A DNA stretch of 64,000 nt from Granulicella sp. S156. GTDB taxonomy: Bacteria > Acidobacteriota > Terriglobia > Terriglobales > Acidobacteriaceae. This document shows, one piece after another, positions 1 to 64,000 of the stretch. Every line of letters begins with the position of its first letter. The stretch's first letter is position 1. A program made the translations under genes and the position numbers. Where the stretch lies: contig NZ_LMUH01000025.1 in the NCBI RefSeq assembly GCF_009766105.1, positions 76,358 to 140,357 on the forward strand, read 5' to 3'. A model generated the notes under the pieces. That model was not told where the DNA came from. It searched no databases and saw nothing but the letters and a program-made list of their open reading frames with translations.

Positions 1-842
1 TGCTCGATCACTGCCGCACTGACGCGCGGCTTTGCCGCCCCACAGAGGTTCAGTACCGGCCCGGCACCAGGAACAGCTCGCCACGCGTCGACAACGCCCT
101 CGCTCGCCTCGTGTTCGTCTCCCGCTCCAATCACTGCAAGGCCGTAACCAGGCCACTCCGCCGCCAGCTTTGACAGCAACTGTTGCCAACGGACTGTTCC
201 CTCAGCTCCACCGCCCCACTGGTTCGACTGAGCCTTCGTCCCCAGGCTGAACGCGAAGAATGGCGCCCCGCCAAACGGTTCCACGAGCTGCTTGCCAGCC
301 TGCCGCTCTTCTTCTGTCAGTCCCGGAGCCCAGTTCGCCGGGTCGTCCACTCCTGCATCGCCGAGTTCAGCAACGCATCGCGCCAGCCGTCTTCCTTCCT
401 GCTCAAACCAGGGAACCCCGTCGCGTGTTCCTTCGCTGCGGCTGCGTTGCAGATCTTCGGTCAACGGCAGACCGATCTGCCGTCGTATACCGCACAGCCG
501 AAAGAATATCCGGTCACGCCGCGCTGCTTTTTCTCCTCGTGCTCCGGCTAGATACACCAGAACATCCGGCTTCCAGCGACGGATCGTCCAAGCCAGCCGC
601 AGTAGCGCCAATGGCCCGCGCTCGCCTACGACATAGGTGAGATAACCATCGACCAGCCCGCTGTTCTCCAGTACAGCCGTCGCAGCAGCGGCTTTGTTCA
701 TCACGGGGATGTTGGTGAGCAGCTTGCGTTCGGCCTCGGGAAACGCTCGCTGGACAAGCCGGTAGCAAGGAAGCGCCACCAGATGGTCGCCCAGGCTGCC
801 GAGACGATACAGCAGCACGCGCTTCACTTTCGCAGAGGACAT
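1..842 (-). CDS. Glycosyltransferase family 9 (heptosyltransferase-like), 3' end outside window
   Basis: The frame is open from an ATG at 842 down to base 1 (about 280 residues) and leaves the window, so the C-terminus is missing. The N-terminus reads VKRVLLYRLGSLGDHLVALP (residues 6-25), the GT9 signature of ADP-heptose:LPS heptosyltransferases with its RLGxxGD phosphate-loop motif. A second typical stretch, FAFSLGTKAQSNQW, near residue 205 starts the C-terminal nucleotide-sugar half. GT9 enzymes transfer heptose or related sugars to the LPS core on the cytoplasmic face of the inner membrane. The substrate cannot be told from sequence. It diverges from a DUF4254 gene, a neighbour often seen at LPS/glycosyltransferase loci, with about 190 bp between them. 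Family call is firm; exact sugar is unknown. Confidence 0.86.
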   Translation of the reverse strand, partial: MSSAKVKRVLLYRLGSLGDHLVALPCYRLVQRAFPEAERKLLTNIPVMNKAAAATAVLENSGLVDGYLTYVVGERGPLALLRLAWTIRRWKPDVLVYLAGARGEKAARRDRIFFRLCGIRRQIGLPLTEDLQRSRSEGTRDGVPWFEQEGRRLARCVAELGDAGVDDPANWAPGLTEEERQAGKQLVEPFGGAPFFAFSLGTKAQSNQWGGGAEGTVRWQQLLSKLAAEWPGYGLAVIGAGDEHEASEGVVDAWRAVPGAGPVLNLCGAAKPRVSAAVIE

Positions 843-1028
843 GTTGTCAGTGTCGCCTCCGGCTAGCCCTCGCGCAAGCGCTCGAACTTCTGGATAACGA
901 CCGGCAGGGTTGTCCACAGGATTCTTCGCAACCTTTTGCGTCAGCTTTTGTTCTTCACCTGTATGCCTCACGCAACCCTGAGTTTGGCCCTGCATCCCAC
1001 ACCGAGTACCATGCGAGAAGCAACCACC

Positions 1029-1628
1029 ATGATTGATGCCTTCCACATCGCACTGCTCCAGGACCAGGCCACCGCCCACTGGCATGATTCCTCTGCGGCA
1101 CTGCAGGCGCCCCGCGACGCCTTTGACAAGCTCATTCTCGAACAGCACCGCGCCAACTTCGACCTCTGGCACCGGGAGGACGCGGCCCGCGATCCCATGG
1201 CCGCCGACCAGGCCATCGCTGCCGTGAAGCGGGCGATCGACAAACTCAACCAGCGGCGCAACGACCTGGTAGAGCGCATCGACCTGGCGCTGCTGGAAGT
1301 GGCATCCCAGCAACCCGTCGAGGCCCCGTTGCACTCTGAAACACCAGGACTGATGATCGACCGCCTCTCCATTCTCGCGCTCAAGGTCTTCCACACCGAG
1401 GAAGAGACACGCCGCGAAGATGCGAGTGTCGAACACCACCAAAGGAACCGGGAACGGCTCACTCTGTTGACCGAACAGCGGAACGACCTCTCCGCCTGTC
1501 TCGCCGAACTTTGGACCGAAGTGCTGGCCGGCAAACGCCGCTTCAAACTCTACCGCCAGTTAAAGATGTATAACGATCCTGCGCTTAATCCGGTGCTCTA
1601 CGGCAAGCCAACCGTGGAGAGCGGTTGA
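1029..1628 (+). CDS. DUF4254 domain protein
   Basis: A 199-residue soluble, charged, helical protein without signal peptide. The layout (N-terminal helix, then DLWHREDAARDP, a KRAIDKLNQRRNDLVERID helix, and MIDRLSILALKVFH in the middle) matches my memory of DUF4254 proteins, which are of unknown function and often lie among LPS glycosyltransferases. I place the start at ATG 1029 because GAGAAG lies about 9 bases upstream; the upstream ATG at 1011 and the longer frame from 936 have no recognisable ribosome site. It is divergent from the GT9 gene, so a shared promoter lies in 843-1028. The function is not known; the link to LPS assembly is inferred from context only. Confidence 0.75.
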   Translation: MIDAFHIALLQDQATAHWHDSSAALQAPRDAFDKLILEQHRANFDLWHREDAARDPMAADQAIAAVKRAIDKLNQRRNDLVERIDLALLEVASQQPVEAPLHSETPGLMIDRLSILALKVFHTEEETRREDASVEHHQRNRERLTLLTEQRNDLSACLAELWTEVLAGKRRFKLYRQLKMYNDPALNPVLYGKPTVESG

Positions 1629-1754
1629 GGCTTTACATAGCCCCATTTGACCAGCAGGACCCTTCACCCGTATAAAACCGAGAAGACTTCAACAACGAAA
1701 CCCTCGCTTTATAGGGCCATCAATAACAATTTAGGTTTCATTGCAGAGAACACC

Positions 1755-2360
1755 ATGTCCACGAAGTCGGGAAAAACCATCACCACCTCCGCGAATCACA
1801 ATGCCCCCACGGCCGACGCCATCCACGGCGCCAAACGGACGCCACGCACCCTTGCCGGCCACGTCCAGGCTGACGACACCGCGGCGCGCAAGCAGACGCT
1901 CGCTCTGTACGAGACAGCCCTGAAGCTCATGCAGGCTGGCAAGTACGAGAAGGCCCACTCCGCCTTCACGCAGATGCTCGAAACCGCGCCACACGACTTT
2001 GCCGACCGCATCCGCATGTACATCGCGGCCTGCCTCAGCCACGTCAGCAAAGGCACGACCAGCTTCGAGACCCACGAAGAGCGCTATGACTATGCGATCT
2101 CACTGCTGAACCAGGGCCACTACGAAGATGCACGCGCGCACTTCGAGCAGATTCTACTCAAGGAAAAAGCCGCGGATTACGCCTTCTATGGTCTCGCCCT
2201 GCTAGCCAGCATCACCGGCGACACGCAGACCTGCATCGATCACCTCAGTGAAGCGATCCGCCTGAACGCGCAAAACCGCTTCCAGGCCCGCTCTGACTCC
2301 GACTTCGACGGCGTCGCCGAAGACCCACGCTTTACCGAGTTGCTTTATCCGGAAGCCTAG
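1755..2360 (+). CDS. TPR-repeat protein (hypothetical)
   Basis: A 201-residue protein. After a polar, Thr/Ala-rich N-terminus (residues 1-45), helical pairs follow with the TPR spacing: ALYETALKLMQAGKYEKAHS, then YDYAISLLNQGHYEDARAHF, then ADYAFYGLALLASITGD and a last pair ending in IDHLSEAIRLNAQN. TPRs mediate protein-protein contacts, and nothing here shows a partner. There is no signal peptide or membrane helix, so it is probably cytoplasmic. The ATG at 1755 has GCAGAGAA a few bases upstream; longer frames from 1647 lack a ribosome site. Close to FimV/PilF-like or generic acidobacterial TPR proteins, but no specific family is recognised. Confidence 0.75.
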   Translation: MSTKSGKTITTSANHNAPTADAIHGAKRTPRTLAGHVQADDTAARKQTLALYETALKLMQAGKYEKAHSAFTQMLETAPHDFADRIRMYIAACLSHVSKGTTSFETHEERYDYAISLLNQGHYEDARAHFEQILLKEKAADYAFYGLALLASITGDTQTCIDHLSEAIRLNAQNRFQARSDSDFDGVAEDPRFTELLYPEA

Positions 2361-2387
2361 CAGAGGGGTTCAGAACGACGCGTCTGA

Positions 2388-2433
2388 ATAGGCTCCTCTA
2401 CGAGAGAACCTCTTCCTGGGTAGAGGAGCCTAT
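2388..2433. terminator. 14-bp perfect inverted repeat, probable terminator
   Basis: ATAGGCTCCTCTAC (2388-2401) is exactly complementary to GTAGAGGAGCCTAT (2420-2433), with an 18-base loop that can itself pair AGAG with CTCT. It lies between the TPR gene stop (2360) and yvcK (2496). There is no clear T tract, so it may act as a terminator, an RNA-stability hairpin, or a structure in the yvcK leader. Confidence 0.5.
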
Positions 2434-2495
2434 CCTGCCCGGAAGATGATCCCATCCCTGCACAGGCCGCGGCCAACTAGACTGTGAAGTGAAGC

Positions 2496-3518
2496 ATGCC
2501 GGCCACTGACCCCAAACATCTCCGCGTCGTTGCCATCGGTGGCGGCACAGGTCTTTCAACCCTGTTGCGTGGATTGAAGCGTTACGTCCCTGCGCCGGGC
2601 CCCCAACCACTGGTTGACACAGCCCCTACCACCATTCCCTGCTTCATCCGCGAGCTCTCCGCCATCGTCACCGTTACCGATGACGGCGGGTCGTCGGGCC
2701 GCCTGCGTGAAGACCTCAACATGCTTCCGCCTGGCGACGTCCGAAACTGCATGGTCGCGCTCTCCGAGGACGAACATCTGCTCTCGCGGCTCTTCCAGCA
2801 TCGCTTCGCCAGCGGCGACCTGGAAGGCCACAGCTTCGGCAACCTCTTCCTCGCGGCGCTCACAGGCATCACTGGCGATTTCGCGCAGGCCGTGCAGACC
2901 AGTTCGCAGATTCTCGCCACACGTGGCCGGATCTATCCTTCGACCACCGCCAATGCCACGCTCAGCGCGCAGATGGACGACGGCTCCATCGTTCGCGGCG
3001 AAACCAATATCACCGCCAGCAAGCGTTCCATCGTGGAGTTGATGCTCGAGCCCGCCGATGCCGGCCCCCTGCCGGAGTCGCTCGAGGCCATCGCCAATGC
3101 CGACCTCATCACCCTCGGCCCAGGTTCGCTCTATACGTCGTTGATTACCAATCTCCTGGTGAGCGGAATCCCCGAGGCTCTCGCCGCCAGCAAAGCCACA
3201 CGCGTCTACATCTGCAACCTGATGACACAGGCCAACGAATCGCTGGGCTTGACCGCCTCGCAACACATCGAAAAAATCCTCGACCACGCCGGAGCGCAGA
3301 TCTTCGACTACGCGCTCGTGAACACAGCGCCGCTACGCCCGGAGACGATTGCCCAGTATGCTCGCGAAGGCCAGACCCCTATAGAGACCGATCTGGATCG
3401 CATTCGATCACTGGGCGTCGAGCCCATCACTGGCAACTTCGCGCATGAAGGCGAGGTGCTTCGGCATAGCTACGAGTATGTGGCGGAGACGGTACTTGAG
3501 CTGGCACTCAAACGCTAG
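2496..3518 (+). CDS. yvcK: YvcK family protein (gluconeogenesis factor, UDP-sugar-binding)
   Basis: A 340-residue cytoplasmic protein of normal family length. Residues 10-29 give VVAIGGGTGLSTLLRGLKRY and residues about 58-72 give TVTDDGGSSGRLRED, the two nucleotide-sugar-binding signatures of YvcK/CofD-like proteins. The family hallmark PPGDVRNCMVALSE follows, with LGPGSLYTSLITNLLV and CNLMTQANES further on. In Bacillus YvcK binds UDP-GlcNAc and is needed for growth on gluconeogenic carbon and for correct placement of peptidoglycan synthases. Compared with the compact family core there is a roughly 20-residue Pro-rich stretch between LKRY and the TVTDDGG motif. The ATG at 2496 follows GTGAAGTGAAGC. 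Usual partners (rapZ, whiA) are not adjacent. Confidence 0.92.
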   Translation: MPATDPKHLRVVAIGGGTGLSTLLRGLKRYVPAPGPQPLVDTAPTTIPCFIRELSAIVTVTDDGGSSGRLREDLNMLPPGDVRNCMVALSEDEHLLSRLFQHRFASGDLEGHSFGNLFLAALTGITGDFAQAVQTSSQILATRGRIYPSTTANATLSAQMDDGSIVRGETNITASKRSIVELMLEPADAGPLPESLEAIANADLITLGPGSLYTSLITNLLVSGIPEALAASKATRVYICNLMTQANESLGLTASQHIEKILDHAGAQIFDYALVNTAPLRPETIAQYAREGQTPIETDLDRIRSLGVEPITGNFAHEGEVLRHSYEYVAETVLELALKR

Positions 3519-3805
3519 CTAAGGCGATTCTGGATCGGGTGCAAATGACATAGAGTTACGCTAGTCCGTTAGCGGCTGTGTCAGCTTTTCTATCATTCAC
3601 GCGAGCCGCATTGAGGTATAAGATATTTATTTTCATCAACTTATTTCGATTTTAGAAATCTAAACTTCAGCATTCTACTCCGAAACCCAGGTCTTGCGCA
3701 GGGCTGGTATAGCCGCGCTCCTTCAGGACTTACCTGCACGCCAAGCTGTGTTGTGTCGCCTAAAGCGGTTCTTCACTTGCCAAGGGTGTGCGCTACTCTT
3801 TCTTT

Positions 3806-4402
3806 ATGGAGACTCCCACCCTCGAAGGCCGGAACGTCCGCCTCGAACCCCTTACGCTCGACCATCTGCCGGGTCTTGAGGCCATAGCGTTCGATCCCAG
3901 CATCTGGCGGTACATGATTTACTCCATCCAAACTCCGGAGGACCTCCGCGCCTGGGTCGACGCTGCGCTGGACCAGCAGTCTGAAGGGACGGCTCTTCCC
4001 TGGGTGACGGTGGAGAAGGGTCGTGATGGAGAGCCGGACAGACTTGTCGGCGCCACTCGTTTCCTCGATCTCAATCTCACGCACCGAACCACTGAGCTTG
4101 GAAATACCTGGCTTGTGAATCGGGTACGCGGGACCCGCGTCAACCCCGAAGCCAAGCTCCTTCAGCTCAGCTATGCCTTCGAGACGCTCGAACTGCAGCG
4201 CGTCAGCTTCAAGACCCATGACTGCAACCAGCGCTCCAAGTCCGCCATCCGCGCGATTGGCGGCGTCTACGAGGGTCTCTTTCGCAACCACCTCATCATG
4301 CCCGACGGCTCCAGTCGTGACAGTGCGTGGTACAGCATCATTGGCAAAGAGTGGCCCGAGGTAAAAGACACGCTGACCCGCCGCCTCAACGCTCCGATCT
4401 AA
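3806..4402 (+). CDS. GNAT N-acetyltransferase (RimJ/RimL type)
   Basis: A 198-residue protein. The opening TLEGRNVRLEPLTLDHLPGL and the later GATRFLDLNLTHRTTELGNTW fit the RimJ/RimL-like GNAT fold. The region LLQLSYAFETLELQRVSFKT followed by NQRSKSAIRAIGG corresponds to the acetyl-CoA pyrophosphate-binding segment and the N-x-x-S signature helix. These enzymes acetylate protein N-termini or small-molecule amines; the substrate is not visible. The ATG at 3806 (METPTLEGRN) is chosen over an upstream GTG at 3788 because the family usually starts just before the LEGRxVRLEPL strand. It converges with rlmN, leaving 30 bp between stop codons. Confidence 0.85.
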   Translation: METPTLEGRNVRLEPLTLDHLPGLEAIAFDPSIWRYMIYSIQTPEDLRAWVDAALDQQSEGTALPWVTVEKGRDGEPDRLVGATRFLDLNLTHRTTELGNTWLVNRVRGTRVNPEAKLLQLSYAFETLELQRVSFKTHDCNQRSKSAIRAIGGVYEGLFRNHLIMPDGSSRDSAWYSIIGKEWPEVKDTLTRRLNAPI

Positions 4403-4432
4403 ACGCGTAATTCCGATGTGCGCGCTTCGCGT

Positions 4433-5659
4433 CTAAACCGCCGCAGCGATCGCCACCAATTGTGGCTTCTCTTCTGCCACGGTGCGTTTCAACTGCCCGC
4501 ACGCGGCGTAGATGTCGCGCCCGCGTGGCCTGCGGATGTACGTTGCGATACCACCGTTGATCAGCATCTTCTGAAATACCGCGACATCCTCCGGGCTGGG
4601 CTGGTGATAGTCGATTCCCGGTCCCGGATTCCAGACAATCAGGTTCACCTTCGCGCGCATGCCGTCGAGTAGAGCCAGCACCTCGCGGGCGTGCTCGGGC
4701 TGGTCGTTTACGCCGCCCAGCAGTACATACTCGAATGTGACCCACTCACGCGTGCGTAGCGGAATCTTCTGCACGGCTTCCAAGAGCGCGGCGATGTTCC
4801 ACTTGCGCGTGATCGGCATGACGCGCTCGCGCACTATGTCGTTGCTGGCGTTCAGACTAAGCGCCAGTTTCGGCCGCAGAGTTTCTTTGGCGAAGGCCTC
4901 GATCCCCGGCAGAATTCCCGAGGTCGATACCGTCATCCGCGACTCCGGAATCCCGATGCCTTCGGCCAGCACACGAACCGACTGCATGAACTGCTCGTAG
5001 TTCAGGAAGGGCTCGCCCATCCCCATGAACACGAGGTTGATACGGTCCTTGCCGATCTGAATCTTGTGGCGATTGAGCACCGCCGCGACCTGCCCGGCGA
5101 TCTCCCCTGCGGTCAGGTTGCGCTTAATGCCAAGCTTCGCCGTCAGACAGAACTGGCAGTTGACGGCACAACCTACCTGGCTCGAGATACAGATTGTCGC
5201 GCGGCGAAAGCCTTGCTCCGCGAGGGTGCCAAAGTTCGACCGGTCGCGCCCGTTACCCCGCCGCGACCAGTAACCACCGCTCACAGCGTCCTCGGCACCC
5301 ACCACCTCTGAGGATTCCTCTTCGGCGGCCTCGCTCCCGTCTCCACGTTCGCCGCCATCGCCATCCGGCATCCAGACCGTCTCTACCGTCTCGCCGTCGG
5401 CCATGCGCATCAGGTAGCGCTCGGTACCGTCGACCGAGGTGGCTGTCTGCGCGATCTCCGGCAGCTCCACGCGCCAGCCCTCGGCGATCAGCCGGTCGCG
5501 GAACTCATGAGGCAGTGTCGTGATGTCTTCCACCGAACCGACCCGCTGCTTGTACAGCGCCTCAAACACCTGCCGCGCGCGATACGGCTTCTGCCCGAGG
5601 CCAGCCATCAGCTCGGTCAACTCCGGCAGCGTTCTTCCAAAAAGCGCGTGCATGTCCAT
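4433..5659 (-). CDS. rlmN: 23S rRNA (adenine2503-C2)/tRNA methyltransferase RlmN
   Basis: A 408-residue radical-SAM enzyme that methylates C2 of A2503 in 23S rRNA and A37 in some tRNAs. The [4Fe-4S] motif CxxxCxxC appears as CAVNCQFC, followed by GEIAGQV, NLVFMGMGEP, LALSLNASND and the C-terminal TYIRRPRGRDIYAACGQLK, which carries the conserved methyl-carrying cysteine. The N-terminal helical domain (MHALFGRTLPELTELM) is intact. Odd feature: about 50-60 extra residues, rich in Glu/Gly/Ser, lie between VETVWMPDGDG and FGTLAEQG, where most RlmN proteins have only a short loop before the iron-sulfur domain. The ATG at 5659 or the one two codons later may be used. Confidence 0.95.
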   Translation of the reverse strand: MDMHALFGRTLPELTELMAGLGQKPYRARQVFEALYKQRVGSVEDITTLPHEFRDRLIAEGWRVELPEIAQTATSVDGTERYLMRMADGETVETVWMPDGDGGERGDGSEAAEEESSEVVGAEDAVSGGYWSRRGNGRDRSNFGTLAEQGFRRATICISSQVGCAVNCQFCLTAKLGIKRNLTAGEIAGQVAAVLNRHKIQIGKDRINLVFMGMGEPFLNYEQFMQSVRVLAEGIGIPESRMTVSTSGILPGIEAFAKETLRPKLALSLNASNDIVRERVMPITRKWNIAALLEAVQKIPLRTREWVTFEYVLLGGVNDQPEHAREVLALLDGMRAKVNLIVWNPGPGIDYHQPSPEDVAVFQKMLINGGIATYIRRPRGRDIYAACGQLKRTVAEEKPQLVAIAAAV

Positions 5660-5739
5660 GTTTTTAGTTTACTGGCTAATGTTTTTACTACTGGCGACTA
5701 TTCGGCCCCGTCGGTGCGGATTTTGGGGTGAGTGGAGGA

Positions 5740-5786
5740 AAAACCTTGACGCAACGAACGCCACGGTTCGCAATGGAACGCGACGG
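5740..5786. repeat. Intergenic repeat III, copy 1
   Basis: The segment containing TTGACGCAACG, CACGGTTCGCAATG and GCGACGG resembles 18986-19033 (TTTGACGCGACG, CAGCGGTTCGCAACG, GCGGCGG), with the same spacing. It sits between the divergent rlmN and amidohydrolase genes. Origin is unknown; it is likely a short mobile or recombining intergenic element. Confidence 0.5.
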
Positions 5787-5902
5787 TAGTAGTGCTAGAT
5801 CCGGACAAGAACCATCAGGTCCAGCAGGAAAAGCAGCGGTATCTACCGTGACGTCCTTTTGTTGTCTACGGTTACCACCTCGCCACCAAGATATACTCTG
5901 CC

Positions 5903-7183
5903 ATGCGTTTATTCGCCTTGGCCGCTCTCACTCTCCTCCTCCTTCCGTGCACCGCCCAAGCCACCGACCTCGCCCTCACGAACGCCACGGTCTACACGCA
6001 GCCTGACCGCCCGCCGCTCCACGACGCCACCATTCTCATCCACGACACGCGTATCGTAGCAGTCGGCCCCACCAAATCCACGAAACTCCCCACGACTGCC
6101 AGGATCATCGACTGCACGGGTCTCACCATCACGGCGGGCTTCTGGAATAGCCACGTCCACTTCCTTCCCCCACAACTTCTCCACGCCGACCACCAACCGC
6201 CCGCCGTTCTCAATGCCCAGCTCCAAACCATGTTCACCCGCTGGGGCTTCACCACCGTCTTCGACGTCGCTTCTCCGCTCTCCAATACAAGCAACATCCG
6301 CTCACAAATCGAAGCTGGCAAACTCCTCGGCCCGCACGTTCTGACCGTCGGAGATCCCTTCTGGGTCAAGACCCCCGTCTACGTTCAGCGTTATCTCGCC
6401 GAATACAACATCACCATGCCAGAGGCCCACTCCATCCCCGAAGCCGTCGCCCGCGTTGACCGTCAAATCCAAGATGGAGCCGACGGCATCAAGATCTTCG
6501 CGGGCTCCATCGAGGCCGACCACGTCGAGCTCATGCCCCTGGATCTCGCCCGCGCCATCGTCGCCGAAGCCCATCGCCACAACAAGCTCGTCTTCTCCCA
6601 CCCCTCCACCATCAAGGGCGTCGAGCTCTCCCTCGACGCCGGGGTCGACATCCTCGCCCACGTCACCACCGACGAAGCCGGCGAAAGCGGAACCACCTGG
6701 CCTCCTGAGCTCGTCGCGCGTATGAAAGCCGCCCACATGAGCCTCGTACCGACGCTCACCCTCTTCGATGTTGAACTGCAAAAAGGCAAAGCCTCGCCTG
6801 AAGTCACCCAGCAGGTCATCGCGCTCGCCGTCAGCCAGCTTTACGCCTACGCCTCAGCCGGCGGCCAAATCCTCTTCGGCACGGACATCGGCTACATCGA
6901 CCATTACGACACCGCAGAAGAGTTCCAACTCATGTCCCGCGCCGGCATGACCTTCCCTCAGGTCCTCGCCTCGCTCACCACCAACCCCGCACAACGCTTC
7001 GGATACGCCTCCCGCAGCGGCCGCATCACCCCGGGATTCGACGCTGATCTCGTCATCCTCAAGTCCGATCCCGCCACCGACGTCACCGCGCTCTCCCACG
7101 TCGCTTACACCATCCGCAACGGACAGATCATCTTCAATAGCCAATCGCCCGCAACGCAAAATTCCTCCCAGCAACCGCAGTAG
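5903..7183 (+). CDS. Exported metal-dependent amidohydrolase (imidazolonepropionase-like)
   Basis: A 426-residue protein with a clear signal peptide (MRLFALAALTLLLLPCTAQA, cleaved near residue 20), so it is periplasmic or secreted. The amidohydrolase-superfamily metal site is visible: H84-V-H86 in FWNSHVHFLPP, GADGIKIFAGS with the candidate bridging Lys, KLVFSHPS and ILAHVTTDE for the next His residues, and ILFGTDIGY with the catalytic Asp. The C-terminal composite beta-sandwich ends in SGRITPGFDADLVILKSDP. The family hydrolyses cyclic amides, dipeptides or C-N bonds; the substrate is not predictable. The next gene is an M16 peptidase in the same direction, but a repeat lies between them, so an operon is doubtful. 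Confidence 0.86.
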   Translation: MRLFALAALTLLLLPCTAQATDLALTNATVYTQPDRPPLHDATILIHDTRIVAVGPTKSTKLPTTARIIDCTGLTITAGFWNSHVHFLPPQLLHADHQPPAVLNAQLQTMFTRWGFTTVFDVASPLSNTSNIRSQIEAGKLLGPHVLTVGDPFWVKTPVYVQRYLAEYNITMPEAHSIPEAVARVDRQIQDGADGIKIFAGSIEADHVELMPLDLARAIVAEAHRHNKLVFSHPSTIKGVELSLDAGVDILAHVTTDEAGESGTTWPPELVARMKAAHMSLVPTLTLFDVELQKGKASPEVTQQVIALAVSQLYAYASAGGQILFGTDIGYIDHYDTAEEFQLMSRAGMTFPQVLASLTTNPAQRFGYASRSGRITPGFDADLVILKSDPATDVTALSHVAYTIRNGQIIFNSQSPATQNSSQQPQ

Positions 7184-7251
7184 TAGCACGGCCACATGAA
7201 AATCAAAGGCAAAAGACGAGCGCAAAACACCTTTTCATCCGGTTCACTGGA

Positions 7252-7309
7252 CAAGCATCTGCAAAATACAGAGGTTTCTCCACTCCCGCTGGTCGGTCGA
7301 AATGACAGG
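7252..7309 (+). repeat. Intergenic repeat I (GGTCGAAATGACAG family), copy A
   Basis: Contains GCAAAATACAGAGG, TTTCTCCACTCCCGC and TGGTCGGTCGAAATGACAG in order. The same blocks recur at 10127-10267 and, in both orientations, at 21106-21317. It lies in the gap upstream of the M16 peptidase. Its internal ATG (7302) happens to be in frame with that gene but is almost certainly not its start. Confidence 0.75.
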
Positions 7310-7343
7310 CTTTGGGGGTAGGTTTGTAAGTACAATAGGGTTG

Positions 7344-8672
7344 ATGCCAGTTTCTATCCCGGTCGCGGAGAATGCGACCCTCACCACCGCCCCGACGTAT
7401 ACCCGCGATATCCGCAAGACGACCCTTCCCAACGGCCTGCTCGTGCTGACCGAGCGCATGCCGCACTTCCGCTCCGTCTCCATGGGTGTCTGGATCGACA
7501 GCGGATCGCGTGACGAGTCTCCCGAAGTCAATGGCATCGCCCACTTTATCGAGCACATGGTGTTCAAGGGCACGACCACGCGCTCTGCCCAGCAGTTGGC
7601 CCGCGAGGTCGACTCCATCGGCGGCAACCTCGACGCCTTTACCGGCAAAGAGACTGTCTGCTTCAACATCAAGGTCCTGGACGAGAATGTGCCCGCCGCG
7701 CTCGACCTGCTTACTGACCTCGTGCTCCATCCGACCTTCGCGCCCGACGACCTGGCCCGCGAACAGGGCGTGATTCTCGAAGAGATCAAGATGGACGAGG
7801 ACAACCCCGACTATCTCGTCCACGAGCTCTTCACCCAGAACTTCTGGAAGGGCGATGCGCTGGGCCGTCCTATCCTGGGAACGACGAAGACAGTATCGAG
7901 CTTCGACCAGCAGATCGTCTTCAACGAGTACGCTCGCCGGTTCACACCGCCGAACATGGTGTTTTCCGCAGCGGGCAATCTGGACCATGATGATTTCGTG
8001 GCCCAGGTAGCGCAGGCCTTTAGTTCGCTCTCGGCCAGCTCCAGCTCCAAGATCGCTCGTTCGACAGCCCCGCGGACCTTCCCCCACATCACGCTGAAGA
8101 ACAAGAAGTCCCTGGAACAGGTACAGTTCTGCCTCGCCGTGCCCTCCCTGGAGGTCGCGCACCCCGATCGCTTCGCCGTGCATCTGCTGAACTCGATCCT
8201 CGGAGGAGGCATGAGTTCCCGGCTCTTTCAGTCCATCCGCGAAGAGCGTGGACTGGCCTATTCGATCTACTCCGAGACGAATCCCTTCCGCGATACGGGC
8301 TCGCTGGCGGTCTATGCCGGATGTGCCGTCGATAAGACTCGCGAGGTGCTCGACCTTACTCTCGCCGAGTTCTCCCGCATGAAGACTGACCTGGTTAGCG
8401 AGGAAGAGCTCAAGAGAGTGAAAGATCAGTCCAAAGGCAATCTGGTGCTGGGACTCGAAAGCTCATCAAGCCGCATGTCGAACCTGGCTCGGCAGCAGAT
8501 GTACTTCGGTCAATTTTTCTCAGTCGATGACCTTACCACCGAGATCGACCAGGTCAAGCGAGAAGACATCCAGCGGCTGGCGCAAGAGCTTCTGCAGTCG
8601 GACGGCATGGCGCTCACGCTGCTTGGCAATCTGGGTGGCCTGAAGATCGAGCGTAGCGATCTAGCCTGCTAA
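7344..8672 (+). CDS. M16 family zinc metallopeptidase (insulinase/processing-protease type)
   Basis: A 442-residue protein. The inverted zinc motif HxxEH is H67-FIE-H71 in GIAHFIEHMVFKG, and the third ligand is probably in REQGVILEEIKMDEDNP, about 76 residues downstream, as in M16 enzymes. The C-terminal inactive-half signature LLNSILGGGMSSRLFQSIRE and ERGLAYSIYSE are present. Length and architecture match the bacterial PqqL/YmxG-like subfamily, which degrades peptides as a clamshell. No signal peptide is seen. I start at ATG 7344 (MPVSIPVAENATLT) because the in-frame ATG at 7302 is inside an intergenic repeat. Upstream bases are a poor Shine-Dalgarno match. Confidence 0.92.
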   Translation: MPVSIPVAENATLTTAPTYTRDIRKTTLPNGLLVLTERMPHFRSVSMGVWIDSGSRDESPEVNGIAHFIEHMVFKGTTTRSAQQLAREVDSIGGNLDAFTGKETVCFNIKVLDENVPAALDLLTDLVLHPTFAPDDLAREQGVILEEIKMDEDNPDYLVHELFTQNFWKGDALGRPILGTTKTVSSFDQQIVFNEYARRFTPPNMVFSAAGNLDHDDFVAQVAQAFSSLSASSSSKIARSTAPRTFPHITLKNKKSLEQVQFCLAVPSLEVAHPDRFAVHLLNSILGGGMSSRLFQSIREERGLAYSIYSETNPFRDTGSLAVYAGCAVDKTREVLDLTLAEFSRMKTDLVSEEELKRVKDQSKGNLVLGLESSSSRMSNLARQQMYFGQFFSVDDLTTEIDQVKREDIQRLAQELLQSDGMALTLLGNLGGLKIERSDLAC

Positions 8673-8700
8673 TTTGCCGGCTGGTAAAAGAAAATCTTTA

Positions 8701-8790
8701 ACGCAGAGGTCGCAGAGGTTTTGACGCAAAGCGCAGCACAAACATTTATGGCGCGCTTTGCGTCTGCAGAGGTTTCGCGGAGGGCGCAGT
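8701..8790. repeat. Intergenic repeat II, copy 1, with 12-bp hairpin
   Basis: GACGCAAAGCGC (8723-8734) pairs exactly with GCGCTTTGCGTC (8753-8764) around CACAAACATTTATG. Flanking AGGTCGCAGAGGTTTT and GCAGAGGTTTCGCGG are imperfect copies of each other. A second, more degenerate copy of the core is embedded in repeat I at 10171-10234. Confidence 0.6.
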
Positions 8791-8947
8791 GATAAATGCT
8801 ATTCGTACCGATCTCCGCAAAACGTCTGCGGCCTCTGCGCTAAAAAAGCGATCTCCGGGTGTGGCCACACCCTTCCACCACCTGAAACGTCTATACTCTG
8901 AAACGGACAAACTGTACGCGAATCTACCGCGACATTTCGAGGAAGTG

Positions 8948-9469
8948 ATGAATACCCAGACCTGCTGCAAGACCCGCCGTACCTCCAGAGAATCCGGCTT
9001 CACCCTTATCGAACTGCTGATCGTGATGTCTATCATCCTCATTCTAGCGACATTCGCTATTCCAGGCATGCAAAAGGCCATCATCAAGGCGAATGAGTCC
9101 TCCGCCATCCAGTCGGTGCGCATGCTGAACTCTATGGAGGCTGAGTACAACTCCGCCTACCCGCAGCACGGCTTTGCCTGCTCGCTGGCATCCCTGGGCG
9201 GAAAGGCCGGTTCCGGACCGCCGACCGCGGAAGCCGCTCAATTGATCAACGAAGACCTCGCCAGCGGCTCTAAGTCCGGCTACACGTTCAGCATCACCTG
9301 CGGCGCTAAAACGACGATCAACAATGTCGACCAGGTCAACGGCTACCAGGTCAATGCCGTGCCCAACTCCGTGGGACACTCCGGAAACCGCAGCTTCTGC
9401 GCCGACGAGAACGCCCAGATCCGCTTCGATCCCAAGGGCGGCACGAACTGCACAGACCTGCTGCAGTAA
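8948..9469 (+). CDS. Type IV pilin-like protein 1 (prepilin, class III signal)
   Basis: A 173-residue protein. The prepilin peptidase site is unambiguous: basic leader of 17 residues ending RESG, then FTLIELLIVMSIILILATFA with Glu at mature position +5 and a hydrophobic helix that buries in the pilus core. The globular part has two or three Cys and ends with AQIRFDPKGGTNCTDLLQ. It is close to GspG/PilA-like minor pilins, and acidobacterial genomes carry many such single pilins. The ATG at 8948 follows GAGGAAGTG. It is paralogous to the next gene, with which it shares the Cys pattern and the IRFDPKGG ending. A strong hairpin terminator follows, so the two pilins are probably separate transcripts. 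Confidence 0.88.
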   Translation: MNTQTCCKTRRTSRESGFTLIELLIVMSIILILATFAIPGMQKAIIKANESSAIQSVRMLNSMEAEYNSAYPQHGFACSLASLGGKAGSGPPTAEAAQLINEDLASGSKSGYTFSITCGAKTTINNVDQVNGYQVNAVPNSVGHSGNRSFCADENAQIRFDPKGGTNCTDLLQ

Positions 9470-9488
9470 GCTCCTCTTCTCCAGCTAC

Positions 9489-9515
9489 AAAGGCCGCCTC
9501 AAATGGGCGGCCTTT
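9489..9515 (+). terminator. Rho-independent-type terminator after pilin 1
   Basis: AAAGGCCGCC (9489-9498) and GGCGGCCTTT (9506-9515) form a perfect 10-bp stem with a 7-base loop, followed by GTTTA. It sits 20 bases after the pilin 1 stop. Confidence 0.8.
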
Positions 9516-9578
9516 GTTTACTATAGTTCGTTATTCTGGGTTGTCCTGGAGTCTGCTTCTCCCTCGTATCCGCAAAGA

Positions 9579-10085
9579 ATGCCCATGAAGATTGCTGTGA
9601 GTCAGCGCAAGAAGGAATCCGGTTTCAATTTAACCGAACTGTTGGTCGTCATAGCCGTCATTCTGGTCATCATGACGATTGGCTTGCCGGCCTTGCAGCA
9701 GAACACCAAACACGCCAACGAGACCTCGGCCATATCGTTGCTGCGCGATCTCAACTATTACGAAGCCGCTTACAACGCGGCCTATCCGACGCACGGTTTT
9801 GCCTGTTCTTTCAAAGCGTTGGGTGGCACGCCAGGGGTGGGAGCGCCAACCGTTGAGGCAGCGCAGTTGATGCCCGAAGATTTGTCTACCGGGAAGAAAT
9901 CCGGCTACACCTTCTCCTTCTCAGACTGCAAGAAGACGACGATCAACGATCGCGACCAGTACAGCAGCTATCAGATCACGGCGATGCCCGACAAAGCTGG
10001 TTATCGAGGCTTCTGCTCGGACGAGGGTGGGCATATCCGGTTCGATCCCAAGGGTGGGAGCAATTGCACAGAGTTGCTGCGATAG
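9579..10085 (+). CDS. Type IV pilin-like protein 2 (prepilin)
   Basis: A 168-residue protein with leader MPMKIAVSQRKKESG and then FNLTELLVVIAVILVIMTIG, a class III prepilin signal with Glu +5. The FN-T variant replaces the common FTLIE. The mature part aligns with pilin 1 along its whole length: YNAAYPTHGFACSFKALGG versus YNSAYPQHGFACSLASLGG, then AAQLMPEDL, KSGYTFSFS and IRFDPKGGSNCTELLR. It is therefore a tandem duplication product. The start could be ATG 9579 or 9585; neither has a strong ribosome site. It would be cleaved and N-methylated by PilD and assembled in a type IV pilus or pseudopilus. The machinery is not in this window. Confidence 0.86.
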   Translation: MPMKIAVSQRKKESGFNLTELLVVIAVILVIMTIGLPALQQNTKHANETSAISLLRDLNYYEAAYNAAYPTHGFACSFKALGGTPGVGAPTVEAAQLMPEDLSTGKKSGYTFSFSDCKKTTINDRDQYSSYQITAMPDKAGYRGFCSDEGGHIRFDPKGGSNCTELLR

Positions 10086-10126
10086 ATCTCCGAATGTGAC
10101 GTTTCAATAGGTTGAGGAAGTACAGC

Positions 10127-10267
10127 ATGTCCCTTTGGCCTTTGCAGCGATACAAGCATCCGCAAAATACAGGGGTTTCTAGACGCAAAGCGCGCCACAA
10201 ACATTTGCATCACGCTCTGCATCAAGGGGTTTCTTCGCTTCCGCTGGTCGGTCGAAATGACAGATGT
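10127..10267 (+). repeat. Composite repeat: repeat I interrupted by repeat II
   Basis: Repeat I blocks GCAAAATACAGG (from about 10162) and GCTGGTCGGTCGAAATGACAG (ending 10263) are split by a repeat II core (GACGCAAAGCGC at 10182-10193, then CACAAACATTTGCATCACG). The insert is flanked by direct copies of AGGGGTTTCT at 10171-10180 and 10225-10234. Repeat I at 21273-21317 is the uninterrupted form. Confidence 0.7.
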
Positions 10268-10328
10268 TGTGGCGGGTTCCCTTGCTCGGCGTTTCCAGAA
10301 GCAGCGTCTTGACTGTAAACTACCTAAA

Positions 10329-11009
10329 ATGAATATTTTGGCAAGAAAAATTCAACTCAAAACCGGCGGCAAACTCCTCTTGTTTGCGCTCGCCTTGCTT
10401 GCATTCAGGGCCTCTGTGTTCGCGCAGGCGCCCACGGCGGCCTCGCTCGCGAAGCAGGTGGATGCGCACTACAACCGGTTGCAATCGCTGCAGGCACGCT
10501 ATACCGAACGCTATCAGGGCATGGGGCTGGATCGTACCGAGACCGGAAGCCTGACGCTTCGTAAACCCGGACGCATGCGCTGGGCCTATGACACCCCCGC
10601 CGGCAAGCTCTTTATTCTCGATGGCAAGGACGCGATCTCCTACACCCCTGGGGATGCGCAGGCACAGCGCATCCCGGAGAAGAAGCTGGACGATCTGCGG
10701 TCGCCACTGCGCTTTCTGCTCGGACACACTGAGCTCGCAAAGGAACTCGATGGGTTGAGCCTGACCGTCGTGAACGGCGGCTATACGCTCTCCGGCACCC
10801 CTAAAGGCATGCAGCAGCGCGTCCATTCCCTCGCCCTTACAGTGGATGCAGCCGGGGCGATCCGCGCGATGCGTATCGAGGAGACGGACGGTGCAGTCAC
10901 GACCTTCAACTTCACCGACATGCACGAGAACATTCCGACCCGTGACGGCGACTTCATCTTCACACCGCCGCCGGGCGTTGCGATCGTCGACGGGGCTGCA
11001 CCGATCTAG
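10329..11009 (+). CDS. lolA: Outer-membrane lipoprotein carrier protein LolA-like
   Basis: A 226-residue protein with a signal peptide (KLLLFALALLAFRASVFAQ, cleaved near residue 33), so it is periplasmic. LolA features follow: LAKQVDAHYNRLQSLQARY, the strand GSLTLRKPGRMRWAYDTPAG, LFILDGKDAISYTPGDAQ, and the closing FNFTDMHENIPTRDGDFIF-TPPPG motif typical of LolA. It would accept lipoproteins from LolCDE and carry them to the outer membrane. The ATG at 10329 is chosen; the in-frame ATG at 10257 lies in the repeat upstream. No lolB or lolCDE is adjacent. Confidence 0.88.
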   Translation: MNILARKIQLKTGGKLLLFALALLAFRASVFAQAPTAASLAKQVDAHYNRLQSLQARYTERYQGMGLDRTETGSLTLRKPGRMRWAYDTPAGKLFILDGKDAISYTPGDAQAQRIPEKKLDDLRSPLRFLLGHTELAKELDGLSLTVVNGGYTLSGTPKGMQQRVHSLALTVDAAGAIRAMRIEETDGAVTTFNFTDMHENIPTRDGDFIFTPPPGVAIVDGAAPI

Positions 11010-11040
11010 TATCGGTTTCACGGATCATGCACAGCGGAGA

Positions 11041-11105
11041 TCTGCAACATGCAGGTCTCTCCACTACGGCGGCAAAAAACGCCGCCTCCGGTCGAGATGA
11101 CAAGG
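11041..11105. repeat. Degenerate repeat I-like element with GC hairpin
   Basis: TCTCTCCACTACGGC, CTCCGGTCGAGATGACA and a trailing ATGGGG resemble the end of repeat I. Between them GGCGGC and GCCGCC flank an AAAAAAC loop (about 11068-11087), making a strong hairpin that may also terminate lolA transcription. Confidence 0.5.
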
Positions 11106-11272
11106 TATGGGGATAGTCAAAAAAAGACCACCTCACACTATCGGTAAAGGTGCTCTCATGCAGATGCACCAGGCTTTTCCCAAAGAAACCAGTACTCGTT
11201 GAGCCTTTCGTGGTTACACGAACATATGATCGGCTCTAAACTATCCACCTTCACTCGGTGTACCGTACTTTC

Positions 11273-13408
11273 ATGCAGCTTCGTTCTCTCGCCGCACTCC
11301 TGGCTCTGGCTCTACCTGCAGCCGCACAGTCCGCATTGCACCTCGTTCCGATGCCGCGCGAGGTTGTGCCCAAGCCTGATCACGCACTGACTAGCGGTGT
11401 GACGGTCAACTGCTCCAGCTGCGATGCGGAGGACAGCTTTGCGGCTAATGACCTGCAGCAGACGCTTGCGGCACGTGGCGTTCCCAGTGGCAGTGGGCTG
11501 CGTATCGTGCTGCAACGCCTTGCGCAGCATCCGGATGCGAGTTTTACGGATGCGATGAAGCCGGAGGGCTACACCATCGTCTCCACGCCCGGGACGATTA
11601 CGCTCACCGGAGCTACTGCATCGGGAGTCTTCTATGCCGCGCAGACGGTAAAGCAGATGATCGAGCCTGCCGGTGAAGGACAGTTCGTCCTGCACGCGGC
11701 CAATATTCGGGATTACCCCGCGATGAGGTATCGCGGCCTGCATGACGATCTCTCGCGCGGCCCGGTCGATACGCTGGAGTTCCAGAAGAAGCTCGTCCGC
11801 ACGCTCGCGGCGTACAAGGCTAACCTCTACTCGCCATACTTCGAGCACACGCAGCAATATGCTTCCAATCCCCTGCCCGCACCGCCGGGAGGCAGCATCA
11901 GCGCCGAGGACGCACGCGAGCTGGTGGCCTATGCGAGGCAGTATCACGTGATGGTTGTGCCCGAGCAGGAGGCGTTTGGGCATCTGCATCACAACCTTCT
12001 CTACGACGAGTATCAGCAGCTTGCCGAGACGCCTCATGGCGCAGTCCTTGCACCCGGCCAGCCCGGCTCGCTCAAGGTGATCTCGCAGATGTTCGGCGAG
12101 CTCGCACAGATGTATCCAGCACCCTTTCTGCACGTCGGCGCGGACGAGACCGTTGATCTCGGACTTGGCCAGACCAAGGCCGCCGTCGATGCGCAGGGCC
12201 TGGGCAAGGTGTACCTCGACTTTATGCAGCAGATCGATACGACGCTGCGACCGTTGAATCGACGCCTACTCTTCTGGGGCGACATTGCGCAGGACTCGCC
12301 TGACCTGCTCAAGGCGATGTCCCCGCAGTTCAAGCGCGACACGATTGCCATTGGCTGGCAGTACAACCCCAACCCGGCGGGCTTCTCAAAGTATCTGAGG
12401 CCCTATGCGGACGCTGGCTTTGAGACCTGGGTGGCACCCGGCATCAACAACTGGTCGCGCGTGTATCCCAACTACAACTACGGACTGCAGAACATTCAAC
12501 AGTTCACGCGCGACGGCCAGCGTGCCGGCTCTACCGGCCAGCTCAACACGCTTTGGAACGACGATGGCGAAACGCTGGCCTCGAACAACTGGTACGGCAT
12601 TCTGTTTGGCGCAGCAGCAGCGTGGCAGCAGGGTGAAAGTTCGATTCCGCAGTTCGAAGAGAACTATGGGCAGGTCTTCCACGGCGATATCACCGGCAAA
12701 CTCAACCAGGCGCAGCTCGAAATCATGGCCGCGCACGAACTGCTGAAGACAGAGTTTAAGGTCAGCGATGGTTCGGACCTGCTCTTCTGGAGCGATCCTT
12801 GGGCCAAAGATCAGCAGCAGAATGCGGCGAAGCTTCGACCCTACCTGCACGAGCTTCGTTTGCATGCGGAGAAAGCGCTCGACCTGATTGCACAGGCCCG
12901 CGCCGCAGCCCCTGCACCCGCTACGCCTACGGTCTATAGTCCGACGAATCAGTTTCCGTCCAACCCCACCACCCTGCGCGAGACTGACGCGATCGACGCA
13001 ATGGAACTCGGCGCTCGCCGCCTCGACTTTATCGGACTGAAGTTTCAGCTCGCCGATGAGATCACCGTAGCCTATGCCCGGGCGCAGGCCACAGCGGCTT
13101 CAAGCGAGCGGAAACCTCATCCCTCGGTCAGCGCGCTGCTCTCTGAGATCAACAGCGTCAACGGGCGGATTCAGGACATCAAGGACGGCTACTCACTGCT
13201 ACGCGATCTCCACGCACAGCTCTGGCTGCGCACGAACCGGCCCTACGCGCTGCGGCCTGTGCTGGAGCACTACGATTACACCGTTGCCCTCTGGCTCTCA
13301 CGCATGGATAAGATGCGTAGCGTGCAGCGTCAGTGGGAAAGTACAAGAACCTTGCCCAGCGCAGCTGATGCGGGCATTCCACAACCGCCCCTGGGATCGA
13401 CAAACTGA
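11273..13408 (+). CDS. Secreted GH20 beta-N-acetylhexosaminidase
   Basis: A 711-residue protein with a signal peptide (MQLRSLAALLALALPAAAQS). The GH20 domain-2 region comes first, including PEGYTIVSTPGTITLTGAT and ASGVFYAAQTVKQM. The TIM barrel then starts at PAMRYRGLHDDLSRG. The catalytic Asp-Glu pair is D291-E292 in FLHVGADETVDLG, matching the H-x-G-x-DE signature. Trp-rich NTLWNDDGE and NNWYGILFGAAAAW belong to the active-site wall. About 200 extra C-terminal residues are helical and unassigned. GH20 enzymes release terminal GlcNAc/GalNAc using the substrate acetamido group. It ends one base before nagA, so the two are almost certainly cotranscribed. The ATG at 11273 gives the cleanest signal peptide. 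Confidence 0.9.
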   Translation: MQLRSLAALLALALPAAAQSALHLVPMPREVVPKPDHALTSGVTVNCSSCDAEDSFAANDLQQTLAARGVPSGSGLRIVLQRLAQHPDASFTDAMKPEGYTIVSTPGTITLTGATASGVFYAAQTVKQMIEPAGEGQFVLHAANIRDYPAMRYRGLHDDLSRGPVDTLEFQKKLVRTLAAYKANLYSPYFEHTQQYASNPLPAPPGGSISAEDARELVAYARQYHVMVVPEQEAFGHLHHNLLYDEYQQLAETPHGAVLAPGQPGSLKVISQMFGELAQMYPAPFLHVGADETVDLGLGQTKAAVDAQGLGKVYLDFMQQIDTTLRPLNRRLLFWGDIAQDSPDLLKAMSPQFKRDTIAIGWQYNPNPAGFSKYLRPYADAGFETWVAPGINNWSRVYPNYNYGLQNIQQFTRDGQRAGSTGQLNTLWNDDGETLASNNWYGILFGAAAAWQQGESSIPQFEENYGQVFHGDITGKLNQAQLEIMAAHELLKTEFKVSDGSDLLFWSDPWAKDQQQNAAKLRPYLHELRLHAEKALDLIAQARAAAPAPATPTVYSPTNQFPSNPTTLRETDAIDAMELGARRLDFIGLKFQLADEITVAYARAQATAASSERKPHPSVSALLSEINSVNGRIQDIKDGYSLLRDLHAQLWLRTNRPYALRPVLEHYDYTVALWLSRMDKMRSVQRQWESTRTLPSAADAGIPQPPLGSTN

Positions 13409-13409
13409 C

Positions 13410-14576
13410 ATGGCCACTACGACACTTACCGCTCGCTACCTCATCACCGACATCGGTTCCATCGAGTTCCCTGTCATCACCCTTTCCAGCGATGGAACGA
13501 TCACGGACATCAGCTCCGACCCTCGTGCGCTGGCGAACGAGCGGGACACGCTCACTGCTGCGTTCTTCGACATCCACACGCATGGCGCCATGGGACATGA
13601 CGTGATGCAGTCCTCGCCCGCAGAGCTCGGCGAGATGCAGCGCTTTCTTGCAACGCGTGGCGTGGCGCACTATCTGCCAACGACCGTCACAGCATCGGTG
13701 GATGCCACACTCAGTGCGCTGGAAGCGCTGGCCAACGCTATCGAGGCTGAGCCGCGCGACGGTGAAGCGCAGCCGGTTGGCATCCATCTCGAAGGACCGT
13801 TTCTTTCGCACGCCAAGCGTGGGGTGCATCCTCCGAACGACCTGCAGCCGCCTAGCATAACGCTCTTCGACCGCTTCCAGAGTGCGGCCCGTGGACACAT
13901 TGCGCTGATGACGATTGCGCCGGAGCTTCCTGGCGCGGTGGGCCTCATCGCTCACGCGCATCGCCAGGGCGTAAAGCTCTCGCTCGGCCACACCAATGCA
14001 ACCGCCGCCGATGCCATTGCGGGGATTGGAGCCGGGGCTAACAGTGCGACGCATACCTTCAATGCCATGCGGCCGCTCGACCATCGCGAGCCCGGCATTC
14101 TTGGAACGGTGCTCGATCCCAGGCCCGATCATGCTCCGCTCTTCGCTGAACTTATCTGCGACGGCGTTCACGTTGCGCCACCGCTGGTACGGCTGTGGCT
14201 CAAGGCAAAGGGGCTGGATCTCGCCATTCTGGTGACGGATGCGATGTCTGCCGCAGGCATGCCCGATGGCGACTACACGCTCGGCCACTTTGCCGTGAAG
14301 GTTGCCCATGGCCGCGCCCTGCTGGCAGAAGATCTGGCCGCCGGCAAAGAGACGCTGGCCGGTTCGGTGCTGACGATGGATCGAGCTGTCGCGAATCTGC
14401 AGCGGTACACCAATGCCCCGCTGGGCGATGCTGCGAGGCTCGCCTCCCACAACCCTGCGGCGATGCTAGGCAGGCCGGAGCTGACGCGGCTTGCTCCCGG
14501 ATCGCTCGCCAACCTCAATCGCTTTGACGCGAAGAATAACCTGGTCGCTACGTATGTTCGAGGTCGGGCCATTTAG
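13410..14576 (+). CDS. nagA: N-acetylglucosamine-6-phosphate deacetylase NagA
   Basis: A 388-residue cytoplasmic enzyme converting GlcNAc-6-P to GlcN-6-P and acetate. Visible family motifs: FFDIHTHGAMGHD (metal HxH), GIHLEGPFLSHAKRGVHP (metal Glu), LSLGHTNATAADA and SATHTFNAMRPLDHREPG (metal His residues), LICDGVHVAP, and LVTDAMSAAGMPDG with the catalytic Asp. It starts one base after the GH20 stop, which indicates translational coupling. The longer in-frame extension to 13074 runs through GH20 coding sequence and is rejected. It completes the catabolic link between released GlcNAc and central metabolism. No GlcNAc kinase or nagB is seen in the window. Confidence 0.95.
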   Translation: MATTTLTARYLITDIGSIEFPVITLSSDGTITDISSDPRALANERDTLTAAFFDIHTHGAMGHDVMQSSPAELGEMQRFLATRGVAHYLPTTVTASVDATLSALEALANAIEAEPRDGEAQPVGIHLEGPFLSHAKRGVHPPNDLQPPSITLFDRFQSAARGHIALMTIAPELPGAVGLIAHAHRQGVKLSLGHTNATAADAIAGIGAGANSATHTFNAMRPLDHREPGILGTVLDPRPDHAPLFAELICDGVHVAPPLVRLWLKAKGLDLAILVTDAMSAAGMPDGDYTLGHFAVKVAHGRALLAEDLAAGKETLAGSVLTMDRAVANLQRYTNAPLGDAARLASHNPAAMLGRPELTRLAPGSLANLNRFDAKNNLVATYVRGRAI

Positions 14577-14597
14577 TCTGGATCATCGCAAGCACAC

Positions 14598-14602
14598 AGG
14601 AG
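14598..14602 (+). promoter_or_regulatory. Shine-Dalgarno AGGAG fixing a TTG start
   Basis: AGGAG lies seven bases before the TTG at 14610. It is the best ribosome site in this gap and decides the start of the 1453-residue fusion gene. Confidence 0.8.
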
Positions 14603-14609
14603 AAAACAG

Positions 14610-17600
14610 TTGCCGAACGAGATTGCCGCACTTGCGTTACTCGAGATACCGACTCGACTCAGGGCCTTCGATCTAACGCTGGTAGCGATCTATCTTGTAG
14701 GCATTACGCTCTTCGGCCTGCGCTTTCGCGGCAAATCCGGCGGCGCCAAAGCAGACCGCTCGCTCAAGAGCTACTTCCTCGCCAACAATACGATTCCCTG
14801 GTGGGCCATCGCGCTGTCCATTGTGTCGGCCGAGACCTCAACCCTGACCATCATCTCCATTCCCGGCGTTGCCTTCGCGGGGGACTTCGGCTTTCTGCAG
14901 GTTGTGATCGGCTATATGCTCGGGCGCATTGTGGTGGCCGCGCTGTTTCTGCCGCGCTACTTCGCGGGTGAGATGCTTACTGCCTATCAGCTCATCGATC
15001 AGCGATTCGGCACTGTGCTGCACAAGGTGACTGCCGGATTGTTCTTGCTGACGCGTGCCGCCGCAGAGGGCGTGCGTGTCTTCGCGGTGTCTATCGTCGT
15101 CGGCATCGCGATTGGGACGCGCGATGTGCTGTCTATCGGGATTATCTCTGCGCTGACTTTGCTCTACACCTTTGAAGGCGGCATGGCTGCAGTTATCTGG
15201 ACCGATGTTGTGCAGATGGCAATCTACGTCGGCGGAACGCTTGTTGCGCTGCTCACACTGGGCTCGCATGTAACGGGAGGCTGGAGCCAGATTCACACAG
15301 TGGCGGCCGCTGCTGGCAAGTTCCACATGCTCGACTTCAGCATGAACCTTACGAAGACCTATACCTTCTGGGCCGGGGTGCTGGGCGGAACGTTCCTCAC
15401 GATGGCCTCACATGGGACGGACCAGTTGATGGTGCAGCGCATGCTGGCTGCGCGTAATCTGCGCGAGTCGCGGCTGGCGATCCTTAGCTCCGGCGTTGTG
15501 ATCTTCGTGCAGTTCGCCTTCTTCCTGCTCATTGGCGTGGGATTGTATGTGTTCTATGGCCAGCACCCTGCGAGCTTTGCCAGCGCCGACCGCATCTTCC
15601 CAACATTTATCGTGCGCGAGATGCCGATTGGCATCGCAGGCCTGCTGGTTGCGGCGATTCTTGCGGCGGCGATGTCGAACCTCTCAGCCGCGCTCAATTC
15701 CCTGTCGTCGACAACGGTCGTCGATTTCTACATGCACCTGCGACCGCAGGCTGATGACCGCGAACGGACGATCGTCTCGAAGTCTTCAACGCTTTTGTGG
15801 GCGCTTGTGCTCTTTGCGATTGCGGTCTACTCCGTGGGCGTGGGCGGGAAAGGCCATGTGGTCGAGATTGGGCTCTCCATCGCGTCGGTTGCTTATGGAT
15901 GCCTGCTGGGTGTATTTCTGCTGGGCACGCTCACGAAGTTCGCGACAGAGATTGGCGCGACCATTGGTATGGTTTGCGGCTTCGTGCTGAATCTTTGGCT
16001 GTGGCAAGGAGTGTTCCCCGTGCATCTCGGACCCATTACGGTTCCACACGTAGCGTGGACCTGGTACGTGTTGATCGGCGCAGTAGCGACGTTCGCCATC
16101 GGCTCGCTCGTGAGCCTGGTCTTCGCGAAGCAATCTGCACGAAGGCCTGCAGTGGCCCTTCTCCTGCTCCTGTCTTTCCTGTTGTCCTTCCGAGGTGCAG
16201 CAGCACAAACGCAAGTCATACCTGCGCCAGACTTCTCTCCCGTCTCCACACTCATCAACGGTGCCATCGCCGCACATAAGCTCCCCGGCGCGGTAGTGGT
16301 CATCGGCCATGGCGGTCATATCGCCTTCGAGCAAGCCTATGGGGCCCGCAAGCTCGCGGGAGAACCCGGCCTCGATGGCACACCTGCGCCTGCCGAGCCG
16401 ATGACAGAGGACACGATCTTCGATATGGCCTCGCTCAGCAAGTGTCTCTCTACGGCGACAGCCGTGATGCAGCTTTACGAGCAAGGCAAGCTGCAGTTCG
16501 ATGACCCTATTCAGAAGTACTTGCCCGACTTCAATGCCACTCACGATGCAGAGCGCGCGCAGGTGACGATCCGCATGCTGCTCACGCATACTTCAGGGGA
16601 AGCTGCTGACGTGAACCAGAAGGATGTCTGGGGACTCGCTGCGCCGGATAAGGCTGAGGGCTTCCATCGCGCGCTGACGACGACGCTGCAATCCGCTCCG
16701 GGTGCGGTGTTTCGCTACTCGGACATCAACTTCATCCTGCTCGGTGATCTGGTAGAAACGCTTAGCGGCGAATCGCTCGACATCTACGCGTTGGAGCACA
16801 TCTACAAACCGCTGGGCATGACGGAGACGCGTTATCTGCCGCTCGCGAAGGCTTGCGGCCCACATCAGGTGGCTGGTTCGGCTATTGTGTGGCAACGACC
16901 ACCGGTGGGACATATGCTGTTTGCCTGTCCACAAGGAACATGGAGCACCTCGTTGCTGCCACGCATCGCTCCCACTGCGCACGACGATGAAGGCAAGTCC
17001 GATCCTGCAACCAACCCCGACTTCGATCGTCTGCTGCGCGGCACGGTGCATGACCCAAGCACACGCCGTATGGGTGGCGTTGCGGGCCATGCCGGTGTCT
17101 TCTCGACGGCACACGATGTCTCGCTCTTCGCGCAGGCATTACTGGACCGCCTCGCCGGGCGTCCCAGCAACTTTCCGCTGAAGCAATCGACGCTCGAACT
17201 GATGACCACGCCCGAGCAACCGGGTCATAGGGCGAATGACCTTAGCGATTCGAACGCCGCGCAGGAGAAGGCTAAGGAAGTGCGATCAGGCAGCTCCTAC
17301 GACCCGCTTCTGGCACCCAGCTATCCCGCGATTTCATCGCGAAGTCTGCGCGGCTTTGGGTGGGACATCGATACAGCGTTCTCTAAACCGCGCGGCGACG
17401 TGTTCCCTATCGGCAGCTTTGGCCACACCGGCTTCACCGGCACTTCTCTCTGGATGGACCCAGGCTCCGATACTTATGTGATCCTGCTGGCCAATGCGAT
17501 TCACCCGCGCGGGAATCCACCGATCTCGAATCTGCGGGGCGACGTTGCGAGCGCCGCTGCAATCGCGCTCCATCTCTACGGCGACATCCCATCCGGTGAT

Positions 17601-18971
17601 CTTCGTACAGAGAGTGATAACGCTCATACTCTTACCGGAATCGACTCCCTCGAACAGCAGCACTTCGTACCCCTCGCCGAAGCCGCTGCTCGCCACAACC
17701 ATCGCCTCAACCTCGGACTGCTCACCAATCAAACGGGCCTGGACGCACACGGTCGCCGCACCATCGACATTCTCGCGAACGAGCTTCCTAAAGCTGTCTC
17801 ATCGGCCAAGCTGACCACGCTCTTCTCGCCGGAGCATGGCATCTTCGGCAGGCAGGATACGACTGCCATCGCCGCAGAGACCGATCCCACAACCGGACTG
17901 CACGTTACGAGCCTCTACGGTGCGAAGGATGCCGACCGCCGGCCCTCGCACGAGCAATTGAAGGACCTCGATGCGCTCGTCATCGATCTGCAGGATGCAG
18001 GAGTTCGCTTCTATACCTATGAGGCTGTCACGGGATACTTCCTCGAAGCGGCGGCGCGTGAGAAGAACGAGTTCCATCACGATCTGGAGATCATCGTGCT
18101 CGATCGCCCCAGCCTCATCGGCGGTGAGCAGGTGCAGGGGCCAGTCTCGGATGCAGGGCTTGAGAGCTACACGGATTACATGCCGCTGCCTGTGCGCCAC
18201 GGGCTGACGCTGGGTGAACTCGCACAGTACATCAACGGCGAAGCCACCTCCACACTCGCTCATAGCGATGCGCTCTTCGCCAGCACTGAGCCCCCGAATG
18301 GCCCGCGCGCTACACACACGCCGTCGAGGCCATTCAGCAAAGGACTCGGCGCGCATCTTACCGTGATCCCGATACAGCACTGGTCGCGCGCCGAGTACTT
18401 CGGCAACACAGGCCTTGCGTGGGTTAATCCCAGCCCCAACCTGCGCAGCCTGACCGCCGCGACCTTCTACCCTGGAATCGGGCTGCTGGAGACGACAAAC
18501 GTCTCTGTGGGACGTGGGACTGCGACGCCCTTTGAACTCTTCGGTGCGGGCGTGCCTGCGAAGGATACTAAGACCGGTGTACAGAAGCCCGTCTGGTTCA
18601 ATGCCGCTGATGTTGCCGCGGCTCTCAACGCGCGACATATCGTCGGCGCCACGTTTGCGGCGACCACAGCCAATGTTGCTGAGGACTCCAACCACTACCC
18701 CTTCCACGGCCAGACCATCGAAGTTGTGCGTATTACTCTTACGGATCGCAAAGCGCTCGATGCACCGGAGATGGGTGTTGAGATTCTAAGCGTCCTGCAT
18801 CGTCTGTATCCAGAGCAGTTTCAGGTCGAGAAGGCCATGCGTCTTGTGGTCAATCGCGCCACCATGGATGCGCTGGAGCGCGGAGAAGATCCGCGTGCTA
18901 TCGCCGGAGACTGGAAGCATTCGCTGGATGCCTTCGTGGCGCGGCGGGCGGCTTACCTGCTCTATCCGTAG
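14610..18971 (+). CDS. Triple fusion: sodium/solute symporter + beta-lactamase-fold hydrolase (AmiE-like) + NamZ/DUF1343 exo-muramidase (GH171)
   Basis: A 1453-residue protein. Residues about 20-505 are a complete SSS-family symporter (FLANNTIPWWAIALSIVSAE, TFEGGMAAVIWTDVVQM, AAILAAAMSNLSAALNSLSS). Residues about 514-537 form a hydrophobic, signal-like segment (ALLLLLSFLLSF then AAAQTQ). Residues about 545-1000 are a class C beta-lactamase-like serine hydrolase with S608-LS-K611, Y703-S-D/I-N and a C-terminal HTGFTG box. Residues about 1013-1453 are DUF1343, now called NamZ: LGLLTNQTG, LFSPEHGIFG, LDALVIDLQDAGVRFYTYEA, PLPVRHGLTLGEL, NVSVGRGTATPFELFG. In B. subtilis NamZ releases MurNAc from non-reducing ends and AmiE strips peptides, beside permease MurP. 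Inference: import, amidase and muramidase steps joined, with the hydrolases in the periplasm. It starts 33 bp after nagA. Confidence 0.88.
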   Translation: MPNEIAALALLEIPTRLRAFDLTLVAIYLVGITLFGLRFRGKSGGAKADRSLKSYFLANNTIPWWAIALSIVSAETSTLTIISIPGVAFAGDFGFLQVVIGYMLGRIVVAALFLPRYFAGEMLTAYQLIDQRFGTVLHKVTAGLFLLTRAAAEGVRVFAVSIVVGIAIGTRDVLSIGIISALTLLYTFEGGMAAVIWTDVVQMAIYVGGTLVALLTLGSHVTGGWSQIHTVAAAAGKFHMLDFSMNLTKTYTFWAGVLGGTFLTMASHGTDQLMVQRMLAARNLRESRLAILSSGVVIFVQFAFFLLIGVGLYVFYGQHPASFASADRIFPTFIVREMPIGIAGLLVAAILAAAMSNLSAALNSLSSTTVVDFYMHLRPQADDRERTIVSKSSTLLWALVLFAIAVYSVGVGGKGHVVEIGLSIASVAYGCLLGVFLLGTLTKFATEIGATIGMVCGFVLNLWLWQGVFPVHLGPITVPHVAWTWYVLIGAVATFAIGSLVSLVFAKQSARRPAVALLLLLSFLLSFRGAAAQTQVIPAPDFSPVSTLINGAIAAHKLPGAVVVIGHGGHIAFEQAYGARKLAGEPGLDGTPAPAEPMTEDTIFDMASLSKCLSTATAVMQLYEQGKLQFDDPIQKYLPDFNATHDAERAQVTIRMLLTHTSGEAADVNQKDVWGLAAPDKAEGFHRALTTTLQSAPGAVFRYSDINFILLGDLVETLSGESLDIYALEHIYKPLGMTETRYLPLAKACGPHQVAGSAIVWQRPPVGHMLFACPQGTWSTSLLPRIAPTAHDDEGKSDPATNPDFDRLLRGTVHDPSTRRMGGVAGHAGVFSTAHDVSLFAQALLDRLAGRPSNFPLKQSTLELMTTPEQPGHRANDLSDSNAAQEKAKEVRSGSSYDPLLAPSYPAISSRSLRGFGWDIDTAFSKPRGDVFPIGSFGHTGFTGTSLWMDPGSDTYVILLANAIHPRGNPPISNLRGDVASAAAIALHLYGDIPSGDLRTESDNAHTLTGIDSLEQQHFVPLAEAAARHNHRLNLGLLTNQTGLDAHGRRTIDILANELPKAVSSAKLTTLFSPEHGIFGRQDTTAIAAETDPTTGLHVTSLYGAKDADRRPSHEQLKDLDALVIDLQDAGVRFYTYEAVTGYFLEAAAREKNEFHHDLEIIVLDRPSLIGGEQVQGPVSDAGLESYTDYMPLPVRHGLTLGELAQYINGEATSTLAHSDALFASTEPPNGPRATHTPSRPFSKGLGAHLTVIPIQHWSRAEYFGNTGLAWVNPSPNLRSLTAATFYPGIGLLETTNVSVGRGTATPFELFGAGVPAKDTKTGVQKPVWFNAADVAAALNARHIVGATFAATTANVAEDSNHYPFHGQTIEVVRITLTDRKALDAPEMGVEILSVLHRLYPEQFQVEKAMRLVVNRATMDALERGEDPRAIAGDWKHSLDAFVARRAAYLLYP

Positions 18972-18985
18972 AACAAGCAACGGCA

Positions 18986-19033
18986 AAAGCTTTGACGCGA
19001 CGGGCGCAGCGGTTCGCAACGATGCGCGGCGGA
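18986..19033. repeat. Intergenic repeat III, copy 2
   Basis: TTTGACGCGACG, CAGCGGTTCGCAACG and GCGGCGG match 5740-5786 in order and spacing. It lies just after the fusion gene stop. Confidence 0.5.
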
Positions 19034-19181
19034 TTTTGCCTTTAGGAAGCACAAAGAAAGCGCTTGGCTGCTGGGAAATCAGATAGGATGCTGGCAGTCC
19101 CTTATGTCCGCGAATACACGCTCTACAGATATTTGAGTCGGGCCGAATGAGAGTATGCACTCGAAATCGAAGGAGACATTC

Positions 19182-19643
19182 ATGCACGTTATCGTTCTTG
19201 CACTCCTGATCGGTGTCATCGCTGGACTCCGCGCCTTTACCGCGCCTACCGCCGTAAGCTGGGCTGCACGGCTAGGCCTCCTTCCACTCGTGGGAACGCA
19301 TTTGGCCTTTCTCGGCAATATCGTCACGGTCGGGATACTTACCGCCCTTGCCTTGTTTGAATTGGTGAACGACAAGCTGCCCAAGACTCCCAGCCGCAAA
19401 ATTCCAGCGCAGTTCATCCCCCGCGTTCTCTTCGGCGCCTTTGCCGGAGCGGCCATCGGTCTGGGTATCGGCTCGGTCTGGGTTGGCCTGGTCTGCGGTG
19501 CTGTTGGCGCGGTCATCGGAACGCTGGGTGGTTCGGCCGTTCGTGGCGCACTGGGATCTGCCTTTGGCAAAGACCTCCCGGCGGCATTGCTGGAGGACAT
19601 CGTCGCTATCGTTGGCAGCTATCTGATCGTGACGCACATCTAA
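19182..19643 (+). CDS. DUF4126 integral membrane protein
   Basis: A 153-residue protein with about four hydrophobic helices (VIVLALLIGVIAGLRAF; FLGNIVTVGILTALALFE; GLGIGSVWVGLVCGAVGAVI; LLEDIVAIVGSYLIV) and the motif GLRAFTAPTAVSW near the N-terminus and NDKLPKTPSR in the middle, as in DUF4126 proteins. The function is unknown. The ATG at 19182 follows AAGGAGA with good spacing, so the frame upstream to 19155 is not needed. The next gene, a disulfide oxidoreductase, starts 38 bp later in the same direction and may be cotranscribed. Confidence 0.8.
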   Translation: MHVIVLALLIGVIAGLRAFTAPTAVSWAARLGLLPLVGTHLAFLGNIVTVGILTALALFELVNDKLPKTPSRKIPAQFIPRVLFGAFAGAAIGLGIGSVWVGLVCGAVGAVIGTLGGSAVRGALGSAFGKDLPAALLEDIVAIVGSYLIVTHI

Positions 19644-19681
19644 CTGGAAGCTAGACTAGAAACCGCAGGAAGTAGAATACG

Positions 19682-21058
19682 ATGCCAACGTTCGACGCCA
19701 TCATCATCGGAGCCGGTCAAGCCGGTCCCTCGCTTGCCAACCGGCTCACACAGGCGGGAATGACCGTAGCTTATGTCGAGCGCAAGCTCTTTGGCGGGAC
19801 CTGCGTCAACACAGGCTGCACGCCGACAAAGGCGATGGTTGCCAGCGCGTACGCAGCCCACATTGCCCGTCGCGCCGCCGAGTATGGCGTAACCCTCAGC
19901 GGACCTATCGCGATCGACATGAAGGCCGTCATCGCGCGGCGCGAGGCCATCGTCGCGAAGTCGCGCAATGGGGTCGAGGGCTGGCTGCGCAACAACTCGC
20001 AGTGCACAGTCTTCACCGGCACAGCGAGCTTCGAATCGCCGTATACCGTGCGGGTCGGCAAAGATCTTCTCGAAGCGAAGCAGATCTTCCTTAATGTTGG
20101 GGGGCGTGCCTCGGTGCCCGAGTTTCCCGGCGTTCACGATGTTCCCTTCCTCACCAACACCAGCCTGCTTGCTCTGGAGATATTGCCGAAGCATCTCGTC
20201 ATCGTCGGCGGCAGTTATATCGGCATCGAGTTCGGCCAGATGTATCGGCGCTTCGGCAGCGAAGTCACGATCATAGAGAAGGGCTCGCGCCTCTTACAGC
20301 ACGAAGATGAGGATGTCTCCGCGGCCGTTCTCGACATACTTAAAGGCGAAGGCATTCAGATCCGGCTGAACGCCGAGTGCATCAGCCTGGCACCGCATGC
20401 CGAGGGTGTCAGCGTGGGAGTCCAGTGCGACAGCGACGATCCTGCCACGATCGGGTCGCACGTGCTGCTCGCGGTGGGGCGTACTCCAAACACCCAGGAT
20501 CTCGGACTCGAACGCGCAGGCGTCAAAACTGACGAACGTGGCTACATCGTCGTCGACGATCAGCTTCGCACCAACGTCGAAGGCATCTATGCGATGGGCG
20601 ACTGCAATGGCAAGGGAGCTTTCACGCATACAGCCTATAACGACTATGAGATCGTCGCCGCGAACCTGCTCGACAACGATCCGAGACGTGTCAGCGATCG
20701 CATCCTTTGTTACGCGATGTACATGGACCCACCCCTGGCGCGCATCGGTATGACCGAAGCCGAGGTGCGCAAAAGCGGCAAGCCTGCCCTTATCGGCACA
20801 CGGCCGATGACACGCGTGAACCGTGCCGTCGAAAAAGGCGAGAGCCTCGGCTTTATGAAGGTGCTGGTCGATGCGGAGAGCAAGAAGATCCTCGGCGCGT
20901 CGCTACTGGGTGTAGGCTGCGATGAGGCGATTCACTGCCTGCTCGACACTATGTATGCCAAGGCTCCTTACACGACGGTGCAGCGCGCGGTGCATATCCA
21001 TCCCACGGTGTCGGAGTTGATTCCAACGTTGCTGGGAGATTTGAAGCCGCTTGTTTGA
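19682..21058 (+). CDS. Pyridine nucleotide-disulfide oxidoreductase (mercuric reductase/dihydrolipoamide dehydrogenase-like)
   Basis: A 458-residue flavoprotein. Residues 5-18 give the FAD-binding IIIGAGQAGPSLAN, residues about 38-50 give FGGTCVNTGCTPTK with the redox CxxxxC pair. A second Rossmann motif, LVIVGGSYIGIEFGQMYRRF, binds NAD(P)H, and IYAMGDCNGKGAFTH is the second FAD motif. The dimerisation domain ends with the active-site histidine region VHIHPTVSELIPTL. There is no N-terminal heavy-metal-associated domain and no vicinal C-terminal cysteine pair, so true mercuric reductase activity is unlikely. It may be a general dithiol or quinone reductase. No lipoamide enzyme complex is adjacent. 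Confidence 0.9.
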   Translation: MPTFDAIIIGAGQAGPSLANRLTQAGMTVAYVERKLFGGTCVNTGCTPTKAMVASAYAAHIARRAAEYGVTLSGPIAIDMKAVIARREAIVAKSRNGVEGWLRNNSQCTVFTGTASFESPYTVRVGKDLLEAKQIFLNVGGRASVPEFPGVHDVPFLTNTSLLALEILPKHLVIVGGSYIGIEFGQMYRRFGSEVTIIEKGSRLLQHEDEDVSAAVLDILKGEGIQIRLNAECISLAPHAEGVSVGVQCDSDDPATIGSHVLLAVGRTPNTQDLGLERAGVKTDERGYIVVDDQLRTNVEGIYAMGDCNGKGAFTHTAYNDYEIVAANLLDNDPRRVSDRILCYAMYMDPPLARIGMTEAEVRKSGKPALIGTRPMTRVNRAVEKGESLGFMKVLVDAESKKILGASLLGVGCDEAIHCLLDTMYAKAPYTTVQRAVHIHPTVSELIPTLLGDLKPLV

Positions 21059-21105
21059 AGGGTGCAGTCCGCGTAGATACGTATCTTTATGAGCCCGCTC
21101 AAAGT

Positions 21106-21317
21106 CTGTCATTTCGACCGACCAACGGGAGTGGAGAAACCCCTGTATTTTGCCATGCCTCCACGGACATGTTTATCTGCAGCAAGAGCACACTTTGCGG
21201 TTGACGATAGGCATCTCTGGCAAGGGAGTACAGCCCATCCCTTTGGCTTCTTCGGCAGCAAAAACACCCGCGAAATACAGGGGTTTCTCCGCTCCCGTTG
21301 GTCGGTCGAAATGACAG
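21106..21317. repeat. 212-bp inverted repeat made of two opposed repeat I copies
   Basis: The left arm 21106-21151 (CTGTCATTTCGACCGACCAA onward to CCCCTGTATTTT) is the reverse complement of the right arm 21273-21317 (AAATACAGGGGTTTCTCC onward to GGTCGAAATGACAG), with one clear mismatch in about 45 bp. The 121-base middle holds no gene. It separates the oxidoreductase from a convergent acyltransferase and could fold into a very stable hairpin, doubling as a terminator for both. Confidence 0.85.
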
Positions 21318-21342
21318 ATATGGGAGGAGGGTTGCAAGTGGG

Positions 21343-22464
21343 CTAGGGGTGACTACTCAATATGACTTCCACTAGTTCTCCCTCCACTTCCTTAGTCGCC
21401 GGTAATGGAAACGCAAGCCTGGAGAGGCTTCGCGTCAGGGGGCGCTCGATCCAGCGGTAGGTCATCAAGCCGGCTGCGATCGAAAGGCCGACAGCAGTGA
21501 TGATGAAAGGTACCGGATAGAGAAAGTGCAGGCCCTGCCAGAGAAAATAAACCAAAAACACCGGCAAGAGGTGGATGAGGTAGAGGCTGTAGGAGGCGTC
21601 GCCCAGTGATTCGAGGCGTGGCCATGTGCCCGGTCTCCCGAAAGCACAAAGCGCCACGACGATGAAGTCCACGAACCAGAACAAAACCGACCATCGCAGC
21701 TCAACCGGGGGATGATGCACGGCGAGGGCAAAGACACAAAGATTGATGGCCAGCAGCGGAGCGACCAGAGGCACGTCCTGCACTGCCAGGAGCCACTGCG
21801 GGAACTTGAGTTTCAACCATCCGAGGGCTGCGCCAAGACCGAAGAGCAGGATGACCGGATTCGTGAGGAACTCGAGGGGTGAACGCGGATTGACGCCGGA
21901 AGCGATGGGATAGAAAAACGATCCGGCGATCACTATAGATACCAGGGCTCCCAGTAGGACGGCGGTCCTGACACGGTGCGGCAACAACAGGATCACAGCG
22001 AATAGAGCATAGAACACCATCTCGTAGTTCAGAGTCCAGCCGATGGGCAGGACCGGAGTCATGTTTCCACCCGCGTCCGCGTAGGGGATAAAGAAGAGCG
22101 ACTTCGCCAATCTGGCGACTGTAATCCCAACGGGACGATGCAGGCCAAGAAGGAACATCGGCACTGCAACGACAGCTGTCAGTAGCCAGTAGAGCGGAAC
22201 GACACGGATGATCCGGCGCGCAGCGAAGCGAGTGGCTCGCAGGCGAGGTGCGGTCGGGTCCTCCGCCGAATCAGCGGTATAGGTCATGATGAAGCCGCTA
22301 ATGATAAAGAAAATAGAAACGCCTTGTGCGCCGAGAAACGTAGCCCATGAGTTGATCGGCTCGCGCGAGAATCCATGCCCTGCGGTAAGTCCAGCAGCGT
22401 GATCAAGGACGACGAGCAGCGCAGCGATCGCCCGGAGAGACTGCAACGCACGAAGTTTGGGCAT
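21343..22464 (-). CDS. Acyltransferase family 3 membrane protein (OafA/YrhL-like)
   Basis: A 373-residue protein with about ten hydrophobic helices. The N-terminus LRALQSLRAIAALLVVLDHA carries the R-x-x-A and the catalytic His of acyltransferase-3 proteins. Later GVSIFFIISGFIMTY and GDASYSLYLIHLLPVF are typical of the fold, as is the closing RWIERPLTRSL. These enzymes O-acetylate or O-acylate sugars of LPS, exopolysaccharide or antibiotics using a cytoplasmic acyl donor. It is divergent from the rhl cluster with a 557-bp AT-rich gap. A role in modifying its products is possible but unsupported. Confidence 0.9.
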   Translation of the reverse strand: MPKLRALQSLRAIAALLVVLDHAAGLTAGHGFSREPINSWATFLGAQGVSIFFIISGFIMTYTADSAEDPTAPRLRATRFAARRIIRVVPLYWLLTAVVAVPMFLLGLHRPVGITVARLAKSLFFIPYADAGGNMTPVLPIGWTLNYEMVFYALFAVILLLPHRVRTAVLLGALVSIVIAGSFFYPIASGVNPRSPLEFLTNPVILLFGLGAALGWLKLKFPQWLLAVQDVPLVAPLLAINLCVFALAVHHPPVELRWSVLFWFVDFIVVALCAFGRPGTWPRLESLGDASYSLYLIHLLPVFLVYFLWQGLHFLYPVPFIITAVGLSIAAGLMTYRWIERPLTRSLSRLAFPLPATKEVEGELVEVILSSHP

Positions 22465-23021
22465 GGGGCTCTCCTAGCGCATGTGGCCTGAAACCCTAAC
22501 AATCAGGCGCAGCGCTCAAGCGATGTTTCTTTGTTCTTTTGATACTAAAGGGGTGACTGAGAATGCTCAGTGCGTTTTTGTAAAACCGTGGAAAATCGAC
22601 ACAAACGGGTCACTAAATGAGAAGAAGTTCCCCTTTAGAATTCACAACAAAGAAACGAAAATTCGAAAATCTGCACTATAGTTCTAGATATGTGCTCCAG
22701 GAGCTTGACTTGTTCGAGGGTACTTTAGTACATATTGTTTACATGCGTCTAATTTGTGGCCGAAACTTTGCGTGAAATCTAACGCGCGGTTTAGGGTCGC
22801 CTTCATTATCGGAATTGGCAAATAATAGCCATCTCCCCTAGAAGCAGGCGGCAATACGCCAAAGTAAGCCGCGGGCCCCGAAGTTACTCGAAACATCTAT
22901 AGCGGTCATGTAAGGTCTTCTGAAGATCCACACCGTCCTCCAGAAAGACGACCGTAAATTGCCACCCAGGAAAAGAGAATAACCCTGACTGCTTTAGTTA
23001 CTGGATAAAGGAGTTAACCTC
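22465..23021. other. 557-bp AT-rich intergenic region upstream of rhlA
   Basis: No gene is seen. The DNA is clearly poorer in GC than its left neighbourhood, especially 22590-22760. A weak sigma70-like site is TTGACT at 22705-22710 with TACATA 18 bases later. No convincing lux-type dyad was found. It should contain the promoters of the acyltransferase (left) and of the rhl cluster (right), and may mark the edge of acquired DNA. Confidence 0.5.
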
Positions 23022-23930
23022 ATGAAGCCAGAAGCGTCTGTACTCAATGTCTTTGGAAAACACAACATCTACGTCGAGCATTACAAAAAAGATGAAGCAG
23101 CCAAAACAGTTATTCTTGTAAACGGTGCTTTTGCAACAACCAGTTCTTTTAGTCAAACAGTCCGGTACCTCCGAGATAAGGTCAATGTAGTTTTATTTGA
23201 TCTGCCTTATGCCGGACGGTCCAAGGAACATAATTCAGGTGGCGCGGTTCTGAGCAAAGAGGATGAAGTAGAGATTCTCCTCGCTCTCATCGACCGATTT
23301 CAGGTGAATTACCTGATGTCAGTCTCCTGGGGTGGAGTGTCGTCTCTGCTATCTCTGGCAAGGCGCCCGCCCAGCATCGAAAAAGCGATCATCGCCTCGT
23401 TTTCCCCGGTTATCAATCGTGCGATGCATGACTACATGTCCGGAGCCCGCCATTTTCTTATGACGGGAGATCTGACAAGCGCTTCCCAGTTGCTCAATAA
23501 CACCGTAGGCCGCTATCTCTCCGGCCTGGTAAAAGCGCACAACCTGCAATACCTCCTCAGCAGTGTCGGCGGAAACGAAGAACAGATCATCTTCCATATC
23601 GATCAGATCTTCGATCTGGATAAGAAGCAGTACATGAATCAGTTCTCGTCCATCGATGTTCCTGTCCTGTTTCTCAATGGACAGCTGGATGAGTACACGA
23701 CTCCCCAGGATGCGCGGAGCCTGGCGCAGCACATTCCACTGAGCGAATTTGCTGTCGTGGAAGATGCAGGTCATTTTCTCGATCTGGAGAGCCGTCAACT
23801 CTGGCGCACGGTAAGCGGCATCGTCAGAAACTGGATGTTCGGCGATGAACCCCAGCCCGAGCCCCATATCGTTGTCCCTCCCAGCTTTGCCATGCCTCTC
23901 GGCCTGGAATTCGCGGAGGCAGGGGATTAG
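23022..23930 (+). CDS. rhlA: RhlA-type 3-(3-hydroxyalkanoyloxy)alkanoate (HAA) synthase
   Basis: A 302-residue alpha/beta-hydrolase-fold acyltransferase that in Pseudomonas joins two 3-hydroxyacyl units to make HAA, the lipid part of rhamnolipids. Against the Pseudomonas protein as I remember it, VILVNGAFATTSSF, NVVLFDLPYAGRS, DEVEILLALIDRFQVN, MSVSWGG and GHFLDLESRQ are near matches. The catalytic triad falls at S102, D223 and H251, the same residue numbers as in P. aeruginosa RhlA. The ATG follows AAGGAG with 8-base spacing. GC is low (22 of 60 bases at 23101-23160). The rhlB-like gene begins two bases after the stop. The chain-length preference cannot be read from sequence. Confidence 0.93.
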   Translation: MKPEASVLNVFGKHNIYVEHYKKDEAAKTVILVNGAFATTSSFSQTVRYLRDKVNVVLFDLPYAGRSKEHNSGGAVLSKEDEVEILLALIDRFQVNYLMSVSWGGVSSLLSLARRPPSIEKAIIASFSPVINRAMHDYMSGARHFLMTGDLTSASQLLNNTVGRYLSGLVKAHNLQYLLSSVGGNEEQIIFHIDQIFDLDKKQYMNQFSSIDVPVLFLNGQLDEYTTPQDARSLAQHIPLSEFAVVEDAGHFLDLESRQLWRTVSGIVRNWMFGDEPQPEPHIVVPPSFAMPLGLEFAEAGD

Positions 23931-23932
23931 CG

Positions 23933-25228
23933 TTGCATATCGTGATTATTGCGATCGGTTCAGCCGGAGATGTACACCCGTTCCTGGGATTAGGCCGAAC
24001 CTTTGCAAAAAGCGGTCATCGCGTATCTTTCTGCACAAACCCGGCGTTTGCCGATCTGGTTGAGCGTTCGAACCTGCGATTTCTACCCCTCGGAACCGCA
24101 GAAGAGTACAAGACGGCAATGAGCAACCCGGCACTGTGGGATCCACGCACCTCCTTCAAGGTGTTGTGGAAGGTGATGGCCGGATTCATTCAGCCGCTCT
24201 ATGATTTGCTGCAGCCTGAGATCGATGACGAAACGGTTCTCGTAGGTTCGCTGTGGGCTTTCGGAGCTCGGCTGCTGCAGGAAAAGTACGGCGTGCCCTA
24301 TGTCTCCGTTCAGGTCTCGCCTTCGACCTTTCTTTCAGCACACCTTCCACCGGTCCACAAACGCTTCACGATTCCATCTTCCTGGCCCATCTCCTTGCGA
24401 GCAAGCCTGCTGTGGTTGATCGAGCGTGGAGTGACAGACCGCGTTATGGGGCCCGCACTGAACAAGATCCGTACCAAACTCGGGCTTCCACCGTCGAAGC
24501 ACATCCTTGGCCGGTGGCTGCACTCTCCACAGCGAGTACTGGGTCTCTTCCCTGACTGGTTTGCACCGCCTCAGATCGACTGGCCGCCGAACGTCGCGCT
24601 GACAGGCTTTCCGCTCTTCGATGAGTCTGAGTTTCGAGAAATCGACGACGAACTGAAGACGTTTCTTGCGACTGGACCTGCACCGATTGCCTTTACGCCA
24701 GGTTCCACCATGGTGGATAGCCTGTCTTTCTTCAGCGCTGCTGCTGAGGTTCTGGGGACGCTCGGACAACGAGGCATCTTTCTGGCGAAAGAGGGATCTC
24801 CGATGCCTCCACTTGGCTCCAGTATTCTGCTCCGCTCGTACGTTCCGCTCAGCAAGTTGCTGCCGCAGGCCAAGGTGCTGGTGCACCATGGCGGCATCGG
24901 CACGGTCTCGCAGGCGCTGGCGGCGGGAATACCGCAGCTCGCGGTGCCCTTTGCGCACGATCAATTTGATAACGCCGCCCGGGTCGAACGCCTCGGCTGC
25001 GGCCTGCGGCTGGACTCACCGATCAGCGCGCCAACGCTGTTGACCTCTCTTAAACGCCTGCTGGAGGAAGAAAGCTTTCAGCGGAATTGCGCCTCGTACC
25101 GTCTGCGCGTTGAACCGGGCGAGACTTCCTGCCTGAGAGCTCTCGCGATGGTTGAGGCCGTAGGCATCGCGTCTCGCAATCTCGCTACTTTGTCGTCAAA
25201 GACAGGACCGCAGTTGGTTCGTGCTTAA
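23933..25228 (+). CDS. rhlB: RhlB-type rhamnosyltransferase 1 (GT1)
   Basis: A 431-residue GT-B glycosyltransferase; RhlB adds dTDP-L-rhamnose to HAA to give mono-rhamnolipid. The N-terminus HIVIIAIGSAGDVHPFLGL is very close to Pseudomonas RhlB. Further matches are WDPRTSFKVLWKVMAGFIQP, VSPSTFLSAHLPPVH, LFPDWFAPPQIDWP and TGFPLFDE, and the C-terminal nucleotide-binding PLSKLLPQAKVLVHHGGIG followed by PFAHDQFDNA. The start is a TTG at 23933, two bases after the rhlA stop; by comparison with RhlB this is exactly the expected first residue, and a GGGGAT-like site precedes it. It is almost certainly coupled to rhlA. dTDP-rhamnose synthesis genes are not in the window. Confidence 0.93.
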   Translation: MHIVIIAIGSAGDVHPFLGLGRTFAKSGHRVSFCTNPAFADLVERSNLRFLPLGTAEEYKTAMSNPALWDPRTSFKVLWKVMAGFIQPLYDLLQPEIDDETVLVGSLWAFGARLLQEKYGVPYVSVQVSPSTFLSAHLPPVHKRFTIPSSWPISLRASLLWLIERGVTDRVMGPALNKIRTKLGLPPSKHILGRWLHSPQRVLGLFPDWFAPPQIDWPPNVALTGFPLFDESEFREIDDELKTFLATGPAPIAFTPGSTMVDSLSFFSAAAEVLGTLGQRGIFLAKEGSPMPPLGSSILLRSYVPLSKLLPQAKVLVHHGGIGTVSQALAAGIPQLAVPFAHDQFDNAARVERLGCGLRLDSPISAPTLLTSLKRLLEEESFQRNCASYRLRVEPGETSCLRALAMVEAVGIASRNLATLSSKTGPQLVRA

Positions 25229-25285
25229 GCGGACTCGAACGGACCTCGATCGCAATGAGGCACAGCAACGGAGTGTAAGAGAAGG

Positions 25286-26239
25286 ATGAGCTTGACCCCT
25301 GGCACATTAGCGGTACTCTTCAACCCAACGGAAGAGCACGTCCAAAACCTGCTGAACTTGAAACGATTGTGCGAGACCATCGTCGCCGTCGATAACTCGC
25401 CAAAGGTCGATCCTCAATTACACGAGCGTATGCAGAGCCTGGATATCGATGTCGTCATCAACTCTAATCAGGGAGGCATTGCCGGCGCCTTCAATAAAGG
25501 CATCGAGAGGCTTCTGGAAAAACAGTGCGACCTGCTCTTCACCTTCGACCAGGACTCCAAGGTGTCTGAGGACTTCTTCAGCAAGATGATCGAGGCTTGC
25601 AGCAACCTCAACAGCCCGCACTTCCTGATGGGTCCGAAGATCTTCGACATTAACGTCGACCGCTATATTCCGCTGCTCATTATGAACCGTTTTGGCGTAA
25701 CCCTGACGCAGGTGACGGCGGAGGACCAGGGGTTGCTTCCCTGCTCTTCCATGATCTCCTCGGGTTCCGTCATGTCGGCCGAGACCTACCGGCTGGTGGG
25801 CTCCTTCCGCGAAGATTACTTCATCGACCAGGTCGACACGGAATATTGCTTTCGGGCTCATCGCAAGGGAGTGCCACTTTACATTAACACTGCGATCACC
25901 ATGAAGCATGAGATCGGCAAGCGGATCGACCGCAAGATAGGTTTCTTCAAGTTCATCCAGTGGAACTACATTCCTCTGCGCCAGTACTACTCGGCACGCA
26001 ACTGCATTCATATCTCGCGTCTCTATGCAGGCGGTCTGCCCTCCGCTGTCCTCATCAACCTCATCACGCTCGGGCAGTTGATCTCCGTGATTCTGTATGA
26101 GACGAACAAGCTCCGCAAACTAGGCGCCATGACCGCTGGCGTCATCGACGGACTGCTTGGGAGATACGGCCCCATCGAAGCACGCCACCCGCGCCTCACT
26201 CACTTCTGGACACAGCCGCGGCGCTATACGCAAGCCTAG
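25286..26239 (+). CDS. rhlC: RhlC-type rhamnosyltransferase 2 (GT2)
   Basis: A 317-residue family 2 glycosyltransferase; RhlC adds the second rhamnose to form di-rhamnolipid. The pattern TLAVLFNPTEEHV, IVAVDNSP, NQGGIAGAFNKGIE and LFTFDQDSK (the D-x-D metal site region) matches RhlC, as do MISSGSVMSAETY, YFIDQVDTEYCFRAHRKGVP and LRQYYSARN. The C-terminal LGRYGPIEARHPRLTHF corresponds to the end of RhlC. It follows rhlB by 57 bp in the same direction. The Burkholderia order is also rhlA-rhlB-rhlC with transport genes, whereas in P. aeruginosa rhlC is elsewhere. Presence of all three predicts di-rhamnolipid capacity. Confidence 0.9.
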   Translation: MSLTPGTLAVLFNPTEEHVQNLLNLKRLCETIVAVDNSPKVDPQLHERMQSLDIDVVINSNQGGIAGAFNKGIERLLEKQCDLLFTFDQDSKVSEDFFSKMIEACSNLNSPHFLMGPKIFDINVDRYIPLLIMNRFGVTLTQVTAEDQGLLPCSSMISSGSVMSAETYRLVGSFREDYFIDQVDTEYCFRAHRKGVPLYINTAITMKHEIGKRIDRKIGFFKFIQWNYIPLRQYYSARNCIHISRLYAGGLPSAVLINLITLGQLISVILYETNKLRKLGAMTAGVIDGLLGRYGPIEARHPRLTHFWTQPRRYTQA

Positions 26240-26278
26240 AGACACTGTTTGGCCTACAAGATGGACAAGGAAATCAGC

Positions 26279-27532
26279 ATGGGGACTTCGGCAGTTGCAA
26301 CCGTTCAGCTCACGACGCGCGAGGTCCTCGGCATAGGCGTCGTTCGGCGTCTGTGGTTTGCGCTGATCATCAGCACCTTTGGTGACTTCCTGGTGCTCTT
26401 CGCTGTGCTCAGTGTCGTCTCGTTCAAGATGCATGCGGCAGCCGAACAGGTCACCTGGGTCCAGATTGCATCTCTGATTCCCATCGTGCTGATCGGTCCT
26501 TTAGCCGGAGTCTTTGTCGATCGCTGGCCGCTTAAGCCCACCCTCGTATCCAGTGACGTGATCCGCGCCGGCCTTACGCTGCTCCTGCTGCTGGCGACGC
26601 AGCTATGGCACTTCTACCTCATCCTTGCAGTGATCAGCATCGTCTCCAGCTTCTTTGGGCCCGCGCAGCAGTGTGCCCTTCGCACTTCAGTTCCATCGGA
26701 GGGCATCATGGCCACGGGTGCGGTCATGCAGCAGGCCATCTTCGTGGTGCGCGTCATCTCTCCTGCCATTGCGGGTTTGCTGGTTGCTTCCTTCGGAGCA
26801 GTCTCGTGCTATCTGATCGATGGAGCCAGCTTCCTCGGTTCGGCAATACTGATCGCCTCCGTCGTTATCGGGAGCAAGGCCGCTACTCCCCAGAAGACCG
26901 AGGAAGACACACCGGGCGGTATTCGTAAGGTGTGGTTCGATATGCGTGTCGGCTTCAACTTTATCCTTCACCACCGCGCCATCTTCTTTGTCGTCCTTGC
27001 GTTGGCGGCGGCGATCTTCACGCTCGGGTGCTTCGCGCCGCTGATAGCGATCTATGTCCGAGAGAGCCTCCACGGCAGCGTGCGCCTCTTTGGCATCACC
27101 AGTTCCATGATTGGAGTCGGCATCCTTGGCGGCTTTTTTGCGGTCCAGCAACTGGCGAAGACCCACTCCAACAAGACACTGGTCTTCAGCGGGCTCGGCG
27201 GCATAGCACTCGGACTGCTGATCCTCAGCGTGATCACGCAGGTTGCCGTGACCCTCGTGGTCACCTTCACGATAGGCTTTGCCGTAGCGGCCATTCTGCT
27301 TCCGGCTCAGGCGCTGCTGCTGCAGGAGACTCCAGAGGATTTGATGGGCCGAGTCAGCAGCACCGGCATGTCCATTGTCTTTGGAGCGCAGGTGCTTGGA
27401 TTACTGCTCTCCGGATTTCTATCAAAGCTGATGAGCGTGCAGAGGATGTTTAGCCTGGCAGCATTGTTCCTTATTGGGTTAGTGCTCGTGGGGCGTCTTC
27501 TGCTTCGTGGGAAAGCCGCTCAGCAGCCGTAG
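26279..27532 (+). CDS. MFS transporter, probable rhamnolipid exporter
   Basis: A 417-residue major-facilitator protein with about 12 hydrophobic helices and the motif GPLAGVFVDRWPLKPTLV between helices 2 and 3, as in the MFS_3/enterobactin-exporter-like group. It starts at ATG 26279 (AAGGA 8 bases upstream), 39 bp after rhlC, so it is likely the fourth gene of the operon. Burkholderia rhl clusters also carry MFS genes, which supports an export role; this is inference from position. Its 3' end overlaps the convergent condensation-domain gene by 62 bases (27471-27532). Confidence 0.87.
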   Translation: MGTSAVATVQLTTREVLGIGVVRRLWFALIISTFGDFLVLFAVLSVVSFKMHAAAEQVTWVQIASLIPIVLIGPLAGVFVDRWPLKPTLVSSDVIRAGLTLLLLLATQLWHFYLILAVISIVSSFFGPAQQCALRTSVPSEGIMATGAVMQQAIFVVRVISPAIAGLLVASFGAVSCYLIDGASFLGSAILIASVVIGSKAATPQKTEEDTPGGIRKVWFDMRVGFNFILHHRAIFFVVLALAAAIFTLGCFAPLIAIYVRESLHGSVRLFGITSSMIGVGILGGFFAVQQLAKTHSNKTLVFSGLGGIALGLLILSVITQVAVTLVVTFTIGFAVAAILLPAQALLLQETPEDLMGRVSSTGMSIVFGAQVLGLLLSGFLSKLMSVQRMFSLAALFLIGLVLVGRLLLRGKAAQQP

Positions 27533-28868
27533 CGACAGGCTCCTCGATGGCATCCATCAGCAACTGAAGAGCGCGATCTCGAATGGCAAGCGCTTCACGC
27601 TGCGGCAGAAACCGCTCATTCGAAATGAATCCCAACTCTATCTCCTGGAGAAACTGAGTGGCCATCAGTGTATTGGCATTCTTCCACGGCACCGCGACCG
27701 TTCCGCCAATGAGGGCCTCGAGAGCAAACGTCTGATACCTGCTCTCAATCTTGATACGGCCAACGTTCGAGAAGGCAATATCATGCCCGCCCCTGCTGGA
27801 GCGCAGAAACTTGACGATCCCAGGTACGGAATCCCGCATCAGGTCGCCCAACATCATGTCTTCATAGACCTGCATCCCCTCTATTCCATCGGCGATGCTC
27901 TGTTTCATGGCCCGGGCGCGCGTCCAGAAATCAGCCTCTGGCTCCCTCCCCAAAGAGAGTTGGATCGTCGGGGCAAAGGCGAACATCATGTCGCTCTTCA
28001 CGGCACGGATAGACCGGCGAATGTTCACAGGACACATCATCTTGTTTCGGAAAGCTTTGCCCTTCACCTCGCGGAAGGCCAGCAGAAAAGCCACGCTGAG
28101 CGCGGCAAACAGGCTGGATCCTTCCGCCGTGCAGCGAGTGTTCATCTTGTCGAGCAGCTCCACTCCAGACTTCCAGTAGAGTACATAGGGATCTCCCGCA
28201 CCATATACAGGTTTTATGGCTGGCCATAAAGTCAGGAACAGCTTGTATATCATTGCTTTCCGTTTGGCCCGCCGAATCGTCTTTGCATCGGAAAGGACGT
28301 CTTGAGGAACAAGATCCGCCAGGGAGGAGTAGCTCGTGTACGGAACCAGCTCTGTGTCGGGCTGGTCAAGGACCAACAGAATCTCGCGGAGGAGTGTGAT
28401 GATCGATCCACCATCGCAGACGCAATGGTGGCCCACGAGCATCAGTTCGGAGACCTCGTCAGACCTGATCCAGAGCAAGCGCAACAGAGGGCCGGTCTGG
28501 GTCTCGAACGGCACATTCCACTGTGCGACCATGATGGCTCTCCAGTCCTCGTCGCTCTTGCGTTCGATGACCTGGACCGGGATCTCCGGAGCGCCTTCAT
28601 CCAGAACGAAGTAGGGTTCTCCTGCTTCTTCGACAACACGCGCGCGTAACAGCGGATGCTTCGCCTGCACCTTGTTGAGAGCGTTTCGCAAGTTGTCCGC
28701 AAGGATGACGCCTCGCACTTTCGCTGTCAGGGAACAGTTGATCGGCGTGACGCCATCAACGTACATAAAGCGCTCAAAGAACAGCATTTTTCTCTTCATC
28801 GCACGATTCTCAGAGGCAAAAGGAAGCTTAAACCGGGGCCGGGGATGCAGCAAGTATTCCATGCGCAT
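27471..28868 (-). CDS. Condensation-domain acyltransferase (PapA/phthiocerol-transferase-like)
   Basis: A 465-residue protein with one condensation-like domain. The catalytic HHxxxDG motif is H147-H-C-V-C-D152-G (numbered from the ATG at 28868) in LVGHHCVCDGGSIITLLREI. The opening ERFMYVDGVTPINCSLTAKV and KHPLLRARVVEEAGEPYF match PapA5-type and alcohol O-acyltransferases. These move acyl groups from CoA or carrier proteins onto hydroxyls. It faces the rhl operon and overlaps its last gene by 62 bp, so the two are physically linked. A possible job, by inference, is acylating rhamnolipid sugar or lipid hydroxyls. It could instead serve an unrelated lipid. An alternative start is ATG 28799. Confidence 0.82.
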   Translation of the reverse strand: MRMEYLLHPRPRFKLPFASENRAMKRKMLFFERFMYVDGVTPINCSLTAKVRGVILADNLRNALNKVQAKHPLLRARVVEEAGEPYFVLDEGAPEIPVQVIERKSDEDWRAIMVAQWNVPFETQTGPLLRLLWIRSDEVSELMLVGHHCVCDGGSIITLLREILLVLDQPDTELVPYTSYSSLADLVPQDVLSDAKTIRRAKRKAMIYKLFLTLWPAIKPVYGAGDPYVLYWKSGVELLDKMNTRCTAEGSSLFAALSVAFLLAFREVKGKAFRNKMMCPVNIRRSIRAVKSDMMFAFAPTIQLSLGREPEADFWTRARAMKQSIADGIEGMQVYEDMMLGDLMRDSVPGIVKFLRSSRGGHDIAFSNVGRIKIESRYQTFALEALIGGTVAVPWKNANTLMATQFLQEIELGFISNERFLPQREALAIRDRALQLLMDAIEEPVATAAERLSHEAEDAPRALTQ

Positions 28869-29025
28869 CAGCAGTTCGCAAACAGACAGGCTTGATCGGC
28901 CGAAGAAAACCCTATCTCGTCACCGCACATCGCGACAAAGAGGCGCACCCGTCGAAGCAACTGAGGCTGAACACATACCGCGTCTGTGACAGCGAGTGAG
29001 CACTACGTGGGTGGGGGCACAACAT

Positions 29026-30321
29026 CTACCAGAGATAGGTAGCTTCAATAGACGGGGAGCCTGTCCTGCCGTCGATTACTTTTGTTTGGAGGACGACCTC
29101 TAGATTCTTGTTCTTCCAATCAGAAGGCAGGCGTTTGTCGAGTTCTTTGAGAAGCTCGTTGGACGCGACGAACTCACCTGCTGCTTCAGTACCGTTTCGT
29201 CCAGCTCCCGCTATCACCATGACAACGCCACCCGTCGTTGGATCATAAAAACGAGCGACGATGGCGCAGTCTTCAATCACAGTGAGATGAGAGCCGGGAC
29301 CGGCGACGTTGCTGAGGGTATAAGACCACTGCTGAGATTGAGGATTCTGGGAATCTTCAACATGCAGACTCCCCTCGGAATTGAAGTGATAGCGAAGCGG
29401 CGCCAGGAGCTTCGTACTCCACAGATTGGACGGACCGCCGATCAGAACAACGGGGCGATCTCTCAGATCTGTCAGCGTGATACTCGAATCTATCTGAATG
29501 CGATAGGCCACATTGTGCTCCATCAGGGGCTTGGAGGCGTGCATGATCGCGGAGACGTCTTCTGCTGCAATATCGGGATTATCCTTAATCCAATTCGGCA
29601 GATCCTCTTTCCTAAGAGGTCCCTTCATAAAAGGGCCGTCCGACATAGCCGGAGCCGGGGCCTGTGGGATCCCAATGAGAACGGCCTGAGAAGGGGTAAA
29701 GAAGCCACCCCAGAGTTTCTCGAGAGGGCTCTTTTGGAGATGAACGATCAGGCCCCAGAGGCCACCCCCCGCCAATAGCCCCAGAAGGGGTACCACCCAC
29801 AGAACCCACCTGAAACGATACTTTTTCGCTAGCTTGGGAACGGTTGCGGTCTCTGCCGTTGTGCCTGGAATGCCAGGGTGTTCTGGGAAGGAGGGTTTTG
29901 CGCTGAAAGAAGCCTCAGATTCAAAACGCAACTCAGGGTGATACGACCCCAAAGGCAGATAGATTCGAACCTGAGTGTTGTTAACGGACTCAGCGTGATA
30001 CAGCGACAGTCTTTTACGGACTTCGCTGGCTGTATTTCTTACCGCAGGGTCTGAATTCGTGTCGTAATCGACCGGACGGCCGAAGACCTCAATTCCAATG
30101 GTGCGTTCCTTGATCTCGGAACCTTGCCCTTGGAGCGTTTTTTCAACGATATAGGAGAGAAAAGCTGGATAGCGCTTGCTATTTCGGAAATAGGGACTGG
30201 AGACGATCGCCCGAAGCTCCGCACGTACCAGTTCACACTCTTCTTCCAAAAACGGAGCCCGAGAAGAGTGGTCATCGAGGACTGATGTCCTAACCAAACC
30301 TAAAAGTCCCTCCATCGGCAT
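29026..30321 (-). CDS. Membrane-anchored putative regulator (paralogue A) beside an Oar-like receptor
   Basis: A 431-residue protein. Residues 30-130 are a cytoplasmic helical domain: LVRAELRAIVSSPYF, RYPAFLSYIVEKTLQG, EIKERTIGIEVFGRPVDYD, DPAVRNTASEVRKRLSLYH, then RIYLPLGSYHPEL. This module is familiar from acidobacterial membrane regulators, where it seems to replace a winged helix, but I know no formal name for it. One TM helix spans 171-194 (RWVLWVVPLLGLLAGGGLWG). Residues 195-431 should be periplasmic, with VVLIGGPSNLW and GGVVMVIAGAGRNGTEAA. It is divergent from a TonB-dependent receptor gene. Its paralogue at 57875-59215 has the same architecture and the same kind of neighbour. Role as envelope-sensing regulator is inferred. 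Confidence 0.7.
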   Translation of the reverse strand: MPMEGLLGLVRTSVLDDHSSRAPFLEEECELVRAELRAIVSSPYFRNSKRYPAFLSYIVEKTLQGQGSEIKERTIGIEVFGRPVDYDTNSDPAVRNTASEVRKRLSLYHAESVNNTQVRIYLPLGSYHPELRFESEASFSAKPSFPEHPGIPGTTAETATVPKLAKKYRFRWVLWVVPLLGLLAGGGLWGLIVHLQKSPLEKLWGGFFTPSQAVLIGIPQAPAPAMSDGPFMKGPLRKEDLPNWIKDNPDIAAEDVSAIMHASKPLMEHNVAYRIQIDSSITLTDLRDRPVVLIGGPSNLWSTKLLAPLRYHFNSEGSLHVEDSQNPQSQQWSYTLSNVAGPGSHLTVIEDCAIVARFYDPTTGGVVMVIAGAGRNGTEAAGEFVASNELLKELDKRLPSDWKNKNLEVVLQTKVIDGRTGSPSIEATYLW

Positions 30322-30661
30322 GATACGGGATTTATCTCGGACATGTACAGGTTCGCCTCTCTCGGTTTAGTGCGGGTTGAAAGTGGGTTAAGCGGCCTGG
30401 AACGGCGATCGGGACCATCCATCTATCTTGAACAAACATAAAGGCAAACTGACGTTTAGGACAACATGATGCGACCGTCCTACACCGTATCGTACTTCCG
30501 CATCTTGATACAGGTGAGGATGATGAATCTCGCCTAATTCGCGAAGCAAGTATGGTTGCCAACTGGTCTGCCAAAGTCGCAGAGAGTGGCTATGTATTAA
30601 GGAAACACTTCCTACATTCGATCTAAACAATCGCTCGTCACACCATTTGGAGGCAACATTA
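30322..30661. promoter_or_regulatory. 340-bp divergent promoter region
   Basis: No gene is visible. The region must hold promoters for regulator A (left) and the Oar-like receptor (right). The receptor ribosome site TTTGGAGG ends about ten bases before the ATG at 30662. I saw no strong dyad. Confidence 0.5.
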
Positions 30662-33600
30662 ATGGCATCCCCCTCAAAGACAGCTGTCCGAAAATTACAG
30701 AGTCTACTATTTCTTGTATTGCTGAGCATGATCACAATGCTCGGCCATGCGCAGACGATTACCGGATCCGTCCGCGGCACGATCACTGATCCAACAGGAG
30801 CCGTCATTCCCAATGCGACCGTGACGGCCACGAATACAGCAACCGGCGTCTCTTCCACGACACAGACGAACGGCGCCGGTCTCTACTCCGTTCGGTTTCT
30901 ACAGATTGGCAGCTACACGATCCGGGTCGCCGCGAAAGGGTTTGCGGAAGAGCATTCCTCCCCCTTCCAGCTTGAGATCGACCAGGAAGCCACTGTCAAT
31001 GTCCCCATGCATCTGGAAGGTTCCAGCACACAGGTATCGGTCAACTTCAGTTCTGCCCCCATCTTGAATGAGGAAAACCCAAGCCTTGGCGTCACAATCG
31101 ACCAGAATGCCATCGCCAACATGCCTCTGAATGGCCGGAGTTTTCTGGCAACCACGGTCGCAGTCCCAGGTTCCATTCACACCGGAGGCACAACCGACGA
31201 GCAGCCCGGGGTCAATGGAAATCGTCAGCAAGGAAACAGCATGTTGCTCGATGGTATGGACATCTACGACAACATCAACAACAGTGGCGTTCAAGCCCCA
31301 ACCTCCGGCTCGCAGCCGCAAGGCGCTTTATATATCCCAAATTCGGATGCCCTGCAGGAAATTCATGTCATCACCTCAAATGCATCGGCTGAATTCGGCA
31401 ATGTAAATGGCGGAACGATCGTCGCCGTTACCAAAAGCGGAACCAATCAGTTCCATGGCAATGCGTTCTTTCAGCTCGAGAACTACGAGATGAACGCCAA
31501 CACCTTTGCCAATAAATTTACGCCTGGTACGGCCACAGCACTGACTCCTTATACTCAGACCTTTTTTGGCGGTACGTTCGGTGGGCCGATCAAGAGAGAT
31601 AAGCTATTTTTCTTTGTTGACTATCAAGGCTTCCGCTATCACCAGAGCGGAACACAGCTGACAAGTGTGGCTCCAGCAGCTTTTCGTTCCGGGGATCTGT
31701 CGCTATTACTAGCGAACACCATCAACGGGAAAGCACATACGCCGCTGCAACTGCTTGACACTCAAAACAACAACGCGCCCTATGCAAACAATCAGGTCCC
31801 AGTCCTGAATCCAGTCGCACAGTTTCTCTTCGCGAATCCCGCAGCTTATCCTTTGCCGAATGCAGCGCCTGCGGATGGTATCGCCCAGAATAATTATTTG
31901 GGCCTGAATGATAGTTTCAATCGCAGCAATCAGGGCGATGTCAAAATTGACTGGAAGGCCTCTGCTCGCGATAGCGTAAGCGGCCGTTTTACAATGTCTC
32001 GCGATAACAGTGGAACCATTGGGAACCCAGTACCAGCTACATTTCCCAACGGAGCAGGCAGCGACAACTATACTTCGTTCGTCGTGAGCGAGGTCCACGT
32101 CTTCTCGACGAATGCCATCAACGAACTGCGTGCTGGGTTTGGCCGCAATGTACAAGCCTCTGGGTTGCCCACAGATCCCAGCGGATTATTTGGCACATCG
32201 GGAAACGCAAAGGTCGGCATCAATCTGCCTCAAAATGGCTATAACGGCTTTACCGACCAGGTATTCAGTGACAATAACGTCATCAGCAACATTGGCTCCT
32301 ACGACACCCCTGAGTTTTTCACGGAGAATACCTATTTCTACGGCGATAACTTTACGTTGCAGCACGGCCATCATCTGATGAAGATGGGCGTCCAGTTGCT
32401 CCGCTATCAACAGAACTACAGTTACTCCGGCAATGCTGGCTTGCTGGGGCAAATAAGCTATGACGGTGCTTTCACGGCTGGTCCAGTGCCAAATCCTAAC
32501 CCGAATAATGTAACCACTGGCGGCGACGGGTTTGCTGATTTCCTTCTAAACCGTGTCTACCAGCAGACGACTGAAAGCCAGATGGGCCATTTCGGTCAAC
32601 GTCAATGGCGCGATGGATTCTTCTTTCAGGATGACTGGAAGGTCTTGCCTAACTTAACGCTCAACCTGGGCGTTCGTTATGACTACTCGCAGCCTATCTT
32701 TGAAGTGCATAACCAGATGACGAATATCAATCTGGCTACCGGTGCACTTGAGGCGGCTGGTCAGAATGGAAATAGCCGTGCACTCTACAACCCGACCTAT
32801 GATCAGGTATTGCCTCGTCTTGGCTTCGCCTATTCGCCAACTCCAAAAACGGTAATTCGTGGCGGTTATGGTATCTCTTCTTACTTTGAAGGAATGGGTG
32901 TCAATCTGCGCCTCACGCAGAACCCTCCCTATCAGGAAGAGTATCAATCTCTAGCCGTGATCCCAACCACTCAGAACACTGCTGGAGCTCCTCTCAATGT
33001 CGGGCAAGGCGTCTCTACTAACCTTGCCTCCACAGGTACCTATAACGCCTGGAGCCCGGACATCCGGCCGTCCTGGACACAGGAGTTCAGTCTGACCACG
33101 GAGTATCAGATCAGCAATAATTCATCGATCCAGATCGGCTATGTGGGAGAGACTGGGCAGCATCTCGCTATTCCTAGAATGGCAAACCAATTGCCTTCTC
33201 CCTGCACAACTACACCTTGCGATAACGCTCCGTTTGCCAACTCCCTCGGACAAAACGTGGTCGTCAAGCTGACCGATACGGAAGGGATGATGAACTACAA
33301 CGCCTTCCAGGCCGTATTCCGCAAACGGGTCAGCAATGGCCTCGACTTCACAGCAAACTACACCTACAGCAAAGCCATGACCAATGCCGGACAGGGCTAC
33401 AACGGTCTCTATGGCACCAACGGTCAGTACTATCAGCAAAATGCCTATAACTTGGGACCAGAGTACGGCCCTTCCCCGCTGGATTCCACTCACAACGTAT
33501 CCGGATCGCTGGTTTACGAGCTTCCCTTCGGGCGCGGACGTCACTTTGGTACAGATTGGAACCGTATTACCGATCTTGCGCTGGGTGGCTGGAAGATCAG

Positions 33601-34087
33601 TGGCCTGGCTACTGCCTTCAGTGGAAATCCGCTAACCCTCACCTCGAACAGCAATTACAGCAACTTGGTCAAAAGCGCCGATGCCAGGGCCAACCACCTG
33701 AGGCCGCTTCATGTCGTCAACCGCTCGACCAAAGACTGGTTCGGAACGGACCTATCTGCGATACCCTGTACGACTCTCAACATCAATGGCAGCGTCAATG
33801 ACAATGGTTCATGCGCTTATTCGGAGGAATCCAACATCGCGTTCGGAACGGCAAGCCCCGGCTCTGAACGAGGCCCTGGTTTTGAAAACATAGACCTCTC
33901 CGGCTTCAAGGCATTCCACATCACAGATAGCCAGAATCTGGAGTTCCGGGCAGATGCCTTCAACGCTTTCAACTTTGCCAGCTATAGCAATCCCGATACT
34001 GGGGTCAACGATTCGAACTTCGGACAAATTACCTCAACCCGCAATAACCCACGCACGCTGCAACTCGCACTAAATTACCGTTTCTAA
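30662..34087 (+). CDS. Oar-like TonB-dependent outer-membrane receptor 1
   Basis: A 1141-residue protein. Signal peptide SLLFLVLLSMITMLGHAQ (cleaved near residue 32), then a carboxypeptidase-regulatory-like beta-sandwich (TGSVRGTITDPTGAVIPNAT; LYSVRFLQIGSYTIRV). A plug domain follows (NMPLNGRSFLATTVAVPG; ITSNASAEFGNVNGGTIVAV; SGTNQFHGNAFFQLEN), then a long beta-barrel with FFQDDWKVLPNLTLNLGVRY and a terminal aromatic residue (LALNYRF). Such receptors import large substrates using TonB energy. In acidobacteria many copies occur and are thought to take up glycans or peptides. The substrate is unknown; the neighbour downstream is a GH92 mannosidase, so mannose-containing oligosaccharides are a guess. 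GGAGG precedes the ATG. Confidence 0.9.
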   Translation: MASPSKTAVRKLQSLLFLVLLSMITMLGHAQTITGSVRGTITDPTGAVIPNATVTATNTATGVSSTTQTNGAGLYSVRFLQIGSYTIRVAAKGFAEEHSSPFQLEIDQEATVNVPMHLEGSSTQVSVNFSSAPILNEENPSLGVTIDQNAIANMPLNGRSFLATTVAVPGSIHTGGTTDEQPGVNGNRQQGNSMLLDGMDIYDNINNSGVQAPTSGSQPQGALYIPNSDALQEIHVITSNASAEFGNVNGGTIVAVTKSGTNQFHGNAFFQLENYEMNANTFANKFTPGTATALTPYTQTFFGGTFGGPIKRDKLFFFVDYQGFRYHQSGTQLTSVAPAAFRSGDLSLLLANTINGKAHTPLQLLDTQNNNAPYANNQVPVLNPVAQFLFANPAAYPLPNAAPADGIAQNNYLGLNDSFNRSNQGDVKIDWKASARDSVSGRFTMSRDNSGTIGNPVPATFPNGAGSDNYTSFVVSEVHVFSTNAINELRAGFGRNVQASGLPTDPSGLFGTSGNAKVGINLPQNGYNGFTDQVFSDNNVISNIGSYDTPEFFTENTYFYGDNFTLQHGHHLMKMGVQLLRYQQNYSYSGNAGLLGQISYDGAFTAGPVPNPNPNNVTTGGDGFADFLLNRVYQQTTESQMGHFGQRQWRDGFFFQDDWKVLPNLTLNLGVRYDYSQPIFEVHNQMTNINLATGALEAAGQNGNSRALYNPTYDQVLPRLGFAYSPTPKTVIRGGYGISSYFEGMGVNLRLTQNPPYQEEYQSLAVIPTTQNTAGAPLNVGQGVSTNLASTGTYNAWSPDIRPSWTQEFSLTTEYQISNNSSIQIGYVGETGQHLAIPRMANQLPSPCTTTPCDNAPFANSLGQNVVVKLTDTEGMMNYNAFQAVFRKRVSNGLDFTANYTYSKAMTNAGQGYNGLYGTNGQYYQQNAYNLGPEYGPSPLDSTHNVSGSLVYELPFGRGRHFGTDWNRITDLALGGWKISGLATAFSGNPLTLTSNSNYSNLVKSADARANHLRPLHVVNRSTKDWFGTDLSAIPCTTLNINGSVNDNGSCAYSEESNIAFGTASPGSERGPGFENIDLSGFKAFHITDSQNLEFRADAFNAFNFASYSNPDTGVNDSNFGQITSTRNNPRTLQLALNYRF

Positions 34088-34099
34088 GCTCTGTCCGGG

Positions 34100-34130
34100 G
34101 ATGGAGGCTGCATCAATAGATGCCTCCATC
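34100..34130 (+). terminator. Hairpin terminator after receptor 1
   Basis: GATGGAGGCTGCATC (34100-34114) pairs with GATGCCTCCATC (34119-34130) apart from a two-base bulge, giving a 12-bp stem and a 4-base loop 12 bases after the stop codon. The T tract is weak. Confidence 0.6.
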
Positions 34131-34165
34131 TCCGTCTACCTTACGACGACTTCTCCTCACTATTT

Positions 34166-34187
34166 CGGCTCTCACATGTGAGAGCCG
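34166..34187. terminator. 22-bp perfect palindrome between receptor 1 and GH92
   Basis: CGGCTCTCACA (34166-34176) is followed directly by its reverse complement TGTGAGAGCCG (34177-34187), then TTGTTCTC. It may be a second terminator (9-bp stem, CATG loop) or a dimeric operator for the GH92 gene 216 bases downstream. The rest of 34088-34402 holds no gene that I can see. Confidence 0.5.
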
Positions 34188-34402
34188 TTGTTCTCTCCTC
34201 TACTATTAGATTTCCGGATTCAATCGGCGTCATTCCTGCCGTCCAATCCACTAGCAGCAACCAAACGACAAGTGCGTTCGGCCGGCCAAAGTATGTTGAT
34301 CCCTGTCGAACTGCGTAAAGGTCGGTATCGATACCAAACGGGCTATTTTCGTCTTTGAAACGTCTCAATGTCATACTAGTTGTATTTGAAAGGCACTTTT
34401 TA

Positions 34403-36736
34403 ATGTTCTCAAGACGTAGGTTTATGCAAGCCCTCTCTGCGGCCGGTTGTTACGGCTTGATCGACAGCCAAGCCAAACCGGCACTTGCAGCGATGCTCCC
34501 TGCTGGAAATGCGCCTCATGACGATGATGATCTGACTCAATACGTGAATATCCGCGTTGGCACGGGCGGGCATGGGCATACCTATCCTGGTGCAACGGTG
34601 CCCTTTGGCGCGGTGCAGTTGAGCCCGGATACCTACACCAAGGATTGGGACTGGTGCTCGGGCTACTACGCCGCGGACACCTCCATCATGGGCTTCAGCC
34701 ACACGCATCTGAGTGGCACGGGATGTGGCGACATGCTCGATGTCCTGCTTATGCCGAACGTGGGCGAGGTGAAGTGGGAACCAGGCACACGCGAGAACCC
34801 CAGCGAAGGCTACCGCTCCGTGTTCTCTCACGCTGACGAACAGATGGAGCCGGGATACTATGCCGTAACGCTCAAGGACCGCAAAGTCCATGCAGAGCTG
34901 ACCGCGACCGAGCGCACTGGATTGCACCGCTATACCTTTTCCGCAAACGATACGAGCCACTTCATCCTGGACTTCGCCCATGCCTATGACGATCCCGCAA
35001 GCCCGGTGAGTGATGCCACGCTCGAAATCGTTGGCGAGGACACGATCACCGGCGGTCGCACGGTACATTCCTGGGCCGGTGGCCGGCGCATCTACTTTGC
35101 TGCCCAGTTCTCGAAGCCCTTTGCGAAGACGCAGCTGCAGCAGGACGGGGCCTTGCTGAGCGATAGTTCTAAAAAAGCCGCGGGCAAGAGCCTGAAGGCA
35201 GCGCTCCACTACGGCACGACTGAAGGCGAACAGATTCGGGTACGCGTCGGCATCTCAGGAGTCAGTGTCGCCAATGCGCTCAAAAACCTGCAAGCCGAGA
35301 TGCCGGGTTGGGACTTCGATGCAACGCGTGCCAAGGCGAAGAGTGCGTGGCAGCGCGAGTTGAGCCGCATCCGTATTGAAACGCACGATACAACGCAGAA
35401 GACGATCTTCTACAGCTCGCTGTATCACATGATGGTTGCCCCCACGCTGTTTGACGACGTCAACGGTGAGTACTGCGGCATGGATGGACAGACTCATCTG
35501 CTTGTAGAGGGGCAGCACAACTACAGCAGCTATTCCCTCTGGGATACCTTCCGCGCGCTCCATCCTTCCTTCACCCTCTTTCAGCCGGAACGTGTTCCAG
35601 GACTCGTTAACTGCCTGGTCCGCATGGCGGAGGAGAGCCCCGAAGGCATGCCCGTGTGGCCGCTACAGGGCAAAGAGACCGGCACCATGACCGGCTATCA
35701 CTCGGCAAGCGTGATGGCGGAAGCCTGCGTGAAGAATGTTCCGAACATCGACTGGAACCGGGCCTACAAGGTCATGCGCAAACGGAACATGGACGACAAC
35801 TATCGTGGCCTCAACCTCTATCGTGAGATGGGTTACATTCCGGCGGACAAAGAAGATGAGTCCGCCAGCAAGACACTCGAGTATGACTATGGCGACTGGG
35901 CTTGCTCGCACGTAGCCTCAAAGATCGGCGCCCACGATGATGCTGCCATCCAGCGCAAACGTTCGAAAAATTACCGCAACCTCTTCGATCCCAAGACGCA
36001 GTTCATCCGCGCCAAGATGAGCGACGGCAAGTGGGCCGAGCCTTTCGATCCCATTGACATGGGCCATACCGATAAGTACCGGGACTACACCGAGTCCAAC
36101 GCATGGCAGACAACCTTCGGCATTCAGCATGACGTGAAGGGCTACATGTCACTTTGGGGTGGCCGTGAACCCTTCGTCAAAAAGCTTGATGACCTGTTCA
36201 CGATTCCCTCGACCCTGCCGAAGAATGCACCACCAGATATCGCCGGACTGGTTGGGCAGTATGCTCACGGCAATGAGCCCAGCCATCACATCGCCTATCT
36301 ATACACCTACGCCGGACAGCCTTGGAAGACGCAGTCGCGCGTGCACTCGCTGCTGTTGACGATGTACCACAACGATCCAGATGGGCTCGCCGGCAATGAA
36401 GATTGTGGCCAGATGTCTGCGTGGTACGTGATGAGCGCCCTCGGGCTCTATGCCGTTGATCCCGTAAGCGGCAACTATGTGCTTACGTCTCCCCTCTTCG
36501 ACAAGGCGACGCTGACAGTTAGCAACGGCAACAAGTTGGTCATTGAAGCGAAGCGTCCGTCACCGGATGCGATCTACATCCATTCGGTCACTATCAACGG
36601 CAAGCGTTCGGAGAAGTTGTGGGTCTCTCACGCGGAGATCGCTCACGGCGGCCATATCATCTTTGAGCTTGGCACCGAGCCCAACAAGCAGCTTGGCACC
36701 GGAGAGAAAGTAGCACCGCCTTCGCTCACAGCATAA
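34403..36736 (+). CDS. GH92 family alpha-mannosidase, Tat-type signal
   Basis: A 777-residue protein. The N-terminus MFSRRRFMQALSAAG is a twin-arginine signal (S-R-R-x-F-M) followed by a hydrophobic stretch and PALA. GH92 signatures are clear: YVNIRVGTGGHGHTYPGATV, PFGAVQLSPDT, MGFSHTHLSGTGCGDM, YSLWDTFRALHPSFTL, NEPSHHIAYLY and GNEDCGQMSAWYVMSALGLY. GH92 enzymes are calcium-dependent exo-mannosidases, mostly alpha-1,2, acting on N-glycan or fungal mannan. The start is ATG 34403 rather than 34355 because it places the Tat motif at the N-terminus. It lies downstream of receptor 1 and may share its substrate. It converges with the ADOP gene across a shared hairpin. Confidence 0.93.
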   Translation: MFSRRRFMQALSAAGCYGLIDSQAKPALAAMLPAGNAPHDDDDLTQYVNIRVGTGGHGHTYPGATVPFGAVQLSPDTYTKDWDWCSGYYAADTSIMGFSHTHLSGTGCGDMLDVLLMPNVGEVKWEPGTRENPSEGYRSVFSHADEQMEPGYYAVTLKDRKVHAELTATERTGLHRYTFSANDTSHFILDFAHAYDDPASPVSDATLEIVGEDTITGGRTVHSWAGGRRIYFAAQFSKPFAKTQLQQDGALLSDSSKKAAGKSLKAALHYGTTEGEQIRVRVGISGVSVANALKNLQAEMPGWDFDATRAKAKSAWQRELSRIRIETHDTTQKTIFYSSLYHMMVAPTLFDDVNGEYCGMDGQTHLLVEGQHNYSSYSLWDTFRALHPSFTLFQPERVPGLVNCLVRMAEESPEGMPVWPLQGKETGTMTGYHSASVMAEACVKNVPNIDWNRAYKVMRKRNMDDNYRGLNLYREMGYIPADKEDESASKTLEYDYGDWACSHVASKIGAHDDAAIQRKRSKNYRNLFDPKTQFIRAKMSDGKWAEPFDPIDMGHTDKYRDYTESNAWQTTFGIQHDVKGYMSLWGGREPFVKKLDDLFTIPSTLPKNAPPDIAGLVGQYAHGNEPSHHIAYLYTYAGQPWKTQSRVHSLLLTMYHNDPDGLAGNEDCGQMSAWYVMSALGLYAVDPVSGNYVLTSPLFDKATLTVSNGNKLVIEAKRPSPDAIYIHSVTINGKRSEKLWVSHAEIAHGGHIIFELGTEPNKQLGTGEKVAPPSLTA

Positions 36737-36746
36737 CAGTCGTCAG

Positions 36747-36788
36747 ATGCGGATGGGCTCGGAAGACATCTTCCGGGCCCATTTGCGT
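36747..36788. terminator. Bidirectional hairpin between convergent GH92 and ADOP genes
   Basis: ATGCGGATGGGCTCGGAAGA pairs with the following TCTTCCGGGCCCATTTGCGT with a few mismatches and a very short loop. It lies in the 66-bp gap between two convergent stops and suits termination from both sides. Confidence 0.7.
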
Positions 36789-36802
36789 TGCTATAGATAA
36801 GT

Positions 36803-39445
36803 TTAATTGGTGCGAAGAGCGACCATGGGATCGATCCTGGAGGCTCTTCGCGCTGGTACATACCCGGCCACGAGGGCTACCACCCCCAGTGAAAGAATCA
36901 TGCTGAGGAAAGTAGGAGGGTCGTTTGGCTGGGTCCCAAAGAGCAACGATGCGATCAGACGTGACACAACAAACGAAATGGCCGTCCCCAGGGCAATGCC
37001 AATCACCGTCAGCCGCAGCGTCTTCGCGATCACATCGCGCTGCACTCTAGCAGTGGTTGCGCCGAGCGCCATGCGTATCCCGATCTCCTGTGTGCGCTGT
37101 GTCACCGAGTACGAGATCACGCCATAGATTCCCAGCGCGGCCAGCGTGAGGCCAAGGATTGCGAACAGAGATACAAGCATCACGAAGAACCGCCGCGGCG
37201 AGACTGCATGATCCACCAACTGTTGTATCGGCCGGAACTCCGTCGCAGGCTGCGCGGGATTCATCTGCCGCAGAGTGCCCATCACGCTTGAAGCGAGAGT
37301 GTCTGGCCGCAGCTTGGTGCGCACCACCAACTGCGCGCCTTCCGGGCCAGACTGCGTTGCGGGCAGGTACATCTGCCATCCTGCGCCGTCCTCTGCACTG
37401 CTCTCATGGACATCGGCGATCACACCGATCACGAGCGCGTCGTCCCCACTTACACTTGCGATGCGCCCGACAGCGTCTTCGCCTGGCCAGAGCTTTCGTG
37501 CCACTGTCTCGTTGATGATGACGACCTTTTGAGTCTTAGGGCCGTCGTCCCACGTGATGTCGCGTCCTTCCACCAGATGCATTCCAATAGCATTCAGATA
37601 GCCCGGCGAGATGACGTACACGAAGGTATCCTGCAACTCTCCTTTGCGATACTGCTTGCCCTTAGCCGAGATGCCCCAGCTACGGTTTCTGCTCATGGGA
37701 AGATTGTCCGAGATGCCCGCCGTCTCGATGCCCGGAATCTGCTCTACCCGATGCAGCATCTCCTGCCAGATCGCGCTGCGTTTCTCGGCACTGTTGCCAT
37801 CGTTATAGTCCACGCTAATAGCAGCGGCCCGGCTCGGTTGAAAGCCCAGGTCGACATCGAGTACCCGCAGAAAGCTGCGTAACAACAGTCCTGCGCCCAC
37901 CAGCAATACACAAGCCAATGCGACCTCGGAGATCACTAGCACCGAGCGCAGCCGCTCATGCTTCCGGCCTTCGCTCGTTCCGTGTCCACTATCCTTCAGC
38001 GCACTCTGCAGGTTGACATCGGACATCTTCAGCCCCGGTGCAAGCCCGAAGAGAACGGCAGCCGCCACAGCGATCAACAACGTCCAGACGAGCGCGATCC
38101 CATCCACTCGTACGCTGCTCAGCAGCGGAAGTGCTATCGAAGCCTGGTGCGAGAGATAGAGGGTCACGGCAAACGCGATGCCAAGCCCAAGCACGGCTCC
38201 AGCGCTCGACAACACCAGGCTTTCGGTAAGTAGTTGACGAATCAATCGGCCTCGGCCCGCTCCCAGCGCGCCGCGCAGCGCAAACTCTTTGCTGCGCGCT
38301 GCTGCTCGTGCCAGCAACAGGTTCGACAGGTTCACGCAAACGATCAGCATAATCATTCTGACCGCGCACCACAGCACAATCAGCGACTGCCGCAGCTTGC
38401 CACTCACATACTCCTTCAACCCATACAACTTGCCCGTGTAATCAGAGGTCCACTCCGGATGCTTCACGTTGAAATCCAGCTTCGGAAAGAGCAGATCGGC
38501 CTCGGCCTGCGCCCGGGGCAAACTGACTCCCGGTTTCAGACGGCCTACCAACGCCAGCGTATTCCCCTCGTCGCGAATGTCTTCCATGATCACCGGCGTA
38601 TAGAGATCGACCTTCGCGCCCGGGGAAAAGACCGAGCCAAAGTCGAAACTATCAGGCAGTACGCCCACCACCGTCACCGGCGTGTCGTTCAGATCGATTA
38701 CCTGTCCCACGATCCCTGCGTTGGCGCCGAATTGCCGCTTCCAGAACGCATGGCTCAGTAATGCCACCGGACGGCCGTTTCGCACACACTCCTCAGGAGT
38801 GAACAACCGTCCGAGCGATGGTTCGACAGCCAAAGTCTTAAAGAAGTTTCCCATCACTCCCAGCCCCGTTACCGGCAACGGCTGGCCGTGTCCCATCAGC
38901 TTGAAGTTATCGCTCGAAGAGAAGGCGTAGTACCCCGTCACCTCTTGAAACGACTGATTGCGCTGCTGAAACTCCTGCGTGGCGTCGGACGAATAGGTCA
39001 TGCTCGATTCGCCGCCTTTGGGATCTTTGCTCAGAATACGAACCAACTGTTGCGGCTCATGAAAGGGCAACGGCCTGAGCAGGACCGTGTTAACCACGCT
39101 GAAGACCGCGATATTCGCCCCGATGCCCAGCCCGAGGATCAGCACCGCGATCACGGTGAAGACGCGGTCCCGCCGCAGCGTACGCAGCGTGTACCGCAGA
39201 TCCTGCAGCAGGATGTCGAGCCACGGCAACCCGCGTGTCCTGCGTTGCTGTTCCCTGGCCTGCTGCACACCACCAAAGCGAATCAGTGCTCTTCGTCGAG
39301 CCTCCTGCCATGGCATGCCCTGGCTCATGTTTTCCTCCACGGCCAGTTCCAGGTGGCTCTTCATCTCCGCATCCAGCTCGAAGTCTTGTTCCTGCTTCTG
39401 GAAGAAGGACCGTACCCGGTTGAGTGCCTCCCGTATCGTGCCCAT
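36803..39445 (-). CDS. ADOP-type MacB/FtsX-like permease
   Basis: An 880-residue inner-membrane protein of the acidobacterial duplicated orphan permease type. Residues 1-75 are the ADOP prefix domain (REALNRVRSFFQ; EMKSHLELAVEENMSQGM; EARRRALIRFGG). A MacB periplasmic core and two FtsX blocks follow: first TM at FTVIAVLILGLGIGANIAVF, LLRPLPFHEPQQLVRI after it, FtsX helices at LIVLWCAVRMIMLIVCVNLS and again near the C-terminus (SLFAILGLTLAALGIYGVIS; RTQEIGIRMALGA). ADOP proteins lack a paired ATPase gene and have uncertain function, possibly export. The ATG overlaps the PadR stop (TGATG), so the two are translationally coupled and this gene is probably under PadR control. Confidence 0.92.
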   Translation of the reverse strand: MGTIREALNRVRSFFQKQEQDFELDAEMKSHLELAVEENMSQGMPWQEARRRALIRFGGVQQAREQQRRTRGLPWLDILLQDLRYTLRTLRRDRVFTVIAVLILGLGIGANIAVFSVVNTVLLRPLPFHEPQQLVRILSKDPKGGESSMTYSSDATQEFQQRNQSFQEVTGYYAFSSSDNFKLMGHGQPLPVTGLGVMGNFFKTLAVEPSLGRLFTPEECVRNGRPVALLSHAFWKRQFGANAGIVGQVIDLNDTPVTVVGVLPDSFDFGSVFSPGAKVDLYTPVIMEDIRDEGNTLALVGRLKPGVSLPRAQAEADLLFPKLDFNVKHPEWTSDYTGKLYGLKEYVSGKLRQSLIVLWCAVRMIMLIVCVNLSNLLLARAAARSKEFALRGALGAGRGRLIRQLLTESLVLSSAGAVLGLGIAFAVTLYLSHQASIALPLLSSVRVDGIALVWTLLIAVAAAVLFGLAPGLKMSDVNLQSALKDSGHGTSEGRKHERLRSVLVISEVALACVLLVGAGLLLRSFLRVLDVDLGFQPSRAAAISVDYNDGNSAEKRSAIWQEMLHRVEQIPGIETAGISDNLPMSRNRSWGISAKGKQYRKGELQDTFVYVISPGYLNAIGMHLVEGRDITWDDGPKTQKVVIINETVARKLWPGEDAVGRIASVSGDDALVIGVIADVHESSAEDGAGWQMYLPATQSGPEGAQLVVRTKLRPDTLASSVMGTLRQMNPAQPATEFRPIQQLVDHAVSPRRFFVMLVSLFAILGLTLAALGIYGVISYSVTQRTQEIGIRMALGATTARVQRDVIAKTLRLTVIGIALGTAISFVVSRLIASLLFGTQPNDPPTFLSMILSLGVVALVAGYVPARRASRIDPMVALRTN

Positions 39446-39795
39446 CAGAGCTTCCCTTCCGCCGGCATGGACAGCACTCGGCCCATCACGCTGGAGAGCC
39501 GCTGCCAATAAGCAGCATCCTTCGTTAGCTGTTTTCGCCCGTCTTTGGTGATGGAGTAATACTTCGCCTTGCGGTTGTTGTCGGAGGTGCCCCAGGCAGC
39601 CGATATCCAACCGCGTTGCTGCAGCCGTACGAGAGCCGCATAAATCGTGCCCTGGTTCAACAAGACCTCGCCGCCGCTCGCCTGTTCGATGCGGCGGGCA
39701 ATGCCATATCCATGCAGGTCCCCCATCGTAGCCAATGTTTGCAGGACCATTACGTCCAGGGTGCCCTGTAGCAGATCGAGCTTTGAGGATGCCAT
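39445..39795 (-). CDS. PadR-family transcriptional regulator
   Basis: A 116-residue winged-helix protein. LDLLQGTLDVMVLQTLATMG and LHGYGIARRIEQASGGEVLL are the PadR opening, LNQGTIYAALVRLQQRGWIS is the recognition region, and KYYSITKDGRKQLTKD the wing. PadR proteins usually repress a nearby transporter and respond to small molecules. The start is taken at ATG 39795 because AGGAG lies six bases upstream; the earlier ATG at 39801 abuts that site. Its stop overlaps the ADOP start by one base. The PadR-ADOP pair is common in acidobacteria. Confidence 0.92.
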   Translation of the reverse strand: MASSKLDLLQGTLDVMVLQTLATMGDLHGYGIARRIEQASGGEVLLNQGTIYAALVRLQQRGWISAAWGTSDNNRKAKYYSITKDGRKQLTKDAAYWQRLSSVMGRVLSMPAEGKL

Positions 39796-39933
39796 TCCCA
39801 TCTCCTGTGTTAATGCCACATCAGTATTGCACAGCTTATGTGGCTGTGCCACAGGAGATAGTGAACCTTCGGATTTTAGCCGCTTGCCGACAGTTCTTCT
39901 TCATTGAAAGACAGTGTAGGTTAAAACGAAAGT

Positions 39934-39966
39934 GCGAGTGCCGTTTTCTAATAAAACGGCACTCGC
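39934..39966. terminator. Perfect 14-bp hairpin terminator downstream of receptor 2
   Basis: GCGAGTGCCGTTTT (39934-39947) and AAAACGGCACTCGC (39953-39966) pair exactly around a 5-base loop. It lies just beyond the stop of the leftward receptor gene (40009). The A/T ends of the stem make it plausible in both directions. Confidence 0.85.
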
Positions 39967-40008
39967 AGAACTCGTCGGCTTCACAGCCGTACGAAAAAGC
40001 TCCAGAGA

Positions 40009-43000
40009 CTAGAAGGTGATCTTGACAGCCGCCTGAAGAACACGAGGACCGCCGACGCCGTTGACATTGCCAACGCCACTCCCGAGGGTAGATGTGACGC
40101 GTCCCAGGGTTGATCCAAGGCCTGTTGATGGGTTTGCAAATTGAGGGGTATTGGTTAGGTTGAACGCATCCACTCGGGCTTCAAGAGCCGCCGCCTTGAA
40201 GATGGGGAAACTTTTGAAGAGTGAAAGGTTGTCCGAAAAGTCAGCTGGTCCTCGGAACTGGTTGCGTTGGGTGTTGCCAACCGTGCAAGGATTGCCGACG
40301 GTGTAGGTGCAGGTTGCGGCTGCACTGAACGAAGCAGGATTGAACCATGCCGTATTGGCCGCCCCGCTAACACTGTGAGTCACCTGGTAGGGGGCGATTT
40401 GGTTAACCGTCTGGGTAGTGCCGGGCGTCGGACTGCTGGTGGTGATGGTGAAGGGCAGTCCAGAGACGGCGGAGACGATCACTGAGGCCTTCCATCCACC
40501 CAACGCATACATGCTGACACCGTGGTTGAAGTACTGGTGACCGCGGCCTGCGGGCAGCTCATAGGTCAACGACTGCTCGTAGTTGAGTTTACGGTCGAAG
40601 TCCAGCACGGAGTAGTTACGGCGCAGGTTGCCGCTGTAGAACAATAGAGCGCCGTCCTGTCCGCCGGTTACGTAGCCCTCTGCCTTACCCCAGGTGAGGC
40701 CCGATGTGAAGGACAGTCCCTTGCTGAAGCGGCGGGTGAACTGCACCTGCAACGACTGATAGTTGCTGGAGTAACCCTGGAAGTACTGCGTGACCGCAGC
40801 GCTCTTGCCGAAGGCGACATAGAGAGGATCGTAGGATCCGCTTTGACCGTAGACATTGGGCTGATTGATGTTCTCAGCTACATCGATGCGGGTGCCGTGA
40901 TTGGCGACATAGGCGATCTGCAGGGAGCTATCGAATGGCAGGGCCTGTTGCACGGTAGCGTTCCAGGAGGAGACGTAGGCATTCTTAAAGTTGAGTGGGA
41001 TGTAGAGGTTGGCCAGACCGATAGTGCCGTTGGCGGCGCTCTCGGTGAGGGTACCGTTTGATCCGAAGGCGACGGTCGGGGTAGTAGGAACACCTGTAAC
41101 AAAGTTCACATACCCGCCGGCCGGGTTAAGCGATGCACCATAGGTGGTTGGTGTGTTGTAGGCCGTGCTGGTCTTGATGGGGTAGTTATAGGCGTAGGAG
41201 TTGTCGATGAAGGGGACGTAGCTGACACCAAAACCGGCGCGGATGACGGTTGTCTCCGAGGCGCGATAGGAGGCACCAAGACGTGGAGCAAAGTTCGTGT
41301 AGTCCGCCTTCATGCCGAGATTGGAGGCGTTCCCGTCAAGACCGGCGACGACGAGGTTATTGTTGGTGGGGTCGTAGTTGACGAAACCGCCGGGCCTGCG
41401 TGGGGTTGCCGGGGGGTAGAGTTCATAGCGCAAACCGATATCGACAGTAAGTTTGGGTGTGGCCTGCCATTTGTCAGAGACGAAGAAGAAGAGCCAGTTC
41501 TGGCGATAGCAGGGGAAAGTACTGTTGGTGTCCTGACCGACGTTGTAGGGAACATCGTAAATAACGCTGGCGACATCGTTAGCCTGACCGGTTGCTGCTG
41601 GGGTTGTACCCGGCGGCCCGTATTTGGCCGCACCCGGAGTGGAGGTCTGGTTCTCGCTGAAGTAGAAGCTGCCAGCAGCGGCGTTGATGTTGCCCTGAAG
41701 AAGATCGTCACGGACACGGCGGATATCGAGGCCTGCCTTGATGGCGTGGTTTCCGAGGATCTTTGTCCAGTTATTGGCAAAATCAATATTGGACTCCGCA
41801 CGCAGCCACGGCAGCGACTGCGAGTAGCCGATCAATGGGTTAGAGGTTCCATTTTCACCATTGTTGGCGAAGTTACTCACCTGGAAGGCTACCTGGCCGC
41901 TGCTGGTGGGTGTGTTGTCTGTCCCATTGGGCCCGTTGCCGGGGATGCCCAGGGTGCGAGCGTCGTTGCTGCCGTAGTCAGTCTGGGTAGCTGAGTTGCG
42001 CAGATGGGCGACGCCAACGCGGGCTTCGGTAAACAGGGTAGGTGAGAATACGTGGTCGTAATTGAAGCCTGTGCTGTAGGCCGCGGCTGTACCGGAGGCC
42101 TCAAAGCCGCCGCTACCCGCAGGACCGCCGAGGAACGATCCGAAGACTGGGGCCTGAAAGGTATTGGTCGTCTGGTGGCTGAATCGGCCACTCAAATGGT
42201 CCTTCGGGCTGATAGAGTAATCGACCTTGATGTCATAGCTGATAGCGTCTTTGCTGAAAGGCAGGTTCGCAGAGAAGTTGTTGGTGGTCGTGCCTGCGAT
42301 GTACGCCGCTGAGGCCAGATTCGTGGCCGGGTTACGGGCCAGTGCATCCAAATCCTTCAAAACGGTGAGGCCGATCGGGCTGACCCCCTCCTGGGTGAGC
42401 GTGGAGAGCGGAATGATATTGCCCGAGAATGCTTGACGATTCTTCCCGCAGTTGGCTGGCGTGGTGCCCGCTGCGCCGCTGCAATCTGTGGTGTCGCCAG
42501 TTGTGGGGTCGTAGACCTGGCCAGAATAACCGGCAAGACTCAGGTTGCCTCCCGTCACGTCATAGTAGGGGATGTTTGCGTTGAACGTAGACGATTCGTG
42601 GTCGGAGACACGAAGGAAGTCACCGAAGGCAAACAGTTTGTTTTTGAGGATCGGACCGCCGATCGAGCCGCCTGTGTAGTTGTAGACAAGACGACCATTG
42701 GGACCGGCGGCAAAGTAGTTGCGGGCGTTGACTCCATTGTTTTCCATGTTTTGGAAGACGGAGCCGTGGAACTGGTTAGTACCGGACTTGAGGGTAAGGT
42801 TGACGACAGCACCAACCGCACGGCCGAACTCTGCCTCAAAGTTGTTGGTGGTGATGTCGACGCTCTGGATAGCTGCGGCTGGTGGAACGAGGATAATGTG
42901 GATGCCGGTGCGCTGGTCATCGTCAATACCCTCAATTTGATAGAGGTTCACGTAGGACGAACCGCCATTTGAGTTCACCGAGAGGTCGTTGTTGGCGTTG

Positions 43001-43527
43001 TAGAACTGCGAGTTGTTGAAGACCACCGGAGCGCTGCCGGGGACTGTGCTGAGCAGGGACTGAAAACTGTTGCCGCTACTAAGAGGAAGACTGGCGATCT
43101 GGCGCTGCTCAAGATTGGTCGAGATATCGGCGCGGTCCGTTTGTAGCTGAGGAGGAGCCGTGGTGACAGTGATCGTATCAGTCACGCTGCCCGTGGACAG
43201 GCTGATATCGACGCGCGATGTGGTGTTCGTAAGCAGAACGATGTTCTCTCGCGTCTCTTTCTTGAACCCTTGCGCGGCGACGGTGACGTTATACGTGCCC
43301 GGAGGAAGATTGGGCTCTGTAAAATTGCCGCTCTCGTTGCTGACGGTCGAGTAAGACGTGCTCTGACCAGTGAGCGTGATCGTGACCTGCGCATTGCCAA
43401 CGTCCGCTCCCGTTGTATCAGTGACAGTGCCCACAATCGTGCCATTGACGGCCTGGGCATACAGGGTGCCGGAGAGCCCGAGGGACAAGAGCATTGCGAT
43501 CGATAGGTTGCGTAGACGCAGACGCAT
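40009..43527 (-). CDS. Oar-like TonB-dependent outer-membrane receptor 2
   Basis: An 1172-residue protein, start at ATG 43527 with GGAGG five bases upstream; the longer frame to 43728 lacks a ribosome site and would hide the signal peptide. Signal LSIAMLLSLGLSGTLYAQ, then the carboxypeptidase-regulatory-like domain (NGTIVGTVTDTTGADVGNAQ; NFTEPNLPPGTYNVTVAA). The plug follows (IASLPLSSGNSFQSLLSTVP; ITTNNFEAEFGRAVGAVVNL; SGTNQFHGSVFQNMENNG), then a barrel ending LQAAVKITF. The substrate is unknown. Similar to receptors 1, 3 and 4 but divergent in the loops. It is divergent from receptor 3, separated by a 924-bp gap, which is unusual because no enzyme lies between them. Confidence 0.9.
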   Translation of the reverse strand: MRLRLRNLSIAMLLSLGLSGTLYAQAVNGTIVGTVTDTTGADVGNAQVTITLTGQSTSYSTVSNESGNFTEPNLPPGTYNVTVAAQGFKKETRENIVLLTNTTSRVDISLSTGSVTDTITVTTAPPQLQTDRADISTNLEQRQIASLPLSSGNSFQSLLSTVPGSAPVVFNNSQFYNANNDLSVNSNGGSSYVNLYQIEGIDDDQRTGIHIILVPPAAAIQSVDITTNNFEAEFGRAVGAVVNLTLKSGTNQFHGSVFQNMENNGVNARNYFAAGPNGRLVYNYTGGSIGGPILKNKLFAFGDFLRVSDHESSTFNANIPYYDVTGGNLSLAGYSGQVYDPTTGDTTDCSGAAGTTPANCGKNRQAFSGNIIPLSTLTQEGVSPIGLTVLKDLDALARNPATNLASAAYIAGTTTNNFSANLPFSKDAISYDIKVDYSISPKDHLSGRFSHQTTNTFQAPVFGSFLGGPAGSGGFEASGTAAAYSTGFNYDHVFSPTLFTEARVGVAHLRNSATQTDYGSNDARTLGIPGNGPNGTDNTPTSSGQVAFQVSNFANNGENGTSNPLIGYSQSLPWLRAESNIDFANNWTKILGNHAIKAGLDIRRVRDDLLQGNINAAAGSFYFSENQTSTPGAAKYGPPGTTPAATGQANDVASVIYDVPYNVGQDTNSTFPCYRQNWLFFFVSDKWQATPKLTVDIGLRYELYPPATPRRPGGFVNYDPTNNNLVVAGLDGNASNLGMKADYTNFAPRLGASYRASETTVIRAGFGVSYVPFIDNSYAYNYPIKTSTAYNTPTTYGASLNPAGGYVNFVTGVPTTPTVAFGSNGTLTESAANGTIGLANLYIPLNFKNAYVSSWNATVQQALPFDSSLQIAYVANHGTRIDVAENINQPNVYGQSGSYDPLYVAFGKSAAVTQYFQGYSSNYQSLQVQFTRRFSKGLSFTSGLTWGKAEGYVTGGQDGALLFYSGNLRRNYSVLDFDRKLNYEQSLTYELPAGRGHQYFNHGVSMYALGGWKASVIVSAVSGLPFTITTSSPTPGTTQTVNQIAPYQVTHSVSGAANTAWFNPASFSAAATCTYTVGNPCTVGNTQRNQFRGPADFSDNLSLFKSFPIFKAAALEARVDAFNLTNTPQFANPSTGLGSTLGRVTSTLGSGVGNVNGVGGPRVLQAAVKITF

Positions 43528-44451
43528 TGAAGCCTCCAGAAAAGCGGGTGACAAAGATTTCAGCTCTTGAGTTGCAGCGAAATAGTACTCGAGTCTGCTC
43601 GTGTTTGCATAGCCTTGCTTTTCCTCTGCGACAAAATTCCTTATTTGGCCCCGGCTGGCCCGCAAAGCTGTGGAAAACAAGGCTCGACATTCGGGGTGAG
43701 CTGCTCGCAAGCGTATGAGACGCGACACAGAACCGATGGCTTACATCAGGATGTTGGCTGAGCCTGTGGCGTTTCACTACTGCACGGTTATAGCCAGGGT
43801 GAGGCAATCTCGCAGCCACGGCCTCACACGACGGGACAAGCTGTGATCGCCGGCCTGGCAGTTCTGACCAAAAGTCGGGAGTTCGTGCTGTGCGAGTTGT
43901 TCATGGTCGCCAACCCGCGAGGATGCGCTCTCACGCCGAGATCCACACGAGCCTCTGTCATTCAGTCCGATGCCAGTGTTGAAGTCGAACCGGCATCGCC
44001 AACTAACCGGTGAACACCGAGCACTCGCTACGATAGAAGAATCGCTGCTTCGCATGAAGGCAAAGAGCGCACACCTCAGGACGCATGCGCTGCGTCAAAA
44101 ATGATTCAGAGTAGAGGCCATCTCTGCTTTCTAATTGAAGTTGACAAAGTCCCAGGTACGCGTGTTTAATTCCCCCAATGCGAACTCGGGCAAGCAAGCT
44201 ATTGACTCGACTCACACACGTGTCAGGCTGATATCTGCTCCTGCTCTTCTCACAGCCACGCTTCATCTTCAGGGCCAAGTCATCGGTCCTCAGGAGAGTT
44301 GCGCTCTCTGGAATCGGTACATAGCAACAATCATTGACGCCTGGAAACTCTGAACCACATTTCTTTTCACCACTTGTTAAATCAGGGCTCGTAGCAGTGT
44401 ATTCGGGGAAAACCATCTGTAGTGAAGCTATGAATTATGAGGTGATTGTTT
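43528..44451. other. 924-bp gap between divergent receptor genes 2 and 3
   Basis: No gene is recognised. Short frames exist on both strands, the longest 44003-44416 on the minus strand, but none has a plausible start site and recognisable motif together. A sigma70-like site TTGACA (44141-44146), 18-base spacer, TTTAAT (44165-44170) points toward receptor 3. The size suggests decayed coding DNA or a long regulatory leader. Confidence 0.4.
44141..44170 (+). promoter_or_regulatory. Candidate sigma70 promoter upstream of receptor 3
   Basis: TTGACA and TTTAAT are separated by 18 bases. It lies about 280 bases before the start codon, so a long leader would be implied. Confidence 0.3.
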
Positions 44452-47400
44452 ATGGGGCAAACGACTTTGCTCGCGAAGGTAAGATCTCTCGCATTCTTTT
44501 GTTTTGCAATAGGCGCTATTTGTAGCAGCCGTGCGCAAAGCACCAACTCAGGTGATATCCGCGGCTCGGTTACAGATACCTCCGGCGCCTTGATCCCAGG
44601 CGTAAAAGTGACAGTCCTGAATGTGGACACTGGAGTTTCCAGAGATTACGCCACGGATCAGGCCGGCCTGTACGACACGTCATCGATCGTGACCGGCAAC
44701 TACAAAATTACCTTCGCTAAAGAGGGCTTTGGTCAGACCATACGAGGCCCGATTACGCTGCAGGTGGGTACCACTACGGTCAACACGCAGTTGACTATCG
44801 GTTCCACAACACAGCAGGTAGTCGTGAATACAAATGATATTCCCCTGCTGAACACGGAGACGAGCGAGCAGTCTACAACGCTGGATTCCAAGGAGATGTC
44901 GCAACTCCCCAACGTTGGAACAGACTGGGAGACGTTTTCGATTCTGCTTCCCGGGACATCCGGCAATACTCAAGGCACCTCTCTTGCGAATGGCTTCCAG
45001 GGCAGCAACGATCCTCAGCAGTATGTTTCCGCCAATGGAAACCTCCCCTACAGCGCGATCCTCGCTGATGGTGCCATGACAACACTGCCCTCGAGCGGCA
45101 ATGCCGACGTCTCTATCTTTGAGACCGTCTCCGAGCTTCAGGTGATCACCTCTGGCTTCTCCGCTCAGTACGGAATCGGCGGCATCATCTTCAACCAGAT
45201 CAGCAAAGGCGGCACCAACCAGTTCCACGGTGCGGCCTACGAGTATTTCCAGAACGATGCCCTGAATGCCGCTAACTACGGCTTTGGCTTTCCAGCCGCC
45301 GCTACCTTCATCCGCTATAACAACTTTGGCGGCTCGATCGGCGGCCCGATCCTCAAGAAGAAGATGTTCTTCTACTTCAACTTTGACAAGACCATCAACA
45401 ACACAGCAGGCACAGGATTTATTACAGTGCCTACTCAGGCTATGCGGAATGGCGATTTCACAGGCATGCCGACCATCTATGATCCCACCACGCAGGTAGT
45501 CTCTGGCGGTGTGGTTACCCGCCAATCCTTTGCGCAAGAGGGCTACGGCAATAAGATCCCCGCCAACCTGCTGGATCCCGTGGCAAAGGCGCTCCAGGGA
45601 TACTTACCATTGCCGAACGCCACACCCTCGAGTTACTCCCAGGGAGTGCCTAACTCCAACTACTACTACAACGCTCCAGTTAATCTTCCCTACACGAAAT
45701 ACTTTGGACGTCTCGACTACGACATCACACGTAATAATCGTTTGACAGTTACAGACACGCAACGGGATAACCCCACCTTTAACGCGGGGATCGGCACAGC
45801 AACATGTCCCATGGATTGCGTTTATGGCGACGTCGACAGCAACGCTGCTCAGATCTCCGATGTGTGGAACATCAGCGCCAATACCATCAACGAAGCTCGC
45901 ATGGGCTTTACTTCTGAGTTGAATTTCTATGACCCTGCCTCTCTGAACAAGGGATATCCCCAGAAGCTAGGCCTGCAGTTCGCTAAAGCCGATGTCTTCC
46001 CTTCCATCAACTTCAACGGCGCTTGCTGCTATGGTCCGGGCCCTGGATTTATGCTCCTCCAGAAAGAGTTCGTCTACGATCCATCGGACGTAGTCACCAT
46101 GATCCGTGGCAAACATATCCTGCACTTTGGCGGAGAGTTGCTGGTATACCAGGCCAACCAGGCGAACGGAAGCGAGTTCAACGCTGGAAGTTTTAGTTTC
46201 AACGGGGCATATACACAGTCCACTGTAGGCGGCACCGATGGCTTGGCCTATGCGGACTTTTTACTGGGTCAAACGAACTCCTGGAACGCAAGCGTGCAGC
46301 CTGAATATGGAGCGCGATTGAAAACACCGCAGTTCTTCGTCCAAGACGACATCAAGCTGCGGCCAAACCTCACCTTGAATCTCGGCGTTCGCTATCAGAT
46401 TCAGCATGGCTGGAATGAGGTCAAGAACAATATCGCCGTCTTCGATCCCACAGTCTTCAATGCGGGCTCACAAACGAACGGCGCCATCTGGTACGCTTCC
46501 ACCGCCGCGAACGGACGCAAATCCCTTGAGGCAAATGCCGTCGACACGGTACTGCCCCGCGTCGGCTTCAACTGGGCACCAGATCCAACCACAACCATTC
46601 GCGGCGGATTCGGTATCTTCGCTTATAACTGGAGCACGAATACCTACGGTGCCGGCCTCGGAAATTCTTTCATCACCCAGGGCAATGCAACCGACCAGAC
46701 GAATGGCATTACGCCCGTCGTCATTCTTTCTTCCAACGGTTCAAACCTTCCCTACATCGGCCCCACAACAGATCCCACAGCGCTGAACGGGCAAGGCGTG
46801 ACCTACAACCAGTACCACACGCCGGTTCCCAAGATCTATCAGTGGAACGTCGCGCTCCAGCACACACTGGGCACGAATATGGTGGCGGAGATGGCGTATG
46901 TTGCCAGCCACGGATTCAATCTCAACTTCCCGGTAGACATCAACCAGGTCCCGGAGAGCCAGTTGGGCCCCAATGACAGCCCGAATTCACGCCCGTATCC
47001 GATTTATCAGAGCATCTCCGGCAGCACCAATAATGCAATCTCCAACTACAACTCGCTGCAGGTATCGATTACCAGGCGCCTGACCTCGGGCTTCAGCTTC
47101 AGCTTCAACTACGTCTGGTCCCACTTCCTTGACGATCAGGACTCCTCAGCTGAAGGTGGAATCGCGGGAACGCAGATCTTCCAGAACTCCTATAAACCTT
47201 CCGCGAACTATGGATCTTCTAACTTCGACGTCCGCAATGCGCTGAAAGGAAATATCGTGTACGAGCTGCCTTTCGGCGAGAACAAGATGTTCCTCAATAA
47301 AAGCCGTTGGCTGGATGGAGTCATTGGTGGATGGCAGGTCTCATCTACCCTAGTCCTTTCCTCCGGCCAGCCATTTACTCCATACATTGGCGGCAACAAT

Positions 47401-47805
47401 AACTCCTACTCGCAGGCAGGCAGTTGGTATCCCAATCTGATTGGCAATCCGAAGCCAGCGCATCGTTCCATCAACAATTGGTACGACCCCTCTGCCTTTG
47501 CGTTGCCGGCCAACGGCACCTTCGGTGATATGAGGAGAAACAGCTTAGTAGGCCCGGGGATGAATGTTGTGAATCTGTCTGCAGGAAAGACCTTCACTCT
47601 ATATAAGCTGGTCCAGCTTCAGGTCCGTGCCGACGCCACAAATGCCTTCAACCATCCGAGCTTCGGCCCCCCCAACCAGACCTTGACTCCCGAAAGTACG
47701 CCCGGCCCCTCCGGCATCACTACCTTTGCTGGAACAGGAACGAGCATATCTCAAGTGACCGTCGGCGGCCGCACCATGCAGCTGAACGCAAGATTAACGT
47801 TCTAA
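44452..47805 (+). CDS. Oar-like TonB-dependent outer-membrane receptor 3
   Basis: A 1117-residue protein with signal SLAFFCFAIGAICSSRAQ. The regulatory-like domain is SGDIRGSVTDTSGALIPGVK and LYDTSSIVTGNYKITFAKEG. The plug contains SQLPNVGTDWETFSILLPG, LQVITSGFSAQYGIGGIIF and KGGTNQFHGAAYEYFQNDAL. The barrel ends MQLNARLTF. The start is ATG 44452 because GAGGTGAT lies upstream; a TTG two codons earlier is also in frame. It is followed, after 440 bp, by two secreted lectin-GH18 genes in the same direction, so amino-sugar oligomers are a plausible but unproven substrate. Confidence 0.9.
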   Translation: MGQTTLLAKVRSLAFFCFAIGAICSSRAQSTNSGDIRGSVTDTSGALIPGVKVTVLNVDTGVSRDYATDQAGLYDTSSIVTGNYKITFAKEGFGQTIRGPITLQVGTTTVNTQLTIGSTTQQVVVNTNDIPLLNTETSEQSTTLDSKEMSQLPNVGTDWETFSILLPGTSGNTQGTSLANGFQGSNDPQQYVSANGNLPYSAILADGAMTTLPSSGNADVSIFETVSELQVITSGFSAQYGIGGIIFNQISKGGTNQFHGAAYEYFQNDALNAANYGFGFPAAATFIRYNNFGGSIGGPILKKKMFFYFNFDKTINNTAGTGFITVPTQAMRNGDFTGMPTIYDPTTQVVSGGVVTRQSFAQEGYGNKIPANLLDPVAKALQGYLPLPNATPSSYSQGVPNSNYYYNAPVNLPYTKYFGRLDYDITRNNRLTVTDTQRDNPTFNAGIGTATCPMDCVYGDVDSNAAQISDVWNISANTINEARMGFTSELNFYDPASLNKGYPQKLGLQFAKADVFPSINFNGACCYGPGPGFMLLQKEFVYDPSDVVTMIRGKHILHFGGELLVYQANQANGSEFNAGSFSFNGAYTQSTVGGTDGLAYADFLLGQTNSWNASVQPEYGARLKTPQFFVQDDIKLRPNLTLNLGVRYQIQHGWNEVKNNIAVFDPTVFNAGSQTNGAIWYASTAANGRKSLEANAVDTVLPRVGFNWAPDPTTTIRGGFGIFAYNWSTNTYGAGLGNSFITQGNATDQTNGITPVVILSSNGSNLPYIGPTTDPTALNGQGVTYNQYHTPVPKIYQWNVALQHTLGTNMVAEMAYVASHGFNLNFPVDINQVPESQLGPNDSPNSRPYPIYQSISGSTNNAISNYNSLQVSITRRLTSGFSFSFNYVWSHFLDDQDSSAEGGIAGTQIFQNSYKPSANYGSSNFDVRNALKGNIVYELPFGENKMFLNKSRWLDGVIGGWQVSSTLVLSSGQPFTPYIGGNNNSYSQAGSWYPNLIGNPKPAHRSINNWYDPSAFALPANGTFGDMRRNSLVGPGMNVVNLSAGKTFTLYKLVQLQVRADATNAFNHPSFGPPNQTLTPESTPGPSGITTFAGTGTSISQVTVGGRTMQLNARLTF

Positions 47806-48245
47806 CTTACATATTAAACATAAGTAATATTTAGACAATCGATTTACTTGAAGAAAAGTGTATTGACATAGGGATTCTTCACCTGTTAGTGTTCCGGCTT
47901 ACCAGACATGGTGCGCGGGATCTTGTAGCGAAAAGACCTGAAAACTAGCCTGACCTACGAGATACCTGCGCGCTGAATGTCTGTTGTGTACGTTTAGCAA
48001 TCTTGACTCCACACTCGAAGGAGCAGCAAAGATGCATGCCTCACTCGTCCCTCCAGGCTTCAACCGAAGTACCGTCAGTTGAGGCTCACTCCCGCACAAT
48101 CGGGGGGATGATCTCCGTTTAAGCCCGAACAAAAAACAGGCCCCGAGTTCTTCTCGATTCCGGTAAAGGGAGTCGTGTGCCCGAAGACTCCTCTCTTCCC
48201 TGTCCACCCCAACGCACATCCACCTACAGCAAAAAAGGAGGCAAC
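47806..48245 (+). promoter_or_regulatory. 440-bp intergenic region with candidate promoter
   Basis: No gene is visible. The first 70 bases are AT-rich. TTGACA at 47863-47868 with TAGTGT 18 bases later (47887-47892) is a fair sigma70 candidate for the lectin-GH18 gene. The ribosome site AAAGGAGG ends five bases before the ATG at 48246. Confidence 0.4.
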
Positions 48246-49745
48246 ATGTCACGCACCCGCAACTTCGCTAAGCTGGTCGGTCAAAAGCGCTCCATCCTTC
48301 GGTGTTCTCTCTTCCTCACAATCGCTTTCCTAATGCCGCTCACATTACTGCACGCACAAAGCACCTTGACCACCGGCACCCCGTACAACATCGTCAATGA
48401 GAACAGCGGTTCCTGCGTGGACGACACGGCTTCGGGCACGGCGAATGGAACCGCCGTGCAGCAGTGGGCTTGCGGTGAAGGCACTTACAGCACCCAACCC
48501 AACCAACAGTGGGAGTTCGAGAACGGAACCGCCAGTGGCTACTATTACGTCGCCAACGTCAACGCTCCGGCCGAAACCTGGAATGTAACCGGCAACGGCA
48601 CCACCAATGGCAGCCTCATCCAGACGTGGACCTACGCTGGAAATTCCAATGAGGAATGGGAGGCCGTGTCGCTAGGTAATGGCTACTATAAATTTGTAGG
48701 CCAAGGTAGCGGTCTCTGCCTCGACACCCCTAGTGCCTCAACCGCAAACGGTGTGCAACTGCAGATCTACACCTGCAATGGAACGGCAGCGCAGGCGTTC
48801 AAACTCGTCACACCTTCGTCTGGCACAGGCACGGGCACCGGTACTGCCACGAACATCTTCGCGCCATTCGAATATGTGGGCGACTTGGGCGATGCCAATC
48901 AAATTCCGGGCATCGTATCGGCTTCTGGAGCGAAGGCGGTGATACTGGCTTTCCTGGATCCAGACAACAATGGCTGCAACTTGATCTGGCCTGGCGCGAA
49001 CGGGCCGTTGCCCGATGACACGGTAGGCAGCACCAGTATGGGCACTGCGATTGCGGATTTGCAGGCTGCTGGTGTAACCGTCGCCCTTTCACAAGGCGGC
49101 GCAGGCGGCCAAGAGGCTGCCGCATATTGCAGCACAGCTGCGGAGACTCAGGCTGTCTATCAGACGCTAATCACCAAGTACCATGTCAATTGGCTCGACT
49201 TTGACGTCGAATACTCCGAAACTTCCGGTCAGTCGCCCAGACGTGCTCAAGCGTTGGCGGCCTTGCAGGCGGCTAATCCGGGGCTGATCGTCTCCTACAC
49301 TCTTCCGCTCGGTCCAGGCGGACTTGACAGTGGCACTGGCGGCGGCTACACGGACATCACCGATGCCAAAGCAGCTGGCCTTAATCTCACTATTGTCAAT
49401 GGTATGGCCATGGATTTCGGCGGAACAAACGAGAATCAGCCGGAACTATCCGAAGAAGGTGCTGCCGCGTTGGAGTCACAGATTCAATCCGCGGGATTAA
49501 CCTCGACGGTTGGACTCACATTTTTGCCCGGAACAAGTGACGATACCCCCCCGAACTATTTCACCCTCGCCAATGCCACCACGATGTTGGACTGGGCAGA
49601 AGCGAACAAATACGTCACGCTACTGTCCTTCTGGGAGCTCAATCGCGACAACGGCGGTTGCCCCGGCTCGACGGTAGACGAGGACACGTGCAGCGGCGTC
49701 AGCCAATCCAACTACGAATTCTCCTCGATCTTTGAGCCGTTCTAG
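48246..49745 (+). CDS. Secreted ricin-B lectin (CBM13) plus GH18-like protein 1
   Basis: A 499-residue protein. Signal SLFLTIAFLMPLTLLHAQ, then a ricin-type beta-trefoil lectin (residues about 40-190) with the repeated Q-x-W elements (AVQQWACGEG; NQQWEFENG; SLIQTWTYAG) and GSGLCLDTPSAS. A Gly/Thr linker leads to a GH18-type barrel from about residue 200. The acid motif is D318-F-D320-V-E322 in WLDFDVEYSE, a shortened form of DGxDxDxE. SFWELNRDNGG is near the C-terminus. GH18 enzymes cut chitin or peptidoglycan-like beta-1,4-GlcNAc polymers, or are inactive binders. This branch resembles acidic actinobacterial chitinase-like proteins. The lectin module is a near-identical copy of that in the next gene. 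Confidence 0.85.
   Translation: MSRTRNFAKLVGQKRSILRCSLFLTIAFLMPLTLLHAQSTLTTGTPYNIVNENSGSCVDDTASGTANGTAVQQWACGEGTYSTQPNQQWEFENGTASGYYYVANVNAPAETWNVTGNGTTNGSLIQTWTYAGNSNEEWEAVSLGNGYYKFVGQGSGLCLDTPSASTANGVQLQIYTCNGTAAQAFKLVTPSSGTGTGTGTATNIFAPFEYVGDLGDANQIPGIVSASGAKAVILAFLDPDNNGCNLIWPGANGPLPDDTVGSTSMGTAIADLQAAGVTVALSQGGAGGQEAAAYCSTAAETQAVYQTLITKYHVNWLDFDVEYSETSGQSPRRAQALAALQAANPGLIVSYTLPLGPGGLDSGTGGGYTDITDAKAAGLNLTIVNGMAMDFGGTNENQPELSEEGAAALESQIQSAGLTSTVGLTFLPGTSDDTPPNYFTLANATTMLDWAEANKYVTLLSFWELNRDNGGCPGSTVDEDTCSGVSQSNYEFSSIFEPF
48335..48820 (+). repeat. Duplicated lectin-module DNA, copy 1
   Basis: Aligns without gaps to 50152-50637 (offset 1817). By hand count 48481-48720 shows 11 mismatches in 240 bases. 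The flanking catalytic domains differ, so only the signal end and lectin were duplicated or converted. Confidence 0.85.
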
Positions 49746-49804
49746 AGCACGCGACTGCACGCTACGCAACTTTCCTGAGACGAGTCGGCTGGTACATGGG
49801 TGTT

Positions 49805-49846
49805 GCTTTGAGCGCTATGCGGATGAACCCACATAGCGCTCAAAGC
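49805..49846. promoter_or_regulatory. 15-bp inverted repeat carrying two AGCGCT motifs
   Basis: GCTTTGAGCGCTATG (49805-49819) and CATAGCGCTCAAAGC (49832-49846) are exact reverse complements with a 12-base loop. It follows the first lectin-GH18 gene by about 60 bases. It may be a terminator, the end of an insertion element, or an operator pair; the same TGAGCGCT core is found upstream of the fucosidase gene. Confidence 0.5.
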
Positions 49847-49950
49847 GACACAGTAAGCACGGCAACCGGTATCTGCGCGAGATCCTGATCCAAGGCGCTC
49901 GCGCAGTGGTATTGCGGTCGAAGCGAGATCGCATCGCGATGGGTGCATGA
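49837..49950 (+). pseudogene. IS110-family transposase C-terminal remnant
   Basis: The frame reads SKHGNRYLREILIQGARAVV and then stops at TGA 49948-49950. This matches the conserved S-K-R-G-N-x-Y-L-R-x-L-L-I-x-G-A-R block in the C-terminal (transposase_20) domain of IS110-family transposases. A stop codon lies immediately upstream and no other transposase blocks are seen in the 341-bp gap 49746-50086. It is therefore a relic of an insertion element located exactly between the two duplicated lectin-GH18 genes. Confidence 0.7.
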
Positions 49951-50086
49951 GTGACGGCGCTGCAGATGCCAGCGCCACTGTCATGCTGCACCCAAATCGC
50001 GAATTTTACTTTGGACACTCAGGAAACTGCACTCAAATGACGGAACGCTATAAGCAGTTTTCAGCAAAAGGAACAAGGAGAACAAA

Positions 50087-51535
50087 ATGAAGAACAGATT
50101 TCTGCACGCTGCGATCGTGAGTTTCGTCTTCTGTCTATTTGTATTGCTGACGCCGCTCACGTTACTGCATGCACAAAACACCTTGGTCACCGGCACCCCA
50201 TACAACATCGTCAATGAGAACAGCGGCTCCTGCGTTGACGACACCGCTTCGGGTACGGCGAATGGGACCTCCGTGCAGCAGTGGGCTTGCGGCCAAGGTA
50301 CTTCCAGCACCCAACCCAATCAGCAGTGGGAGTTCGAGAACGGAACCGCCAGTGGCTACTATTACGTCGCCAACGTCAACGCTCCGACGGAAACCTGGAA
50401 TGTAACCGGCAACGGAACCACCAATGGCAGCCTCATCCAGACGTGGACCTATTCTGGAAATTCCAATGAGGAATGGGAGGCCGTGTCGCTAGGTAATGGC
50501 TACTATAAATTTGTAGGCCAAGGCAGCGGTCTTTGCCTCGATACACCGAGTGCCTCGACCGCAAACGGTGTGCAACTGGATATCTACACCTGCAATGGAA
50601 CAGCAGCCCAGGCGTTCAAACTCGTCACGCCTACGTCAAGTGGTGGCGGCACAACAACCGGTTCCCCCTTGCTGGTCGGTTACATACCTGACTACAACGG
50701 AAGCTTTGCCGGTTACGCAACGAGCATCAACTTCTCCAAGATGACACACCTGAACTTGGCGTTTGCTGTTCCGCCGACATGCAATGGCACGTGCACTGCG
50801 AGCAGCGATATGACGTTTTCGCTCAATCAGACTGACGCGGACATTGCGACGCTCGTCAATGCTGCACACGCTGCCGGCGTAAAGGTTCTGCTCTCCATCG
50901 GTGGAGGCGGGGGCGACCAGCAAATCATCCAGTTTTACAATGCGGGTCTTTCTACCCAATTAGTGGCCTCGCTCGCGAATTATATTTCGGCCCATAACCT
51001 CGATGGGGTGGATTTGGATATCGAAGACCCCAACAACATGGGGACTCCGTATGCCACCTTCACAAGTGCCCTCGTCGCTCAATTCCGCCCACAAGGCAAA
51101 GCGATTACCGCTGCGGTAGCCGAATATCTCCAGAGTGCGATGCCGGATTCAGCTCTTCACCAATTTGATTTCGTCAACGTGATGGTCTATTCCAACCTCT
51201 CCGACTGCCAGACCGCGTTGCAATACTATTCGGCAACGAAATCAGTGCCGAATAATCAGATTGTCCTCGGAGTGCCTTTCTTCGGACAAAGCTCTGATGG
51301 CAATACGGAAGAGGAATACAACACGATCCTCGCGGCTTATCCTGACGCCTGGCAATCGGATGAGGTCAGCGGTGGTTCTCTCGACGGTGGCATAGCCCTT
51401 TATTACGTCGGCGAGGCAACGATGGCGCAAGAGACACAGCTTGGAGCACAGTACGGCGGCATCATGATCTGGGAACTCACAGGTGATGCTCCTGCCCCAC
51501 ATTCGCTTCTGACTGTAGTTCAGAACAACCTATAA
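50087..51535 (+). CDS. Secreted ricin-B lectin (CBM13) plus GH18 chitinase-like protein 2
   Basis: A 482-residue protein. Signal SFVFCLFVLLTPLTLLHAQ, a lectin module nearly identical to that of protein 1, a short Gly/Thr linker, and a canonical GH18 barrel (LLVGYIPDYNGSF; KMTHLNLAFAVPP; GVKVLLSIGGGGG). The catalytic motif DGxDxDxE is complete: D306, D309, D311 and E313 in DGVDLDIEDP, with the proton donor at E313. VNVMVYSNLSD and GIMIWELTGDAP are typical of strands 6 and 8. It probably cleaves chitin or other GlcNAc polymers outside the cell. AAGGAGA precedes the ATG. It ends at a strong terminator shared with the convergent fucosidase gene. Confidence 0.9.
   Translation: MKNRFLHAAIVSFVFCLFVLLTPLTLLHAQNTLVTGTPYNIVNENSGSCVDDTASGTANGTSVQQWACGQGTSSTQPNQQWEFENGTASGYYYVANVNAPTETWNVTGNGTTNGSLIQTWTYSGNSNEEWEAVSLGNGYYKFVGQGSGLCLDTPSASTANGVQLDIYTCNGTAAQAFKLVTPTSSGGGTTTGSPLLVGYIPDYNGSFAGYATSINFSKMTHLNLAFAVPPTCNGTCTASSDMTFSLNQTDADIATLVNAAHAAGVKVLLSIGGGGGDQQIIQFYNAGLSTQLVASLANYISAHNLDGVDLDIEDPNNMGTPYATFTSALVAQFRPQGKAITAAVAEYLQSAMPDSALHQFDFVNVMVYSNLSDCQTALQYYSATKSVPNNQIVLGVPFFGQSSDGNTEEEYNTILAAYPDAWQSDEVSGGSLDGGIALYYVGEATMAQETQLGAQYGGIMIWELTGDAPAPHSLLTVVQNNL
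50152..50637 (+). repeat. Duplicated lectin-module DNA, copy 2
   Basis: Gap-free counterpart of 48335-48820. Similarity starts within the signal-peptide codons and stops at the linker, where the two catalytic domains diverge completely. Confidence 0.85.
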
Positions 51536-51560
51536 CCTGCAGGACCCTCGTCACAGCAGT

Positions 51561-51589
51561 CGGGGCGGAGTGGTATCAACTCCGCCCCG
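51561..51589. terminator. Bidirectional terminator between GH18 protein 2 and fucosidase
   Basis: CGGGGCGGAGT (51561-51571) and ACTCCGCCCCG (51579-51589) form a perfect 11-bp GC-rich stem with a 7-base loop, followed by TTGCTTG. It lies in the 78-bp gap between convergent stops. Confidence 0.8.
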
Positions 51590-51613
51590 TTGCTTGCAGG
51601 GCGCAGTCAGACT

Positions 51614-52972
51614 CTAAAGCGTCCTCAGTGCAATAACGCTGACATCTTTGTCAGGCGCCTGCGGCGGGAGTGTGATCTGCAAACCGCTGTCCGACTGCTG
51701 AAAGGCGAGCTTCTGATTGTTGCTCAGCAGCCGCGCTGAAAGAACCTTTGGTTTTACACCAGTGATCGTGAGCGGTGCCGAGGGCCAGTCGAAGACGTGG
51801 AGGAATAGAACATTGTCCTTCTGCGTAGTACGAAAGCCCGCATTGCCCTGAATCGGTCCAAAAGTAGTTCCGTAGATGGACTCACCATTCACGGTCAGCC
51901 AATCACCCACACTGCGCAAGCGCTCCTGGAACTCTGGCTGAATAGCCCCATCGGGCTGTGGCCCCACGTTGAGAAGGAAGTTACCTCCCCGGCTGACGAC
52001 TTCGACAAGAGCACGAATGAGATCCTGCGCCGATTTGTAGTGATGATCGTGCGCGTTATAGGCCCATGTGTCGTTGATCGTCATGCAGGTCTCCCAAAGC
52101 TGAAAATCGGCCTGGCTGGGCACACTTTGCGGAGATCCCTTTTCGATGTTGGCATCAGGACCATGTGCACGTGTTCCCCTGGTGGGGATCACCTTCGGGA
52201 TGAACTGCTCAGGGGTAACAAAATCACCAGGTACGCCGATGCGATCGTTGACGAGCGTCGCAGGCTGCAACCCGTGAATCATGTCGAGGACACGTCGACC
52301 GTCATACTTTTCCTGGTGATCGAGACCGTCGAACCATATCACCTTCACATCGCCATACCGTGTGAGCAGTTCGGTCAGTTGCAGCTGCATGTACTGCAGA
52401 TACGTAGGCCACTCCGGACGCTCCGGCTGACCGTGCCAGGTCTCACTGGCCGGCCTGGAGGTATCGCGGAACCCAGGATGATGCAGGTCTGGAGGTGAGT
52501 AGTACAAACCAAGAGGCATGGATCGCCGTGCACAGGCGTCCGCAAGTTGCTTGACGATGTCTTTCCCGTACGGCGTGTTGGTGATCTTGTAATCGGTATA
52601 GGCTGAATCGAACATGCAGAAGCCGTCATGGTGTTTGGTTGTAAAGACCATGTACTGCTGCCCGGCCGCACGCGCGAGATCGATGAAGCTGTCGGGATCA
52701 TAGTGAACCGGGTTGAATCGCTTGTGGAGGGAGACATACTCCGCTTCACTGATCTCACCCGGTTTTGGGGTCATGATCGGCCAGGAGGCCTCGACACTGG
52801 CGAGCGAGTAAGGCCCCCAATGGACAAACATCCCGAACTTCGCCGTGCGATACCAGGCAGTGCGCGTGTCCTCCGACCCTTCTCCGAAGGCCAACTGGGG
52901 GAGTAACGGCAGGGTAGCTGTAGCGAGGGAGCGGCAAAGAAATTGGCGACGACTTGCAATATAAGCGCTCAT
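51614..52972 (-). CDS. GH29 alpha-L-fucosidase, Tat-type signal
   Basis: A 452-residue protein from ATG 52972. The N-terminus SRRQFLCRSLATATLP is a twin-arginine signal. GH29 motifs: WYRTAKFGMFVHWGPYS, QYMVFTTKHHDGFCMFDS, MPLGLYYSPPDLHHP, and the catalytic nucleophile D215 in VKVIWFDGLDH. GGNFLLNVGPQPDG closes the barrel region. It releases alpha-L-fucose from glycans by retention. The length fits a GH29 barrel plus a small C-terminal beta domain. The upstream 140 bp contains three AGCGCT-type sites. It would act with the GH18, GH92 and receptor proteins nearby on fucosylated glycans; this is inference. Upstream Met codons (53026) would bury the Tat motif. Confidence 0.92.
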   Translation of the reverse strand: MSAYIASRRQFLCRSLATATLPLLPQLAFGEGSEDTRTAWYRTAKFGMFVHWGPYSLASVEASWPIMTPKPGEISEAEYVSLHKRFNPVHYDPDSFIDLARAAGQQYMVFTTKHHDGFCMFDSAYTDYKITNTPYGKDIVKQLADACARRSMPLGLYYSPPDLHHPGFRDTSRPASETWHGQPERPEWPTYLQYMQLQLTELLTRYGDVKVIWFDGLDHQEKYDGRRVLDMIHGLQPATLVNDRIGVPGDFVTPEQFIPKVIPTRGTRAHGPDANIEKGSPQSVPSQADFQLWETCMTINDTWAYNAHDHHYKSAQDLIRALVEVVSRGGNFLLNVGPQPDGAIQPEFQERLRSVGDWLTVNGESIYGTTFGPIQGNAGFRTTQKDNVLFLHVFDWPSAPLTITGVKPKVLSARLLSNNQKLAFQQSDSGLQITLPPQAPDKDVSVIALRTL

Positions 52973-53092
52973 ACGCCATCGACCATATCTTTTCAAAACG
53001 GCGAACGTCAAACATACACTCGACAATCAAGCTATCCCCCGGAATTAGGCAGAAAGCGCTCAAGACCAGAAGCATTGCAATGAGCGCTCAAA
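52963..53092. promoter_or_regulatory. Cluster of AGCGCT operator-like motifs upstream of fucosidase
   Basis: Three related sites: AAGCGCTCAT (52963-52972, overlapping the start codon), AAAGCGCTCAA (53053-53063) and the perfect palindrome TGAGCGCTCA (53081-53090). An even-length palindrome with a central CG is typical of LacI/GalR-family operators. No LacI-type gene is in the window, so the regulator would be elsewhere. Confidence 0.4.
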
Positions 53093-53113
53093 CAGCTGAC
53101 ACGACGTGAAGGC

Positions 53114-53944
53114 CTAAGTCTGCAAGAGCGCACATATCTCGAATCGAAACATATCGTCAAACGTGCAGAACTCCGGAATTCCAAGTTCGATCACAGGGGC
53201 TACCGCAATAATCCCAGGGACATGATGATTCAATATGGCTTGGTGTTCCCTTGCCTCTTCACGGCTAAGCGGCTTCATCTGATAGGCAAGGCTCACATGG
53301 AAACCGTAGGTCGCGTGATCTGATGTGCGGAATCGAAAGACTTCCTTCGCCATCCGATCACGTAAGTTACGGAGTTTGGCATTTTCGCGATCATCGGCGG
53401 GAGAGATGCGCAGGCTGCTGACACGCTGAGGGCCGAGTGTCTTTTCCAGGTCAACCTTGACGCGTATTGGCAACTTCTCGCTCATCCGGAAGTTAGCGAT
53501 GCGTTCGCCGACGATGCGATTGCACCCGCTCATTGGGGCATCGATCGAGATATCCGCTGGCCAACCATAGCTCGCGCGATCCTGATCGTTGGCACCTGGA
53601 AAGACCGTCATGTGATAGCTGTCGCTAGGAAGAAGGCCGAGTTTGTGCGCAAACGAACTTGAGTGTAGCGCGTCTCCAAGAGCTGCGATCTTGTCACGAA
53701 CCTTGCTCTGCTGGGGCAGATGACAGATGAGTGTGTTGCCCGCAAACGGCCTCCGAACGCCTTCAGGCGTGAACTTCAGAGAGGTATCCTTCGGCGTTGT
53801 GGCGAAGATGGGGCTTCCGTTATCCGATCTCTGCGGCGCTGCAGATTGGGCGTCGAGCTCCTTTGGAAGAAATGCGGCAAGCGAGACGGCCGAGGAGTTC
53901 AGAAGAAACTTTCGCCGGCTATGGATAGAGTCAGAGTGAGTCAA
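53114..53944 (-). CDS. Exported DUF1868 / 2H-phosphoesterase-like protein
   Basis: About 276 residues from a TTG at 53944, preceded by AAAGGAT. The N-terminus HSRRKFLLNSSAVSLAAF-LP is a twin-arginine signal. Two H-x-T/S motifs, SYHMTVFPGANDQDR and YGFHVSLAYQ, mark the paired active-site histidines of the 2H phosphoesterase superfamily, and GNTLICHLPQQSKV plus FTPEGVRRPFAGNT fit DUF1868 proteins. The 2H family usually acts on cyclic nucleotides or RNA ends inside cells. Here it appears to be exported, which is unusual. It sits in the same direction as the fucosidase but 141 bp upstream. A start upstream at 54046 would give a long non-signal extension and is disfavoured. Confidence 0.75.
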   Translation of the reverse strand: MTHSDSIHSRRKFLLNSSAVSLAAFLPKELDAQSAAPQRSDNGSPIFATTPKDTSLKFTPEGVRRPFAGNTLICHLPQQSKVRDKIAALGDALHSSSFAHKLGLLPSDSYHMTVFPGANDQDRASYGWPADISIDAPMSGCNRIVGERIANFRMSEKLPIRVKVDLEKTLGPQRVSSLRISPADDRENAKLRNLRDRMAKEVFRFRTSDHATYGFHVSLAYQMKPLSREEAREHQAILNHHVPGIIAVAPVIELGIPEFCTFDDMFRFEICALLQT

Positions 53945-54068
53945 GATAGTGATCCTTTTTTCTGAGATGAGGGTGGCGGCTTGTGAGCACTGCACCGAAG
54001 CAGAGCACCGTAGCCTCATAGGACCAGCGCGGAGGTCGAGGCGCACTGGTCCTGATAAGGAATAGCGT

Positions 54069-57000
54069 TCAGAACGCCAGGCGTAGAGCTAACTGCACCT
54101 GACGCGAAGGAAAGACACTGCTGCTGCCGCTGAAGGTCCCGAAGCTGGCATTGGGACTCAGGACACCAGTGGCTCCTACGGTTCCGATATTGGTGGTGGG
54201 GCTGATGTAATTGGTAGCGTTCAGGACATTGAAGGCCTCGATACGGAACTCCAGCGTCTGACGCTCGGTAAGTAGCGCGAACTTCTTGTGTGCCGCAAGG
54301 TCGAGCTGGCCGAATGCGGGTCCACGCCAGGCATTGCGCCCTGCGTCACCGAAGAGCTGCGCACCCGAAGGAGCCGACACCGCCGCAGGATTGAAAAAAC
54401 CTCCAAAGGCACTGGCAGACTTGGTGCGTGCTTTACCGTAAACGGCGTTGACGTCGCTGGTGAGATTCGGACGAAGCGCGTACACGGAACTAGTAGTAGA
54501 AACAACCTGATTTGTGTTGGCAGTGTAGGACAAGTTGATGGGCACGCCGCTCGTGACGACGTTGATGCCCGTCAACTGCCAGCCCCCAAGCAGCTGTTGT
54601 TCCCAGGCTGGCGCGCCGCTGCCCCAATGCTGCCCACGCCCGAAGGGCAGATCGGCGATGATCGACGTCGTATCGTTCAACGGCTGGTTATAGCCTGAGG
54701 GGCCACGATCACTGCCTACATTGGCGATGTTGACGACGGCACTGTCCCCATTGTTCGCTTCAAGATCGGCGGAGGAGTTATTGATGCCTCTCGACCAGGT
54801 GAAGGAGTTGATGAGGAACAGTCCATCGCTAAAGCGGTGCTCCAGCTTGGTCTGCAGCGAGTTATAGCTGAGGAAGCCGGCATTGCTCTCGGTCAGGATG
54901 TCGGTAAAGTTCTGGATTGGTCTGCGGTTGAGCAACGAAGCGCTCCCGGTTGAGGTGCAACTGCCCGCCGCGATCTCGGCAGCCGTGCAGAGCCGCGCCT
55001 GGTTGGTGTCTTCGAGCGCCGCAATGTGCACGGCATGATTGCCAACATAGGCAACTTCAAGAGTCGTCTTGAGCGGCAACTGCTGTTGAACAGAGAGATG
55101 GAAGGCCTGCACGTAGCCATTCTTGAAGTCCTTTGGCTGATAGCGTGTCTGGGCCCTGGTCGTCGTGAAGTTGGAAGGTCCTGCAAAGTCGGTCTGATAT
55201 CCGTCCTGGGTACGGCGGAAGCACTTCGTGGGATCTTCCGTGAGAGAGGTGCAGATCCCCTGGCCCGGCGTTTGGTTCACGGGAAGCGTCGCGGAGTAGT
55301 TGTTGGGACCGTTATAGGCAAGTAGACCTTCACCACCGAACCGAAACAGATAGGCATAGCCGATGCCGTAACCGCCTCGAATTACAGTTCCAGGCAATGC
55401 CTGATAGGCGAAGCCAAGACGCGGACCGAAGTCTTTGTAGTCGGGATTGACCAGTGCACGGTCGGCCAGAGAAGAGCCGCCGACATAATGGAGTTTGTAA
55501 ACATGGCCCGGCGCTGTGCTATTGACATCGGTACCGGTACCGGCATGTAGGAGCTGTTGATTGACCGGGTCGAAGTTAAGGATGTTGTTGTTCTGTTCGT
55601 AGTTCGGCGACATGAACTCATAACGCAGGCCAGCATTAATGGTGAGGTTAGGCAAAAACTTCCAGTCATCCTGGATGTAGCCCATGTGCCAGAAGCGAAG
55701 ATAATTCACCTCATTGACCGCGTTCAGCGAATAGTTATTCCGTGCGCCAAAGAGAAAGTCACTCAGGTTCGCCGCCTGCACCGTCGTCGCAGAGCCCGCA
55801 GAACTGAACTGGCCAGAGTAAGTGTCCGAGCCAAACTTCGGATGAAAGTCTGAGATGGCCTGCGACAACCAGCCATACTCATAACCGACTTTGAGACTGT
55901 GTTTTCCCTTGATCCAGGTGTAGTTCACCTTGGGATTAGCCTGGGTCGGATTTGTAAACTGGGGGCTCGTCGCCTGCTCACCGAACTGCGTGTAGCCGGT
56001 GACCGTCTGTGTGTTGAGACCTCCGGTGTACGCCGGATCCTGAGGAACGTTCGGAATACCTGCGAGAAGATTCTGTTGTCCGAGGAAGACCGGATTCTTA
56101 CCGCTCTTCGTCCAGGTCTCACCAAAGCGCAGCTCAAGGATGGAGTTGGCAGAAACAGTCCAGTTATATCCAGCCGCCAACTGACGGGTGTAGGCGAACA
56201 GCGTTCCACTGCCATTGCCCCCGGCGAGGCCAGGAAACGGCGGGGGTTGGAAGGTCACATCAGAACGTTGGCTATACCGGAAGAATCCATTTTGATTTGG
56301 AGTCAGAATGAAGTCGACACGCCCGTCACCTTTGTTATCGGTGGTCGTTGTGGCGGGCAGATACTGGAAATTATTTGCGGTCAACGCAACACCGGGGATG
56401 TTGGGCGTCGGCAGGAGCTTGAAGACGGTCAATGCAACCGGATCGATATTGGGATCGGAGAGTGGAACCTGCCCGTTTGTATAGACGACATTGGTGTATG
56501 GATTCTTGATTGGGATTGGCGTTCCCGTAGGTGTGCCATCGGCGGTAAACAGACCTCCGAGTTCCGTCTGAGTTGGCAGGATGGCCGTGGTCAACTGGTG
56601 AGCCACAGAGCGCAGTCCCTCGTAGTCGACAAAGAAGAATAGCTTCTCTTTGAAAACAGGACCGCCGAGCGTTCCGCCGAACTGGTTCTGGACCAGCGTG
56701 GGTTTCACGCCCGTGCCATAGAAGGGACCGAAGGCGTTGAGCACGGTATTACGCAGATAGTCGTAGGCTCCGCCGTGAAAACTATTCGTGCCACTGCGCG
56801 TTGTCGCGTTGATGATGGCACCGCCGGCACGGCCATACTCAGCGGAGTAATTGTCGGTCTGTACTTTGAACTCTTGAATCGCATCGGGAGATGGGATCAT
56901 GGCCTGATTGGAGAAGCCCTGATTTGCCTCCTGGTAGGCGTTGTTATCGATTCCGTCCAGCTCGAAGTTGTTGGACTGCGAGGTCAAGCCATTGACGTTG

Positions 57001-57614
57001 TAGGAGGCATCGCGCGGTGGATTTGCGACAACGGTGCCGTCCAGCGATTTACTGACACCCGGAACCAGGATGGAGAGATCGGCGTATGCGCGTCCATTCA
57101 ACGGCAGCGAGACTGCCTCGGCTCCCTGGACAGTCTCGCCACGGTCGCTGCTGTCGGTCTCGAGTTGGCTGGCTGCCCCAGAGACCGTCACGGTCTGGGA
57201 GTCCGCTCCGAGTTTGAGCGTCACGCTCACTCTCTGCCTTGCACCCACATCTACCGTGAACGGATCGGTAACGGATTTCGTAAATCCAGGAGCCGTCACC
57301 GTCAGGCTATATTCGCCAGGCCGGACATTCGTGAACTCGTAGTCCCCATTGCTGTCCGCCTGCCGCGAGATGGCAATTCCCTTTCCCGGATTAATCAGCA
57401 CCACAGAGGCTGAGGGTACGGAAGCTCCGCTGGGATCCTTGATGGTCCCAAGCACGGTCGCCGAATCGAACTGTCCCCAGGCAACAGGGCTGGATAAGAT
57501 CAACAGGATAAGAATGCTCAGCAGGCCCCTGAGAGGGTAGTTTTTGGAACAAGGTAGCGAACGAAGAGGGATTTCTTCATAAGTCTCCTTGCAAGATACG
57601 GACCGTCGAGTCAT
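54069..57614 (-). CDS. Oar-like TonB-dependent outer-membrane receptor 4
   Basis: An 1181-residue protein. Signal GLLSILILLILSSPVAWGQ, then a carboxypeptidase-regulatory-like domain (LGTIKDPSGASVPSASVVLI; YEFTNVRPGEYSLTVTAPG). The plug contains AVSLPLNGRAYADLSILVPG, SYNVNGLTSQSNNFELDGID, QTDNYSAEYGRAGGAIINA and SGTNSFHGGAYDYLRN. The barrel ends VQLALRLAF. The ATG at 57614 follows AGGAG by nine bases. It is divergent from regulator B (57875), repeating the receptor 1/regulator A arrangement. Downstream are the 2H-phosphoesterase and fucosidase in the same direction, which could be one unit. Confidence 0.91.
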   Translation of the reverse strand: MTRRSVSCKETYEEIPLRSLPCSKNYPLRGLLSILILLILSSPVAWGQFDSATVLGTIKDPSGASVPSASVVLINPGKGIAISRQADSNGDYEFTNVRPGEYSLTVTAPGFTKSVTDPFTVDVGARQRVSVTLKLGADSQTVTVSGAASQLETDSSDRGETVQGAEAVSLPLNGRAYADLSILVPGVSKSLDGTVVANPPRDASYNVNGLTSQSNNFELDGIDNNAYQEANQGFSNQAMIPSPDAIQEFKVQTDNYSAEYGRAGGAIINATTRSGTNSFHGGAYDYLRNTVLNAFGPFYGTGVKPTLVQNQFGGTLGGPVFKEKLFFFVDYEGLRSVAHQLTTAILPTQTELGGLFTADGTPTGTPIPIKNPYTNVVYTNGQVPLSDPNIDPVALTVFKLLPTPNIPGVALTANNFQYLPATTTTDNKGDGRVDFILTPNQNGFFRYSQRSDVTFQPPPFPGLAGGNGSGTLFAYTRQLAAGYNWTVSANSILELRFGETWTKSGKNPVFLGQQNLLAGIPNVPQDPAYTGGLNTQTVTGYTQFGEQATSPQFTNPTQANPKVNYTWIKGKHSLKVGYEYGWLSQAISDFHPKFGSDTYSGQFSSAGSATTVQAANLSDFLFGARNNYSLNAVNEVNYLRFWHMGYIQDDWKFLPNLTINAGLRYEFMSPNYEQNNNILNFDPVNQQLLHAGTGTDVNSTAPGHVYKLHYVGGSSLADRALVNPDYKDFGPRLGFAYQALPGTVIRGGYGIGYAYLFRFGGEGLLAYNGPNNYSATLPVNQTPGQGICTSLTEDPTKCFRRTQDGYQTDFAGPSNFTTTRAQTRYQPKDFKNGYVQAFHLSVQQQLPLKTTLEVAYVGNHAVHIAALEDTNQARLCTAAEIAAGSCTSTGSASLLNRRPIQNFTDILTESNAGFLSYNSLQTKLEHRFSDGLFLINSFTWSRGINNSSADLEANNGDSAVVNIANVGSDRGPSGYNQPLNDTTSIIADLPFGRGQHWGSGAPAWEQQLLGGWQLTGINVVTSGVPINLSYTANTNQVVSTTSSVYALRPNLTSDVNAVYGKARTKSASAFGGFFNPAAVSAPSGAQLFGDAGRNAWRGPAFGQLDLAAHKKFALLTERQTLEFRIEAFNVLNATNYISPTTNIGTVGATGVLSPNASFGTFSGSSSVFPSRQVQLALRLAF

Positions 57615-57731
57615 GGCTTTAAGCTCCTGTAAGTACGGCAGATAAGTTCCAGCACGCAGATTGGTTTGTTTCTGCTGGCAGAACTAACACTCTTCCAGGG
57701 CCCCTCCAACACAATTCACGGCATCTGCCAC

Positions 57732-57791
57732 TGTTACACGCGTAACATTCGAAAAAGCAGTAGCTTACCGGACATTCAACGTAACCGTTAC
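57732..57791. promoter_or_regulatory. Two GTTAC-type dyads in the receptor 4 / regulator B promoter region
   Basis: TGTTAC-ACGC-GTAACA (57732-57747) and GTAAC-C-GTTAC (57781-57791) are inverted repeats built from the same half-site in opposite arrangements, 33 bases apart in the 260-bp divergent gap. They are candidate operators for a dimeric regulator. Confidence 0.45.
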
Positions 57792-57874
57792 AGTGAACAC
57801 AGTGTTTCAACCAGGTTTACGCCATGTTCATAAGCGTCTGATGTACTGGTATCTCACGATGACTGAGGCACAAC

Positions 57875-59215
57875 ATGGTCTCCACCAGGACTGAGGAGAT
57901 TGCTCTACCTGTTAACGCGATAACCGATAGCCGACGAGCCTTGGTAAGTCGGGTTATCGGGTCTTCTGTATTTGCCAAAAGCGAACGGCTCTCAACGTTT
58001 CTGTCCTTGGTCTGCGAGCTCACCCTCAGCGGCAGAGCCAATGAGATTAACGAGCAGAAGATCGGAACCATGCTCTTCGGCCGCTCGTCGGATTATGATT
58101 CGTCGATCGACGGGATAGTGCGGACTCAAGCCAGCCGCCTGCGGCAACGGCTGGATCTCTACTTCAGTGGAGAAGGTGCGAATGAGCCGATCCGCATCAT
58201 CCTTCCCCGGGGCACTTATGTGCCTTTGTTTGAGCCGCAGTCACCAGCACAGGCCGCCTTCGATCCTTTGACAGCTCCTGATCCTGCACGGATACCGGTA
58301 GCAAACCCGTCCCTGTCGTCCTCGGAGAGTCCTCGCAGCGTTCAAACAAAATCCAGCACGAGACTGGCATGGGCACTAGTGGCGCTTCTCTCTATCGTTG
58401 TTCTTGCCCTGATATTCAGGCTTCGATCGCCATTGAGCCGGGAGGCCTCGCTGCCGGTACCTGAACATCCACTCTGGAACATCCTCTTCCGGCCCGATCA
58501 ACGAACCATGATCGTACCCGGAGATAGCGGACTCGTAATGTGGCAGGGGCTCACAAATAAGACTCAGAACTTAAGCGTAGCCGACTATCTCAGCGGAAAT
58601 TACCGCGTTGAAACTCCGGACAAACAGACACCGGCACAAAAGAGCGTTATCGATCTGGCAAACCGGCGGTACACCTCGATCGTAGACCTGGACATTGTCA
58701 CAGCCTTCTCTCATATCGCAGAAGCCAGGAGGAGCACCTTTGAGCTGAGATACGCGCGTGACGTGCGTCCGAACGACATGAAAGCTGGGAACGTCGTGCT
58801 CATTGGCGCACCAGTGGCCAATCCATGGGTTGAATTGTTTGAACCCAACATGAACTTTGTATTCTCAACCCCACTCATTCGCAGATATACCGTAGTAAAC
58901 CGGCAGCCAGTTGGAAGCGAGCCGGCGGAATGGGATTCGAACTATGACGACGTTCAACACCGCGTCTATGGTGTGGTGGCCTTTCTCCCTAACCTGGGTG
59001 GAAAGGGGAACGCTCTCATTCTGGAAGGAACCTCGATGGCCGGCACCGAATGTGCCTGGGATTTCGTGGCTGACGACTCCTCCCTGCTCCCCTTTCTGCG
59101 CCGTATCAAGCGGGCTGACGGCAGCATTCCACATTTCCAACTAGTCCTGGGCAGCAACAATATGAATGGCAGCTCTGGCAAAAGCAGCATTCTTGCATGG
59201 CGCGTTACAGATTGA
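57875..59215 (+). CDS. Membrane-anchored putative regulator (paralogue B) beside an Oar-like receptor
   Basis: A 446-residue protein with the same plan as regulator A: cytoplasmic residues 20-120 (LVSRVIGSSVFAKSERLSTF; EINEQKIGTMLFGRSSDYD; IVRTQASRLRQRLDLYF; RIILPRGTYVPLF), a TM helix at 163-183 (RLAWALVALLSIVVLALIF), and a periplasmic half with VVLIGAPVANPWVELF and VVAFLPNLGGKGNALILEGT. Shared blocks with A are E-I-x-E-x-x-I-G-x-x-x-F-G-R and the closing I-x-L-P-x-G-x-Y. It is divergent from receptor 4. The arginine-rich helix could contact DNA, but there is no textbook HTH. No experimental role is known to me; signal transduction to the receptor promoter is inferred. Confidence 0.7.
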   Translation: MVSTRTEEIALPVNAITDSRRALVSRVIGSSVFAKSERLSTFLSLVCELTLSGRANEINEQKIGTMLFGRSSDYDSSIDGIVRTQASRLRQRLDLYFSGEGANEPIRIILPRGTYVPLFEPQSPAQAAFDPLTAPDPARIPVANPSLSSSESPRSVQTKSSTRLAWALVALLSIVVLALIFRLRSPLSREASLPVPEHPLWNILFRPDQRTMIVPGDSGLVMWQGLTNKTQNLSVADYLSGNYRVETPDKQTPAQKSVIDLANRRYTSIVDLDIVTAFSHIAEARRSTFELRYARDVRPNDMKAGNVVLIGAPVANPWVELFEPNMNFVFSTPLIRRYTVVNRQPVGSEPAEWDSNYDDVQHRVYGVVAFLPNLGGKGNALILEGTSMAGTECAWDFVADDSSLLPFLRRIKRADGSIPHFQLVLGSNNMNGSSGKSSILAWRVTD

Positions 59216-59356
59216 ACTTAGACAATCTTGAAGCGGCACAGAGTCTAGAACCTCTAGTTAGCGCTACAACGATCCTGTCGCAGTATTCTCCAACGGCACG
59301 TTGTGTGATTCAATGTCCTCAAAGAACCTCGACCACAATCAAGAGTTTTTTGCTGG

Positions 59357-61687
59357 ATGAAGCAGATGCCAAATGAATTGAGTATCTTGCAATTCGGAGA
59401 ATTTGAATTGGACCGCACGCAGCGGCAGCTGCGGTGCGCCAATCAGACTGTTGCGCTATCGTCGAAAGTCTTTGACCTGCTCGTCTATATGGTCGAAAAT
59501 CCAGGCCGCCCGCTTTCCAAAAAGGAATTGATGGACGCCGTTTGGACTGGATCTTTTGTTGAAGAATCGAACCTTACCCAGAGTGTCAGCGTCTTGCGCA
59601 AGGCGCTTAGTCTGGAGAAGAGCAACGAGGCGAACCCAATCGCCACACTGCCGGGTCGAGGCTATCAGTTTACGAGAACCGTTATTGCTGCCCCTGCGCC
59701 TGCTCAAGAGATTACGCTGCATTCGGTTCGATCAAGCTCGAAGATCGTCATTGAAGAACATTTCGCCGCGCCGGAGGCAAGACCAAAACAACGCAAGCTT
59801 TGGATTGCAGTTGCTGTTGCGGCATTCGCAGCTATAGGAATTGCTGGATGGCTTGGCTGGCGGCAGTGGGAGTATCAACAGAGCGGAACTCATGTTGACC
59901 TTGTTCTTGCTGATTTTGAAAATGCGACCGGCGAACCCATCCTCGACCACACACTCAACGAAGCACTCCGCATTGATCTTGATCAATCACCTTTTTTGAA
60001 TCTGCTCTCGCCAACCAGAGTCCAGGCCACACTCGCTCAGATGCAGCGGAAGGATGCGGCGTTGACTTCCTCTATCGCGCATGAGGTCTGCGAACGCACC
60101 AACTCGCAGGTCGTGCTGCAGGGCAAAGTCTCCCAGTTGGAGCAGAAGTACCTGTTGACTCTCGTGGCCGTCAGTTGCGTCAGTGGCGACCAACTCGCCG
60201 AGGCGAAGGAGGAAGCTAACTCAAAAGACGACATCCTCCACAGGCTCGACATCGTTGCGGCAGATATCCGCCGGAAACTCGGCGAATCACGCCATTCCAT
60301 CAAGCACTTCGACAAGCCGCTCTTCCAGGAAAACACCGGTTCCATGGAGGCGCTCCAGGCTTACAGCGAAGGTGTGCACCTCGGCTTTCAAGGGAAATAT
60401 GCTGAAGGAACTTCCCTGCTACAACGGTCCATTGAACTGGATCCAGGCTTCATAGCTGCCTACTTCAATCTCGCCGCTCAATACATGAGCCTCGGAGATC
60501 GGGTGCAGGCGCGTAAGCTCTACCAAAAAGTCTATGACCTGCGCGATGCACCCAACATCCCGGATACCTTGCGCTTCAATATCGTCGCGCAATATAACGC
60601 CTACGTCACGGGTAACATCTATGAAAGTATTCGCAGCTATCAGGCATGGATTGACATCTATCCCAATCACACCATTCCACTCATCGATCTTTCCAATGCC
60701 TATAAAGATATCGGCCAGTATGAGCTTGGGATCGAACCGGCAAGAAAAGCTCTTGCGCTAAACCCGGCGATGCCGCTGATCTACTCCGCTCTTGCGGCCA
60801 ATCAGCTTGGAGCGGGTCATCTTGCAGACGCACGCGCTACCTGCGAACTTGCTATCCAAAGAGATATGGATAGTGAGCCTCTGCGAATTGCTTTGATGGA
60901 GACTGCCTATCTCCAAAAGGATGCCACAAGCGTGGCTGCGCAGATTGCCTGGGGAAAGGCGCACAGCAGTACCCGCCTGCCTTCCGTCGTAGCGATGATG
61001 GCAATCTCTGAGGGACGCATGCGCGAGGCACAGGAACAGATGACGGAGGTCACCGGTACCTACCAGCATCAGGGTCTGGATTCACTAGGCACATACTTTA
61101 CTCAGGAGATGACACAACCGTTTGCCGAATATGGCATGACAGCAGAGGCCCGCAAGATGCTTGCCGCGGCGTCGCACATCAAGGGAGAGATCGAGCCTAT
61201 AGTTACCCTGGCAGAGATCGGGGAGACAGATCAGGCCGAAACGCTGCTAAACCAGGAGATCGCTGACAACCCAACGTCAGTTCTGTGGTCGGAATACTAC
61301 ACACCCATCGCCCGGGCAGCCATCTTCCTCTCGCAACAGAAACCGCAGGACGCCATCGAAGCGTTGCGCGCTGCAAAGCAGTTGGAAGAGATTAGCACCG
61401 ACGCCCCCTACTTCCGCGGGCAGGCCTATCTGGATGCCGGACAACCGGCGATGGCCGAGACGGAGTTCAATAAAGTCACCTCTAAGCGCTACCTCCAAAC
61501 CTTCTCGAGCCAGTATCCGCTGGCCTATCTGGGGCTTGCACGCGCGTATGCGAAGGAAGGAAAAAACACAGAGGCCCAGACGCAATATCAAGGACTTTTC
61601 GATCTCTGGAAGAACGCCGACCCCACTCTGCCCGTTCTCGTGCAGGCAAAACAAGAAGCGGCCCAGCTGCTTCGGCATGTGAATTAG
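59357..61687 (+). CDS. Winged-helix (CadC/OmpR-type) - TM - TPR protein
   Basis: A 776-residue protein. Residues 8-112 are a Trans_reg_C winged helix: LQFGEFELDRTQRQLRCANQ, LSSKVFDLLVYMVENPGRPL, SKKELMDAVWTGSFVEESNL, TQSVSVLRKALS, LPGRGYQFTRTV. A TM helix follows at about 148-169 (LWIAVAVAAFAAIGIAGWLG). The rest, about 600 residues, is a TolB-like/FlgO-type stretch (VLADFENATGEPILDHTLNE) and many TPR units (YSEGVHLGFQGKYAEGTSLL; YFNLAAQYMSLGDRVQARKL). Such one-component CadC-like regulators bind DNA while anchored in the membrane and sense the periplasm. It is same-strand to regulator B, 141 bp away. The start may be ATG 59357 or 59366. Confidence 0.88.
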   Translation: MKQMPNELSILQFGEFELDRTQRQLRCANQTVALSSKVFDLLVYMVENPGRPLSKKELMDAVWTGSFVEESNLTQSVSVLRKALSLEKSNEANPIATLPGRGYQFTRTVIAAPAPAQEITLHSVRSSSKIVIEEHFAAPEARPKQRKLWIAVAVAAFAAIGIAGWLGWRQWEYQQSGTHVDLVLADFENATGEPILDHTLNEALRIDLDQSPFLNLLSPTRVQATLAQMQRKDAALTSSIAHEVCERTNSQVVLQGKVSQLEQKYLLTLVAVSCVSGDQLAEAKEEANSKDDILHRLDIVAADIRRKLGESRHSIKHFDKPLFQENTGSMEALQAYSEGVHLGFQGKYAEGTSLLQRSIELDPGFIAAYFNLAAQYMSLGDRVQARKLYQKVYDLRDAPNIPDTLRFNIVAQYNAYVTGNIYESIRSYQAWIDIYPNHTIPLIDLSNAYKDIGQYELGIEPARKALALNPAMPLIYSALAANQLGAGHLADARATCELAIQRDMDSEPLRIALMETAYLQKDATSVAAQIAWGKAHSSTRLPSVVAMMAISEGRMREAQEQMTEVTGTYQHQGLDSLGTYFTQEMTQPFAEYGMTAEARKMLAAASHIKGEIEPIVTLAEIGETDQAETLLNQEIADNPTSVLWSEYYTPIARAAIFLSQQKPQDAIEALRAAKQLEEISTDAPYFRGQAYLDAGQPAMAETEFNKVTSKRYLQTFSSQYPLAYLGLARAYAKEGKNTEAQTQYQGLFDLWKNADPTLPVLVQAKQEAAQLLRHVN

Positions 61688-61726
61688 CCGGAATACACAT
61701 CAGAAACGCTCGTTAACCTCGCTACG

Positions 61727-61756
61727 GCAGCGTGAAGTCCATGACCTTCACGCTGC
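61727..61756 (+). terminator. Hairpin terminator after the winged-helix-TPR gene
   Basis: GCAGCGTGAAG (61727-61737) and CTTCACGCTGC (61746-61756) form a perfect 11-bp stem around an 8-base loop, followed by AAAACG. It lies 40 bases after the stop and argues against an LysR start at 61732. Confidence 0.7.
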
Positions 61757-61848
61757 AAAACGAATCGCCCAATGTGTCCAAACAAATAATTGAGCAATAC
61801 TGCACCTTTGATAGCTACAGGCAAAAAAAAGATGATATTTTACAAACA

Positions 61849-62775
61849 ATGAATGTGACGACTTTAGACCTCGACACCTTACGAACGCTTATTACGGCGA
61901 ATGATCTGGGCGGCTACGGGCAAGCTGCAGCACGTCTCGGACGCACCCCCTCGGCCATCAGCCTGCAGATGAAGCGGCTTCAGGAAGATGTAGGAGCGAA
62001 TCTCTTTCGCAAAGACGGCAGAGGCGTTGTACTCACGGAGGCAGGAGAGATTGTGCTTCGCTTTGGACGCCGCATGCTCGCTATCAATGATGAATTGCTG
62101 GATACCATCCGCGGAGCCTCCCTTGCAGGAAGCGTGAGACTGGGGTGCTCTCAGGACTTCGCAGAGACCGTCCTGCCGGATGTGCTATCGCAATTCACGA
62201 AGCTCTATCCCCTTGTACAGATGGAAGTGCGCATCGAAGGCAATGCCGCACTCGTGGAGGCAATTGAAAAGGGTCAACTGGATCTCGCCCTCGCGGTAGG
62301 ACAGGCAGACCGCCCTACCGCAGAGGTTCTCGGAGAGCTGGACCTGGTTTGGATAGCAGGCCAGGAGTTCCTGACACGTTCCGGCCAACCGCTTCCTCTG
62401 GTCCTTCTGGGACCACAATGTGCTTTCCGTAAGGAAGCAATTCAAAAGCTCGATCAGGCGAAAATGCCGTGGCGTATTGCAGCAGTAAGTCCCAGTTTGG
62501 CGGGGCTGTGGGCCTCTGCCATCGGAGGGCTTGGCATCACGGCGAGGAGTTCTCTGGGACTTCCGGCAAAACTGGTATGGGACAAGGAGATGTTTGATCT
62601 TCCAGAGTTGCCAGCGTTTCCGGTCACCTTGCATGCACAATCCAACACCATGAGCGAAGGCGTAGAAAGGTTGCGCGCTATTATCCGCCATGCTGTTGCA
62701 GATACCTTGCGCGCAAAGAAAAAGAAGGGCCAGCGAGGGCGGCTGGCCCCTGCAAAGTTTCCTACAGCGGCTTAA
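61849..62775 (+). CDS. LysR-family transcriptional regulator
   Basis: A 308-residue protein. The N-terminal HTH reads LDTLRTLITANDLGGYGQAA, ARLGRTPSAISLQMKRLQED and GANLFRKDGRGVVLTEAG, standard LysR. The effector domain starts at SVRLGCSQDFAETVLPDVLS and contains QMEVRIEGNAALVEAIEKGQ. The start is ATG 61849; the frame back to 61732 crosses the upstream terminator. The ribosome site is poor. The target is unknown; LysR genes often control a neighbour, here possibly the DinB-like gene downstream on the opposite strand. A strong hairpin lies in its last codons (62727-62749). Confidence 0.92.
   Translation: MNVTTLDLDTLRTLITANDLGGYGQAAARLGRTPSAISLQMKRLQEDVGANLFRKDGRGVVLTEAGEIVLRFGRRMLAINDELLDTIRGASLAGSVRLGCSQDFAETVLPDVLSQFTKLYPLVQMEVRIEGNAALVEAIEKGQLDLALAVGQADRPTAEVLGELDLVWIAGQEFLTRSGQPLPLVLLGPQCAFRKEAIQKLDQAKMPWRIAAVSPSLAGLWASAIGGLGITARSSLGLPAKLVWDKEMFDLPELPAFPVTLHAQSNTMSEGVERLRAIIRHAVADTLRAKKKKGQRGRLAPAKFPTAA
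62727..62749. terminator. Hairpin inside the 3' end of the LysR gene
   Basis: GGGCCAGC (62727-62734) and GCTGGCCC (62742-62749) form a perfect 8-bp GC-rich stem within the last 17 codons of the LysR gene. The LysR and DinB-like stops are only 12 bases apart, so the terminator may have been placed in coding sequence. Confidence 0.5.
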
Positions 62776-62787
62776 CACCACACCTAA

Positions 62788-63423
62788 TTAGTTAGCTTTA
62801 CCTGGGTTCGCTAACGGCCTTCCCTCACTTGCAGGGGGAACGATGCCATTCATGCGGAGATACTCGACGAGCTGACCATAGATGTCGTAGGAATGCCCAA
62901 GAGCATGAGTGACTTCCTCCGCACGAGTGTCGGTAGCACCGCGGCCTGCATGCTCCCACGCATTTTCCGGCGTCAAGGTAGCAACTGCCTCATGGGCACT
63001 TGCGAAAGATTCCTTGAGCGCCTTGATCAGATCGTCTTTTTCAGTGAGCTTACCGATAGCGGCCAACTTTGCCGTTGTCGCTGCATCAGGTTTTGCGATT
63101 CCCTGCACTCCAAGAAAAAAGAAGTCATTGGCTTGTATGATGTGCGCTAACTGCTGCCCGAAAGTGCGAACACCTTTATAGTCGACGGTTACCCCAGGCT
63201 TGAAGAGGTCGCTACTCGGAGCAAAGCCGTACTTCTCTGCCGGCATAGCTTCGGCGAGCGGAACGAGTTGCTTTTCGAGACCCGTAACCGCGGCGTCAAG
63301 GCTCTTTGCAGGATCGACTTTGGCTATAGCGGTAGGTGTAGGTGTTTGCGCATGCAATATAGCCGTGACGCTGCTGGAACAAGCAACTAGAGCAACTGCT
63401 GTAACAATTCGCTTGAAGCGCAT
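62788..63423 (-). CDS. Exported DinB-like four-helix protein
   Basis: A 211-residue protein with signal peptide VTAVALVACSSSVTAILHAQ. The mature part is a DinB/YfiT-type helical bundle: FGQQLAHIIQANDFFFLGV has the first metal-type His and THALGHSYDIYGQLVEYLRM the HxxxH pair, giving a possible three-His metal site. KYGFAPSSDLFKPG near the N-terminus and the closing NGIVPPASEG are common in DinB-superfamily proteins. DinB-like proteins include thiol transferases and metal-dependent hydrolases; most are cytosolic, though acidobacteria have many exported ones. The function is unknown. It converges with the LysR gene, and a DUF885 gene lies upstream on the same strand. Confidence 0.85.
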   Translation of the reverse strand: MRFKRIVTAVALVACSSSVTAILHAQTPTPTAIAKVDPAKSLDAAVTGLEKQLVPLAEAMPAEKYGFAPSSDLFKPGVTVDYKGVRTFGQQLAHIIQANDFFFLGVQGIAKPDAATTAKLAAIGKLTEKDDLIKALKESFASAHEAVATLTPENAWEHAGRGATDTRAEEVTHALGHSYDIYGQLVEYLRMNGIVPPASEGRPLANPGKAN

Positions 63424-63479
63424 GATTCTCCTTGTAAAGACACAAAAATGAAAACGATGATAGTTGCATGTCCCACAAT

Positions 63480-64000
63480 TTACTTCTGCGAGGCGATCCA
63501 GTCATTGACAGAGATATCGAGAACATCCAGCGGCAACGCGCCGGAATCGAGGATCAGGTCATGAAACTTCCTGATGTCGAACTTCGCTCCGAGCTGAGTC
63601 TGCGCTCGCTGTCGAAACTCCAGTAGTTTGAGTTGCCCAACCTTATATCCCAGAGCCTGACCAGGCCAGGCGATGTATCGGTCGGTCTCCCTCTGGACGT
63701 TCGTCTCATCGATAGAGGAGTGCTCATGGAAGTAGTCCACAACCTGTTGCCGCGTCCAATGTTTGGAGTGAAGTCCCGTATCGACAACCAGGCGAATCGC
63801 TCGCCAGATGTCTCCCTGCAGGCGGCCATAGTCACTATAGGGATCCTGGTAAAAGCCCACATCCTTGCCAAGCTGTTCAGCATAGAGGCCCCAGCCTTCG
63901 GTGTAGGCCGTGTACTCTTTCTTCTTGCGGAACTCTGGAATGCCACTAAGTTCCAGTGCGATGGAAAACTGCAGATGATGGCCGGGAATTCCCTCGTGAT
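63480..64000 (-). CDS. DUF885 family protein, 5' part outside window
   Basis: The frame is open from beyond base 64000 to a stop at 63480; only the C-terminal 173 residues are present. It begins in HEGIPGHHLQ, a metal-site-like H-E-x-x-x-H-H motif of DUF885, then YTAYTEGWGLYAEQLGKDVG, YGRLQGDIWRAIRLVVDTGL-H and RYIAWPGQALGYKVGQLKL, all typical of the family. DUF885 proteins are predicted zinc metallopeptidase-like enzymes, often exported in this phylum; the N-terminus that would show a signal peptide is missing. An in-frame Met at 63860 is internal, not the start. It is followed by the DinB-like gene on the same strand, about 56 bp away. Confidence 0.88.
   Translation of the reverse strand, partial: HEGIPGHHLQFSIALELSGIPEFRKKKEYTAYTEGWGLYAEQLGKDVGFYQDPYSDYGRLQGDIWRAIRLVVDTGLHSKHWTRQQVVDYFHEHSSIDETNVQRETDRYIAWPGQALGYKVGQLKLLEFRQRAQTQLGAKFDIRKFHDLILDSGALPLDVLDISVNDWIASQK

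Follow-up and report, generated by a model that had tools for sequence, protein, structure and literature searches.

The gene at the centre of this locus raises the question of why one reading frame of Granulicella sp. S156 should join a complete transporter to two cell-wall enzymes, and whether its product would act as one protein or as two. In the window (the whole 64,000-nt stretch of S156 DNA that was analysed) the frame runs uninterrupted for 1453 codons from a TTG codon located 7 bases downstream of an AGGAG sequence (Table 1). The arrangement of domains, the sequence at their joint and the gene context in relatives suggest that it probably encodes a polyprotein for the salvage of MurNAc, which would be made in one piece and then cut by signal peptidase I; the mature form would probably be two proteins, a transporter and a periplasmic enzyme. 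A preliminary description of this DNA had already reported the unbroken frame, and this stands: we found neither a stop codon nor a sequencing error between the domains in S156, and the same frame is conserved in many independently assembled genomes. All four Pfam domains of the product (SSF, Beta-lactamase, NamZ_N and NamZ_C) score above their cut-offs. The genes for a GH20 beta-hexosaminidase and NagA lie, in this order, directly 5' of the fused gene, and nagA probably starts at the ATG right after the GH20 stop codon. Among named sequences, Granulicella mallensis X5P3 has the closest one (87% identity in the trimmed alignment). A scan for promoters and terminators returned no signal above chance.

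Table 1. Positions (in the window) of the fused gene of Granulicella sp. S156, its parts and its upstream neighbours.
Feature	Positions	Strand	Remarks
Fused polyprotein gene	14610..18971	+	1453 codons; TTG start; AGGAG at 14598-14602
SSS symporter part, residues 1-507	14610..16130	+	Pfam SSF 55-457; putative MurNAc substrate, from gene context
Internal signal peptide, residues 507-532	16128..16205	+	putative signal peptidase I cut A532/Q533
Class-C-fold serine hydrolase, AmiE/PBP4B kind	16251..17507	+	Pfam Beta-lactamase 548-966; S608, K611, Y703, HTG 939-941
NamZ N-terminal domain, residues 1036-1281	17715..18452	+	Pfam NamZ_N
NamZ C-terminal domain, residues 1286-1452	18465..18965	+	Pfam NamZ_C
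GH20 beta-hexosaminidase, upstream neighbour	11258..13408	+	own signal-peptide-like N-terminus
NagA, N-acetylglucosamine-6-phosphate deacetylase	13410..14576	+	TIGR00221 above cut-off; start taken as ATG 13410

The symporter part comprises the full SSF domain, as initially described (PF00474, score: 132.5 bits, cut-off: 22.8; TIGR00813, score: 212, cut-off: 184). The Foldseek search carried out with its model identified a LeuT-type fold (5nva, TMt 0.83), and the sialic-acid symporter (5nv9/5nva) is the closest solved relative by both sequence and fold. The proposal that the transporter belongs to another class than the PTS importers is supported by its membership of the SSS family.

The hydrolase part exhibits the SxxK and HTG motifs that had been claimed for it, both invariant or nearly so among its relatives, and its class-C fold is backed by Foldseek. 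The motif reported as YxN has to be corrected: the conserved Y703 opens a YSD sequence, with Asp as residue 705 and Asn only at 707, and E. coli PBP4B likewise has YSD. The domain shares 28% identity with E. coli YfeW (E-value 1e-40), scores 142.5 bits against the PBP4B equivalog NF002968, which is below the cut-off of 385, and has esterases among its solved relatives. The label "AmiE-like" holds at the level of the family, and the activity may be that of an amidase or of a DD-peptidase. The C-terminal part, previously called a complete DUF1343/NamZ domain, is indeed complete, as both PF07075 and PF20732 score above their cut-offs; it retains the PEHG and QD motifs when compared with 4k05 and 4jja, and Foldseek reported 4k05 as a match for its model (TMt 0.87).

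A survey of related genomes yielded 53 distinct fused sequences. Among the 28 genomes of the genus, 25 match NamZ, and in 22 of these the matching frame stretches without interruption from stop to stop over 1332-1675 codons; the remaining three have the gene in shorter pieces, for which contig ends or frameshifts are apparently responsible. Similarly, all three parts share one frame at 32 of 34 named loci from Granulicella, Edaphobacter, Bryocella and their relatives, the remaining two being MAGs in which the gene is split by frameshifts. The frameshifted MAG copies could be taken to indicate that the fusion itself is a sequencing or assembly error, but the same frame recurs in dozens of genomes that were sequenced independently, including those of isolates; given the 53 distinct fused sequences and the 22 of 25 genomes with an uninterrupted frame, we consider the fusion to be genuine and the chance of an artifact to be negligible.

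Within the family, the fusion is found in genus groups g1, g35 and g67 and in most of g32, and no fused relative of the symporter was detected outside this clade among 297 genomes drawn from the phylum. Most other genera of the family possess a hydrolase-NamZ protein of ~800 residues; where a symporter gene is adjacent in these unfused genera, it directly precedes the enzyme gene on the same strand, often with a GH20 gene in front of it, and the two neighbours either overlap by a few bases or share one frame with only one stop codon between them (e.g. L100, L105, L146). Proteins with the two-domain architecture DD-peptidase-DUF1343 were already listed in 2008 (PMC2605481). The tree of the 53 fused sequences and 21 split sets requires two changes and is best read, as the simplest reading, as one fusion followed by one later re-split. 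The re-split is represented by five g32 genomes nested among the fused ones with full support, in which the gap between the halves amounts to 760-940 bases (L113, L114, L116 and L117) or is short (L115). In both re-split loci examined, the gap contains a gene of the TIGR03435 family; a guess that this gene was murQ was rejected. The enzymes of the re-split genomes retain the signal peptide of the fused form, now with an ATG codon. The hydrolase-NamZ protein is the old architecture, and the symporter is the new addition.

The joint between the two halves is the key to the fate of the product. In S156, the last symporter helix is followed (residues 507-533) by the basic stretch KQSARR (K507-R512), a hydrophobic run of ~13 residues (A514-F527) and the sequence AAA/Q at 530-533, where the slash marks the putative cut. 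The signal-like segment noted earlier at about residues 514-537 is therefore real, and at the level of sequence features the joint resembles a signal peptidase I substrate, with a basic n-region, a hydrophobic core and a small-x-small site. Of the 53 distinct fused proteins, 51 have a net-basic stretch ahead of the core. The motif [AGSVLIC]xA[QE] follows the core in 41/53 of them, compared with 2/431 for the remaining hydrophobic segments of these transporters, 0.19 for shuffled tails and 32/51 for unfused orthologues, where it belongs to true N-terminal signal peptides; these counts come from sequences that share ancestry and do not represent independent events, and the Fisher value calculated for the joint makes them look more significant than they are. 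In the other 12 fused proteins the strict motif is absent, and some have no clear cut site. A weight matrix trained on the unfused orthologues distinguished the joints of fused proteins from the tails of other helices with an AUC of 0.91. The identity per column across the joint is low (mostly 0.1-0.5), hence it is the pattern and not the individual letters that has been kept.

We propose that a single message would be translated and the SSS symporter inserted in the inner membrane, with the last helix predicted to end in the cytoplasm at the short basic loop. There, the old signal peptide of the formerly neighbouring enzyme would re-start Sec export, and signal peptidase I would most likely cut after A532, which would free the two-domain enzyme into the periplasm. 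The periplasmic location proposed for both enzymes in the preliminary description is supported. The same description envisaged cutting and import joined at one site, and this part fares less well, as the segment looks cleavable, with a conserved small-x-A site followed by Q or E. That a signal-peptide cut site has been kept in the middle of the chain is the reason why we regard processing after synthesis as probable.

A permanent tether would be the obvious alternative: the old signal peptide would remain uncut as a 14th membrane helix, and the amidase and the exo-muramidase, both bound to the symporter, could hand MurNAc, freed at its mouth, directly to their own importer. The conservation of one frame over a large clade, the hydrophobicity of the segment, which is sufficient for membrane entry, and the dozen members devoid of the strict motif are in line with such an arrangement. 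A mere anchor, however, would need no cut site, while the pattern in the fused proteins is at least as frequent as in true N-terminal signal peptides. Moreover, AlphaFold predicted for the core a helix of only 14 residues (513-526), fewer than usually cross a membrane, and behind it a low-confidence linker that is also variable in sequence (the models give the folds of the domains, but with pTM values of 0.54 and 0.49 their arrangement between domains is unreliable). We consider both the tether and the direct hand-over of the sugar unlikely. Still less probable is that an internal start yields some or most of the enzyme, so that the signal peptide has been kept because it is still N-terminal in this product. 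Some ATG, GTG or TTG codon can be found near the core in 39/53 fused genes, 15 of them with a weak SD sequence, and in S156 itself the first part of the hydrophobic core includes a GTG preceded by a weak SD. On the other hand, ATG is present near the core in only 13/53 fused genes, compared with 18/21 unfused ones, and is combined with an SD in 1/53; only 8/53 have both an SD and a basic residue ahead of the core, and in 14/53 any start codon is missing even in a slightly wider range. To judge from these counts, the internal start codon has decayed in the fused genes, which leaves an internal start as a weak explanation for the retention of the signal peptide. One translation product followed by cleavage by signal peptidase I fits the kept cut-site pattern and the decayed internal starts better than a tether does.

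What the fused protein would act on is indicated mainly by gene context in distant Acidobacteriota that carry the same symporter. In L167 a kinase, murQ, the symporter, a GH3 glycosidase and hydrolase-NamZ are all encoded on one strand; in L164 a BadF kinase, a TonB C-terminal-domain gene, murQ and the symporter stand in line, with hydrolase-NamZ nearby on the opposite strand; and in L170 a SIS-domain gene is accompanied by a BadF kinase, the symporter and hydrolase-NamZ, the last three being contiguous. For several other distant symporter relatives, the DNA retrieved around the gene contains no MurNAc genes, thus the link between the symporter and MurNAc does not hold everywhere. Several species of the fused clade have a BadF kinase gene beside the fused gene, in divergent orientation. 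The S156 genome contains two MurQ genes above the cut-off and one BadF kinase, whose nearest PDB relative is a MurNAc/GlcNAc kinase, and none of these is linked to the fused gene. BadF kinases act on GlcNAc too.

The occurrence of murQ, a MurK-like kinase, GH3 and hydrolase-NamZ around the symporter of distant relatives agrees with the earlier view of the fusion as a MurNAc-salvage set, and by gene context this role is well supported; the SSS part is, on the same grounds, probably a MurNAc importer. The best reading of the overall function is the release, import and catabolism of MurNAc to GlcN-6P. GH20, which had been suggested to take the place of NagZ and is indeed encoded upstream, would remove GlcNAc, the serine hydrolase would strip the peptide from MurNAc (or trim stem peptides), and NamZ would split off MurNAc at the non-reducing ends of glycans. 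Once the symporter had brought the sugar in, a BadF-type kinase would phosphorylate it, MurQ would convert the product to GlcNAc-6P and NagA would deacetylate the latter. It is conceivable, although in our opinion rather unlikely, that the polyprotein serves the salvage of another substrate (GlcNAc, sialic-acid-like or other sugars), or that the hydrolase is a DD-peptidase or an esterase. The sialic-acid transport by the nearest solved symporter, the GH20 and nagA genes upstream, PBP4B as the nearest E. coli relative of the hydrolase and the esterases among its solved relatives could all be read in this way. However, NamZ, which is part of the same chain, is specific for MurNAc, and MurQ, whose gene is a neighbour of the symporter gene in L164 and L167, has MurNAc-6P as its substrate.

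Comparable sets of genes are known from other bacteria. In the murQ-murR-murP-amiE-nagZ-namZ cluster of B. subtilis an AmiE/PBP4B-type hydrolase and NamZ are encoded near a MurNAc importer, as is probably the case in S156, and in the E. coli operon murQ-murP-yfeW (locus L159) a hydrolase of this type is encoded beside one (PMC5061867). In both clusters, however, the genes are separate and the importer is of the PTS class, while S156 has one frame with a symporter of the SSS family, encodes GH20 where B. subtilis has NagZ, and carries murQ and the kinase at other places in its genome. Tannerella forsythia possesses murTKQ with an adjacent peptidoglycan-recycling cluster (PMC5790795, PMC10465942). 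MurT has been described as a sodium symporter that acts together with MurK and MurQ, which makes it similar by description to the putative S156 importer, and the same report terms it a major-facilitator protein in another place (PMC5790795); unlike the S156 fusion, murTKQ are separate genes. The DD-peptidase-DUF1343 proteins and the ~800-residue form of most Acidobacteriaceae resemble S156 in having the hydrolase and NamZ in one chain, but they lack the symporter and have their own start codon and an N-terminal signal peptide. A literature search, with most subscription papers outside its reach, found no report of an SSS-hydrolase-NamZ fusion and nothing on wall-sugar recycling in Acidobacteria.

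A precedent for the logic of processing is provided by the cytochrome b/c1 protein FbcH of Bradyrhizobium, in which a multi-helix membrane protein continues into the signal peptide of a partner that faces the periplasm and the chain is cut in two, although FbcH belongs to a respiratory complex and not to nutrient salvage. There are few descriptions of bacterial polyproteins in which an internal signal peptide connects a multi-helix transporter with exported enzymes, and an importer of the SSS type is proposed here for MurNAc in Acidobacteria, a major group of soil bacteria. As one family shows the split ancestral state, the fusion and also a single reversal, the value of fixed 1:1 production or of tethering could be tested with natural controls.

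The linker that follows the presumed signal peptidase I cut site and precedes the hydrolase domain has grown to ~50-120 residues in relatives (loci L090, L135, L138 and L144), and in L138 it contains repeat-like pieces, e.g. VQDDKH. Because it is expanded and repeat-like in some species, this segment looks free to drift.

At two loci of the clade in which the symporter and the hydrolase-NamZ protein are again encoded separately (L113 and L114), the gap between both genes holds a TIGR03435-family gene, whose insertion may have broken the fusion. At L094, L097, L101, L102, L104, L107 and L108, all from genera in which the unfused two-domain (hydrolase-NamZ) gene has no symporter neighbour, that gene is adjoined by a divergent gene for another serine hydrolase, a relative of the hydrolase in the fusion.

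The genome of Granulicella sp. S156 (G000) contains, besides the fused gene, another NamZ, as well as two MurQ-type genes, a pair common to most genomes of the genus according to the TIGR00274 matches listed per genome.

Second NamZ gene and MurQ-type genes of Granulicella sp. S156 (L179, the locus in this genome with the second NamZ)
Feature	Location	Strand	Remark
Second NamZ, stand-alone	G000:C15:2278-2901 (L179:1804-3048)	-	~414 residues
MurQ-type gene, copy 1	G000:C19:935404-936273		above TIGR00274 cut-off
MurQ-type gene, copy 2	G000:C23:549661-550533		above TIGR00274 cut-off

Follow-up and report, generated by a model that had tools for sequence, protein, structure and literature searches.

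The window, that is, the whole stretch of 64,000 nucleotides of Granulicella sp. S156 that was analysed, contained homologues of rhlA, rhlB and rhlC in this order, followed by a gene encoding a major facilitator superfamily (MFS) transporter, as stated in the preliminary description. All four were intact open reading frames arranged head to tail on the plus strand (23022-27532), and with gaps of 2, 57 and 9 bp the run was operon-like. The cluster had been called complete, which held for these four genes but not for its extent, because two acyltransferase genes had been overlooked (Table 1). One of them, hereafter COND, was convergent with the MFS gene and overlapped its 3' end. The other, encoding an Acyl_transf_3 protein, was separated from rhlA by an intergenic region in which promoter-like sites upstream of rhlA were no more than expected by chance. 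The likelier starts of the MFS and COND genes were ATG at 26279, judged from homologue lengths, and ATG at 28799 (minus strand), respectively. The assignment of the host to an apparent acidobacterium was borne out: the top matches of the adjoining TonB receptor were from Granulicella and Acidisarcina plasmids, and the 16S rRNA of the genome contained the Acidobacteria primer site Acid31F.

Table 1. Features of the rhl locus and its flanks (positions in the window).
Feature	Position	Strand	Description
rhlA	23022..23930	+	302 aa, ATG start; HAA synthase RhlA homologue; 8ik2_A, E=2e-71
rhlB	23933..25228	+	431 aa, TTG start 2 bp past rhlA; putative rhamnosyltransferase I, GT-B fold, GT1/28-like
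rhlC	25286..26239	+	317 aa; rhamnosyltransferase II-like GT2 enzyme; TIGR01556
MFS transporter gene (mfs)	26249..27532	+	427 aa; putative glycolipid exporter; Pfam MFS_1, E=5.7e-34
COND	27471..28868	-	Stand-alone PapA/condensation-type O-acyltransferase; Pfam Condensation, E=1.5e-13
Acyl_transf_3 gene	21343..22464	-	Membrane acyltransferase, divergent from rhlA; PF01757, E=3.6e-27
Intergenic region, Acyl_transf_3 gene to rhlA	22465..23021		557 bp; possibly shared regulatory region

RhlA matched the solved HAA synthase of Pseudomonas aeruginosa (8ik2_A) over residues 4-277, and the alignment was gap-free through residue 251. Ser102, Asp223 and His251, the catalytic residues given for the P. aeruginosa enzyme in the accessible text of PMC5352749, were present in the window RhlA and in 4/4 acidobacterial RhlA, so that the triad numbering given in the preliminary description agreed with that of the Pseudomonas enzyme. 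The phylogeny proposed there placed the window RhlA in one clade with proteobacterial RhlA (support 100/100; 8-9 RhlA and 2 outgroup hydrolases, the latter taken from 4 distant Bacteroidota hydrolases of 21-25% identity). The Pseudomonas/Burkholderia comparison set consisted of a few copies found on plasmid records, and RhlA and RhlB of Erwinia, kept in an earlier tree, were left out of the final trees because of long branches. The window RhlA is an HAA synthase homologue and is predicted to form HAA.

Within this tree, the acidobacterial RhlA formed a separate clade of their own, in which the window copy was 68-74% identical to the others across two genera. Recent transfer from a known donor was rejected on account of this clade and of the best relative in the named records searched, which was 50% identical. 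A recently acquired, decaying or silent island would fit the patchy distribution of RhlA, found in 4/398 family genomes sampled (own included), and the GC content of rhlA (0.51), which was below that of the window (0.566). Such an island is nevertheless highly improbable, given the separate acidobacterial clade, the GC3 of rhlC and mfs, which agreed with neighbouring genes, and the comparison with the nearest orthologues (pN 0.13-0.19 vs. pS 0.62-0.82 for rhlA, rhlB, rhlC and mfs), by which all four genes are under strong purifying selection.

RhlB contained the Pfam domains EryCIII-like_C and Glyco_transf_28 and was 50-51% identical to Burkholderia RhlB; 117 columns were invariant across seven RhlB, all of which lay on one side of a moderately supported tree branch (76/88). 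The identity and the location directly after rhlA were in accordance with the earlier naming as an RhlB homologue. The suggested genome search for rmlABCD also gave a full set, with rmlC, rmlD, rmlA and rmlB sitting together elsewhere in the genome (L030). dTDP-L-rhamnose should therefore be available, and its use by RhlB is possible. The donor sugar of RhlB is not readable from sequence, and the RhlA- and RhlB-like enzymes might instead produce a glucolipid or another sugar lipid, as in Pantoea, whose rhlAB relative makes a hexose lipid according to the accessible text of PMC4863597. RhlB was only 26% identical to its Erwinia counterpart, a protein of the enterobacterial kind, as against about 50% to Burkholderia RhlB, and rmlBADC is present, which makes this alternative quite improbable.

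RhlC narrowly passed the NCBIfam model TIGR01556 ('rhamnosyltransferase'; 202.2 bits, cut-off 200.55). The other two acidobacterial rhl-type RhlC fell just below (197.0 and 191.3 bits) while an O-antigen type enzyme, the rfbQ protein, cleared it with 246.5 bits, and the model thus does not define RhlC. RhlC was 36-44% identical to RhlC or RhlC-like proteins of Pseudomonas and Burkholderia. The proposed phylogeny supported an RhlC-like grouping (99/100), which comprised RhlC-like proteins from a different type of acidobacterial cluster as well as a solitary Burkholderia cenocepacia protein, but the best tree set the window RhlC apart from Pseudomonas and Burkholderia-operon RhlC; a topology uniting the rhl-type RhlCs was not rejected (p-AU 0.0685). 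Spirosoma and Paer_HOU1_GT2 were omitted from the final trees because of long branches, and the deep RhlC forks were unresolved in an earlier tree including them. Since RhlC grouped with proteins of RhlA-free clusters and the B. cenocepacia RhlC-like protein is a solitary one, the window RhlC may act on an acceptor other than mono-rhamnolipid. The identity of RhlC is less certain than those of RhlA and RhlB.

Related loci were found in other acidobacterial genomes. The A-B-C-MFS run with a convergent COND gene recurred in G212, whereas in G332 the genes were split between two contigs, one with rhlA-rhlB and the other with rhlB2-rhlC-MFS-Acyl_transf_3 and a divergent COND gene. In G005, a contig end carried rhlA together with a truncated copy of rhlB, and neither RhlC nor COND was detected anywhere in this genome at the cut-offs used. 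The RhlA-free type (NRPS-GT-COND-RhlC-like-ABC) was found in G000 (C18), G004, G309 and G472 and partly in G395. Its RhlC-like and COND proteins were 37-41% and 27-37% identical to those of the window, but it was without RhlA; instead, an NRPS was observed in G000 and G004 and an ABC transporter in G000. The division in G332 and the grouping of RhlC with proteins of RhlA-free clusters could indicate a mosaic, in which RhlA and RhlB form HAA and mono-rhamnolipid, and the RhlC-like protein, the MFS protein and the acyltransferases constitute a separate module finishing another glycolipid. We consider this unlikely, as all parts are retained in G332 and a single A-B-C-MFS run is present in the window and G212.

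In the Burkholderia rhl cluster (B. glumae plasmid, L014; B. thailandensis, accessible text of PMC2804600), rhlA, rhlB, rhlC and a transporter gene are likewise clustered, and RhlA, RhlB and RhlC were 44-50%, 50-53% and 37-39% identical to those of the window. The gene order in L014 was A, B, DHA2 MFS, C, outer-membrane factor and HlyD; the window cluster (A, B, C, MFS) departed from this Burkholderia-type order (A, B, MFS, C, efflux), and also differed by the presence of acyltransferases and the lack of an outer-membrane component. P. aeruginosa (rhlAB and PA1131-rhlC; L038) has the same three enzymes, the same RhlA triad numbers and an MFS gene adjoining rhlC, but in two separate operons without an acyltransferase, and its RhlC was 36% identical to that of the window. 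The window MFS had no BLAST match in L014 at 1e-8 and no match in L038 at 1e-4. It was classified as a general MFS_1/MFS_3 carrier (Pfam/NCBIfam), and was 68-74% conserved in G212 and G332, where it also adjoined rhlC. Its description as an exporter was correct as to the gene next in the cluster, while the export role is a guess from position. Its nearest analogue, PA1131, was without effect on production or secretion according to the accessible text of PMC5352749.

Of the two acyltransferases, COND had the motif HHCVCDG, with H148, D152 and G153 invariant in 17/17 homologues; HHxxxDG is the active-site motif of PapA/condensation acyltransferases. The profile of these 17 homologues matched the PapA-type structure 8s6l_A over nearly its full length (E=9e-42), and COND as a mere NRPS fragment was rejected on this basis. 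The PapA_C domain was reported for the G212 copy (34.4 bits, cut-off 30) and not for the window COND. By profile, COND shares the fold, and also the active-site His and Asp-Gly, with PapA-type enzymes (PapA5, phthiocerol dimycocerosyl transferase) and NRPS condensation acyltransferases. Mycobacterial PapA-type acyltransferases serve polyketide lipids; COND differs from them in its linkage to rhamnosyltransferases. Acidobacterial COND homologues were 27-60% identical to the window copy, and close relatives (E<1e-60) were present in 8/398 family genomes; in those eight, COND lay no more than two genes away from an RhlC-like gene at 7/7 loci examined. Near the COND homologues of Nostoc and Crinalium (26-28% identity), no match to other window proteins was found.

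The Burkholderia clusters with rhlA, rhlB, rhlC and transporters but without an acyltransferase (L014; accessible text of PMC2804600) illustrate a plain di-rhamnolipid pathway, to which both acyltransferase genes would be neighbours with unrelated roles. In line with such a pathway, COND is on the opposite strand in the window and is not co-transcribed with the rhl genes, and the Acyl_transf_3 gene of G212 is unlinked, about 600 kb from rhl. However, COND adjoined rhlC-MFS in 3/3 genomes that have rhl-type RhlC, and did so in two different gene arrangements, and its close relatives tracked RhlC-like genes in another cluster type. Among 12 genomes searched, Acyl_transf_3 homologues of about 55% identity or better occurred in 3/3 with rhl-type RhlC (own included), the one in G332 (about 55%) adjoining rhlC-MFS, vs. 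0/9 of the others with a homologue above 35%. A plain di-rhamnolipid pathway is rather unlikely on these grounds, and the best reading is that both acyltransferase genes belong with the rhl cluster. Given two acyltransferases in the enlarged cluster, the pathway may end in something other than plain di-rhamnolipid.

The locus is probably a rhamnolipid biosynthesis cluster of Acidobacteriota, with a di-rhamnolipid pathway and probable additional O-acylation of its product. Gene identities rest on sequence, and activities, sugar, acylation and export are deduced from them. RhlA would couple two 3-hydroxyacyl chains drawn from fatty-acid synthesis to give HAA, RhlB would attach L-rhamnose from dTDP-L-rhamnose supplied by RmlBADC, and RhlC would attach a second rhamnose. 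COND, and perhaps the Acyl_transf_3 protein, would then attach at least one acyl group to sugar hydroxyls, and export of the product may fall to the MFS protein. More tentatively, and with somewhat less than even confidence, we propose that Acidobacteria make O-acylated di-rhamnolipids from an RhlABC scaffold with a PapA-type and a membrane acyltransferase, and that RhlC paired with a PapA-type enzyme forms a reusable 'glycosylate then acylate' module, which these bacteria also employ for a separate NRPS-linked family of lipids.

Rhamnolipids are soap-like molecules known mainly from Pseudomonas and Burkholderia. In the accessible text of a 2020 survey, RhlA was restricted to Beta- and Gammaproteobacteria, apart from a single probable transfer to Actinobacteria (PMC7054101), and the accessible literature on rhamnolipid or rhlA and Acidobacteria contained no description of acidobacterial genes of this kind. 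Acidobacteriota, a phylum frequent in soil, would gain a biosurfactant that elsewhere functions in motility and competition. The acyltransferases suggest that the product has altered surface properties, and source enzymes from non-pathogens are wanted for production.

All four genes of the cluster, described preliminarily as rhlA, rhlB, rhlC and an MFS transporter gene, were intact and present in that order, but two acyltransferase genes, a stand-alone condensation-type gene (COND) and a membrane acyltransferase gene (Acyl_transf_3), had been overlooked. The four genes were separated by 2, 57 and 9 bp, which, with their shared strand, is compatible with a single operon. In the three other acidobacterial rhlA-paired copies, rhlB started with TTG (2/3) or with ATG at the same position (1/3). 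Against the nearest orthologues, rhlA, rhlB, rhlC and mfs gave pN of 0.13–0.19 and pS of 0.62–0.82 (G332b copies excluded), and COND against G212 gave 0.26 and 0.72; the ratios are rough because pS is near saturation, and all five genes are clearly constrained.

Locations of the cluster genes and of other features (window positions, or positions in loci used for comparison, L)
Feature	Location	Strand	Remarks
Three-domain fusion	14610-18971	+	1453 aa
Acyl_transf_3	21343-22464	-	
rhlA	23022-23930	+	302 aa
rhlB	23933-25228	+	431 aa; TTG start
rhlC	25286-26239	+	317 aa
MFS gene	26249-27532	+	427 aa
COND	27471-28868	-	
Protein lacking a Pfam match	29026-30321	-	431 aa
Lectin-domain protein	48177-49745	+	
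Lectin-domain/GH18 protein	50087-51535	+	
Protein lacking a Pfam match	57875-59215	+	446 aa
rmlC	L030 8659-9222		contig C18
rmlD	L030 9272-10210		contig C18; Pfam
rmlA	L030 10210-11169		contig C18; Pfam
rmlB	L030 11082-12182		contig C18; Pfam
Second cluster type	L032 10132-19501, L046 494-4522		C18 of window genome; also L033, L034, L036, partly L035
G332 and G212 rhlA regions	L010 5992-8009, L011 10233-12930		
B. cenocepacia RhlC-like gene	L037 9992-10876		
B. glumae plasmid cluster	L014 9959-20750		
P. mandelii plasmid rhlA	L015 10001-12725		

The predicted RhlA is the best-supported member of the cluster. Its best match among solved structures was P. aeruginosa RhlA (8ik2_A, E=2e-71), followed only at 4e-9 by the second. 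The alignment confirmed the proposed triad S102, D223 and H251, whose numbers are identical to those of P. aeruginosa because the alignment is gap-free ahead of them. The triad and the nucleophile motif SWGG were present in 9/9 aligned RhlA, while the two outgroup hydrolases had SMGG. The acidobacterial RhlA (n=4) were monophyletic (100/99), inside an RhlA group separated from the outgroup at 100/100.

The phylogeny was less uniform for the other two proteins: RhlB, about 50% identical to RhlB from two Burkholderia rhl clusters (117 invariant columns, n=7), fell with the other six on one side of a branch of modest support (76/88), and RhlC was placed apart from the Pseudomonas and Burkholderia-operon RhlC in the best tree. 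RhlC shared 43.5% identity with a B. cenocepacia protein encoded on its own, 37–41% with RhlC-like proteins of another acidobacterial cluster type and 36–37% with the RhlC of P. aeruginosa and of Burkholderia operons; in a tree with a GT2 outgroup it joined the first two (99/100). A constraint uniting rhl-type RhlC was disfavoured, not rejected (p-AU 0.0685). Since this grouping and p-AU leave its identity less clear, the protein is termed RhlC-like; second rhamnosylation is its likeliest role. The B. cenocepacia gene, its nearest named relative, lies on a replicon where, judged by eye, its neighbours are of regulator and sugar-acid types.

A genome search recovered a complete rmlABCD block on C18, so that the sugar donor for rhamnosyl transfer is predicted to be available. 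As for the proposed exporter, the MFS gene is present and kept beside rhlC in the loci compared, but its product had no similarity, at the cut-offs used, to the MFS adjoining P. aeruginosa rhlC (PA1131) or to the Burkholderia MFS, and production and secretion were unaffected by PA1131 in the available part of PMC5352749.

COND overlaps the MFS 3' end by 62 bp. Its profile (17 homologues) matched a PapA-type acyltransferase structure (8s6l_A, E=9e-42) over nearly full length, ranking NRPS condensation domains below it, and its active-site residues H148, D152 and G153 were invariant in 17/17. Among 398 family genomes, 30 had matches at E<=1e-10, several in NRPS-sized frames, and eight under 1e-60; in each of the seven of these eight whose loci were compared (all but G003), a COND gene lay at most two genes from an RhlC-like gene. 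Acyl_transf_3 is divergent from rhlA, with 557 bp between. Homologues of about 55% occurred in G212, where the gene is unlinked to rhl, and G332; nine other searched genomes gave 35% at best (G005) and otherwise nothing at E<=1e-20. Together, the findings on both genes suggest that the cluster product is O-acylated.

The second cluster type has no RhlA. It combines an NRPS (C-A-PCP-TE by Pfam in the G004 copy) and an ABC-2 transporter with three stand-alone condensation acyltransferases, an RhlC-like GT2 and two UGT-like glycosyltransferases, and appears to represent a family of acylated glycolipids or lipopeptides not yet described. Elsewhere in the window, the 1453-aa frame joins sodium:solute symporter, beta-lactamase-type hydrolase and NamZ exo-muramidase domains and looks made for cell-wall sugar recycling. 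Two adjoining proteins carry ricin-type lectin domains, one also a chitinase-type GH18 domain. The 431- and 446-aa proteins, the latter with relatives (31–37%) in G332 and G005 loci, look like regulators beside TonB/carbohydrate genes.

RhlA was found at E<=1e-20 in 2/28 genus, 4/398 family and 1/347 phylum genomes and at E<=1e-25 in 4/399 class genomes; these draws overlap, each counts the window's own genome, and the phylum draw evidently lacks the three other carriers. The carriers, from two genera, were the window genome, G005, G212 and G332. G212 has the window's A-B-C-MFS order with a convergent COND. G332 is split, with rhlA-rhlB on one contig (C1) and rhlB2-rhlC-MFS-Acyl_transf_3 plus a divergent COND on another (C2). 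In G005, rhlA is followed by an rhlB truncated where the contig stops; at the cut-offs used, the genome gave no match to either RhlC or COND. G395 had RhlB (58%) at a contig end, without RhlA. On the far side of rhlA in G332 and G212 lies a divergent sigma-factor-like gene, behind which come an anti-sigma-like gene and one for a large TPR/CHAT-like protein (all assigned by eye); the window lacks this neighbourhood. RhlA is carried by four B. glumae plasmid records, one a mobilizable plasmid whose rhl cluster is followed by IS66 genes; a P. mandelii plasmid has rhlA and a class II PHA synthase gene without rhlB.

Among open-licence papers, as far as their text was available, no report of rhlA or rhamnolipid in Acidobacteria, Acidobacteriota or Acidobacteriaceae was found, an absence that is not proof. 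The available part of Germer et al. (2020; PMC7054101) reports RhlA outside Beta- and Gammaproteobacteria only once, in an actinobacterium; rhlA homologues reported in the accessible portion of an Isoptericola paper were called by BLASTp at 1e-6, a loose criterion. The gene family is already known; what is new, as far as could be seen, is the phylum that carries it and the acyltransferases linked to it.
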